DNA of 42,856 bases. It comes from an uncultured Verrucomicrobia subdivision 3 bacterium. GTDB lineage: Bacteria > Verrucomicrobiota > Verrucomicrobiia > Limisphaerales > UBA11358. Positions 1 through 42,856 of this stretch are shown piece by piece. Both the position numbers and the translations under genes were made by a program. A model generated the notes under the pieces. It was given only the letters and a program-made list of their open reading frames with translations, did not search any database and was not told the origin of the DNA. Numbering within the stretch: position 1 is the stretch's first letter; each line of letters starts with the position of its first letter. The stretch covers positions 1 through 42,856 of the forward strand of contig CAIKKJ010000043.1 in the NCBI GenBank assembly GCA_903827955.1. Direction: 5' to 3'.

Positions 1-1010
1 ACGCCGATGCCGGCTTCGTGCAGGGCGTTGACGAGGAATTGAAAATCTTCCGGCGTGCCGAAGCGGCTCGTCGGCGCAAAAAATCCGGTGACTTGATAGC
101 CCCACGAGGGATAAAATGCGTGTTCCGCCGGCGGCATGAATTCCACATGCGTGAAGCCCATGCGCTGCATGTAGCCGACGAGCGGCACGGCGAGTTCGCG
201 GTAGCTCCACGATTCAGTGGCGTTTTTTTTCTGCCAAGAGCCGAGGTGCATTTCATAGACGCTCATCGGGGAACGGAGTGCGTCGCGTTCACGGCGTTTC
301 TTCAACCACGCGTCGTCTGACCACTTGAATTTTTTTGTGTCCCAAACAATAGCCGCCTGTTTGGGCGCGACTTCAAAAAAGAAACCAAACGGATCGGTGT
401 TTAATTTGACGTGGCCATGCGCGTCGCGAATCTCGAATTTGTAATGCGCCCCCTGCCCCACGCCGGGAATGAAAATTTCCCACACACCGGACGCGCCGAG
501 CAGACGCATCGTGTGGAAGCGGCCATCCCAACCATTAAAATCGCCGACGACGCTGATGCGCTGCGCGTTCGGCGCCCAGACCGCGAAGCTCGTGCCGTGG
601 ACGCCGTCAATCGTGCGGAGTTGTGCGCCGAGTTTGTCGTAAATTTTCCGCTCATCGCCTTTGCCGAATAAAAATAAATCCGCTTCGCTCAACGTCGGGA
701 GAAAAGAATACGCATCGCGCGTGCGGCGAGTTTGGCCGTCGTGCGTGGTGATGACGAGGTCATAGGCATAGACGGCATGTGCCAGCTTGGTTTCGCCTTC
801 GAAAACATCGGTGCTGGGAATCCGCTTCAGTTCAAACTTGGGTTTGTCCTTTTCATGCACCGGCTGGACTTCAACTTTTTTTGCATCGGGCAACAACGCA
901 CGGACGACGACGCCGGAATTGTCGCCGAGTGGCTGCATGCCGAGCAGCGAGTGCGGGGACTGATGGGTTAATTCGACGAGGCTGCGCAATTCATCTCTGG
1001 TGAGCAACAT
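1..1010 (-). CDS. glgB: 1,4-alpha-glucan branching enzyme, N-terminal part (cut by window edge)
   Basis: GlgB forms alpha-1,6 branches in glycogen by cutting alpha-1,4 chains and transferring the released oligomer. About 336 codons are visible, starting MLLTRDELRSLVELTHQSPH; the rest lies beyond base 1. The visible part holds the two N-terminal beta domains, including FAVWAPNAQRISVVGDFNGW (CBM48-type), then YEMHLGSW, which opens the GH13 catalytic barrel. It ends at APTSRFGTPEDF, before the catalytic Asp and Glu. The frame is open throughout. The ATG at 1010 is the natural start, with no clear Shine-Dalgarno. It is probably transcribed separately or after the SUI1-like gene 87 bases upstream. 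Motif matches make the family assignment safe. Confidence 0.95.
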   Translation of the reverse strand, partial: MLLTRDELRSLVELTHQSPHSLLGMQPLGDNSGVVVRALLPDAKKVEVQPVHEKDKPKFELKRIPSTDVFEGETKLAHAVYAYDLVITTHDGQTRRTRDAYSFLPTLSEADLFLFGKGDERKIYDKLGAQLRTIDGVHGTSFAVWAPNAQRISVVGDFNGWDGRFHTMRLLGASGVWEIFIPGVGQGAHYKFEIRDAHGHVKLNTDPFGFFFEVAPKQAAIVWDTKKFKWSDDAWLKKRRERDALRSPMSVYEMHLGSWQKKNATESWSYRELAVPLVGYMQRMGFTHVEFMPPAEHAFYPSWGYQVTGFFAPTSRFGTPEDFQFLVNALHEAGIG

Positions 1011-1097
1011 AACAGTTAAAAATTAATAGAGTCTTTTCCTCGCGGCGCGGTAAAGCAATGCCAAAGCGTAAAATATTCAGAAGCTAGTTCCTGTAGC

Positions 1098-1487
1098 CTA
1101 CCCGCCGGCAAACACGGGCTGAAAGTTTGCTGCCGTCAGAATGCGCGCAACCTCCGCCCGCTGGTCGCCCTGAATCTCAATCTGACCGTTCTTCACGGTG
1201 CCGCCAGTGCCACAGGCGCGCTGCATGGCCTTGGCCAGCTGCTCTTTTTCCGGCAACCCGATGCCGACAAAATTTTTCACCACCGTCACCGTCTTGCCGC
1301 CGCGCCCGGCCTTCACGCGCAAAATGTCCACCCGACCGCGATTTTTTTTTGGCGGTTTCGCTGGGGGCGCGGAATCCGCCGGTGCATTTTCTGGCGCGGG
1401 CGGAAGACCTTCGCTGGCAAGCGCGGCAAAGGGAGTTTGAATCAGAGCAGATCCACCATCAGTGGGGATGCGTTTGGAATTAGCCAT
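1098..1487 (-). CDS. yciH: SUI1/eIF1-family translation factor (YciH-like)
   Basis: A 129-residue protein. Residues 1-50 are Ala/Pro-rich and probably flexible. The SUI1 fold follows, with RVDILRVKAGRGGKTVTVV, FVGI, then ACGTGGTVKNGQIEIQGDQR near the C-terminus. The GTGGTVKNGQIEIQGD segment is the signature of bacterial YciH and archaeal aIF1. In bacteria these small proteins are thought to affect start-codon selection and initiation fidelity, and they are not essential in E. coli. The length fits the family. The ATG at 1487 is preceded by no obvious ribosome binding site. It stands alone between glgB and the coaE terminator. Family certain, exact cellular role uncertain. Confidence 0.9.
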   Translation of the reverse strand: MANSKRIPTDGGSALIQTPFAALASEGLPPAPENAPADSAPPAKPPKKNRGRVDILRVKAGRGGKTVTVVKNFVGIGLPEKEQLAKAMQRACGTGGTVKNGQIEIQGDQRAEVARILTAANFQPVFAGG

Positions 1488-1816
1488 GAATCGGGGTTGA
1501 GGATTGATTGGTGACTGGATTGGTTTTCATTGGGTTGCCACTTCCTACCCACCAAATCGCGGCAAGGCCAACGAACGGCAGTGAGTGTGAGCGGGAAGTT
1601 TTTCGGCGTCAATCTGTTCTACTCCTTGGGTCAAACCAACTGATCCGGGCAACGGAAAGCTTGGGGGAAAAGAAAAGAGGCCGGACACTACTCCGGCCTC
1701 TTAAAACAACACTTAAATTTTTGCTGGAGTCACTACTTCCAACGACAAAAGCTTAACACATCCCCGGCTGGTGGCTTGTCACCAGATGTGGTTACACGCT
1801 GGGGACAGGCAAAATC
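1488..1816. other. Non-coding stretch between SUI1-like gene and coaE
   Basis: About 330 bases without a credible gene. It holds the strong hairpin at 1675-1702 and a weaker one next to coaE, in which CTGGTG (1768-1773) pairs with CACCAG (1780-1785), extended by CACAT (1757-1761) and ATGTG (1786-1790). The short open frame at 1508-1756 on the plus strand has no recognisable domain and runs across the terminator hairpin. The promoter for the SUI1-like gene should lie in 1488-1670, but I found no convincing boxes. No tRNA cloverleaf was seen. Confidence 0.6.
1675..1702 (-). terminator. Rho-independent terminator after coaE
   Basis: AAGAGGCCGGA (1675-1685) pairs perfectly with TCCGGCCTCTT (1692-1702) around a six-base loop. 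Read on the minus strand the stem is followed by a T-rich run (TTTTCTTTT). On the plus strand no T-run follows. It lies about 115 bases past the coaE stop and is the only strong terminator I found for the long minus-strand gene series. Confidence 0.85.
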
Positions 1817-2401
1817 TCAAATTTTACCAATGATTTCAACAATCTGGCGACGGGATGCATCCGGCAAGCCTTCCGTCCAGACCACAAAATGGGCACGCGC
1901 CAGTTTTGCTTCCACCGGCAGTTGCGCGGCCAGGCGACGGGCCATATCTACCGGCGACCAACCGCGCGCAGCCAGCCGTTCGCGCTGGGAAGCGGGCGAA
2001 CAGGCGACGCAGATGATTTTGTCAAAGGCATGCTCCGCCTGCGTCTCGAACAATAACGGAATGACCACCACGGCGAGCGGGCAACCTTCGCTGCGCCACG
2101 CCGCGACCTGCGACTGCCAGCGTTCGCGGATGCGCGGATGCAAAATGGCCTCGAGTTTTTTGCGGGCGGCTTCGTCGTTAAAAACAACGTCGGCGAGCGC
2201 CCGGCGATTCAGCGAGCCATCGGCGGCGAGAATTTTTTGGCCGAATTCCTTTTCAATCTCCGCGAGCGCGGGCTGCCCGGGGCGGACGAGGTCGTGTGCG
2301 ATTTCGTCGGTGTCGGTGACGCGCGCGCCAAGCTGCAACAGAAAACCGGCGGCGGTGGATTTGCCCATCCCCACGCCGCCGGTCAAGCCAACGAGTTTCA
2401 T
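1817..2401 (-). CDS. coaE: Dephospho-CoA kinase
   Basis: CoaE phosphorylates the 3'-hydroxyl of dephospho-CoA, the last step of coenzyme A synthesis, in the cytoplasm. The P-loop is near the N-terminus (GLTGGVGMGKST), followed by DTDEIAHDLV (the conserved D-D region), HPRIRERW, VVVIPLLFE and CSPASQRERLAARGW, all typical of the family; length (194 residues) is normal. I prefer ATG at 2401, because MKLVGLTGG is the usual N-terminus. A TTG at 2410 would add three residues and overlap the upstream stop. The sedolisin stop is only 5 bases upstream, so coaE depends on translational coupling or read-through from the surface-protein genes, an odd setting for a housekeeping gene. Confidence 0.95.
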   Translation of the reverse strand: MKLVGLTGGVGMGKSTAAGFLLQLGARVTDTDEIAHDLVRPGQPALAEIEKEFGQKILAADGSLNRRALADVVFNDEAARKKLEAILHPRIRERWQSQVAAWRSEGCPLAVVVIPLLFETQAEHAFDKIICVACSPASQRERLAARGWSPVDMARRLAAQLPVEAKLARAHFVVWTEGLPDASRRQIVEIIGKI

Positions 2402-2406
2402 TTCAA

Positions 2407-4917
2407 TCAAGGGCCGGTGACGGCGCGATAGAAGCGATACGGATAATTGGTGGAGTTGGAATCCGTGAACGAGAACGGCGAGACGTTCGTATAAATCGGA
2501 ACCCAGTTGAACAAATTGGTGGATGCCTGAATGATCACGCTCGTGCCGGGCGCGCCGGAAAGGTTGAAGGTGAACTGGCCCAACACATTGTTCGTGACCG
2601 TGAACACCGGCGGACTGACCACGCCGACGGTGATGGCGGTGGCAACGACGTCATCGTCCTGATTCGGATCATAGGTCGTGGAACCGACACTCGGGTAGTT
2701 GAGATATGTGCCGGCAGTGACTGCGGCAAAATTCAAGGTCAATTTGCCACCGGCATTGACGGCGAGATTGCCGAGCGTCCAAGTGAGCGTGGCCCCAACG
2801 CGGCTGACCGTGCCGAGGGTGGTATTGGACGAGGTCAGCGAAACGCCGGTGCCGGGCAGCGTGTCCGTCACGTAAACATTGGTCGCAATCGACGGTCCGT
2901 AGTTGGTGACGCAAAGCGTGAGGCTAAAGTTGGTGCCGGGCGCAACGAAGATGTTGGTCGCGGAGGCATAAATCTGGCTGTCCGCCGCGTAGCCGACGGG
3001 GTTGGCGGTGGTAAGCGTGACCGACCAGCCGTTGTTGATCATGCCGACGTCCAGTGCCTTGTCGTCCTGGATGAAGAGGAACCAGTCACCGTTCGGGTTG
3101 CTGCCGTTGATCGCGGAAAGCGTGCTGCCCCAGGGCGCGATTGGTGCCGAGATGATGACGTTGGCATTGCCGCCCCCACCGTTGGTCAAAACGCCGGTGG
3201 CGGCTAGCGCGTTGATGAGGTTCGTGCCTTGCGGCGTGCCCCAACCGGTCGCCAGATCATAACCGGGAACCGCGGGAAAATTCGCGGGGCTTTGCGACCA
3301 GGTGTTGTTGCCGATGGTGATGTCGTAAAAATAATTGGTGTAGCTTGCGCTCTTGCCGAGCGTGTAAAGCGCCGGGTTGAGGAAGCCGATGGCCGAACGT
3401 CCGTTCAAGCTGGCCTGCTGGTTGACGAGCGCCATGAAGCCGGCCCACAGCGGCGAGGCGCAACTGGTTCCGCCGAAATTTTGCTCAACCCCATTCACCA
3501 CCACATCCACGTTATCACCCGTCATCGCCACGTCGGGCAGGCTGCGGAAGGTCGTAGATCCCAAGTTGGTGGCCATATTCATGCCCTGCTGCCAAGTCGG
3601 AATGGGATAGTAACCGCTGATGCCGCCGCTGCTGCCGATGCCATCCAAATTGACCGGGTCAAGTAAACCCCAGTTCCAAACTTTTTCCGACGTGCGCGCA
3701 CCGCCGGGCCCGGCAGTTGAAAGCGTGGTGCCGCCGACCTGCGTGATATACGGGTTGTCGGACGGCGCATTGAAAGAATTCGGGTCGTCCACGGAACCGG
3801 GTGCGGAACCGGAAGCGCCCGGCGGCAGAAAAGCATCCACATCGCCGGAAGCATCAAAGAAGGTCTGCCCCTGCAAAATCATCTGGATGAAAATCTGGTC
3901 AATGGTTCCGTTCGGCCCGCCGGTCCAACCCCACGAGCAGCTAATCTGGCGCGCGGCATTGTCGGTAGCGATGCGATTCAGGACGATAACGGGATTGAAC
4001 TGGTTCGGGTCGCCTTCGTAAACCATGACCTGGCTCAGACCGGGCGCCATGGCAACTGCCATCTCGATGTCCAGCGTCACCTCATCCTGAAAACTGGTGT
4101 AGACCGGAAATCCGGAAAATCCTTGTAGCAATATGTTGGTAAGCGCCACCGTCGGCAAACCGGCGCGGGATTCATACAAAGCGATGTCGCTGGCGAGATA
4201 ACCGTCGAACTGGACGAGCGCCACTTTTTGACCCGCACCCGTCAGCGTGGTGCCGGCGGCGTAGGCGGCGCGAAAGTCATTGCCGCGATAGGAACCAAAC
4301 GGGCCGGAACCATTCTTGACCGTTGCCGCTGTCACTTTGGCGGTCGGGGTTTTGATGCGGGTGTGCGGGCGGGAATAATTATTCAGGCCGCCGATATCGA
4401 GCACGGAAAGATTCGCCGGCACGGAAGGCTCCTTGTCCGGGGCAAAAAACTGGCGGCCTTCCGTGGGATGATTATAGGTGCGAAAGCTCACGTTGAAGGC
4501 GCGTTCAACATTCGTCGCCGCCGCATCCACTTCAACGAGCATGCGGTTGGAATGACGGGCGGAAATGGCGAAGCCGTTGGCCTGCGCGTAATTCACCACG
4601 GCCTGATAATCCGACTCCGTCGGGCCGAACTGCGCGGTGAATTCATCCGCACTCAAGAAATGATGGTAATTCGGACTGGCCGGATCATGGCTTTGCGCGA
4701 GCAGCGCCTTCAAACCGTCCTGATTACGCAGCGGCAGACCGATGGCGAGGTGCAACTGGTTCGTGCCCGCCAGCCGTCCGGTCGAGGTCAATACCGAAAC
4801 TACCTTTGGCACGTGGCCGGACAACGTCGTCGTGCCCGTGACCACCGCACCGGCCTGGCTGGCGAGGCCGACCGCCGCCAGCACTGCGAGGCTCATCTTG
4901 AAAAATGTCTTGCTCAT
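2407..4917 (-). CDS. Sedolisin-family (S53) serine-carboxyl peptidase with half P-like domain and DUF11-like C-terminus
   Basis: An 836-residue exported protease. Signal peptide about 1-25. Residues 40-185 are a pro-kumamolisin activation domain (LLAQSHDPASPNYHHFLSAD). The catalytic domain has E279 and D283 (DEVTLDIEMA), the oxyanion Asp D359 (FFDASGD) and S485 (GGTSCASPLWAG), with a calcium-loop end near 530-560 (GYDLATGWGTPQG). So the catalytic set is complete and an active acid-type endopeptidase is expected outside the cytoplasm. After residue 588 comes only the second half of a P-like domain (APIAPWGSTLSAINGSNPNG to NNGWSVTLTT), then a DUF11-like domain (about 655-770) and a terminal ASTNLFNWVPIYTN module. 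The missing first half of the P-like domain is the C-terminus of the upstream giant gene, 31 bases away. RBS GAGAG at 4923-4927 supports the start. Confidence 0.92.
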   Translation of the reverse strand: MSKTFFKMSLAVLAAVGLASQAGAVVTGTTTLSGHVPKVVSVLTSTGRLAGTNQLHLAIGLPLRNQDGLKALLAQSHDPASPNYHHFLSADEFTAQFGPTESDYQAVVNYAQANGFAISARHSNRMLVEVDAAATNVERAFNVSFRTYNHPTEGRQFFAPDKEPSVPANLSVLDIGGLNNYSRPHTRIKTPTAKVTAATVKNGSGPFGSYRGNDFRAAYAAGTTLTGAGQKVALVQFDGYLASDIALYESRAGLPTVALTNILLQGFSGFPVYTSFQDEVTLDIEMAVAMAPGLSQVMVYEGDPNQFNPVIVLNRIATDNAARQISCSWGWTGGPNGTIDQIFIQMILQGQTFFDASGDVDAFLPPGASGSAPGSVDDPNSFNAPSDNPYITQVGGTTLSTAGPGGARTSEKVWNWGLLDPVNLDGIGSSGGISGYYPIPTWQQGMNMATNLGSTTFRSLPDVAMTGDNVDVVVNGVEQNFGGTSCASPLWAGFMALVNQQASLNGRSAIGFLNPALYTLGKSASYTNYFYDITIGNNTWSQSPANFPAVPGYDLATGWGTPQGTNLINALAATGVLTNGGGGNANVIISAPIAPWGSTLSAINGSNPNGDWFLFIQDDKALDVGMINNGWSVTLTTANPVGYAADSQIYASATNIFVAPGTNFSLTLCVTNYGPSIATNVYVTDTLPGTGVSLTSSNTTLGTVSRVGATLTWTLGNLAVNAGGKLTLNFAAVTAGTYLNYPSVGSTTYDPNQDDDVVATAITVGVVSPPVFTVTNNVLGQFTFNLSGAPGTSVIIQASTNLFNWVPIYTNVSPFSFTDSNSTNYPYRFYRAVTGP

Positions 4918-4922
4918 AAAAT

Positions 4923-4927
4923 CTCTC
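4923..4927 (-). promoter_or_regulatory. Ribosome binding site of the sedolisin gene
   Basis: GAGAG on the minus strand lies five bases before the ATG at 4917, inside the 31-base gap after the giant gene. It gives the protease independent translation initiation, in a frame different from the giant gene. Confidence 0.7.
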
Positions 4928-4948
4928 GTTCAAAGTTTCGCCGCGGCA

Positions 4949-7900
4949 TCAGGGGAAATTCCGCACCGGCAAAATCGCCGAGGGTTTGTTCGTGCCCGTC
5001 ACCGCCGCACCGCCGTGCGTCATGGTGTTGGTCGCCGCGTCGTCAAAAGTCAGCACCACGTTGGTGACGTAGCTCTGGCCGCCGACATGCGCCATGACCA
5101 GCGTGTTCAAGCCGGACGGCGCGACGACCAGCGCGTCCACGTCAGACGGCGAGGTGTGCACCAGGCGGTTCAAAGTGACCGTGGCCTTGACCAGCGAGCC
5201 ACCGACGCCCGTGACATTGATGATGGACGGATACGGCGAGGCGTTGGTGTTGTCGTTGATGATGATCGCCGCGCTGTTGCTCCAGCTGGTGGTGTAAGTG
5301 CCGAGCGTGTAGCCAAAGATCGCCGTGCCGATCTTGTTGTTCGTGTTGTTCTCAAACAGGTTGAACGTGGCGGTAATCTGCTGGTTGTTCGTGCCGTGCG
5401 CGGTGAACGTGAACGGGCGTGAGACGGAGTGGCCGCGATAGATGAGCGGGCCGTAGTTCGTAGTGGCCGGTGCGGCCGGCGTGACGCCATTGGTGTTCAG
5501 CAGCGTGGCGATGAGGTTGTTCACGTTCGTGCCGCCGGCATCGCGGAAGGCGAACAGGAGCGTGACCGTGTCATTGGAACCGATGACGCCGTTCGTGTAG
5601 TTCACCAGCGAAGAGAAGTTGGTGACCATCTGCGATCCGGCCGGAATCACGTAACTGCCGGTGTCATCATGGATAGTCAGCGTGGCGGCGCTCGGCGAAA
5701 TGAGCGTGCCGTTGACCGCGCCGGACAATTGCAGCAGCACGGTGAGGTCGGGCTGGACCACCGTGGTGTCATTCACCGGCACAGCGAACGACTGACTGGT
5801 CACGCCGTTGCTGAAGGTGAGCGTGCCGCTGACGGCGGTGAAGTTCAGGCCGTTGACCGCCGTGCCGTTGGTGGCAGTGTAATTGACAGTGGAGGTGACG
5901 TTGGTGTTGTCCGTGCGCACCACCGTGATGTTCGCCGCGCCGCCGCTCTTGGCGATGGTGTAAGTCAGGGCGGAGAATTTCAGGCCGGTGTTGCTGTCAA
6001 TGATGGTGATCGTGGCCGTGCTCGGGGCGATGAGGACGCCGGGCGCGGTCGGATTCGTCAGGATGACGGAGAAGGCCTTGTCGCCCGCCACCGCGCCGTT
6101 GTTGATGATCGGCACGGAGAAATAATTCGTGCCGGTGCCATTCGTAAATGTCAGCGTGCCGGTGACGGCGCTGTAATCCGTGCCAGCCAGCGCCGTGCCG
6201 TTGGCAGTGAAGTAATTCACGGAGAGCGGAACGGTGTTGGAGTTCACGATCACCGGCTCAACGTTGGTGTTTGCACACACGACCGCCACCAAAATGCTGC
6301 CGGCGTTCTTGGCCACGCTCAGTGCGGAGTTCGTGAAGCTCAAGCCCGCTTCCGCATCGGTGATCTGAACGACCGTCGAACTCGGCGAACCAATCTGAAC
6401 AGACAGACCGGGGTTCGAGAGGTTGACGGTGAAGTTCACCGTGCCGTTGTAATTCGTGTTATGCAGCAGCGTCACGGCAATCGTCTTCGACGCCTCGCCG
6501 GGGTTGAAGGTCAGCGTGCCGCTGGCGGCGGTGTAGTTGGCGTTCGAGAGAGCCGTGCCGTTGGCCGTGGCGTATTTCACCGTGGACGTGCCGTTGGTGT
6601 TATTATAGCGCGTCACGGTGACCGGAACGGCACCGGCCGTTTCCGCGAACGTGTTGGTCGCCAGTGCGAACGCCACCACCACGTTGGTGTTGATGATCGT
6701 CAAAATTGCGTTGGTCGGGTTGATGAGCGAGGCACCGCCGGTCGGGGTGGCCAACTGCACCGTGAGATTGACCGGGCCGGTGGCGACGTTGTTGGCGAGC
6801 AACGGCACGGTAAACGTGGCGTTGGTCTGACCGTCGTTGAAGGTGACCGTGCCGGTGACCGGTGTGTAGTTCACGCCCGGTGCGGCGGTTCCTGGCAGCG
6901 TCGAGTAACCGACCGAGACGTTGCCGGAATTGCCGCTGCCACGGATGACGGTGATGGTGGCGTTGCCGGCATTGGCATTGGCGCTGAAGTTCGTCGCCGC
7001 AAAGCTCAACTGGCCGGGCGCGACCACCGTGTCAATGATGGTCAGGGTCGTGTTGGTCGGCTGCGCGAACAGCGAGTTGACAACATTGCTCATACCGAAC
7101 ACCACGGTGCGGTTGCCCTGCGGCAACAAGTTGTTGATGATCGGAACTTGCACAACGAGATCCGTCTGGCCAGCGGCAAAGGTGACCAGCACGTTCGTCG
7201 CGTAATAATCAATGTTCGTCACCGCCGTGCCGTTCGTGGCCGTGTAAACGTTCACCGAGCAACTACCGCTCGCGGAACCCTGGCGCAGGACGTGCACCGT
7301 GCCGAAGCCGGTCAGGATGTTTTTCGGCACCGAGTAGCTCGCCGAGCCGAAGCTCACGCCGCTGTCATCGTTGATGATGGTCAACAGCGCGTTCGCCTGA
7401 TCGCCGAGGCCGGCGGGCGGGGTCGGGCTGGACAAGGCCAGGTTCACCGTCAAATCCGGCGTGGCGTTCGAGTCGTCACGCACCGGCACGGAGATAAATT
7501 TCAACACTTCACCCGGCGGGAACAGAATGGTCTGGCTCACATTGGTGTAATTCACATTTGGCACGGCCGTGCCGGCCAACGTGGCGAAATTCACCGAGAC
7601 CGAGCCGGAACCGTCCGCGTTCGTGCCGCTCGTGCCGCCCACGCGGCGGACGCCGATGATGGCCTGCACACCGTTTTCATCCACCTGATAATTCGCAGCG
7701 GTGAAGGTGAACTGGCCGGAGCCGGTCGTCGAGCCGCCGTAGATGCGGGCGATGTGGTTGTTCGGCTGGTCGTTGTATTGCGTGAAGCTGCCGCCGATGA
7801 CGATCATCTGATCCGCCGGCTGGATGACCACGGCGTTGACCGCGCCGTTGGCACCGTCGCCGAAATTGATGGTCGGATCCACCACGCCGCTGGACAACAG

Positions 7901-10900
7901 GCGCGTGATGCGGTTGCGGGTCACGCCGTTGGCCGTGGTGAACTGGCCGACGACCACGATGCGGTTGTCCGTCTGGATAGTCAGCGCGCTGACCGTGGCG
8001 TTGGCACCCAGGCCGAGCCCCGTAGTGAAGGCTGAATCCAACGTGCCGTTATTATTCAAGCGGGCAATGTGATTCAAAGCCACGCCGTTGAAATTGGTGA
8101 AGTCACCACCGACGACCACCTTGCCGTCGCTCTGGATGGCGAGCGAGCGGACGATATCGCCGGCACCCGCCGCGATATTCAGGTTGAAAGTGGCGTCCAG
8201 CGAGCCGTCCGCGTTCAAGCGGGCGATGTGACCGGCAGCCGTGTTGTTCACGTTCGTGAACGCACCACCGATAAGCACCTTGCCCGCGAACACCGAGTTG
8301 GTCGGATACACCGCCACGGCATACACGGTTGCGTTCGGACCGGAGCCGGTGTTGAAAGTGGAATCCACCGTGCCATTGTTGTTCAACCGCGCGACGAACG
8401 CACTTGCAATGCCGTTCATGCGGCCGAAGGAACCGGCTGCGTAAATCTTGCGGTTGCCACCGATGAATGTTTCCGCGATGGAATACACCGTGCCATCCGC
8501 GCCGGCGCCCGGATTGAAGCTGCTGTCCAGCGAGCCGTCCGTGTTGAGGCGGGCGATGTGGTTGAGAATCGTGCCGTTGAAATTCGTGAACGTGCCGCCG
8601 ACGAGCAACTGGTCGTCGCTCTGGTTGACGAGCGCATACACCGCGCCGCTCGCCCCGGACAGGCCGTAGAGGAAGCCGGAGCGATCCAACGTGCCATCGG
8701 TGTTCAGGCGGGCGAGATAATTTTCCGGCACGCCGTTGACGATGGTGAAGTTACCACCGGCAATGATCTTGCCGCTTGATTGCAAGGCCAGCGCATAAAC
8801 ATCCGCATTCATGCCCGCACCGGTGTTGAACGACGTATCGGGCGAACCCGGCGGACGGTTGTAGCTCAAGGCATCCACGATGTAATTGTTGGCCGCGGTC
8901 AACGCGCCGAGCGTAGCCCCGGCGCTCGGAGCCGACAGGGCGACGGTGAAGAAGAACGCATTGGCCGGCGGATTCACCACGCCGTCATTCAAGATCGGAA
9001 TGTTAATCGTGGCGGCAAGCTGGCCGGGCGTGAACGACAGCGTCCCGTTCGTGCCAATGTAATTGGTCGCGGCAAAGGCCGTCGCATCGGCCGTCGCAAA
9101 GTGAACGGTGGCCGAGCCGTTCGTGCCGCCGGTGCGGATAACGGTGACGGTCGAGTAACCGCCGTTTTCATTCACGAGATAGGTCGGCGAACTGAACTGG
9201 AACGAGCCGTAGCTGTTGTCGTTGTTGATGAACACGGTGGCGTTCGTCGTGCCGTTCGCCGCAAAGAGCGACGGCGTGCTGACCGCGTTCAGGGTCGGAT
9301 TATAAAGCGCGATGCCGAACTGTTTGCCCGCACCAATGACACCGCTGTTGAGCAGCGGGATGGTGATGGTGCGCGGGGTAACGTCGCCATTGTTCCACGT
9401 TAGCGTGTTGGTGAAGCCGATGTAATCCACGCCGTTGATGGCTGTGCCGTTGGTCGAGGCGCACTGAACGGTGAGCGTGCCTTTGCTACCGACGTTGCGC
9501 GTGACGGTGATGGTGGCCGTGCCGGCGCTCAGGTTCGCCGGATAGGAGTTGGTCGTCAGGTTGACAAAGCCTTGGAAGTTCGGGTTGATGATGCGCAACA
9601 CGGCGTTGGTGGTGCCGAGCGCGGCGAGGCCGTTGACCGGCGGGTTGAGGCCGAACAGGTTCAGGTTGACCAGTTTTTCCGTCGCGCTGATGGAGTTCGT
9701 GTTCAGGATAACGACGTTGAATGTGTGGTTCGTGTCCGAAGGCTGGAAGGTCATCGTGCCGCTGCTGGCAAGATAGTCGCTGTTCAAGATCGCCGTGCTG
9801 CCGTTCGTTGTGGTTGTGTAACTCAAATACACGATGCCATAACTGCCGTTGGTGCGCGCGACGGAGATGGTCGCGCTCTGACCGTTGCCGATGAAGTTCG
9901 CCGAGGCAAAACCAAACGTGCCGGAGTTATGATGGTCGTCAATGATGGTGAACGGCGCAATGGATTCGCCCAGCGCGACGCCGAGCGGAACGTTTTCACC
10001 ACCGAGGTAGAATTGGTCGGCGTCCACAGGATTTGCCAGTTGGAATTGCGCAGTCAGATTATTGAACGAGTTGGTTGTTTCAAAAATGTTGACCAGCACG
10101 GATTGCTCGGTTTGGCCAGAGATGAACCGACCATACACGTCATAGACATAACCATTCGTGCCCGCAAAGCCGTCGCTGTGCATGCGACCATCAGGCAACA
10201 AGAAGTAACTCCAGGAAATCCAATAGAGCGGATTGAAACCAGCGTAATTGTAGTCCTGCCCGCTTTGCGCGAGGCCGGACAAAACCGAGAAGGCGGCGGA
10301 TGCTGGTCCAAGGCTGCCGTTGGTGCGAACCAAGCTGACATACATCGGCGACTGGCTCTTGTTGATGGAGTAACTGCTGTTCAAAAGGGCGATGTTGCCC
10401 GGTCCAGGCGTCGCGCCGCCAATCAATCGAGCGATGTTGCTGCGATTGCGAATGCCATTGCGAGTTTTTTGAGCGAGTGCAAACCCGCCGTTGTTGCCGG
10501 AGAAGGTGCTGAAGGCAAGCAGGACGTTGTTGGTGTCTGTGCTTTCCGGACGCACCTCTACGTCATCCGACTGGCCGCCGCCAACCCGCCCGAAGCTGCC
10601 GGCAATCATCACGTTGCCGTCGCTTTGAAGCGCAGACGCGAGCACGGTGCCGACCGGGTCGCTGTAGCGCAACCGCGGCAAGCCAGCGAACTGGTTATAA
10701 GCCGTGTCCAGGAAGGTGGTGTCCACCGTGCCATCCGCATTCAAACGCGTGAAGCCCAGACGCCGCGTGCCGTTGAAGCTGTTGAATCCGCCGCCGACGT
10801 ATATGGTAAAGTTCGTCTGAACCACAAGTGATTTGTTGGTGGTTGAGAAAATCTGGTTGGTGGCAACGGTGATGTTATAAACTGGGCCATCCACGCCGAC

Positions 10901-13900
10901 GCCGGCAAAGAATTGCGGGTCGGTAAAGCCGTTGGCCGTGATACGGGCGATGTTGTTCGCCGCCGCGCCGTTGAATTGCGAGAACTGGCCGCCAATCAAA
11001 ACCTTGCCATCGGGTTGGACGCCGATTGTGAATACCGACGCGTTGGCACCGGACCCCGGATCAAAGCTCGGGTCAAACGAGCCATCCGGATTCAGCCGGG
11101 CGAGGTGGTCCTGGCCACTGATGCCGCCGACAGCCACGAAGTCACCACCAATGACAACCTGACCGCTCGACTGAACGCCAATGGCATAGACCGCCGCGTT
11201 CAAGTTCGTGCCGGGGTCAAAGGAAGTGTCAAGCGAACCATCCGCTTTGAGCAAAGCGAGGTAACGACGCGCGGTTCCGTTGTAGGAAGTGAAATCACCG
11301 CCGACGAGCAACTCACCATTAGTTTGGAACGCGAGCGAATAAACCGTGCCGTTGAAACCAAGTCCGGGGTTGAAGGCGTTATCCAACGTGCCGTTAGTGG
11401 TGACCAGTGCGATGCCGTTGCGCAGGACGCCGTTGTAGGATGAGAACGCGCCGCCGATGAACGATTCATAGTTCGCGTTCAGCGCGATGCAATTGATGAA
11501 GTTGTTCGGGCCGGAGCCGGGGTTGAATGAACCGTCGAGCGAACCATCCGGATTGGCGCGGGCGATATAGTTGCGCCCCGCCTGATCGTAGGTGAAAAAG
11601 TCGCCGACGAGAATCGTTTTGTCATCTGGTTGGATGGCGAGGCCGAGAACTTCGCCGTCCGTGCCCGGGTGGCTCATCTGCGGCGGTGAGGTCGGAACCG
11701 GTCCGGCCATGTTGTAGCTGAAATCGGCGTTGTGATATTCGTCCACGGAACCCGCTGGCGGATGATTGTCGTCGGACAAAATTGTCACCGTGGTCTGGTC
11801 AATCATGCCCACGGGATGCGTTCCACCGTTGGAATCTTCTTCGTAAAGACTGATGGTGAAGTCTTCGTTGAACTGCTGCAGGCCGTTGTTATTGACGGAG
11901 AACGTAATCGCCTGCGGGTCAAAAGCCCCGTTGCCAGCTGGGAAGCTGATGGTGCCGCTGTAATTGCCATTGAAGTCAAAGTCCGGCACGAGGCCATTGA
12001 TATTTCCTGCGACCACCGGCGTGGGCGTGGCGTAATCAGAACCGGGTTGCAGCGGGAAGTAACCATTTCGCTCATCGGCACCGTTGCGTTGCAGGTAGTA
12101 ATTGTTCACGCGCCAATGAATTGTCGGCGAAGCGGCGTTGTTGGTGCCGGTGCGGACTACGTAAAGTGTAATCGGCGTCGAGCCCCAGAAATCCGAGATG
12201 TCGCGGGTGACGCGGTAATGCGCCTTCTGGAAGTTATAAACGCCATTGGTCGGCAAGTTTGAAACAATGTTATTGGTAACAGCAACATTGGTCGGTTGCA
12301 GCGTAATCGGGTCAATAAAGTTTGTGAAGGACACTACTTGACGGTAGGTCGAACCTTGCGGGTTGACATCGGCGTCGAGAATCCGCACCAGCGCGGTGCT
12401 GAAAGTGTTGTCCAGACGCGGCGGCTGCACGAAGTTACCTTCACTCGCATCCAGCACGGCATTGGTCAACTGGATGAAGAAGCAACGGTTTGGCTGCGCC
12501 GCTATGCCATCGTCAATTACTGGAACGAAAATGGTCTTCGTCATTTCCGTATCATCAAAGGTCAGCACCCCGCTGACCGGCGTGTAATCGATGCTGGCTC
12601 TCGCCACCACATCCCCGTTGAAGAGATTTCCATCAGCTCCCAGCAAGGTTGAATTGGCCGGAACGTCTGCCGTGGTGTAGCCGACTTTCACACGGCCGGT
12701 GGAACCAGCGACGCGGGTGACTGAAACCAGCAGGCCCGGAACATCAAAGATGTATTGGAATTTATTATTTCCCAGGAACATCGTGCCGTTGTAGGTAGTG
12801 AGTTGCTGGTTGGCAGTGCCAGAGTAAGGTCCACGATGACGGCGACTGCCTTCGGTTTCGGCCACCTTGTAAAGCAACATGGGAATTCCGTTGGAGTAGT
12901 TCAACCCGCTCATGTCCACCTGCTCGGTGGCGAACCGGAACACGCCCGACGGGTGCAGCGCCCAACTCAATTTCACCTGCCCGCCATAAGGACTGTAGGT
13001 AGTGCTAAAAGAATTGATGCTAGAAGAATTGGCAAAATTACGAAAATCAAATGCAGTGACATAACTCAGGAGCGAAGAGGAAGTCTGAACTTTGATATAA
13101 TATGTCTTACCAGCCGTAGCATTGAAACGCACCTGACTCGGACCAGCAAACGGTTGAATATAGCTGCCCGAAAAGGAATAGGCATAGGGTATGCCGTTGG
13201 TGTTACCGCCGAAGCCACCGCCAAAACCGCCACCCAATCCGGAAATAATTGCATTCGTATTGTAGACGTTTTGGCCGTCGTAGTTCTGCTGATAGTTCGG
13301 ATAACTTTGCAGGAAGTTCGGATAGATGCCGGCATTCGCCGCCACTTGGTTGAGCGTGGAAAAGTTTGTGCCGGTATAAACGGTCATGATCGTGGACAAA
13401 TTGGTCACGCCGATCACGTCATCGACGCTGCCAATCGTATCCACCTCCACCACGCCGCTGTTCGTGGGCGTCCAAGCAAACCAAGCCGGGGTAGATCCAA
13501 AAACTCCGAGGTTGTTATCCACGGTGGAAGAACCCCAGTCGCCGTTCATCGTGATGGGGCTGAAATAATTCAGGCCGAGCGGTGTGTTGGTCTCGATGAT
13601 GGTGACGGTTTCAACATACGGCACGGAGAGCACGCCGGGCGCCGTCGGACTGGACAAGGTAACGTTGAACGTCTGGTTGCTCTGCACCAAGCTGTTCGGC
13701 AGGATGGGAATTTGGATGAAACTAAACGCCTGGCCGTTGGTGAAGACGAGCGTGCCGCTGGTCGGGGTGTAGTCCACACCGGCCGCCGCCGTGCCGCCGC
13801 CGGTGGCGTAGTTCACGGAGACCGGACCGAGCGAGGGATTGGAATTGAGCACCGGCAGAATGGCGTAAATACCCGTCTTCAACACACTGGTCGCCGGGCT

Positions 13901-16900
13901 GAAGAAACTCAAGCCGGCCTCGGCATCCAGCAACTGGATAACCGTCGTGCTGGGCGCGGTCAATTGCGCACCAGAACCGGGGTTGGAAAGATTCATGGTG
14001 AACGACAGCGTGCCGGTCACATTGGTGTTGTGCAGCAGCGGCACGGGAATGGTCTTGACCGACTCACCCGGATTAAACATCAACGTGCCAGCGGTCACGG
14101 TGTAGTTCAGATTGGAGGTCGCCGTGCCATCTGCCGTAGCGTAATCCACCGTGGAAGTGACGTTCGTGTTATTGAACCGGACCACGCTGATGAACACCGT
14201 GTCTTGCGTTCCGAAATAAACGATGCCGCCGGTCTCGGAGAACGTGTTCGTGGCCGAGGCAAAGGCCAGGCCGACGTTCGTGTTGATGATGGTCAAGGTG
14301 GCATTGGTCGGCGTCAGCAAGGTTGCCCCGCCGCCGACATTGGTCAGACCGAGGTTCAAATACTGCGGTCCTTCCGCCGTGGCCGTGTTGACGACTTTCA
14401 CCACAAACGACTTGGTCGTTTCACCATCGCCAAAGGACAACGTGCCGTTGGTGGCAACGTATTTGGTGCCGACGGTGGCCGTGCCGTCCGCGGTGAAATA
14501 TTTTACCGACACCACGCCAGCGGAACCGAACGAGCGCTGCACGGTGATGGTGGCGTTGGTGTAGCCCACGCCGCCGCCTTCGGTGATGTTGTAATTGGTG
14601 GCGGTGAAACTCAACTGGCCGGGGGCGTTGACGGTGTCAATGATGGTCAGCACGGCGTTGGACGGAGCGTAAAGCGCCGAACCAGACACGCTGGAAAGCT
14701 GCAGGTTTACCGTGCGGTTGCCTTGAGGAATGCCGTTGTTGTTGATGGGAATGGTGACCAGGGCGTTGGAAATCCCGGGCGCAAACGTCACGGTGGCGGG
14801 ACCGACCGGAGTATAATCCGTGCCGGGGGAGGCCGTGCCGCCGAGCGTGGTGGCAAAGGTCACCGTGGAAGTGCCGCTCGTGCTACCAAGACGCTTGACG
14901 TTGATGGACGCCACACCGTTGATGACGTTCTTCGGAACGGTGTAGGTTGCGGCGGAGAAATTGATGGCGCTGTCGTCATTGACAATGGTCAGCGTGGCGG
15001 TCGGCTGGTTGCCGATCTGCGAATTCACCAGCGGGTTCAAGGTCAGGTTGGCGACCAAGTTGGAAGTGATTACGTTATCATCCATCACCGGGATGAAAAC
15101 GGACTGAACCACTTCACCCACGGGGAAAACCAGGTTGGTGACCACACTGGCATAATTTACGCCCGCAAAGGCCGAACCGTCGCTGGTGGTGAAGGGAACC
15201 AGGACATCGCTCGTGCCGGCGGCATTGGTGCCGCTGGTGCCGCCGTTGCGGATGACGGTGATCACGGCATTGGTGCCGCGTTCATTCACCTGATAGTCGA
15301 CGGCGGAGAATTCAAATTCGCCGGAGCCGCTGGTGGAGCCGCCGTTAATGCGGGCGAGATACGGATGCGACTTGCCGTTATATTGCGTGAAGCCACCACC
15401 GATGATGATTTTTTCATCCGGCACATTCGTCGGATAGCCAAAGATGGTGTCCTGCTGGATAACCATGGCCGCCACGAAGCTGTTCGCGCCGGTGCCGAAG
15501 TTGATGGTGGGATCCACCGTGCCGTCGGGATTTAGGCGGGTGATGCGGCTGCGGGTGACGCCGCTGCAATGGGTGAACTCGCCACCGAGCATGATGCGCT
15601 GGTCGCTTTGCAAGGCGATGCTGAACACCGCGTCATTTGCGCCAACACCCGGCGTGAACGTGCCGTCCACGCTGCCGCTGGTGGTCAGACGGGCAATGTG
15701 ATTCAACGCCACACCGTTCACGTTGGTGAACAGACCGCCGATCAAAATGTTGCCGTCCGGCTGGATGGCCAGGGCGCGCACCGAGGCGCTGGCACCAGTG
15801 CCCGGATTGAACGTGGTATCCACCGAGCCGTCCGTGTTCAGACGCGCGATGTGATTGCAATTCGTGTTGCCGTTGACGGTGGTAAAATCACCACCGATGA
15901 CCACCTTGCCATCCGTCGGCTGCACGGCGAGCGCATAGACCGTGGCGTTCGCGCCGACACCAGGATTGAAAGTGCTGTCCAGCGTGCCGTCGTTGTTCAA
16001 ACGGGCGATGCAATTGATGGTGCCGCCGGCGAGGGTCGCAAAACTGCCGCCGACCATCAGCTTGCTCAAGCTGCCGACAAATGTTTCCTGCAAGGCATAG
16101 ACCGGGTTATCCGCGCCGGAACCGGGGTTGAACAGGCTGTCAATCGTGCCGTCGTAATTGATACGGGTGATGCGGCGGGCGGCGATGCTGTTGAAGTTGG
16201 TAAAGAAGCCGCCGAGCACGATGCGGCCGTCCGATTGGATGGTAATCGCCCGCACAGAACCGTTGGCGCCGTAGACCGACGAAGGCAGCGAGAACTTGGT
16301 GTCCAGCGAGCCGTCCGCATTCAAGCGCGCGATGCGCTGGCGCGGCACGCCGTTGGCCTGCGTGAAATCACCACCGACCAGCAGCTTGTTGTTGGACTGC
16401 AAGGCCAGGGCATAAACCGAATTGTTGAAACCAGTGCTGTTGTAAGTGACATCTTCGGAACCGGGCGGTTCGTTCACCGCCGCGCTGTCAATGATGTTCA
16501 ACGTGGCCGTGCTGGGGCTGCCGAGGATGCCAGGAATCGGCGTCGGTGTGTCCAACACCACGGTCAAGGATAGCAATCCATCCACGGTGCCATCATCAAT
16601 GATCGGCACGGTGATAAACTTGCTAACTTCACCCACATTGAAGGTAAGCGTATTATTGGTGGCGACAAAGTTCAAGTTACCCGCGCTGGAAGCGGATCCA
16701 TCCACGGTATGATAATTGACGGTCACGGACTGCGAGCTGCCGCCGACCCGCAAGACGGGGATCAACGCAAAGCCGCCGTATTTTTTCACGGAATAAACGG
16801 GCGAGCTGAACTGCACTTGACCATAGGAATCTGTGTTCAGAATATTCAGCACAGCATTGGTTCCGCCAAAGGACAGAGGCGTGGCGTTGACAAGATTCTT

Positions 16901-19900
16901 GACCAGAGAATTGGTCAGGCGCAGGTTGACTGTCCAATCGCTGGTGACCAAGCCATCAGCAATCACGGGCACCACGATGTTCCGCGCCGTGGCGTCGCCG
17001 CTGTTCCAACTCAACACATTCGTGGAGCCGGTATAATTCACGCCGTTGACCGCCGTCCCGCCGGCGATGATAACGGTGACACCCATCGTCTGGCTGCTGC
17101 CGCCGACGCGGTTGACCGTGATGATGGCCGAGCCGGCATTTTCATTGGCGCTGTAAGTAGCCGATGAGAAGCGCAAATGACCGGAAGCGTAATTGTCGTT
17201 GATGATGGTCAGCGTGGCGTTCGTCTGACCGAGCGTGGCACCGCCGGTGACATTGAACAAGGTCAGCTTGACCGTGCGATCCGGCTGAACCGTCACCCCG
17301 TTGATAAGCGGAATCGTGAAGCTCTGGGTGGTGACGCCGCCGGCGAAGCTGAGCGTGTTGGTCACGCCGCGATAATCAATCTGGTTTGTGGCCGTGCCGT
17401 TGGCGGTCTTGTATTTCACGGTCACGATGCCGTCGCTGCCATTGGTGCGGACAACCGTGATGACGGCGTTCGTCTGGTTTTCCACGACGGTGTAAGCGAT
17501 GGAACTGAAACCCAGCACGCCAGAGCGGACATTGTCATCAATGATGGTCAGCGGGGCGCTGGACTGCGAACCGAGCGCGGCACCAAGCGGAATATTTTCA
17601 CCACCGAGGAAGAAGACGTCCGTGCCATTGGGCTTGGTCACAACCACATTGGCGGTCAGGTTGCCAGTGATGTTAGTGTTGTTGATGATGTTTACTTTGA
17701 CATCAGCCGCTGTAGAAGTTAACGGCGTCGTTGCATAATTCGGACCATACAATCCAAAGTCATACATCCAAGCAGTATTCCAAGCCGTTCCCCAAGTCGG
17801 ATTACGGTAAGCTGCGGCCAGTGAGAAGCTTAATTCTGGAACGGCTACACCAGGCCCCGGGTCGGCCGTGTTGGTGGTAAACGTGGCGGATATTATCCCC
17901 AAATTTCCATTTGTGCGAACGAGTGAAATGTAAGTTGGCCCGGCATTTTCATCCGCCGAATAGCTGCTATAGGACAACTGGATGTTACCCGGTCCCGGTG
18001 TGCCGTTGCCGATCAAGCGGGCAACGTTACTCCGCGGCAGGATGTCGTCGCGGGTAGTTCCGCCGCCAATACGAAGAAAGCCACCGCCAACCAGAACATT
18101 TCCACCCGCCTCCAATGCAATGGCATAAACATAGTTCCGCTGGTTGCCCTGCGGATACAAGGCGGTATTCAATACGTTATTATCGAAGTAATGATTGACC
18201 AGGCCAGCGAACTGATTGTAGGCCGTGTCCATGAAGCTGGTGTCTACCGTGCCGTCGCTAAACAGCCGGGCCAGACCAATGCGGCGGGTCTGGTTAAACA
18301 TTTGAAAGTTACCACCAATAAGGATGGCACCATCCGGTTGTAGGGTGAGCGTGTAGATTGTATCGGCAAATTCGGAAACAGAGTTGTAAGTTCCCGTGCC
18401 GGAATTGAAGGTCGTATCCACCGTGCCGTCGGTATTCAAGCGCGCCAGACCATTGGCGGTGTTCAAATCAAGATAGGAGAATCCGCCGCCGATCAAAACC
18501 TGGCCGTTCGCTTGCAACGCAATGGAATAAATCGGGTCGGTGCTGCCCGTGGTCGGATTGTAAGTGCCGATGCCCGGGTTGAAGGTGCTGTCCAGGGAAC
18601 CATCCACGTTCAAGCGGGCAACGCCGCCGGCGTTAATGCCGGCCACGATATCAAAGTCGCCGCCGATGAGGACGCGGCCGCTGGAATCAACCGCCACGGT
18701 ATTGACCGTGCCGTTCGGGCCGGTGCCGGGATTGAAACTGGTATCCACCGAGCCATCGCTATTCAGACGCGCAACGCCCACCACGTTGTTCGTGTTAAAG
18801 GTGGAAAATTCCCCGCCGATGACCAGTTGACCGTTTGATTGCAAAGCGACCGACCAGATCATGCCATTGGCACCGAAGCCGGGGTTGAAGGTGGCATCCA
18901 AGGTTCCATCCGTGTTCAAGCGCGCGATGTGCGCGCGGCTGTTGCCGTTGAAGGAAGTGAAGTTACCCGCGATGATAATTTTGCCATCCGGCTGCAGGGC
19001 AAGTGACGCAATGAAGTCATTCGCACCAGTGTTAGGCGAGGCCAGGAAGGTGGTGTCTTGATAACCATTGGGCAACACGCGCACGATGCGATTGTAAGCA
19101 TGCGAGTCGAACGAGATGAAACTGCCGGCAAGAATGGCCTTGCCATCCGGCTGCTCGGCGATGGCGTAGACCGTGCCGCCGTTACCATTCGCGCCGTCGC
19201 TCGTGCCGCCGGACGTGCCAGGGTATTGCAGGAAGGGCGGATTTGAACCAGGGTTGTTATGCTGGTTCCACGTCCGATCTCCACTACCAGCCGACTCGTC
19301 ATTGAATAGAATCGTCAGTGTTGCGCTAGTAATCTCACCCAAAACCGCCCCTCTCCACGGAGGAGTTCCGCTGGCACTAAACGTAAGCGGGGCATTGGCG
19401 TTAGATAGTTGTAGGTTAATGTCCTCATTAAATTCTACTATCCCATCGTTATTTATCGGAATTATAATCGGCACAGCCGTCACCCCGGCACCAAATGTCA
19501 ACGTGCCGCTAATCTGTGTAAAATCGCTGTTGATAGTGGCGTAATCTGAACCGGGCTGCAAAGGGAATGTATTTACCGGATTATACTGACCAAACGGAGG
19601 AGGTAAATCCATGGAGTAATCCACCGTGACGCTCTGATCAAGCCCGCCACTTCGCGTGACATAGATGACCGCATTTCCTCCCGCTACATTTTCATTAACC
19701 CGGAAGCGTGCCCGCTCAAAATTAAATACCGAGGCTGAATTCAAAACCGGAAATCTACTGCTCAAAACGCTAATTATGGCATTTGTTCCCGCAGCCAAAG
19801 TTGGTGGCACCAAATCCGTGGTCTCCAATGTGTCCAGCCTTGGATTCAGCAAGGTTACTGTCAATGTCGTCGGCAGACCGGGCACAGCCACTGCATCCGG

Positions 19901-21148
19901 CCCAGAGGTGACAGCTACTGGAACATCAAAATGTGCGCTCATTTGATAGTCATCAAACACCAAGGTATTACTAATGGTGGTATACCCTGGATAGGCTGAA
20001 ACTATCTGGTTTGTGGAATACGGCGCCAGACTGTATGAATTTGTAAATATAACAGTGATGTTACCACTCGAATCAATACTGCCGCCGGGCGGGTAAGTGT
20101 TCACACCCACCGGCGGAATATTTGTCGGACCCGGGGTGAATGTTCCGGTAACAGAGTTGGAACTTAAAACGCCGGTCAGGTTGGAAACAACCGTAACTGT
20201 ATTTGTAATTCCACCCGACAAATTTGTGTAATTATATGGCGGTGTTAGGTTCGCATTATAATACTGGTAGTAATTCGTGAAGGCCACATAGTTATAGGCG
20301 ATGTTTGTAAAAGTCGTAAAGCCATTCGTGTCGGTGTATGTCGTCAGAACGTTTGTGCCAAAATAATTGGTGACAAAAAGATTTGTCAAATAGGCGGTTT
20401 GCACCGTGTAGTCCACCAGCACACGCCCACTGGAACCACCGGTGCGCGTCACCGTCACGCGTGCGCCACTTACACTTGGTGAGACAGAGGTATCTCGCAC
20501 TCCGCTGGATTCGGTGTCAGCAACAACATAATTTGCAACGCCCGCATTTACTAATCCTGAAGCAAGACTAAAGCTTCCGGAAGATATCGTAGGAATGGAG
20601 GACATCACCCAGTTTAAAACCGCCGGCCCAAAATCAGCACTATTACCATCCAAGGAGAGGTAATAAACTTGTCCTGCCACCACCGGCAACGTGAGGTAGC
20701 TGGTGTAGTTGACATCGCCAAGAATATTGTATCCATTGTCATCGTCCGAAACCAAGTTGGTCAGGCTGGGGTCGCACAATCCATTGGTGGTGGTCCAGAC
20801 GGAAAGGACGGTGTCAAACAAGCTGCCGTAGGTATCAAACTCAACCGTGCCGGAGGCCGGCGCCGTCCATTTATACCAGAGCGAAGTGCCGACCGGTTGG
20901 AGGTCGTTGTCATCCGTGAACACCTGATTGGTTTCACACGCTTCGAGCGTGGCACCGGTGTTGTCGGCGTTCGTTGTCCCGGTGATGCCGCTGATGGTGA
21001 TGGCACTCGCGAAGTTGTCGTTCTGCGCGCTCGCAAGGCCGGCGAATAGCAGGCCGGCACAAACGGCCAGCCCGAGTTTCAACCGGGCAAAATGACTGAC
21101 GAGACCTGGTGGCCTCCAACCGTTGAATCGCTTGTTATTATCTTTCAC
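4949..21148 (-). CDS. Giant surface protein, 5399 residues: Calx-beta domains and delta-60 repeat propellers in a two-fold super-repeat
   Basis: A predicted exported or surface protein. Signal peptide about 1-41 (LAVCAGLLFAGLASAQ). Layout by residue: pre-peptidase-like domain 42-190; two Calx-beta 190-640; delta-60 block 658-1049; four Calx-beta to about 1550; delta-60 block 1577-1940; five Calx-beta to about 2520. The same order then repeats: pre-peptidase-like 2530-2700; two Calx-beta; delta-60 block 3166-3583; four Calx-beta; delta-60 block 4116-4477; six Calx-beta to about 5170. A C-terminal region ends in the first half of a P-like domain (SPSDVDALVVAPSGLNTLVM), stopping at LPVRNFP. Calx-beta domains are usually calcium-dependent adhesion modules; delta-60 repeats resemble propeller blades. 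No sorting signal such as PEP-CTERM is visible. Start is GTG with GGAG seven bases upstream. Adhesion or matrix formation is inference. Confidence 0.9.
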   Translation of the reverse strand: MKDNNKRFNGWRPPGLVSHFARLKLGLAVCAGLLFAGLASAQNDNFASAITISGITGTTNADNTGATLEACETNQVFTDDNDLQPVGTSLWYKWTAPASGTVEFDTYGSLFDTVLSVWTTTNGLCDPSLTNLVSDDDNGYNILGDVNYTSYLTLPVVAGQVYYLSLDGNSADFGPAVLNWVMSSIPTISSGSFSLASGLVNAGVANYVVADTESSGVRDTSVSPSVSGARVTVTRTGGSSGRVLVDYTVQTAYLTNLFVTNYFGTNVLTTYTDTNGFTTFTNIAYNYVAFTNYYQYYNANLTPPYNYTNLSGGITNTVTVVSNLTGVLSSNSVTGTFTPGPTNIPPVGVNTYPPGGSIDSSGNITVIFTNSYSLAPYSTNQIVSAYPGYTTISNTLVFDDYQMSAHFDVPVAVTSGPDAVAVPGLPTTLTVTLLNPRLDTLETTDLVPPTLAAGTNAIISVLSSRFPVLNSASVFNFERARFRVNENVAGGNAVIYVTRSGGLDQSVTVDYSMDLPPPFGQYNPVNTFPLQPGSDYATINSDFTQISGTLTFGAGVTAVPIIIPINNDGIVEFNEDINLQLSNANAPLTFSASGTPPWRGAVLGEITSATLTILFNDESAGSGDRTWNQHNNPGSNPPFLQYPGTSGGTSDGANGNGGTVYAIAEQPDGKAILAGSFISFDSHAYNRIVRVLPNGYQDTTFLASPNTGANDFIASLALQPDGKIIIAGNFTSFNGNSRAHIARLNTDGTLDATFNPGFGANGMIWSVALQSNGQLVIGGEFSTFNTNNVVGVARLNSDGSVDTSFNPGTGPNGTVNTVAVDSSGRVLIGGDFDIVAGINAGGVARLNVDGSLDSTFNPGIGTYNPTTGSTDPIYSIALQANGQVLIGGGFSYLDLNTANGLARLNTDGTVDTTFNSGTGTYNSVSEFADTIYTLTLQPDGAILIGGNFQMFNQTRRIGLARLFSDGTVDTSFMDTAYNQFAGLVNHYFDNNVLNTALYPQGNQRNYVYAIALEAGGNVLVGGGFLRIGGGTTRDDILPRSNVARLIGNGTPGPGNIQLSYSSYSADENAGPTYISLVRTNGNLGIISATFTTNTADPGPGVAVPELSFSLAAAYRNPTWGTAWNTAWMYDFGLYGPNYATTPLTSTAADVKVNIINNTNITGNLTANVVVTKPNGTDVFFLGGENIPLGAALGSQSSAPLTIIDDNVRSGVLGFSSIAYTVVENQTNAVITVVRTNGSDGIVTVKYKTANGTATNQIDYRGVTNTLSFAGGVTTQSFTIPLINGVTVQPDRTVKLTLFNVTGGATLGQTNATLTIINDNYASGHLRFSSATYSANENAGSAIITVNRVGGSSQTMGVTVIIAGGTAVNGVNYTGSTNVLSWNSGDATARNIVVPVIADGLVTSDWTVNLRLTNSLVKNLVNATPLSFGGTNAVLNILNTDSYGQVQFSSPVYSVKKYGGFALIPVLRVGGSSQSVTVNYHTVDGSASSAGNLNFVATNNTLTFNVGEVSKFITVPIIDDGTVDGLLSLTVVLDTPTPIPGILGSPSTATLNIIDSAAVNEPPGSEDVTYNSTGFNNSVYALALQSNNKLLVGGDFTQANGVPRQRIARLNADGSLDTKFSLPSSVYGANGSVRAITIQSDGRIVLGGFFTNFNSIAARRITRINYDGTIDSLFNPGSGADNPVYALQETFVGSLSKLMVGGSFATLAGGTINCIARLNNDGTLDSTFNPGVGANATVYALAVQPTDGKVVIGGDFTTVNGNTNCNHIARLNTDGSVDTTFNPGTGASASVRALAIQPDGNILIGGLFTNVNGVALNHIARLTTSGSVDGTFTPGVGANDAVFSIALQSDQRIMLGGEFTHCSGVTRSRITRLNPDGTVDPTINFGTGANSFVAAMVIQQDTIFGYPTNVPDEKIIIGGGFTQYNGKSHPYLARINGGSTSGSGEFEFSAVDYQVNERGTNAVITVIRNGGTSGTNAAGTSDVLVPFTTSDGSAFAGVNYASVVTNLVFPVGEVVQSVFIPVMDDNVITSNLVANLTLNPLVNSQIGNQPTATLTIVNDDSAINFSAATYTVPKNVINGVASINVKRLGSTSGTSTVTFATTLGGTASPGTDYTPVGPATVTFAPGISNALVTIPINNNGIPQGNRTVNLQLSSVSGSALYAPSNAVLTIIDTVNAPGQLSFTATNYNITEGGGVGYTNATITVQRSFGSAGVVSVKYFTADGTATVGTKYVATNGTLSFGDGETTKSFVVKVVNTATAEGPQYLNLGLTNVGGGATLLTPTNATLTIINTNVGLAFASATNTFSETGGIVYFGTQDTVFISVVRFNNTNVTSTVDYATADGTATSNLNYTVTAGTLMFNPGESVKTIPVPLLHNTNVTGTLSFTMNLSNPGSGAQLTAPSTTVIQLLDAEAGLSFFSPATSVLKTGIYAILPVLNSNPSLGPVSVNYATGGGTAAAGVDYTPTSGTLVFTNGQAFSFIQIPILPNSLVQSNQTFNVTLSSPTAPGVLSVPYVETVTIIETNTPLGLNYFSPITMNGDWGSSTVDNNLGVFGSTPAWFAWTPTNSGVVEVDTIGSVDDVIGVTNLSTIMTVYTGTNFSTLNQVAANAGIYPNFLQSYPNYQQNYDGQNVYNTNAIISGLGGGFGGGFGGNTNGIPYAYSFSGSYIQPFAGPSQVRFNATAGKTYYIKVQTSSSLLSYVTAFDFRNFANSSSINSFSTTYSPYGGQVKLSWALHPSGVFRFATEQVDMSGLNYSNGIPMLLYKVAETEGSRRHRGPYSGTANQQLTTYNGTMFLGNNKFQYIFDVPGLLVSVTRVAGSTGRVKVGYTTADVPANSTLLGADGNLFNGDVVARASIDYTPVSGVLTFDDTEMTKTIFVPVIDDGIAAQPNRCFFIQLTNAVLDASEGNFVQPPRLDNTFSTALVRILDADVNPQGSTYRQVVSFTNFIDPITLQPTNVAVTNNIVSNLPTNGVYNFQKAHYRVTRDISDFWGSTPITLYVVRTGTNNAASPTIHWRVNNYYLQRNGADERNGYFPLQPGSDYATPTPVVAGNINGLVPDFDFNGNYSGTISFPAGNGAFDPQAITFSVNNNGLQQFNEDFTISLYEEDSNGGTHPVGMIDQTTVTILSDDNHPPAGSVDEYHNADFSYNMAGPVPTSPPQMSHPGTDGEVLGLAIQPDDKTILVGDFFTYDQAGRNYIARANPDGSLDGSFNPGSGPNNFINCIALNANYESFIGGAFSSYNGVLRNGIALVTTNGTLDNAFNPGLGFNGTVYSLAFQTNGELLVGGDFTSYNGTARRYLALLKADGSLDTSFDPGTNLNAAVYAIGVQSSGQVVIGGDFVAVGGISGQDHLARLNPDGSFDPSFDPGSGANASVFTIGVQPDGKVLIGGQFSQFNGAAANNIARITANGFTDPQFFAGVGVDGPVYNITVATNQIFSTTNKSLVVQTNFTIYVGGGFNSFNGTRRLGFTRLNADGTVDTTFLDTAYNQFAGLPRLRYSDPVGTVLASALQSDGNVMIAGSFGRVGGGQSDDVEVRPESTDTNNVLLAFSTFSGNNGGFALAQKTRNGIRNRSNIARLIGGATPGPGNIALLNSSYSINKSQSPMYVSLVRTNGSLGPASAAFSVLSGLAQSGQDYNYAGFNPLYWISWSYFLLPDGRMHSDGFAGTNGYVYDVYGRFISGQTEQSVLVNIFETTNSFNNLTAQFQLANPVDADQFYLGGENVPLGVALGESIAPFTIIDDHHNSGTFGFASANFIGNGQSATISVARTNGSYGIVYLSYTTTTNGSTAILNSDYLASSGTMTFQPSDTNHTFNVVILNTNSISATEKLVNLNLFGLNPPVNGLAALGTTNAVLRIINPNFQGFVNLTTNSYPANLSAGTATITVTRNVGSKGTLTVQCASTNGTAINGVDYIGFTNTLTWNNGDVTPRTITIPLLNSGVIGAGKQFGIALYNPTLNAVSTPSLFAANGTTNATVFINNDNSYGSFQFSSPTYLVNENGGYSTVTVIRTGGTNGSATVHFATADATAFAATNYIGTNGTLSFTPGQLAATINIPILNDGVVNPPANAFFFTVALSAPSAGATLGALTAANNYIVDALSYNRPPGSPDTSFNTGAGMNADVYALALQSSGKIIAGGNFTIVNGVPENYLARLNTDGTLDRSGFLYGLSGASGAVYALVNQSDDQLLVGGTFTNFNGTILNHIARLNTDGSLDSSFNPGAGADGTVYSIAETFIGGNRKIYAAGSFGRMNGIASAFVARLNNNGTVDSTFNTGSGPNATVYAVAVYPTNSVFAGKVLIGGAFTNVNNTAAGHIARLNADGSLDATFNLNIAAGAGDIVRSLAIQSDGKVVVGGDFTNFNGVALNHIARLNNNGTLDSAFTTGLGLGANATVSALTIQTDNRIVVVGQFTTANGVTRNRITRLLSSGVVDPTINFGDGANGAVNAVVIQPADQMIVIGGSFTQYNDQPNNHIARIYGGSTTGSGQFTFTAANYQVDENGVQAIIGVRRVGGTSGTNADGSGSVSVNFATLAGTAVPNVNYTNVSQTILFPPGEVLKFISVPVRDDSNATPDLTVNLALSSPTPPAGLGDQANALLTIINDDSGVSFGSASYSVPKNILTGFGTVHVLRQGSASGSCSVNVYTATNGTAVTNIDYYATNVLVTFAAGQTDLVVQVPIINNLLPQGNRTVVFGMSNVVNSLFAQPTNTTLTIIDTVVAPGQLSFAATNFSANANAGNATITVIRGSGNSGNVSVGYSTLPGTAAPGVNYTPVTGTVTFNDGQTNATFTVPLLANNVATGPVNLTVQLATPTGGASLINPTNAILTIINTNVVVAFALATNTFAETAGAVPVTVTRYNNTNGTSTVKYATANGTALSNANYTAASGTLTFNPGEASKTIAVTLLHNTNYNGTVNFTVNLSNPGLSVQIGSPSSTVVQITDAEAGLSFTNSALSVAKNAGSILVAVVCANTNVEPVIVNSNTVPLSVNYFTANGTALAGTDYSAVTGTLTFTNGTGTNYFSVPIINNGAVAGDKAFSVILTNPTAPGVLIAPSTATITIIDSNTGLKFSALTYTIAKSGGAANITVVRTDNTNVTSTVNYTATNGTAVNGLNFTAVSGTLTFSNGVTSQSFAVPVNDTTVVQPDLTVLLQLSGAVNGTLISPSAATLTIHDDTGSYVIPAGSQMVTNFSSLVNYTNGVIGSNDTVTLLFAFRDAGGTNVNNLIATLLNTNGVTPAAPATTNYGPLIYRGHSVSRPFTFTAHGTNNQQITATFNLFENNTNNKIGTAIFGYTLGTYTTSWSNSAAIIINDNTNASPYPSIINVTGVGGSLVKATVTLNRLVHTSPSDVDALVVAPSGLNTLVMAHVGGQSYVTNVVLTFDDAATNTMTHGGAAVTGTNKPSAILPVRNFP
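7720..8803 (-). repeat. Delta-60 repeat block 4 (seven repeats)
   Basis: Seven units of about 52 residues with the pattern VYALALQSxGKIIxGGxF...IARLNxDGSLDxxFNxGxG. The first is DVYALALQSSGKIIAGGNF and the last AVNAVVIQPADQMIVIGGSF. The block is followed directly by Calx-beta (GQFTFTAANYQVDENG). Such units are predicted beta-propeller blades, and seven is a standard propeller number. Confidence 0.85.
10400..11653 (-). repeat. Delta-60 repeat block 3 (seven repeats)
   Basis: Seven units, from EVLGLAIQPDDKTILVGDF to VLASALQSDGNVMIAGSF. The sixth unit has an insertion (VATNQIFSTTNKSLVV) and ends in TVDTTFLDTAYNQFAGL. The same TAYNQFAGL string closes the sixth unit of block 1, which ties the two blocks together as copies. 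Confidence 0.85.
15330..16420 (-). repeat. Delta-60 repeat block 2 (seven repeats)
   Basis: Seven units, from SVYALALQSNNKLLVGGDF to EKIIIGGGFTQYNGKSHPYL. It ends ARINGGSTSGSG just before Calx-beta, parallel to ARIYGGSTTGSG at the end of block 4. Its third unit, with VYALQETFVGSLSKLMVGG, is parallel to VYSIAETFIGGNRKIYAAG in block 4. Confidence 0.85.
18003..19176 (-). repeat. Delta-60 repeat block 1 (seven repeats)
   Basis: Seven units, from TVYAIAEQPDGKAILAGSF to YVYAIALEAGGNVLVGGGF. It closes with SNVARLIGNGTPGPGN, as block 3 closes with SNIARLIGGATPGPGN, and is followed by the matching Calx-beta domain. Confidence 0.85.
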
Positions 21149-21155
21149 AACTTTT

Positions 21156-21159
21156 CTCC
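21156..21159 (-). promoter_or_regulatory. Ribosome binding site of the giant gene
   Basis: GGAG on the minus strand, seven bases before the GTG at 21148. It decides for this GTG as the start, which also gives a complete signal peptide. Confidence 0.7.
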
Positions 21160-21215
21160 ATTTTTTCCGCCGGCCCGGACGGGCGCGGAACAGGTTTTAA
21201 AATTCTTCAAAATCT

Positions 21216-24203
21216 TCAGTTCGGATAGGTCAACCACGGCTGCACCATGACCCGATAATAGCGCTGCATGTTGGTCACGTTATCAAATATCCACACGTTC
21301 GTAGCCGACGACGGATAACCTTGCGGCGCGGCAAACCAGTTGGTGTGGGCGGCATTGGTCACGGCCTGGCTCAGGCCATAATAATAATTTTTGAAGCTGG
21401 TGAACGGCAACCAGGCCGGCGAAAGCAGGTTGGTCTTGTAATAGACATAATTGGTCGCGTTCGGAATGGTGGTCCACTGCAACTGCACCGCCGCCGGCGG
21501 CAGATTGGTCAACGTCAAATTAAAGTTCAATTGGGACGCAACCAGGAACGGCGTGGGGTCGGTGCTGTTCGGCGTGCCATCGCCATCGGAATCAATTTGC
21601 GAACTGCCCAGCAGTGCGGCATTGACGGTGTTAGTGCTGCCATCCGGATAAACAATATTGGTTGAACTAAAAGTTCCGATGTGGGATGGAACCCAGCGCA
21701 GATGATTGGTATTCCAATGATTGATTTGCTCGGCAATCGAGGTGCCATCATCAATCAAGGCCTGAGCATAATAGATGACCAGGTTCGTATTGAAGATCAA
21801 CCCCGGCATATTGGTGGAAGTCACCACGCGATTGGTATAGCTGGCGTAGTTATGGAACTGGAGACAGTCCACATAGATGGCGTTGCTGGTGCCGGAACCG
21901 GTGAAGCTATATCCGGTTTTCAAGCTCGTCCCCCGCGCATCCAGAATTAATTGACCGATGGCCGCATTGTTGGTGAAACCGGCATTCACTGCGCCCAGAT
22001 CATTTCCTGCCCAAAGTTCATTGACCAAGGTGCCGGCGGTGGCGATGTTGGTAATAGTTGTTCCCAACAAGTCACCAGTCGTTGGTTTGATAGGAAGGAT
22101 CAAACCAGTCGCAATGCCGCTGCCGCTGTTGCCGGCGCCCAACGACCAGAAATTGCTGAACGCGCCGCCGTCGGTCAGGAGGTTGGTCACGCCAATCGTC
22201 AGGGATTTGCCAATGTTCAAAGTGGTGTTGCTGATAACAAAACTGTAGGAAATATTGGTAAAGGCTCCACCCGCCACCACCACAGCATTGGTCATGGTGG
22301 TCGTCAGCGAGTTAGCTGTAAAAGAACCAATACCCGCCGAAATGAATCCATAATTTTCAATATCATAGGAGGTGATTTGCGCACCGGCTCCATTGCTCAC
22401 CGTGCCGGTGTTGACGTAGGCAAAGTAGGGCAAAGCAGCGCTTCCGTATCTGGCCAGCGCCACCGTGCGGATAGCCCCGTTGTTGGTGAGGTTTCTCAAA
22501 CGCGGCGTGGAGGTCTGCCAAAAAATATTCGGTGAATTCAGGTTTAATTCGCCATCAAAGGCCGCCGATCCATTGCCGACCGTATTTGTCGTCAGGAGCA
22601 AGTTGGTGCTGTTGATATAAAACGTGCGGTAAATGTTGAGCGTGTCACTGATGGTGGCGTTGTTGGAGCTATAGAGGCAAAAATCCTGCTGCTGGGATGC
22701 GCTCGTCGGCGTCAGGGCACTTTCCACCAACAAGGCGCGATAGTCATAGGTGATTCCGGTGTTGGTATCATTATAAAACCAGCGGGTGCTCCAGCCTTGG
22801 ATTGAACCATTCCAAATTGGCACCGCGGACAGCAGCAAGTTGGAAATGACAATGCTGCCGTTTGTCCGGCCAAGATACACGTCGGTAAAAGGTGAGGAGA
22901 TCAGCGACTGCCCGTCGTTATCGTAATTATTCGTGCTCCTCAACAGCAGATAGTTCATGCCGGACATGCTGCTCAGTGAAAGGTTCAGTTCATTGGAGGC
23001 AACCAGCTCAATGCGGCCGGGCAGGTTGGTGATCGCGCCGCCCACCACGGAGTTCGTGGACACGGTGGACGCGACAAATTGGGCGCTCACATACGAATAG
23101 ATGTTGGTATTAACCTCATAGCCGGCGGGGAATGGCTGACCAAAGCCGAAAATTGAGGGGTAGTTAGTTGTGTCCGGAATTCCCAAGTTAAACGGAGTGG
23201 TTTGTTCGTAGAACGCATAGTTGAATGGAACCCCGGGGCTGGTATAACTCAAAATGTTCGTGCTGGAGCCCTGAACATAATCGTCCGTCATGTAGAGATA
23301 GTTATTGGCCGGCTGACCAGTAACCGGATCCGTGTAAGAACCAACCCATTCAATGTTCGCGCCACCGTTGCCCAGTCCTTTACCAATGTAAACGTTACAA
23401 GCCACATTAGTAAGGTCGTTTTGGATAAAGATCATCCGGACAATAACGTTGGTGCCCGTGGGGTCCTGATTGATTTGAAAATATGGCTTGCTGTTGGTCA
23501 GCGTAAAATACAGCGGAAACGAAGATTGCGCTGAACCGGGCAGCAGCTGAGCGTCAGGAAACCAAAATCCGTTGGTATGATTTCCCGTCTGGCCGGTGGC
23601 ATAGATGGTGGAAGTATTGGTCTGGCCTGTCAGGAAGTCCAAAAACGAATTTTGCATCGTCACCGTCCCGCGAGTGAAATCCAGATTATTGCCCCAGATT
23701 CGCGCCAGTCCATCAGCACCGATGGTGATACTTCCCGAATTGTAAATGTTCGTGGCCAGGACTTGAATGCCGCCGTAACCGCCGATAAAGGTGGTCAAGC
23801 CCAGTCCGTTCACGATGAAAATCGCATTCAAACCGGAACCGCAATTGATGTTACCCGCATTGTAAAAGTTTGCCGCCGGGACGTGGTTGGGATTGGTGTC
23901 AAAACGAAAGCCGGTATAGCTGTCCATCTCACCATTGTTCGTAAAATTGCGCGTATGCGTCCATGCCTGATACAAATCCGTCAGCCAGCCACTCCCCAAG
24001 CCGGGATTGACGCTAAAGGTTCCACCATAGTCGTTCAAAAAGTTAGTCGCATCAATGTTAGCAATGGACGTATAAAGCGTGTCATTGTAGAACAAATCAC
24101 TTCCCGCCTGACTCTTGACCCCAACGAGCAAGGACAGCGCCAGCAGTAGGGCGCGACACCAGTGAACGGACATTAAACTTTTTGGCATTGGAGAAGATAA
24201 CAT
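21216..24203 (-). CDS. Large exported protein of unknown function, 995 residues
   Basis: I do not recognise a catalytic family. A signal peptide is visible at about 12-34 (HWCRALLLALSLLVGVKSQAG). The body is rich in Asn, Thr, Gly and Ser, with loose repeats such as FYNAGNINCGSG, IYNSGSITIGADG and LRNLTNNGAIRTVAL, compatible with a beta-helix or other solenoid. Near residue 900 is DSDGDGTPNSTDPTP, a thrombospondin type-3-like calcium loop. It is followed by a C-terminal module with LQWTTIPNATNYVYYKTNLL that ends in QRYYRVMVQPWLTYPN. The start is uncertain: ATG codons at residues 1, 6 and 11 lack good binding sites. The previous gene stops only five bases upstream, so the two are likely co-translated. 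A surface or matrix role is inferred only from export and composition. Confidence 0.75.
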   Translation of the reverse strand: MLSSPMPKSLMSVHWCRALLLALSLLVGVKSQAGSDLFYNDTLYTSIANIDATNFLNDYGGTFSVNPGLGSGWLTDLYQAWTHTRNFTNNGEMDSYTGFRFDTNPNHVPAANFYNAGNINCGSGLNAIFIVNGLGLTTFIGGYGGIQVLATNIYNSGSITIGADGLARIWGNNLDFTRGTVTMQNSFLDFLTGQTNTSTIYATGQTGNHTNGFWFPDAQLLPGSAQSSFPLYFTLTNSKPYFQINQDPTGTNVIVRMIFIQNDLTNVACNVYIGKGLGNGGANIEWVGSYTDPVTGQPANNYLYMTDDYVQGSSTNILSYTSPGVPFNYAFYEQTTPFNLGIPDTTNYPSIFGFGQPFPAGYEVNTNIYSYVSAQFVASTVSTNSVVGGAITNLPGRIELVASNELNLSLSSMSGMNYLLLRSTNNYDNDGQSLISSPFTDVYLGRTNGSIVISNLLLSAVPIWNGSIQGWSTRWFYNDTNTGITYDYRALLVESALTPTSASQQQDFCLYSSNNATISDTLNIYRTFYINSTNLLLTTNTVGNGSAAFDGELNLNSPNIFWQTSTPRLRNLTNNGAIRTVALARYGSAALPYFAYVNTGTVSNGAGAQITSYDIENYGFISAGIGSFTANSLTTTMTNAVVVAGGAFTNISYSFVISNTTLNIGKSLTIGVTNLLTDGGAFSNFWSLGAGNSGSGIATGLILPIKPTTGDLLGTTITNIATAGTLVNELWAGNDLGAVNAGFTNNAAIGQLILDARGTSLKTGYSFTGSGTSNAIYVDCLQFHNYASYTNRVVTSTNMPGLIFNTNLVIYYAQALIDDGTSIAEQINHWNTNHLRWVPSHIGTFSSTNIVYPDGSTNTVNAALLGSSQIDSDGDGTPNSTDPTPFLVASQLNFNLTLTNLPPAAVQLQWTTIPNATNYVYYKTNLLSPAWLPFTSFKNYYYGLSQAVTNAAHTNWFAAPQGYPSSATNVWIFDNVTNMQRYYRVMVQPWLTYPN

Positions 24204-24208
24204 ACAAA

Positions 24209-27200
24209 TCAGTGGATGATGATGGTGTAATTCATGCTGACCGTGCGGTTGGCCAAATCAGTCACCTGAACCGTAAAATTGAAAGCACCCGTTGCCGTGG
24301 GCGTGCCCGACAAGGTTGCCGTGGCGGCATTAAAGGTCATTCCCGGAACCAACCCCTCAAGGTTGGGCGCCGACCAGACGTAAGGAGGCTGACCACCCGT
24401 GGCGGTAAAGGTTACCGGCGTATAAGCTGTGCCGACTGTGGCATCCGAAACAGTCGTTGGCGTCACTTGAATAAATAACTGGTTAATGACGTCGGCGATG
24501 CTGGTGCCGTTGGGATAAACCACCGGCTGGTTGGTGGAACTATCAAACGATGCCCAGGCCAGGACGGACAATTGGTTGCTGGCGCCAAAGAAATTTCCGC
24601 CGGTCACTTCATTCAAGAAGGCATTCGTGCTGGTGAAAAAGAATCGCTGACTGCCATTGGCGTATATATTGCCAACCTTGTTGTAGGTAAAGCTGGTCCG
24701 AGGAATGATAGTGCCTGGACCCGCCAGACTCGTCAAAATTTGACTTTGATCAAAGTTCAGGTTGCGAGCGACGCTCCCGACCACCGGGGCGGCCGACGGA
24801 CCGCTGGCAAGGTCTTGCGCCCGAATCAGCAGGTCAGGTTGCGTGATTACCCGCTGGTAAAACTCCGTCACCGGTTGGCTGTTGGTGATCCTGACCATGG
24901 TGTAATAGTTCGTCAACGGCTGGAAAAATTGCCCCAGCAGTGAATCGTAATTGGCCCGGATCATTTGAACCCGGCCGATACCCTGTCGTAATGCAGGCGT
25001 CGCTGGCACCGATGCGCAAATTACAGGTTTGATGAGCAAGGTGGTTACCAAATAAGGAGTGTTGGTCGTAGTCGTATAGTTTAGCTGGCCAAGAATGTTG
25101 TTATACAACGGATCCGAAGCACCAATCGTGGTCTGATTGATCCCGATTGTTTGCAGTTGAGTTGAAAGGATTGTCAAATCGCACCATTGCGGCGGGACAA
25201 TATAAAAATCTCCAATAGATCCGTAGTTGGTTACATACGTCACATAGTTGGTAATATTGCCGAGGAAAAAGTTGGTTGGATACACGAAATGGTCGAAAAA
25301 CGTATTCGTAAAGCATGGGCCAAAGAAGCAATTTACATAAGTCCTATAAACCGGGATCGATTGCACCACATATTGTAGAGGATACCCGATTAACGCATTT
25401 GATGAATTTAGAATTTCCGTTGTATTTGTAATCGTAATAACAGTCGGGTAGTTAGTGATGAACGTATTTGTGTGGATTGAGCCGCCAAAATTGTATGAAT
25501 ATTGGCTTACAATATTTGTCAAAACCGAGTTAGTAAACGCCAACTGCGGCTCACAAATACCAGGACGTATTTGCATGAGATAATTAGTGTATGGCAAAAC
25601 GGTTTGCTGATAATAAGTCAGCAAATTACCAGATGAATTTTGCGTTGTGACCAAGCTCACATTGGTCGTATAAGATAGATTCGTCTCCAACGGAATAATC
25701 TGAAAACCGCACCATGTGGATGGGATGATAAGAAAGTCGCCACTCTGAATATTCGTGTAATAAAAATTAGTCGAGCCTGCAAAGCTTAACACATCTGGGC
25801 TTCCCAGGGCCGTGGAATACGCATTCGTTATAATAACCGACACAGGACTGTTAGAGTAAAAGTGGTTCGTAAATATGTTGTTAAATACATAGCTGTATTG
25901 CAAAACGACATTGGTTACGGCGGAATAAGTCAATACTGGCTCACAAATACCCGGATACACGGCATAGTTATAATTAGTATACTGGTCAAATACGTTTTGA
26001 ATTAGACCATAGGCATTGCCGCCTATGGTGAAGTTCGTGCCGACGCTTCCGCTCGTGTTGTAACCAGCAAAAATGGTGGTGTTAGTAACACCATTCTTAT
26101 AAGGCGGATTGCCCAGCGGGAAGGATAGTCTCAAATCAAATCCGCACCAATTGGTGGGAATCAGGAAGAAATCACCAGAAATCAAATTGGTCTTGAATGT
26201 CACCGAATTAGTCTTGGCAATCAGCGGACTTCCGTAGGGCGCTCCAATGTTGTTCGTTATCCAAATGGATTGAACAGTAATAAATCGATTAGTGTAGAAA
26301 TGATTCGTAAACACATTTCCAAATGAATAAGTCCAATTTGTGACCCATATATAATTGGTAGAAACAGGAAGTGTTACCAGTTTGGGTGGACCTTGATACG
26401 GGGCGCCGGTGTAATTAGTCAGATAAGAAACATAATTCGTCACCCAAGTAAAACCAGGAAACGTCGTGGATCGCAAAATTTGGAGCCCAGGATAAAGCTG
26501 TAACAAAGTGGCCGGATCGTTAGTTTTAGCAGCATCAATAAAATTGGCCAAGTCCAGCGTGGAAATGGTGGTGAACGGTTGGGTAATATCGTAGTTGATG
26601 ACAGTTGGCCCAGGCTGGTTGGTAAAGTAATAGATGTTGGTCAACACCGTGACATTTGGCAAACCGCCAGCCAGCGTGTTTGAAAACACGGGCAAAACCG
26701 ACTGATTCGTATAGTAGGGAATCAGATTGGTAATGATGACGAATGTAGAAGACTCCGAATTCCAACTAATTCCTGGATAATTATTAGTCAGAACCGTTGG
26801 ACTCATGAATGGCGACACTAATGAGAAATTCGCGAGTGAATACGTATTGGTAACCAACGGAGGGTCACCATATTGAATCGTAGACCAATTTGTAAAAGGA
26901 ATAATACCGTTTGTCGGGTATATCGCCATACCATTAGATAACACTGATGGTGGATTGGTATAGGGAGGCGACAGATAGACATAATAGGGAACACCATAAT
27001 TAGTAACCACCTGATTGATAAAATTAGTATTAACGCCAAAAATTGTTATACCTGGGAAATTTGACAAAACTTGGTCAGGTGGCAGCGTCGGCAGTATCGA
27101 AAGAGCGCTCAAGGGGAAGGTTGTAAACAATTGCGGAGGTTGCACGTTAGTTTGCAACAGGAGGGAACCAGACGGAGCCGTGGCCTCAAAGTTGACGTTG

Positions 27201-28099
27201 TTGGAACTCATCAGATACCGCAGGCCCGCCACGTCATCGCGGGTCAGTCCGTTGTAAAATCCGCCATCAAACAAAAAAAATGAAGCGACCGACGTGTAGC
27301 TGTCAGCAAAGATGTCAACCACCAGGGGAATGGTCACCGCCAGTTCGCCGCTGCCGGTGCACACTTCAAGGATGTCATAAGTGTAAAGTGTGCCATTGAT
27401 GTAGGGCGAGTATTGAACCTGATTCAAAGGAGAATCAATGATGTCAAAATTGCGTTGCACCACGAGATACAATTCATCACGCGGACACGTGCCGCCCGAG
27501 GGCAGAAACCGGTCATGCAAGGTCCAGGCATAACGTTCTGGCTCCGCCAACCCCATCTGCTCAACCAGCAGCATCAAGGTGGAAGAACGCAGGTCAGTCA
27601 AGCCAGCCGCCTGCGCCGTGTAGTTGATCTGCTGTGATTCCAGCGGGAAATCAGCCAGGTTTATCGTATACGAATCCAGAGTATTGGTGGCTGAGACTGC
27701 CAACGGACTGCCGGTGTAGGGGTCGTTGATATTTCCCGAAAGAATGCCATTGGTCGGAGAACTTAAAAACAACAGCATATTGGTCTGACCACACATGACG
27801 CCGTTCATCATGGCCGCAGCGGAATCGATATTCGTCAAACCAGCCATGCCGAAGTAATTGATAAAAGTGGCGTCACTGGCGTAATACATGACCGGCGTTA
27901 CCCGACGGTATTCTTCAGCCAAGTTTTTGGGCGTCCCCACATCACCCGGCAAGCCATAACCAATGATCGGCTGTTCCCAGGCGTCGCCGCCGGAACCACC
28001 GCCAATCGCCGGACCGATGATGGAAAACGCCTGCGCAAACTGGGTGGGCATCAATACCAGCAAGCCGGCCCAGAAAATATTTTTAATCAATTTCCGCAT
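24209..28099 (-). CDS. Large exported protein with three WCGF/PGICEP repeats and a C-terminal Ig-like domain, 1296 residues
   Basis: Function unknown. I chose ATG at 28099 because it starts a clean signal peptide (MRKLIKNIFWAGLLVLMPTQ, cut near AFAQA) and lies 7 bases past the upstream stop; longer frames run into that gene. Residues about 25-320 form an N-terminal domain with STLMLLVEQMGLAEPERYAW and NGLTRDDVAGLRYLMS. The latter resembles the end of matrixin metallopeptidases, but there is no HExxH, so protease activity is not supported. Residues about 590-1040 hold three long repeats, each with SGDFxxIPxxWC and PGICEP-like Cys motifs. The last 85 residues (VSDATVGTAYTPVTFTATGG to SMNYTIIIH) are a He_PIG/Ig-like domain. 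The repeat region is more AT-rich than its surroundings and very rich in Tyr, Asn and Thr. Confidence 0.78.
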   Translation of the reverse strand: MRKLIKNIFWAGLLVLMPTQFAQAFSIIGPAIGGGSGGDAWEQPIIGYGLPGDVGTPKNLAEEYRRVTPVMYYASDATFINYFGMAGLTNIDSAAAMMNGVMCGQTNMLLFLSSPTNGILSGNINDPYTGSPLAVSATNTLDSYTINLADFPLESQQINYTAQAAGLTDLRSSTLMLLVEQMGLAEPERYAWTLHDRFLPSGGTCPRDELYLVVQRNFDIIDSPLNQVQYSPYINGTLYTYDILEVCTGSGELAVTIPLVVDIFADSYTSVASFFLFDGGFYNGLTRDDVAGLRYLMSSNNVNFEATAPSGSLLLQTNVQPPQLFTTFPLSALSILPTLPPDQVLSNFPGITIFGVNTNFINQVVTNYGVPYYVYLSPPYTNPPSVLSNGMAIYPTNGIIPFTNWSTIQYGDPPLVTNTYSLANFSLVSPFMSPTVLTNNYPGISWNSESSTFVIITNLIPYYTNQSVLPVFSNTLAGGLPNVTVLTNIYYFTNQPGPTVINYDITQPFTTISTLDLANFIDAAKTNDPATLLQLYPGLQILRSTTFPGFTWVTNYVSYLTNYTGAPYQGPPKLVTLPVSTNYIWVTNWTYSFGNVFTNHFYTNRFITVQSIWITNNIGAPYGSPLIAKTNSVTFKTNLISGDFFLIPTNWCGFDLRLSFPLGNPPYKNGVTNTTIFAGYNTSGSVGTNFTIGGNAYGLIQNVFDQYTNYNYAVYPGICEPVLTYSAVTNVVLQYSYVFNNIFTNHFYSNSPVSVIITNAYSTALGSPDVLSFAGSTNFYYTNIQSGDFLIIPSTWCGFQIIPLETNLSYTTNVSLVTTQNSSGNLLTYYQQTVLPYTNYLMQIRPGICEPQLAFTNSVLTNIVSQYSYNFGGSIHTNTFITNYPTVITITNTTEILNSSNALIGYPLQYVVQSIPVYRTYVNCFFGPCFTNTFFDHFVYPTNFFLGNITNYVTYVTNYGSIGDFYIVPPQWCDLTILSTQLQTIGINQTTIGASDPLYNNILGQLNYTTTTNTPYLVTTLLIKPVICASVPATPALRQGIGRVQMIRANYDSLLGQFFQPLTNYYTMVRITNSQPVTEFYQRVITQPDLLIRAQDLASGPSAAPVVGSVARNLNFDQSQILTSLAGPGTIIPRTSFTYNKVGNIYANGSQRFFFTSTNAFLNEVTGGNFFGASNQLSVLAWASFDSSTNQPVVYPNGTSIADVINQLFIQVTPTTVSDATVGTAYTPVTFTATGGQPPYVWSAPNLEGLVPGMTFNAATATLSGTPTATGAFNFTVQVTDLANRTVSMNYTIIIH

Positions 28100-28106
28100 A
28101 CAAATT

Positions 28107-30089
28107 TTATCGCAACAACTTGATCTGGTAGAAGCCGGCGTTATTGCCGCCGACATAAATCGAATCGGTCGTGCCCGCCGCAAACCTAGGTGAACCGACG
28201 TTGGTCCAAGTGGTAAAATTGGCAGTGGTCAGCACCTGATAGGTGGCCCCCGGTTGCGTGTTCCAGGTCAGGAAAAAACCTTGCTGCGTCTTAACCAACT
28301 GTTCTTGCAACCAGGTGGCAGGTTGTGACGGGATACTACCGCTTAAGAATGCACCATAAACCGTCAACCGTGAGCTGCCGAGTTTGGAGGTTGCGCTTGG
28401 CCATTGACTCAGGTCGCTGCCATAGTTGGCCACCATCCATTCAAACGGGATTCCACCCCAACTGTAACCCTGCCAAGTTTGTCCGTTGGCTGACGGGGAA
28501 ATGGGGGAGCGCCGGCCATCGGTGGTTACATAATCTACCTGGAAGCCAGTGGTGCTGTTGGCCGTCAATCCGTTGGCCGCAGTCATTGTCCATTGATTAC
28601 TGGCAACCACTGCGGTGGGCGTCGAAGATCCATTGACATAGATTTCATAGTTCGAAATGGAAAGTCCCAGCAAGTTAGCCCAAGTTACCAACAACTGCGG
28701 CTGATAGACACCATTGCTGACTACGAAGGGCGCCCACACAAATGGTGCCGGCATCGCTTGCAATAAGGATGAGGCGTTGATGTAACGCTGGGCATAGAGA
28801 TCGAAGCTATTGGCCAGGCCGGCAAAGCCAGTCCAAACCACGAGAAATTGGTTGGCACCATCCGATGCCACTGTGGGGTGCATCTGCTGGCTCACCGTGG
28901 TGGTGTTCACGCGGAATTCAGAACCGGTCAACGAGCCGGTGTTGTGAACATACTGGGCATATACGCCTTCGCGTGAACCGTCTTGGGCCAAGCTTGTCCA
29001 TATCACCAGATAATCCAATCCCAGCGCGCTGATCCGCGGCACATACTGGTCGCCATATTGGTAAGTGTTAATGCGGAAAACCGATCCATACGCGTTGCCG
29101 GAACTGTTGTATGCCCGCCCAAAAATATCAAAACTGTTTTTCAAAACCGTCCGGTCACTGGCGGTCCAAGTTATCAGGTAACTGCCATCAGTAGCCACCG
29201 CCACCGAGGGAGCCGCGCACGGATTGGAATCCGTATTGACCAAAAATTCATTACCCGACGCCGCGCCGGCACTGGTGAATTTACGGGCGTAAATATCCAC
29301 ACTCGGCGCCGGAGCATTGGCGGTGCTCACATAGGTTGAATTCGTTCCCAGCGAGGGTGCCACCACGCGCTGTTGCTCGGAAACCCACGTCACAATAAAC
29401 CCGCCACCGGTCAAGGCAGCAACCGCCGGCGACCTTTGATTGAAAGCCGTGCTCTGATTCACCAAAAACTCGCCGCCGATTTTTTGGCCGGTGGGCGAAA
29501 GCAACTGGCCGTAGACATCCTGCATAGAATTTGAACCGGCCTGATTGAAGCTAGCCCAGATGACAACCACGTTGCTGTTGTTAAGCACCGTCACAGCGGG
29601 ATTGATCTGAAAATTGGCGTTAAAGGTATTTACTTGAACGTCGTTGGTGGTCGAGAACGTATTGGTTGATGTCAGGAACCGCGCGAAAATCCGCTGATAA
29701 CTTGGCTTACCGCCCTGCCACACAAAAACCGCGCCGCCACCTTTCAGCAAAGCCACGCGGGCATTTTCCTGACTGCCCGCACCGGCTGCATTCACACGAA
29801 ATGTGCCCAGCGTGCCAGACAATGTGGTGTCCAAACGACGGGCGCTCACGCCCCAGCTATCGCCGTCAGTGATGTTATCCTGCCAGACCAAAAAACCGCC
29901 CGAGGTTGAAACCGCAAGATCGGGAAAAACTTGGTCGCCGGGGAGCGCGCCGACGATGGGATATTCCGTGCCGTTGGCGTTGTAATAGTTGGTCTGGGCC
30001 TGCGCTGGAATCGTAGAAACTAAAAAACCTGCCAGCCCCAGACAGGCGGCAATAAAACCGAGGCGGACGGACGACACGGATGACTTCAT
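28107..30089 (-). CDS. Exported seven-repeat beta-propeller-like protein, 660 residues
   Basis: Signal peptide MKSSVSSVRLGFIAACLGLA continuing to IPAQAQ, hence the start at 30089. An ATG at 30200, just after the exonuclease stop, would add 37 residues and cannot be excluded. Residues about 35-440 hold seven units of 50-75 residues with the pattern PxVAxxxxGGFLVxW...D.YAxxxxxxG...FxVN (for example VAVATDGSYLITWTASD, GLDYLVIWTSLAQDG), suggesting a seven-bladed propeller. Then comes an Fn3-like stretch (LLVTWANLLGLSISNYEIYV), a GIPFEWMVANYGSDLSQWPS segment and the C-terminal LTWNTQPGATYQVLTTANF module that recurs in exported Verrucomicrobiota proteins. No catalytic motif seen. It is the first of the exported-protein genes after the envelope complex; a structural or binding role is inference. 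Confidence 0.78.
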   Translation of the reverse strand: MKSSVSSVRLGFIAACLGLAGFLVSTIPAQAQTNYYNANGTEYPIVGALPGDQVFPDLAVSTSGGFLVWQDNITDGDSWGVSARRLDTTLSGTLGTFRVNAAGAGSQENARVALLKGGGAVFVWQGGKPSYQRIFARFLTSTNTFSTTNDVQVNTFNANFQINPAVTVLNNSNVVVIWASFNQAGSNSMQDVYGQLLSPTGQKIGGEFLVNQSTAFNQRSPAVAALTGGGFIVTWVSEQQRVVAPSLGTNSTYVSTANAPAPSVDIYARKFTSAGAASGNEFLVNTDSNPCAAPSVAVATDGSYLITWTASDRTVLKNSFDIFGRAYNSSGNAYGSVFRINTYQYGDQYVPRISALGLDYLVIWTSLAQDGSREGVYAQYVHNTGSLTGSEFRVNTTTVSQQMHPTVASDGANQFLVVWTGFAGLANSFDLYAQRYINASSLLQAMPAPFVWAPFVVSNGVYQPQLLVTWANLLGLSISNYEIYVNGSSTPTAVVASNQWTMTAANGLTANSTTGFQVDYVTTDGRRSPISPSANGQTWQGYSWGGIPFEWMVANYGSDLSQWPSATSKLGSSRLTVYGAFLSGSIPSQPATWLQEQLVKTQQGFFLTWNTQPGATYQVLTTANFTTWTNVGSPRFAAGTTDSIYVGGNNAGFYQIKLLR

Positions 30090-30202
30090 TGGACAGGGCG
30101 ACAATACACCACGGCGGAGGATTTGTCGAAAAAATCCCCGCGCTGCCGGCACATGGTTTGCCATGCCGGCCACAAGTTTGTTCATGCTTCGCAAATTCAT
30201 TT

Positions 30203-31084
30203 TCAAATCAACTCCGTCTGCCGCGCCGCAGTCTGCGTTTCCAGTTCCGCCAGCAGGCCTTTGAATCCCCACTGCTGAAACAGTCCGCGCAACTGTTTTA
30301 CATCCGCCGGACGCACCAGTAATTTTTCCGGCACCAGATCGCACGGCACATCCTGCAACCGCACCAGCGACTGGTTCCGCCGCACAACCTCGGCCGAGGC
30401 TGCGAGCGACGCCCGCAATTTATCCGACTTCACTTCGTTCAAACGGGCAAATAATTTTTCAATCGAACCAAATTCTTGCAACAAGCTGGCAGCGGTCTTC
30501 GGCCCCACGCCCGGCACACCGGGAATGTTATCCACCGCATCACCCATCAACGCCAGCCAGTCGGCTACCTGTTCTGGCTCCACGCCTGACTTGGCGCAAA
30601 CTTGTTCGCGTCCCCAAATTGTCCCGGTCTTGTCGTTCGGGTTCAATAACCCGACCCGCGCCGTGACCAACTGCATAAAATCTTTGTCCGAACTAGCAAT
30701 CACCGCATTCCAGCCCAGAGCTGCCGCGCGCTGCGCAAGACAGCCGATGTAATCATCCGCTTCCACGCCGTCGCCGCAAAATTCTGCCACGCCCGCCGCC
30801 GCGAGATATTTTGAAATCTCGTCAAATTGCGGCCGCAACTCATCCGGCATTGGCGGCCGCTGGGCTTTGTATTCCGGCAATGCCGCCATCCGCTCCGCAC
30901 TCAAACCACCATCCCACACCACCACCAAGTGCGTTGGCGCAATCGCCTGACGCATCTTTTCCAGCATCTTCAAAAAACCATAAATGGCATTCGTCGGCTG
31001 CCCGGCTGGCGAACGCAAATCGCGGATGGCGTGAAACGCGCGATAGGCATACGCATGACCGTCAATAATCAGCAACCGGCTCAC
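30203..31084 (-). CDS. Stand-alone 5'-3' exonuclease / flap endonuclease (PolA N-terminal type)
   Basis: A 293-residue PIN/FEN nuclease equal to the 5'-exonuclease domain of DNA polymerase I without the polymerase. Metal-binding carboxylates are present: LIIDGHAYAYRAFHA, VVVWDGG, GDGVEADDYIG and VIASSDKDFMQLV, then DWLALMGDAVDNIPGVPGVG with the helix-hairpin-helix DNA-binding loop (GVGPKTAASLLQEFG). It should remove RNA primers or flaps. Start is GTG at 31084, overlapping the preceding stop by four bases (GTGA), so it is translationally coupled to the secretin-end gene. A DNA-repair nuclease between envelope genes is unexpected. Whether the genome also has a full polA cannot be seen here. Confidence 0.92.
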   Translation of the reverse strand: MSRLLIIDGHAYAYRAFHAIRDLRSPAGQPTNAIYGFLKMLEKMRQAIAPTHLVVVWDGGLSAERMAALPEYKAQRPPMPDELRPQFDEISKYLAAAGVAEFCGDGVEADDYIGCLAQRAAALGWNAVIASSDKDFMQLVTARVGLLNPNDKTGTIWGREQVCAKSGVEPEQVADWLALMGDAVDNIPGVPGVGPKTAASLLQEFGSIEKLFARLNEVKSDKLRASLAASAEVVRRNQSLVRLQDVPCDLVPEKLLVRPADVKQLRGLFQQWGFKGLLAELETQTAARQTELI

Positions 31085-31752
31085 TGCGCGGACTTAGGCA
31101 ATTTTTCAATAGACTGAACTTTTTCCACCTTCTCGGTGACCTGCCCGGCGCCGGGCGGTTGCGCGGGAATCGTGCCTTGGGAAAACGGCAGTTCCTCGTC
31201 GGAATGCGCGCGGTTGCCGGCCGGATCCACAATCGTTGCTGTGACAAAAATCATCAGATTCTTTTTCGTCGTCTGTTTGCTCGCGCTCTGGAACAAGCGG
31301 CCAAACATCGGCACGTCACCAATGATCGGCACCTTGTCCTTGGTGCTCTGCACCTGGGAGGAAATCAAACCGCCAATGACGACGGTCTGGTTATCCCAGA
31401 CGTTCACCGTGGTCACAACCTGGCGGATGGTGAAATCCGGCAACAAGACCGGCAACTGCACGACGTTCAAATTTCCCGTCACGGCGGGGATGTTTGGCGG
31501 AATGTCGTAGCCGTTGAAGTCTGTGAGCGACGGAATCAAGGCCAGATTGATGGTGTAACCATCGGACAGAACATAGGGAACCACGTCGAGAATCGGACCC
31601 GTTTCGACCGGTGTGGTGGTGAACGTGATGGCGGATGTCCCGGGCGTCGAATTGATCGTCTGCGCCTGTGCGCCACCGATCAGAGCAATGAACCCAAATG
31701 AAAGCGCAGTGAGTGCGAGTTTGGATGCGGAATTAGGATAGATTTTTTTCAT
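31081..31752 (-). CDS. C-terminal end of a split secretin, with its own signal peptide
   Basis: 223 residues. Signal peptide 1-31 (LALTALSFGFIALIGGAQAQ). The mature part begins where the upstream gene stops: PVETGPILDVVPYVLSDGYT (48-67), then VWDNQTVVIGGLISS (119-132), KVPIIGDVPMFGRLFQS (140-156) and KKNLMIFVTATIVDP (163-177). These are the last conserved strands and the 'GDIP-LF' signature of GspD/PilQ secretins, which form the outer-membrane pore. The tail (178-223) is polar and variable. There are no N-domains, so it cannot be a full secretin alone. It presumably completes the barrel together with the upstream product. RBS GAGGG at 31759-31763; the gap to the upstream stop is 16 bases and the frame differs. 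Confidence 0.85.
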   Translation of the reverse strand: MKKIYPNSASKLALTALSFGFIALIGGAQAQTINSTPGTSAITFTTTPVETGPILDVVPYVLSDGYTINLALIPSLTDFNGYDIPPNIPAVTGNLNVVQLPVLLPDFTIRQVVTTVNVWDNQTVVIGGLISSQVQSTKDKVPIIGDVPMFGRLFQSASKQTTKKNLMIFVTATIVDPAGNRAHSDEELPFSQGTIPAQPPGAGQVTEKVEKVQSIEKLPKSAQ

Positions 31753-31758
31753 TTTCGT

Positions 31759-31763
31759 CCCTC
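31759..31763 (-). promoter_or_regulatory. Ribosome binding site of the secretin-end gene
   Basis: GAGGG on the minus strand, six bases before the ATG at 31752. It argues that the second secretin piece is translated in its own right and is not debris from a frameshift. Confidence 0.75.
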
Positions 31764-31768
31764 AATGA

Positions 31769-34102
31769 TTATTGGGTTGTGCCGCCGCCGGTATTGCCGC
31801 CTTGTTGGATGCCGCCTTGCCCCTGCTGGAAGTTCACGTCGGTGATGACAGTCTTGATTTGGGTCGCACGCATCTGCGCCTGACGGCCGCTGATGGTGGT
31901 GACTTCCGGTTCGCCGAGGTTTTCAAAGCCACCGCGCTGTTCGAGCGCGTGCAGCGCCACGCGGAAATTCGGATCGGTCAAGATGCCCGTAATGGTTCCC
32001 AGCGCCGGTGCCGTGTTCCGCAGACCGGTCGTCAGCGCCTGATCATTCACCGATGAAGGAATCAAACTGGAGGCGGTATTGCCCGGAAATGCACCGAGCG
32101 GATTCGCCGGCGACGTCGGAACATTCAGCGACGGCGAACTGCCGCCCGTGCCCACGACGTTGTTGCCCATTTGAAACTGGCCGAGATACCATTCAAAACC
32201 AAACGCTTTGCTGTCATCCTGCGACACTTCAATGAAGCGCGCCTTGATGTGCACCTGCGGCGCAACTTGGTTCAAGGTTTGAATCGCCTTGTCAATCGTG
32301 TCCAAGTCCTGCTCCGTAGCCTTGACGAACAAAAGTCCTGACTTGTCGTTGAAGAAAACCGCTTTACCGGCCGGTTGCTCCAGATTTACACCGAGCGCGG
32401 TGAAAAATTGACGCGCCGCCGCACTGACCTGCGAGGACAACGTGATTTGCGTGATGTAATTCAAACCACCCTGGCCGCCGACATTGCCGCCACCGCCCGC
32501 AGCGCCTGCGCCAGTAGTTCCAGCGTTGAGCGGATTAACCGATCCTTGACCGCTACCGCCGCCACCGCCGCCACCGCCGCCACCGCCTTGGCCGCTGCTA
32601 CGGAATCCACCCGCTCCAGCAAACGCATTGACGACACCGACAACGGCACCGCTGTTCTGGCTATTGCCGCCACCGCCACCACCGCCGCCGCCGCCACCGC
32701 CGCCTCGACCGCCACCACCGCCACCTGAATTTCCTGATCCGCCGAAACTGGAAGAACTGACGCTTTCGAGACCGGAGTAAAATGTATTCGGGTCAACTTT
32801 GAAGGTGCGCGTGAAGAGCAGTGGGCTTTCCGCGCCTTTATCCATGAATACAATACCGTAATCCTTAATCACAAATTTAATTGGATGACCTTCCGGGTGT
32901 TCAGCATTGTCAACAATCGCATCCAAAACATCTGCAAGACGCACATCCGTCAGATTTAATTTCACCGTGACCGCCGTGCTGATGTCCACCTTTTCACCGC
33001 CACCACCAGCGTTTGCCGCCGGTGCGGCCGGCAAACCGGTAGCCGGGTCGATCGCCGCCGGTCCCGGAGCAGCCGGAGCGCCCGGAATACCCCCAATTCC
33101 GCCGAGGCCACCAAAGCCACCGGTCGCCGCCGCAATTGACGGGCCGGACTGGTCAGGATTCGGGTTGATCAAAAAGTTAATGCCCTTGCGCTCGGGATCA
33201 CGGAGCTTGGACTGTTCGGTAAGCTGGCGAACAACTTCGCTCAAAGGCACACCGTCGAATGAGACGCTTTCGAGGCGAACGCGGTCGAGCTTCGAGACAA
33301 TTGACTGGCGGCCGGGGCCGGTGTAAACAAGATTGTTGGTTGCATACGGATTGGGAATGGGCATCTGCACGCCAGACTTCGGGAGCACCCAGCGAGTTTC
33401 CACGTCGTTCATGCGAGACTGTTCATCCACAAGGTGCTGCGCGGATTCGCGTGTGTAGCGCGCCTGCTTGACCAAATTTTGATAGTAATAGGCACCCTTG
33501 TTGTCCGGATCAATTTTAACGGCTTCAGCCAGTTTGATATCCGCCTCGTCGAGCTTGCCCATTTCGTAAAGGAGTTTGCCGTCTTGAATGAAGGTCGCCG
33601 CCTGCGTCTTTTGGTTGGCCACAGCAGGAAGTTGATCAATTGTCGCGGCGTCCGGTTGATGACCTTTGGCAGCGGCAACGAACTGGTCGTTTTGAATCTT
33701 GGCAGCGAGGGCGGTGGAATTTTTTGGATCCGCTTTGAGCACCTGTTGGATACGCGTGGCAGCTTCGTGATAATCCTGGCGGGCTTGTGCTTCGCGCGCC
33801 AACGCGAGCGAGGCGGTGGCAAGACCGGCGACAGCCTGCTGTGATTCAGCCTCAATTCCGGCCGGGCCGATTTCTTGCGCGAGCGTCACTGCTTCTTGAA
33901 ACAGTTTCGCAGCGGCGGGAATATCGTTGTGTTGCGCAACGGCTTTGGCCTCGGCAAGTTTTTGCCGAAGGACAATGGTGTTGGCTTGGCGCAATACGGC
34001 TTCATTGACGGCGAGCGCGGCGGAGTTGTCCTGCGCGGGCACGGCGGCGGGGAGGGCCAGCAGTGCGGCGAGTCCGAGGTAAAGATAGGCGGATTTTATC
34101 AT
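31769..34102 (-). CDS. TPR-secretin (Amuc_1098/PilQ-like), lacking the final secretin strands
   Basis: 777 residues. Signal peptide about 1-23. TPR-like helices 25-215 (AAAKLFQEAVTLAQEIG, LYEMGKLDEADIKLAEAVKI). Secretin N-domains follow: VRLESVSFDGVPLSEVVRQL near 270, VKLNLTDVRLADVLDAIVD near 378, and a further one at about 544-611 (LLFVKATEQDLDTIDKAIQT). In between is a Gly-rich linker (about 454-540). The secretin core starts at QVHIKARFIEVSQDDSKAFG and continues to GEPEVTTISGRQAQMRATQI near 728-748, then a Gly/Gln-rich tail and stop. The usual VPxV...VVIGGL...GDIP...LF part is absent and is encoded by the next gene. In Akkermansia a TPR-secretin of this type sits beside Amuc_1099 and Amuc_1100. 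Outer-membrane pore of the complex. Confidence 0.9.
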   Translation of the reverse strand: MIKSAYLYLGLAALLALPAAVPAQDNSAALAVNEAVLRQANTIVLRQKLAEAKAVAQHNDIPAAAKLFQEAVTLAQEIGPAGIEAESQQAVAGLATASLALAREAQARQDYHEAATRIQQVLKADPKNSTALAAKIQNDQFVAAAKGHQPDAATIDQLPAVANQKTQAATFIQDGKLLYEMGKLDEADIKLAEAVKIDPDNKGAYYYQNLVKQARYTRESAQHLVDEQSRMNDVETRWVLPKSGVQMPIPNPYATNNLVYTGPGRQSIVSKLDRVRLESVSFDGVPLSEVVRQLTEQSKLRDPERKGINFLINPNPDQSGPSIAAATGGFGGLGGIGGIPGAPAAPGPAAIDPATGLPAAPAANAGGGGEKVDISTAVTVKLNLTDVRLADVLDAIVDNAEHPEGHPIKFVIKDYGIVFMDKGAESPLLFTRTFKVDPNTFYSGLESVSSSSFGGSGNSGGGGGGRGGGGGGGGGGGGGNSQNSGAVVGVVNAFAGAGGFRSSGQGGGGGGGGGGGSGQGSVNPLNAGTTGAGAAGGGGNVGGQGGLNYITQITLSSQVSAAARQFFTALGVNLEQPAGKAVFFNDKSGLLFVKATEQDLDTIDKAIQTLNQVAPQVHIKARFIEVSQDDSKAFGFEWYLGQFQMGNNVVGTGGSSPSLNVPTSPANPLGAFPGNTASSLIPSSVNDQALTTGLRNTAPALGTITGILTDPNFRVALHALEQRGGFENLGEPEVTTISGRQAQMRATQIKTVITDVNFQQGQGGIQQGGNTGGGTTQ
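32480..32740 (-). repeat. Poly-glycine-coding low-complexity tract in the secretin
   Basis: Two runs of GGC/GGT/GGA codons encode Gly-rich linkers between N-domains. On the plus strand they read as CCGCCACCG-type triplet repeats. The runs stay in frame. Their length may vary between strains. Confidence 0.8.
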
Positions 34103-34156
34103 GGCAAAATCAGGTTCGGCTGGGGTCAGCGCGGTTCAATTTAAAATTTGTATTAG

Positions 34157-34945
34157 TCAGGGCGTGAATGGGCGAGACGTTTTTTTCTGGTTCGACTGGT
34201 CTTGTAAAATTAATTCGGACTGGCTCACGCCGTCCACAGTGAAATCCGTGCCGTTGAAGTTAGCCTTGTCCCCGACGCGTTTGGCGTGAAAAACTTTTTT
34301 CTCCGGATCGTAACGAAAATCGGCGGCGTAGGCATCCACACGACGGTAAGGCTTGTCATGTGAAACAGAAACCACTTCGCCGCTGTCCACCAACTTGAGC
34401 ACCACTTCGTCAGGATTTTCCGGCGCGCCTTTGACCTGCAACAACGCGAATGCATCATTCGCTTTGTCGCCCACGGAAGCGAAGCGCGGAACTTTATGGC
34501 GCTTGGCTGGAACCTTGTCTGCCTGACGTTCCACACCGATGGCGTAGCGCGCACCGAGTTCATTCGTCGTCACCGAGTCGAAAGTCATAACCAAATAAAG
34601 CGGTGTTATGTTGGTCACGATAACCATGCGCGGGCCAGTGTGACTGGCGACCGGCACGATGTTTCCATCAGGAGTTTTCTGCCATTCCATCGGGTTAAAC
34701 ACCCGGTTGGTCGTCTCCAGATCAAGGTTGTAAGACGAATGTAAACGCGCCGTGACCGAACTCTGCACGGTAAGGTCCAGATTGGTCAACTCGGTGGCAG
34801 ATTTTTTGATGATGCTATCCACCAACTCGGTCATGGCTTGATTGTCCGAGCCGATGTAGAACGGCATGAATACCAATGCGCCAATGAGTCCCGCGAGCAC
34901 GAGGCCGAGCAGAATCTTTTCGTAATTTTTTTTGAGAAATTCCAT
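34157..34945 (-). CDS. Amuc_1099-like / PilP-like pilus-system membrane protein
   Basis: 262 residues with one N-terminal membrane anchor (about 11-31: ILLGLVLAGLIGALVFMPFY) and a soluble exterior domain. Residues about 165-225 contain KANDAFALLQVKGAPENPDE, then VVLKLVDSGEVVSVSHDKPY. The protein ends in a Lys/Ser-rich tail. The position between the Amuc_1100-like gene and the secretin is that of PilP, which links the inner-membrane complex to the secretin. Start ATG at 34945 is one base after the upstream stop (TAAGATG), so it is translationally coupled. I assign it by order and topology; sequence resemblance to classical PilP is not obvious. 54 bases without a gene separate it from the secretin gene. 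Confidence 0.72.
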   Translation of the reverse strand: MEFLKKNYEKILLGLVLAGLIGALVFMPFYIGSDNQAMTELVDSIIKKSATELTNLDLTVQSSVTARLHSSYNLDLETTNRVFNPMEWQKTPDGNIVPVASHTGPRMVIVTNITPLYLVMTFDSVTTNELGARYAIGVERQADKVPAKRHKVPRFASVGDKANDAFALLQVKGAPENPDEVVLKLVDSGEVVSVSHDKPYRRVDAYAADFRYDPEKKVFHAKRVGDKANFNGTDFTVDGVSQSELILQDQSNQKKTSRPFTP

Positions 34946-34946
34946 C

Positions 34947-35912
34947 TTAATTTTTCGGCAGGAGTTTCACTAGCCCGACTTCCGCCGTGACTCGGAGCAA
35001 CTGCTCCTTCAAGACCGTTTGCAATCCGCCCTTACCAGCCATTGCCGGCGCCGCCGCCATTTGCGCGGCAACCTGCGGGGCATAGCCTTCACCCGCATAG
35101 CGCACTGGCGCACCGCCCGGCATCGCACCCGGAGGCATTTCGCCATATCCATTTGGAACCGCCGCTGCGACCGAGGAAGCACCCGCCGGCTGAATATTGA
35201 TGGACTTGACAATGAATGTGTTTGAGGCCGTCGCAAATCCAGCCATCACGCGCGACAGTTCTAGCGTGAAACAGCGGAACGTCACGACATAAGGCGTGAT
35301 GATGGCCAGTTCGTTCGTGACAGGCCGTTGCTCAATGTAATCCGATTGCGGGCCGGCAGTATCGTCATCCGTCATGCGGATACGCTGGATACTGTCGAGT
35401 GCGTTGACACGCGCCGCGAAAAGAATTTCTGAAACTGCTTTGACTTCGCCCAATTGCGCCGCAAGCAAATCAAGCCCGGCCGCGAACTTCACCAGCGGAC
35501 GCTGCGCGGAAAATGAAAAATCATATTTTGGCGGTAACACCACACCCGCCGCTTCAGCTTCTTTCTGCAATTGATCCACTGTCCGGCGCAATGCACTGGC
35601 ATAAGCCTCGCTGGTCACGGTTCCCGCTGGGATTGCCGGAATGGGCTGAAAAAATCGCTGCGATGCCACCACCCAAGCTTGCACCTGCTTGTCCTGCTCC
35701 TTGGCGATTTTAGCGTTATCAATCTTGTCGTTGCCAGGCGATGGCTTTTGGTCAGTCAATCCCTTTAAGGTGCCGACCACTTCATTCAGATTGGTAAACG
35801 CCGTTGAGTTACGATCCCAGCCTTTGTAAATATAGAAACCTGCGCCGCCCAACGCAAACAGCGCGATGACGCCACCGACCACAAAAAATAAATTTCGTTT
35901 GATCCAGGCCAT
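34947..35912 (-). CDS. Amuc_1100-like / PilO-like pilus-system protein
   Basis: 321 residues. One membrane anchor at about 8-28 (LFFVVGGVIALFALGGAGFY), a helical stretch (about 35-125) and a ferredoxin-like domain with FAAGLDLLAAQLGEVKAVSE and TPYVVTFRCFTLELSRVMAG. It ends with an Ala/Pro/Gly-rich segment and LRVTAEVGLVKLLPKN. Length (317 in Akkermansia Amuc_1100), topology and neighbours match the Amuc_1100 family, whose fold resembles PilO/GspM. I start at ATG 35912 (MAWIKRNLFF), one base after the upstream stop (TGATATG); the longer frame only reads back into that gene. It should form the inner-membrane platform with the PilMN fusion and the PilP-like protein. Confidence 0.82.
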   Translation of the reverse strand: MAWIKRNLFFVVGGVIALFALGGAGFYIYKGWDRNSTAFTNLNEVVGTLKGLTDQKPSPGNDKIDNAKIAKEQDKQVQAWVVASQRFFQPIPAIPAGTVTSEAYASALRRTVDQLQKEAEAAGVVLPPKYDFSFSAQRPLVKFAAGLDLLAAQLGEVKAVSEILFAARVNALDSIQRIRMTDDDTAGPQSDYIEQRPVTNELAIITPYVVTFRCFTLELSRVMAGFATASNTFIVKSINIQPAGASSVAAAVPNGYGEMPPGAMPGGAPVRYAGEGYAPQVAAQMAAAPAMAGKGGLQTVLKEQLLRVTAEVGLVKLLPKN

Positions 35913-35913
35913 A

Positions 35914-37830
35914 TCAGTTGGTTGGCGGAGCCGCCGCCGCCGCCGGGGTGAAAGTTGGGGCGTTCGTCGGCGCAATGTTCACAGTGAACGTGAACGTGCC
36001 GTTTGATTCGTCTGGCACAATATTGCCGACGAGCGAAGTGGATTTAGCATCCACCATCGGAGAATTTTTGATTTCACTTTCCACCGCGTAGGCAATGGCC
36101 GGATTGGCTGAGGCATCGCCGCTGATCTTGGAAAGATCCACCGCCCGGCAAACTAGCGTGACAAAATTAGTGACCGCCGCGCCGGCTCCGGGCACTGCGT
36201 TCGGATCGGGCGCAGGAGCGGGTGCTGGCGCCCCATTTTCATAGGGATTTCGGTTCGGCATTCCGGGCATTCCAGGCATTCCGGGCATTCCAGGCATATT
36301 CGGTGCGCCCGGCATCGCAACACCGCTGGAAGCGGCGGTTCCAGCCAAGTCCGTTGATGAGGTCATCTGCTCAATCCAGATACCAGCCTCAATGCCGGGC
36401 TTTTGCGCAGACAATTTTTTCTTAATGCCGTCTTCGGAGCGAATGAGTGCACGGCGCATTTCAGCCATGAAATCCCCCCAATAAAACCGCTGCTGCATCC
36501 ATGTTGAAATCTGGCCAGCATCGCTCTGTGATTTTTGCAGGCTTTTCCATGATTTCTGGAATTTATCCACTTTTGCCTGCATTTTCTGCACTTCTGGATC
36601 CAGCTTTTCCTTTTCCTTCTCCTTGTTGACGGCGAGTTTTTGGAAAAGAAATCCGATCACGAACAATACCGCCACCAGAGAAAACACGGTTGCGATGAAA
36701 TATGGCTTCTTCTGATTGAGCGCCTGCCAGCGCAACGTGCTCTCCGGCATCAAATTCATCTCCACCGGACAGTTTGCCAGATTGCGCAGGCCAAGGCCGA
36801 CGATTTCGCCGAGACCGTGCGCGACGCGGGACAGCTCCTCAAGGTTCACTTCGGGGGCAATCTGCACGTTGCGGAACGGATTGAAATACTCTACCTGCAC
36901 CTGCAACTTCTCCGCAAAAAATTGCGCCGTGTAAGGCATGATGCTCGCACCACCAGAAAGAAATAACCGTTGTGGCGCGCCGCCGCCCTGCTGACCACGA
37001 TAGAACTGCATGGTCTGGTTGACCTGAATGTGCAGTTTCGTCATGAACTGCCGCGCCACCTTGGAAATAATCTTCTGATGCTCGCCTTCCGGTTCTTCAT
37101 ACGCACCGCCAAGACTCACAAAACCTTCCGCAATCTTAATCTTTTCCGCATCTTCAAACTTCAACTTTGCCTCGGTGGCAAAGTCCTGCGTGATGGCGTT
37201 TGCGCCTAAATTAATACTGCGGGAAAAAACCTTGCCCTTTTCGAAGAACAACAAATTGCTCGTCTTCGCACCAATGTCGAGCAACATCGTGCAGTCTTCA
37301 AGTTCGCCGTAGTTGAAGCGGAAGGCATTGCACAACGCCGCCGGCGAAGCATCGCACAAATTTAGTTTCAGCTTCGCTTCGGCCGCCACGCGGAAAAGTC
37401 CCTCGACGATCTCCGATTTGATGGCCACGAGCAGCACTTCCAGTTCGCCGCTCGGGGCCGTGCCGAGGATTTGATAATCCCACACGACTTCGCTCAACGG
37501 GAAGGGAACATTTTGCTGCGCTTCGTATTGAATAATTTGCCCGACCTTCGCCGCATCCACCGGCGGAAGTTTTACAAACTTGGAGAAAACATGAAAACCA
37601 GGCGCGCAAACATTGACGTTTTTTGACTTGATCCCTTTTTCTGCAATCGCTTCTTGCAGTGCCGCCAAAATAATTTTTTCGCGGGTGGTCTCCTGCGAAC
37701 CTTCCGCGCCCAACGGCTTGATCACAAAGTTGGCCAGACGCAATCCACCCGCCTCGTTGATTTCAAACTCCGCCAGCTTGAGACTTCCGGCTCCGAAATC
37801 AACGGTCAAAAATGACTTGGTGTTCAGCAT
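35914..37830 (-). CDS. PilM-PilN fusion protein (Amuc_1101-like)
   Basis: 638 residues. Residues 1-345 are a PilM/FtsA actin-like ATPase: LTVDFGAGSLKLAEFE (phosphate 1), CTMLLDIGAKTSNLLFFEKG (phosphate 2) and RLFLSGGASIMPYTAQFFAE (adenosine site). Then CPVEMNLMPES, a PilN-type entry, a membrane segment (about 374-400: KPYFIATVFSLVAVLFVIGF), a coiled coil (about 400-440, KEKEKEKLDPEVQKMQAKVD) and a periplasmic domain with a (GMP)n-like stretch. PilM recruits the short cytoplasmic tail of PilN in type IV pili, so fusing them hard-wires this contact. The open frame extends to 39087 but overlaps two plus-strand genes; MLNTKSFLTVDFG at 37830 is the natural start. First gene of the minus-strand series. 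Confidence 0.88.
   Translation of the reverse strand: MLNTKSFLTVDFGAGSLKLAEFEINEAGGLRLANFVIKPLGAEGSQETTREKIILAALQEAIAEKGIKSKNVNVCAPGFHVFSKFVKLPPVDAAKVGQIIQYEAQQNVPFPLSEVVWDYQILGTAPSGELEVLLVAIKSEIVEGLFRVAAEAKLKLNLCDASPAALCNAFRFNYGELEDCTMLLDIGAKTSNLLFFEKGKVFSRSINLGANAITQDFATEAKLKFEDAEKIKIAEGFVSLGGAYEEPEGEHQKIISKVARQFMTKLHIQVNQTMQFYRGQQGGGAPQRLFLSGGASIMPYTAQFFAEKLQVQVEYFNPFRNVQIAPEVNLEELSRVAHGLGEIVGLGLRNLANCPVEMNLMPESTLRWQALNQKKPYFIATVFSLVAVLFVIGFLFQKLAVNKEKEKEKLDPEVQKMQAKVDKFQKSWKSLQKSQSDAGQISTWMQQRFYWGDFMAEMRRALIRSEDGIKKKLSAQKPGIEAGIWIEQMTSSTDLAGTAASSGVAMPGAPNMPGMPGMPGMPGMPNRNPYENGAPAPAPAPDPNAVPGAGAAVTNFVTLVCRAVDLSKISGDASANPAIAYAVESEIKNSPMVDAKSTSLVGNIVPDESNGTFTFTVNIAPTNAPTFTPAAAAAPPTN
36257..36297 (-). 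repeat. Tandem 9-base repeat coding Gly-Met-Pro units
   Basis: Four to five in-frame copies of a nine-base unit encode NMPGMPGMPGMPGMPN in the periplasmic part of the PilMN fusion. Changes in copy number would keep the frame, so the linker could vary in length. Confidence 0.8.
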
Positions 37831-38037
37831 GCTTATAAGTGCGTCAAAGCCATCACACCGGTGCGCGACGATTCGGGTGATGGCTGCGCCGATTGATTTA
37901 TGGCAAATCTTCGCACGGGTCAAACAGAAAGCAAAAAAATTTTGTTCCAGTTGTATAAAAAAACATTTGCGCCAAGGCACGCCCTTTGGCTTTATCCGTC
38001 CGTGCCGCCTGCCAGTCCAAACTCGTCCCGCCGCCGG
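37831..38037. other. Divergent intergenic region between pilMN and acylphosphatase genes
   Basis: 207 bases between two outward-facing genes. It must hold promoters for both directions. The minus-strand candidate is listed separately. For the plus strand a TATAAA lies at 37954-37959 but no good -35 box is visible 17 bases before it. Confidence 0.6.
37896..37923 (-). promoter_or_regulatory. Candidate sigma-70-type promoter of the pilMN gene series
   Basis: On the minus strand TTGACC (37918-37923) is followed after 16 bases by ATAAAT (37896-37901), about 65 bases before the pilMN start at 37830. Only sequence resemblance supports it. Confidence 0.35.
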
Positions 38038-38304
38038 ATGACGATTTTTTATTCCGGGCGCGTGCAAGGCGTCGGTTTTCGCTACACCACCAGAACGGTC
38101 GCCGTCGGTTTTGAAGTCACCGGCATCGTCCGCAATTTGCCCGACGGCCGCGTGGAACTCGTCGCCGAAGGTTTGCCCGCCGAACTCGACGCTTTTAGAA
38201 TCGCACTCCAAGATGCAGGTCTTGCTGGATTTATCCGCGACGAACAGGTAATTTGGACGGACGCGAAAAATGAATTTCGGGGTTTTGAGATTGTTCGACA
38301 GTAA
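38038..38304 (+). CDS. acyP: Acylphosphatase
   Basis: 88 residues. The enzyme hydrolyses acyl phosphates such as acetyl phosphate or carbamoyl phosphate in the cytoplasm. The signature [16 protein letters not shown] carries the catalytic Arg, and [17 protein letters not shown] carries the catalytic Asn. The open frame starts earlier (37900), but the upstream 46 residues are unlike the family and Arg/Lys-rich. ATG at 38038 gives the usual length of about 90. The stop runs directly into the next ATG (TAAATG), so it forms a tight pair with the metallophosphoesterase gene. Confidence 0.92.
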
Positions 38305-39027
38305 ATGAAATACGCCATCATCGCCGATATCCACGGGAATCTGGAAGCCTTGCAGGTCGTCCTTGAAGACATCCGCGCGCAGAACGTCACGCACATCGTC
38401 TGCCTCGGCGATATCGTCGGCTACAACGCCAACCCCAAAGAATGTCTCCAGATCATCCGCGACATGAACATCCCCTGCGTGAAGGGTAATCACGATGATC
38501 TCTGCTCCACGAATAACGAACTCGAAGGTTTCAATCCCCACGCTGCCGACGCCGTCCACTGGACGCGTGACCAGTTGAACGACGAGGAAAAGCAATGGCT
38601 GCGCGATTTGAAATACACACGCATGGCCGCGAATTTCACGATGGTTCACGCCACGCTCGACGCGCCGGACCGCTGGCAATACGTTTTTGACAAGCTCGCC
38701 GCCGCCGCGAGTTTTCCGTATCAGCTCACGCAGATGTGTTTCTTCGGCCACACCCACGTCCCCGTCGCCTTCATGCGCGACACCGTCGTGCGCGGCGGCA
38801 CTTACTCGAAGTTCAAAGTGGACCCGGCAAAAAAATATTTCATCAACGTCGGCGCCGTCGGCCAACCGCGCGACAATAATCCCAAGTCCGCCTACGTCAT
38901 TTACGACATGGACGCCGCCACGATTGAACTGCGCCGCCTCGAATACGACATCGCCGCCGCGCAGGCCAAAATCCTCGCCGCCGGTTTGCCGGAGCGGCTC
39001 GCCGAACGGCTGGCATACGGGCGTTAA
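38305..39027 (+). CDS. Calcineurin-like metallophosphoesterase (YfcE/MJ0936-type)
   Basis: 240 residues with the full set of metal ligands: IADIHGN (DxH), CLGDIVGYNA (GD), VKGNHDD (GNHD), VHATLD and FFGHTHVP (GHTH). Size and motif spacing fit the small YfcE-like phosphodiesterases, which act on phosphodiesters or phosphomonoesters; the true substrate cannot be told. The ATG follows the acylphosphatase stop with no gap. The order acylphosphatase then phosphoesterase suggests joint housekeeping of phosphoesters, but that is inference. Confidence 0.92.
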   Translation: MKYAIIADIHGNLEALQVVLEDIRAQNVTHIVCLGDIVGYNANPKECLQIIRDMNIPCVKGNHDDLCSTNNELEGFNPHAADAVHWTRDQLNDEEKQWLRDLKYTRMAANFTMVHATLDAPDRWQYVFDKLAAAASFPYQLTQMCFFGHTHVPVAFMRDTVVRGGTYSKFKVDPAKKYFINVGAVGQPRDNNPKSAYVIYDMDAATIELRRLEYDIAAAQAKILAAGLPERLAERLAYGR

Positions 39028-39085
39028 TTTTCGACCGCAGATTCGCACGGACAATTTTTCCGGCCCGGCCCGCAACCGTTTTTTC

Positions 39086-39115
39086 ATCCGTGTTTATTCG
39101 TGCCCATCCGTGGCT
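39086..39115 (+). repeat. Three tandem 10-base units in the intergenic region
   Basis: ATCCGTGTTT, ATTCGTGCCC and ATCCGTGGCT follow each other in the 99-base gap between the metallophosphoesterase and the glycosyltransferase. Similar 'CCGTGTTCATCCGTGG' strings are scattered between genes in many Verrucomicrobiota and Planctomycetes genomes as I recall them. Only one site is visible here. Confidence 0.45.
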
Positions 39116-39126
39116 GAAACATTGTT

Positions 39127-40161
39127 TTGAAAATTTTAATCCTCAAACCCAGCTCGCTCGGCGATGTCATCCACGCCCTGCCCGTGCTGCGTTTGCTGCG
39201 GCAACATTTTCGCGACGCGGAAATATTCTGGTGGATTGATTCCACGCTCGCGCCACTCATCGACGGCGATCCTGATTTGACCGGCATCGTCCGTTTTGAG
39301 CGCAAACGCTGGGGCAAACCGCAGCACTGGCCGGAAATGCTTTCCAGCATCCACTGGCTGCGCACGCAAAAATTTGACCTCGTCATTGATTTGCAAAGCC
39401 TCTTGCGCAGCGCGGCCTTCGCGTGGCTCGCGCGCGGAAAGTTTCTGATCGGCCTCGACGATGCCCGCGAAGGTGCCAATGGTTTCTACGACCTCGCCGT
39501 GCCGCGCAAAGATTTTCACACGCACGCCGTGGACTGGTATCTCTCCGTGCTGACCGCGCTGAAAATTCCCGTCCACAAAAATTTCATCTGGCTGCCGGAG
39601 CGGAAAGAAATCGCCGACGATGTAAAACGGAAATGGTTTTCCGAACCTTCAATCTTCAATCTTCAATCTTCACCTTTGATCCTTTTGCAGCCCGGCGCGC
39701 GCTGGGAAAACAAGCGCTGGCCAGTCAAACATTTTACTACGCTCGTCCGCGCGCTGGAAAATAATTTCCCTGCCGCGCGCTTTGTCATCTTGGGCGGCAA
39801 GGACGACGTGACACTCGGTGAAAAAATCTTCGCCGCCGCGCCGGAAAAAGTTTTGAACCTCTGCGGCAAAACGTCGCTGCCGGAAATGATCGAGGTCGTG
39901 CGGCGCGGCGATTTGCTCATCACGAACGACACCGGCCCGATGCACGTCGCCGCCGCGCTGGGCAAGCCGCTCATCGCGCTCTTTGGCCCGACCGCGCCGG
40001 AACGCACCGGGCCATACGGCCAGTTACAGAATGTGCTGCGCCTCGACCTGCCCTGCGCCCCGTGCCTGAAATCAACGTGCCATTTTGAAAAACCGGAGGA
40101 ATGTCTCCGCGCCCTGACGCCGGACGTTGTGCGGCGTCACGCGCAGGCAATTTTTTCCTAA
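39127..40161 (+). CDS. Family 9 glycosyltransferase (heptosyltransferase-like)
   Basis: 344 residues of GT-B type. It begins KILILKPSSLGDVIHALPVL, the family N-terminus with the acceptor-side Asp. The C-terminal half has LLQPGARWENKRWP and the donor-site motif TNDTGPMHVAAALGKPLIAL, then FGPTAPERTGPYG and a Cys pair region (CAPCLKSTC). In Gram-negatives such enzymes transfer heptose from ADP-heptose to lipopolysaccharide core. The true sugar here is unknown. Start is TTG at 39127; no ATG or in-frame GTG lies close by, and the N-terminal motif begins at once. Only 34 bases separate its stop from the regulator gene. Confidence 0.9.
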   Translation: MKILILKPSSLGDVIHALPVLRLLRQHFRDAEIFWWIDSTLAPLIDGDPDLTGIVRFERKRWGKPQHWPEMLSSIHWLRTQKFDLVIDLQSLLRSAAFAWLARGKFLIGLDDAREGANGFYDLAVPRKDFHTHAVDWYLSVLTALKIPVHKNFIWLPERKEIADDVKRKWFSEPSIFNLQSSPLILLQPGARWENKRWPVKHFTTLVRALENNFPAARFVILGGKDDVTLGEKIFAAAPEKVLNLCGKTSLPEMIEVVRRGDLLITNDTGPMHVAAALGKPLIALFGPTAPERTGPYGQLQNVLRLDLPCAPCLKSTCHFEKPEECLRALTPDVVRRHAQAIFS

Positions 40162-40195
40162 AGAGCCGGCGAGTTTTGCCGACAATACGGTAGAG

Positions 40196-41506
40196 ATGCC
40201 ATTCCTGTCCGCAGAACATTGTTGTGATGACCGTCCCGCTGGAACGGTCGGATTTGTTGCCCGCGAACCGGTGGCGACTCCGGTTTCGCCAAAACCGGCG
40301 GGACGCACAAAAATATTATTTGTGGACGACGAACCGGCCATGGTGCGCGTCCTGAAAATGGGAATGCGCCCGATGGCCGCCGAATGGGACGTGCAGTTTG
40401 CCGAGGGCGGCGAAGCGGGTTTGGAACTCGTCAAAAAAGAAAACTTCGACGTCATCGTTACCGACATGCGCATGGCCGGCATCAACGGCGCGCAACTGCT
40501 GAACCACGTCCTGCGGCGCAATCCGGAAACCGTCCGCATTATTTTGTCCGGCTACGCGGATTTGAGCGAAGTCGTCAGTTGCGTCGGTCTCACGCATCAA
40601 TTTCTCACCAAGCCGTGCAGTCTGGATGACTTGAAGTCGTGCCTGCGAAAAGTTGCTGGCATCAAGGAAAAATTAGGGCACGCCAAATTACGCGAGCTGA
40701 CCGGCGGCCTCGCCTGCCTGCCGGGCATCCCGGAACTTTACCTGGAAATCACTGAGGCGCTGCAGTCGCCGCTCACCTCGTCAGATCGCATCGCCGAAAT
40801 CGCCTCGCAAGACCCGGCGCTCTCCGCAAAAATCTTGCAGATTGCCAACTCTGCTTTTTTTGGTTTCAGCCGGAAAGTTTTTTCCGTCTCCGAAGCCGTG
40901 CAACTGCTCGGCATCGGCGTCATCCAGTCGCTGGCGATGGCCGTGCCGCTGTTCACCGCCTTCGACCGCAAACGCTGTCCGGGTTTTCACATTGACCAGA
41001 CTTGGGAACACTCCGCCGAGGTCGCCGCCATTGCGCGCCGCCTTTACAACGAGCATCTCGACGACTCGCACCGCGCGGAACAGGCCTTCGCCGCCGGCAT
41101 CATGCACGACATCGGCAAACTCATCCTCGCCGAAAAATTGCCCGAGCAATACGAGGCCATCATCGCCGAATCAAAAGCAACTGGCACCGAACTGCACAAA
41201 ATCGAACGCAAACATCTGGGTGCCACGCACGCCGAAGTCGGCGCGTATCTGCTCGCGCTTTGGGGTCTGCCCGTGCCGCTCATCGAAGCCATCGCCGCGC
41301 ATCACGCGCCGCGCCGCTGCGGTGTGGGCACGCTTTGTCTCGCGGGCGTCATCCACATCGCGGATGCGCTGCAACATACGCAGGGGCTGCATCCCGAACT
41401 CACGCCGAATCCCGTGGACGCCGAATATCTCAAGCTGACCGGCCTTGACGCGCACTACGAAACGTGGCGGCGCAACCTGAACGAACATACCGACGATTCC
41501 ATTTGA
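40196..41506 (+). CDS. Response regulator with HDOD output domain
   Basis: 436 residues. Receiver domain about 40-155: ILFVDDEPAMVRVLKMGM (acidic pair), VIVTDMRMAGINGAQ (phospho-acceptor Asp), ILSGYADLSEV and FLTKPCSLDDL (Lys). Residues about 175-380 are an HDOD domain: LACLPGIPELYLEITEAL, IASQDPALSAKILQIANSAF, FSVSEAVQLLGIGVIQSLAM, then FAAGIMHDIGKLILAEKLPE and EAIAAHHAPR. HDOD proteins are degenerate relatives of HD phosphohydrolases and often act in signalling. The MHDIGK stretch keeps an HD pair, so residual activity is possible. I start at ATG 40196 (after GGTAGAG), since the longer frame overlaps the glycosyltransferase. No histidine kinase is adjacent. Confidence 0.9.
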   Translation: MPFLSAEHCCDDRPAGTVGFVAREPVATPVSPKPAGRTKILFVDDEPAMVRVLKMGMRPMAAEWDVQFAEGGEAGLELVKKENFDVIVTDMRMAGINGAQLLNHVLRRNPETVRIILSGYADLSEVVSCVGLTHQFLTKPCSLDDLKSCLRKVAGIKEKLGHAKLRELTGGLACLPGIPELYLEITEALQSPLTSSDRIAEIASQDPALSAKILQIANSAFFGFSRKVFSVSEAVQLLGIGVIQSLAMAVPLFTAFDRKRCPGFHIDQTWEHSAEVAAIARRLYNEHLDDSHRAEQAFAAGIMHDIGKLILAEKLPEQYEAIIAESKATGTELHKIERKHLGATHAEVGAYLLALWGLPVPLIEAIAAHHAPRRCGVGTLCLAGVIHIADALQHTQGLHPELTPNPVDAEYLKLTGLDAHYETWRRNLNEHTDDSI

Positions 41507-41537
41507 CGGCTGCGGCCGACGCGCGCACTTTTGCGCG

Positions 41538-42227
41538 ATGAAATTTTCCGCTGCCGTCCTGATTTTTCTCGCGCTCGCGTCTGCACCCGCCATCCGCGCG
41601 CAGGACGAGAATCCCGATTATCCGCCCAAGCACCTCCGCGAAAATTCCGTCGCGCTCTTCAACGGCAAGGATTTTACCGGCTTCACCTTTTGCATGAAGG
41701 ACAACGCCGACCCGCTGCAAACCTGGAGCGTCACCAACGGCGTCATTCATTGCACCGGCAAGCCCACGGGCTATCTCCGCACCACGCAAACTTACAGCAA
41801 TTATTTTCTCACCGTCGAATGGCGCTTCGTCAAAATCGCGCCCAAGGCCGACAACTCCGGCGTGCTCGTCCACATCCAGTCGCCCGACCAAGTCTGGCCG
41901 AGGTGCGTGCAAGTGCAGGGCAAACACACGCGGCAAGGTGATCTGTTTTTGATGGCCGGCGCGGAAAGCAAGGAGCACAAAGGCAAGGACGCCAACACGC
42001 CCGTCCCCTTCCGCACCGAACTCATCGAACAGCCCGCCGAAAAAGCCGTCGGCGAATGGAATAAGTTCGAGACCATCTGCCTGCACGGCAAAGTGGAATC
42101 CTTCATCAACGGAAAATTTGTGAACGAAGTCACCGAATGCACGATTGACGCCGGCGCCATCGGTATCCAAAGCGAAGGCGCGGAACTCGAAATCCGTTCG
42201 ATGATTTTCTCGCCGCTGAAATATTGA
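41538..42227 (+). CDS. Secreted DUF1080 / 3-keto-disaccharide hydrolase-like protein
   Basis: 229 residues with a signal peptide (MKFSAAVLIFLALASAPAIR, cut after AQ near 22). The mature protein is a concanavalin-like beta sandwich of the DUF1080 family: VALFNGKDFTGFTF, WSVTNGVIHCTGKPTGYLRT, NYFLTVEWRF, NSGVLVHIQSPDQVWPRCVQ and GAIGIQSEGAELEIRSMIF. The family is very frequent in Verrucomicrobiota and Planctomycetes. Some members hydrolyse 3-keto glycosides, others may only bind sugars. Length is normal for a single domain. It starts 31 bases after the regulator stop; a hairpin element lies just past its own stop. Confidence 0.9.
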   Translation: MKFSAAVLIFLALASAPAIRAQDENPDYPPKHLRENSVALFNGKDFTGFTFCMKDNADPLQTWSVTNGVIHCTGKPTGYLRTTQTYSNYFLTVEWRFVKIAPKADNSGVLVHIQSPDQVWPRCVQVQGKHTRQGDLFLMAGAESKEHKGKDANTPVPFRTELIEQPAEKAVGEWNKFETICLHGKVESFINGKFVNEVTECTIDAGAIGIQSEGAELEIRSMIFSPLKY

Positions 42228-42234
42228 ATCGGAC

Positions 42235-42311
42235 GGTAGGGCGTGGCTGCCGCGACGCCAGCTTAATTTGCCAATGAATGCTCGACCGCGGCACGGCAGC
42301 GCCGCCCTACC
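42235..42311. repeat. Palindromic intergenic element, possible REP-like unit or terminator
   Basis: GGTAGGGCGTGGCTGCCG (42235-42252) matches the reverse complement of the right arm (CGGCAGCGCCGCCCTACC, about 42294-42311) at 16 of 18 positions, with a loop of about 40 bases. It sits seven bases past the DUF1080 stop. No T-run follows, so a simple intrinsic terminator is less likely than a dispersed palindrome. Confidence 0.6.
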
Positions 42312-42434
42312 AATTCCAACGACCTTGCTTGCAAACTGGATGATTTCAAAAATGGCTGGACAACTTTTTATGCCCGGCGCAACCTCGATTCCATGAAACT
42401 TGAAGGGCCACGAAATCTGCGAGTTGTTAAATAT

Positions 42435-42444
42435 TAGGCGGCTT
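42435..42444 (+). repeat. Left arm of 10-base inverted repeat flanking the orphan gene
   Basis: TAGGCGGCTT lies 14 bases before the orphan gene start. Its exact reverse complement lies at 42826-42835, just past the gene. Confidence 0.6.
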
Positions 42445-42458
42445 GGCTACGTCAATGT

Positions 42459-42815
42459 ATGAGCGAAGATATTAATCAAGAGATTTTAAGAGGGCTTCAG
42501 CGATCAAGTAGTTCCATTCAAGAGCCTGTGACTATTATCGAGGAATCTAAAGAACAAATTGACCAACCAAGCCAGATTGAGGCTAATGATTTAAGGGTTA
42601 TTTCGTCAGAACGATTCAGTTCAGTTACCGAAAAGTATCTCGACCTTTGTAATCGTCACAGACAGCTTCAATTACAAACTCACCAGCTTCGGAGTGAGAT
42701 TGAGTTTGCTATAAGTCTGATTCACAGGATGGAGTCAAATCAAGACCATGTCGCAAATGTCGTAGCTAAAAGACTTGCCGAGGCCATCCAGAAGCTCAAA
42801 ACAGAAGATATTTGA
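42459..42815 (+). CDS. Small orphan protein with a coiled coil, 118 residues
   Basis: I do not recognise the family. The protein is acidic and Ser/Gln-rich at the N-terminus (SEDINQEILRGLQRSSSSIQ). From about residue 50 it has a long helical, probably coiled-coil stretch (RFSSVTEKYLDLCNRHRQLQ, then LQTHQLRSEIEFAISLIHRM) to the end. There is no signal peptide and no catalytic motif. Base and codon use differ sharply from the neighbours (clearly AT-rich, against GC-rich genes on the left), suggesting recent gain. It is flanked by the inverted repeat TAGGCGGCTT/AAGCCGCCTA. ATG at 42459 is preceded by no strong binding site. A cassette-like or mobile origin is possible but unproven. Confidence 0.6.
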   Translation: MSEDINQEILRGLQRSSSSIQEPVTIIEESKEQIDQPSQIEANDLRVISSERFSSVTEKYLDLCNRHRQLQLQTHQLRSEIEFAISLIHRMESNQDHVANVVAKRLAEAIQKLKTEDI

Positions 42816-42825
42816 TATGATGATA

Positions 42826-42835
42826 AAGCCGCCTA
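42826..42835 (-). repeat. Right arm of the inverted repeat, with adjoining hairpin
   Basis: AAGCCGCCTA is the exact reverse complement of the arm at 42435-42444. It overlaps a small hairpin, CTAGCA (42833-42838), loop GCG, TGCTAG (42842-42847), at the window edge. Confidence 0.6.
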
Positions 42836-42856
42836 GCAGCGTGCTAGACTGCAAAA

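Follow-up and report, generated by a model that had tools for sequence, protein, structure and literature searches.

Fold completion, or a dedicated pair of modules able to carry different enzymes, joins two polypeptides in donor-strand complementation, split inteins and cohesin-dockerin. In the RTX adhesins FrhA and MpIBP, a ligand-binding or other domain lies in a loop of a split Ig-like domain (PMC10865825). Our literature searches found no description of a protease system built on a split P domain such as the one reported here. We analyzed a stretch of 42,856 nucleotides from an uncultured Verrucomicrobia subdivision 3 bacterium (hereafter the window), where a giant secreted protein and the protease encoded next to it each carry part of one P domain. 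We consider it probable that these parts form a natural two-chain split domain, which docks an exchangeable secreted protease and the giant's former tail onto the giant. The pairing of the two halves is inferred from indirect evidence and not shown.

One P domain in two adjacent genes

The features of the locus, in the direction of transcription, are as follows.

4949..21148, reverse strand: giant secreted protein gene, 5,399 aa (ORF, Pfam, NCBIfam)
5261..5656, reverse strand: Ig-like domain immediately N-terminal to the P domain of the giant (several strands in the AlphaFold model, confidence 61-91)
4952..5260, reverse strand: P domain half 1, C-terminus of the giant, 103 aa (alignment with intact domains)
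3148..4951, reverse strand: inserted segment, 1,804 bp (not present at the same position in intact loci)
4918..4948, reverse strand: spacer, 31 nt, with a GAGAG ribosome-binding site before the ATG (sequence)
2407..4917, reverse strand: sedolisin gene, 836 aa (Pfam; match to kumamolisin 1t1e)
3199..4290, reverse strand: S53 catalytic domain, residues 210-573 (kumamolisin alignment; DEVTLDIEM and GGTSCASP motifs)
3007..3147, reverse strand: P domain half 2, 47 aa (Pfam P_proprotein 48-85; alignment with other split and intact loci)
2641..2967, reverse strand: DUF11 domain, once part of the giant's tail (Pfam, 57.9 bits; after the P domain in intact giants)
2410..2631, reverse strand: C-terminal domain, ~70 aa (own-genome matches at protein ends)
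1817..2401, reverse strand: coaE, anchor for locus orthology (directly downstream in split and intact loci)

The giant protein begins with a signal peptide, as read from the sequence, and is made up of Calx-beta and delta-60 (DUF5122) repeats (Pfam, NCBIfam). Its C-terminal end is ...TNKPSAILPVRNFP, followed by a TGA stop codon at 4951-4949. The last residues before this stop, also given as ...GTNKPSAILPVRNFP, end in ...PVRNFP, which falls inside a P domain of the furin/Kex2 type. The sedolisin gene starts 31 nt past the stop and begins with a signal peptide of its own. The segment at 3148..4951 holds the stop codon, the spacer with its ribosome-binding site, the signal peptide, the propeptide, the catalytic domain and a Gly-rich linker. 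Junctions similar to the GAGAGATTTTATGAGCAAGA type were seen at related loci.

The sedolisin gene encodes, in order, a signal peptide, a pro-kumamolisin propeptide, an S53 catalytic domain, a linker, P half 2, a DUF11 domain and a C-terminal domain. The Pro-kumamolisin activation domain (PF09286) scored 111.7 bits against a cut-off of 23.5, and residues 31-573, which cover propeptide and catalytic domain, aligned with kumamolisin 1t1e (E 1.7e-47). The catalytic Glu, Asp and Ser are in conserved motifs, with DEVTLDIEM corresponding to GEVELDIEV of kumamolisin and GGTSCASP to the Ser loop, where the solved chain 1t1e has Ala. Judged by these matches, the second gene is a complete S53 sedolisin; its acid protease activity is inferred.

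Behind the catalytic domain and the Gly-rich linker follows APIAPWGS...NNGWSVTLTT and then DUF11; APIAPWGSTLSAINGSNPNGDWFLFIQDDKALDVGMINNGWSVTLTT stands after the linker, before DUF11 and the ~70-aa C-terminal domain. Half 2 matches only positions 48-85 of the 86-position P_proprotein profile, a weak match (E 0.2) of the kind that a fragment should give. Against a cut-off of 21 bits, PF01483 gave 27.1 for the intact domain of G036, 18.9 for the joined halves of the window and 12.2 for half 2 in its own protein. An earlier note on this DNA had described a giant that ends in the first half of a P domain and a second half in the next gene, after a sedolisin catalytic domain. The open reading frames, the partial Pfam match and the same split in about 30 genomes bear out this description.

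The ~70-aa C-terminal domain also ends other proteins of the source genome and may, by inference, be a sorting signal. The source genome (G000) encodes another giant on contig C23 (L005, L007, L010-L014), a 4,891-aa open frame with many DUF11-like repeats.

The P domain of an intact congener was modelled by AlphaFold with a pLDDT of 93. In this model the cut site corresponds to a long loop, which comes after strands 65-73 and 90-92 and before strands 126-134, 141-143 and 147-154. Sequence searches with the joined domain and the intact profile found no relative among PDB chains, whereas a fold search with the intact congener domain identified the P domains of Kex2 and furin as the best solved relatives, both with Z near 11 and rmsd near 2 (Kex2 P domain: Z 11.3, rmsd 2.0, 112 residues). 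In a model of half 1 of the window with the preceding Ig-like domain, confidence was 35-67 for half 1 and 61-91 for the Ig-like domain. The low confidence of half 1 would be compatible with a fragment that needs a partner, with the caveat that it may partly reflect a shallower alignment.

Intact relatives and the direction of insertion

All named relatives appear to be metagenome-assembled genomes (Limisphaerales / Verrucomicrobia subdivision 3). In G036, G035 and G084, which represent other genera of the order, the Calx-beta, Ig-like, P, DUF11 and C-terminal domains lie in one open frame, and the Ig-like domain ahead of the P domain is conserved in split and intact relatives. The earlier note had proposed that joining LPVRNFP to SAPIAPWGS restores a normal domain. 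The same arrangement was found uninterrupted, NFP joined to APIAPWG reading ...AVNFPAPAPAGPYATNL... in G036 and ...SLPFPAPAPALP... in G035. DUF11 and the C-terminal domain follow the P domain in intact giants, which agrees with their proposed origin as the giant's natural tail. In an order-wide scan of 146 genomes, matches that span the junction were all in one frame outside the genus, except in G098. The proposal would have been refuted if homologous giants normally ended at this point, but those outside the genus run on, bar G098.

The intact giant is directly followed by coaE in G173, which is the only congener among these genomes, and in G084, G036, G035, G042, G032, G121 and G046, which represent several other families. 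No sedolisin lies behind the intact giants at this locus. At split loci, coaE is directly downstream of the protease gene where the contig reaches that far, and the orthology of intact and split loci rests on this position beside coaE. Since the P domain is in one frame in relatives and empty sites exist beside coaE, the ~1.8 kb is best read as an insertion into the P-domain loop of the giant gene, and locus comparison gives its direction. The inserted stretch, predicted to run from 4951 to about 3150, measured 4951-3148. The search of the locus in close relatives and for uninterrupted relatives, which the earlier note had suggested as a check, thus yielded intact giants, including that of the congener G173.

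In three loci from other families (L203 5890-9849, L205 5807-9055 and L220 5805-9773), a sedolisin gene of more than 1,000 aa without half 2 begins 17-37 nt after an intact giant. These tandem loci are not adjacent to coaE. Giant and sedolisin genes therefore occur side by side without a split as well.

Distribution, constraint and exchange of the protease

The split was present in 30 of the 49 genomes of the genus, including three (G010, G175 and G180) whose contigs stop inside the locus, and the intact domain in only one (G173). All giant C-termini that were read stop at one and the same alignment column (FP, or FH in G181), but the linker ahead of half 2 differs between split loci in both length and sequence. 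This distribution indicates that the split is old and common to most of the genus. The insertion proposed in the earlier note is thus supported, but it was no isolated event, and what lies between the halves need not be a sedolisin (G176 and G098, see below).

The placement of the intact G173 was not firmly resolved by the P-domain tree, the rpoB tree or a concatenation. A single clade of all split rows was not rejected (AU p 0.36, 0.50 and 0.23 for P-domain, rpoB and concatenation, respectively). In the rpoB tree the G006 and G007 rows were in wrong reading frames, and rows for the concatenation were filtered by motif. The trees therefore allow either one insertion after G173 diverged or an early insertion that G173 later lost.

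The P halves occur together or are lost together. In eleven congeners the giant is missing together with the half-2 protease, with coaE and the genes upstream of the locus retained. Apart from cut contigs, no genome with only one half was found in the genus scan or among these giant-less congeners. Nor did we find an orphan half in other sedolisins; many sedolisins carrying this half domain without a partner would have spoken against the earlier proposal.

Other remnants and rearrangements were seen at the coaE locus. In G133 (L282 10042-11019), an N-terminal remnant of the giant lies directly before coaE, and neither the remainder of the giant nor the sedolisin is left. In G171 (L280 7349-11365), G022 and G023 (L278 and L279), the giant is lost and a different sedolisin of ~1,335 aa, without P half 2, precedes coaE. 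Over its last 60 residues the G171 sedolisin is almost identical to the C-terminal end of the intact G173 giant, and this resemblance suggests an exchange of tails. Short P-domain proteins of G022 and G023 were ruled out as orphan halves, as they form a separate intact family at another locus. L148 (3088-3951) and L149 (2287-3144) each encode a secreted protein of ~285 aa that has a single intact P domain; their locus is conserved and lies close to a threonine-synthase-like gene.

To quantify conservation, we took 22 intact P domains as reference and scored both halves of 28 split loci at the 19 positions invariant in the reference. Of 532 cells, 517 (97%) were unchanged. Mean identity among split rows was 0.57 for half 1, 0.61 for half 2, 0.54 for the Ig-like domain, 0.44 for DUF11 and 0.45 for the tail, compared to 0.49, 0.55, 0.48, 0.37 and 0.40 among intact rows. 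The P halves are therefore the most conserved segments of the region, as they are in intact domains. The differences cluster at third codon positions, and all parts of the split locus are under purifying selection.

In G176 and G098, a signal peptide and a reprolysin-like zinc metalloprotease (Reprolysin_3) stand between the halves, and there is no sedolisin. The G176 metzincin has the motif HEVGHNLGLHH (pattern HExxHxxGxxH) and scored 26.9 bits against a cut-off of 22.4. The G098 protease (HEVGHNLNLHH, with N for G) scored 21.1 bits, slightly short of the same cut-off, and comes from a 3.9-kb contig of an assembly that is 73% complete. In a 36-row tree built from the sequences that flank the payload on the half 1 and half 2 sides, G176 was sister to the sedolisin bearer G177 with support of 100/99, deep among sedolisin bearers, and the rpoB proteins of the two are 98% identical. 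Their DNA can be aligned well up to and including the stop that closes half 1, the alignment weakens over spacer and signal peptide, and beyond that the two sequences diverge; half 2 is homologous again after the divergent payload. Constraint tests on the tree rejected grouping the two zinc-protease rows together (p 0.004) and grouping all sedolisin rows together (p 0.0002). The tree and alignments clearly indicate that in G176 the protease was exchanged while the split domain stayed. In a comparison across 320 genomes of the order, the protease parts of G176 and G098 are closer to each other (62%) than to any of the rest (≤51%), which suggests that a zinc-protease cassette moved between split loci. 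By these comparisons an unrelated enzyme has taken the place of the protease on at least one occasion, a conclusion that rests on two metagenome-assembled genomes.

A putative docking module and its alternatives

The following course of events would best account for these results. A secreted-protease cassette, consisting of a stop, ribosome-binding site, signal peptide, protease and flexible linker, would have entered the gene of a giant secreted repeat protein, in the long inter-strand loop of its P domain and close to the C-terminus of the protein. From that point on, two adjacent genes would have supplied the P domain as separate polypeptides. The signal peptides on both proteins and the adjacency of their genes mean that the chains can meet during or after export. 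After secretion, the halves would most likely assemble non-covalently into one P domain, docking the protease on the giant through the flexible linker and returning DUF11 and the C-terminal tail to it. As the protease between the halves is exchangeable, the split domain would work as a docking module.

A gene break inside a folding domain is usually destructive. Here it was kept through divergence to ~50% identity, under strong constraint and with its payload exchanged. Taken together, the age of the split, the strict conservation of both halves and the protease exchange suggest that the two pieces still pair and keep the protease attached to the giant. The split itself, the insertion's direction, the conservation and co-occurrence of the halves and the protease exchange were observed, but physical pairing, surface display and enzyme activity are inferred. 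Pairing has strong indirect support but no direct binding evidence. Whether this amounts to a system in which a protease cassette at the split site is automatically displayed on a giant surface scaffold, and in which the scaffold needs the enzyme chain to regain its C-terminal tail, we regard as evenly balanced. If the halves pair, the locus provides a natural split-domain docking module and candidate tool for enzyme display, and a testable case of an insertion turning one protein into an obligate two-protein machine.

The halves may instead pair only for delivery or maturation, with the protease cleaving itself at the Gly-rich linker or trimming the giant, so that half 2, DUF11 and the tail stay docked and the protease is released. 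S53 enzymes process themselves, the linker between catalytic domain and half 2 is flexible and variable, and the intact giants with unsplit sedolisins (L203, L205 and L220) fit a functional link without tethering. However, a zinc protease of a different family in the same place makes an essential, specific cleavage site in the linker less likely, and we consider release unlikely. It is also conceivable that the halves do not pair, with half 1 capping the giant's Ig-like domain, half 2 forming a spacer before DUF11 and each under a constraint of its own. There is no demonstration of binding, and the conservation, taken by itself, could stem from a different function in each half. Separate functions are harder to reconcile with core residues of one fold kept at 97% in both pieces, a cut end that never moves, the lack of any genome with one half alone and a half 1 that is not confidently modelled by itself; we find this very unlikely.

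Other alternatives concern how the split arose. A tandem giant-sedolisin pair could have been rearranged, rather than a cassette inserted, possibly with the same present function. The three tandem loci, where a sedolisin gene directly follows an intact giant, speak for this, but they are not beside coaE, their sedolisins lack half 2, two precise deletions would be needed and intact giants at the coaE locus have no sedolisin behind them. We consider rearrangement quite unlikely, although it is not ruled out by these data. One might also suspect an assembly artefact or a pseudogene in decay, because the relatives found all appear metagenome-assembled; the same arrangement in about 30 genomes and purifying selection on all parts have already refuted this. 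Stop read-through or a programmed frameshift giving one whole protein was rejected, since the insert has its own signal peptide and propeptide.

The docking arrangement we favor resembles the RTX adhesins FrhA and MpIBP in that a guest domain lies in a loop of a beta-sandwich domain of a giant surface protein, the adhesin host holding its guest outward (PMC10865825). Those adhesins are one polypeptide throughout, whereas the guest here is a protease whose insertion introduced a stop, a ribosome-binding site and a signal peptide and so left the host domain in two proteins. Kumamolisin (S53) shares the propeptide and catalytic domain with the window sedolisin, but in its solved chain the catalytic domain is not followed by a P half, DUF11 or a tail. 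Furin and Kex2 share the P-domain fold, and there too the P domain accompanies a serine protease. In these enzymes, however, an undivided P domain comes after a subtilisin-type protease on a single chain, whereas here it is divided between two chains and the protease is of the S53 or metzincin type. Finally, in contrast to donor-strand complementation, split inteins and cohesin-dockerin, the module that would do the joining here is a P domain interrupted by the gene whose product it would dock, with no strand exchange between repeated subunits and no splicing.
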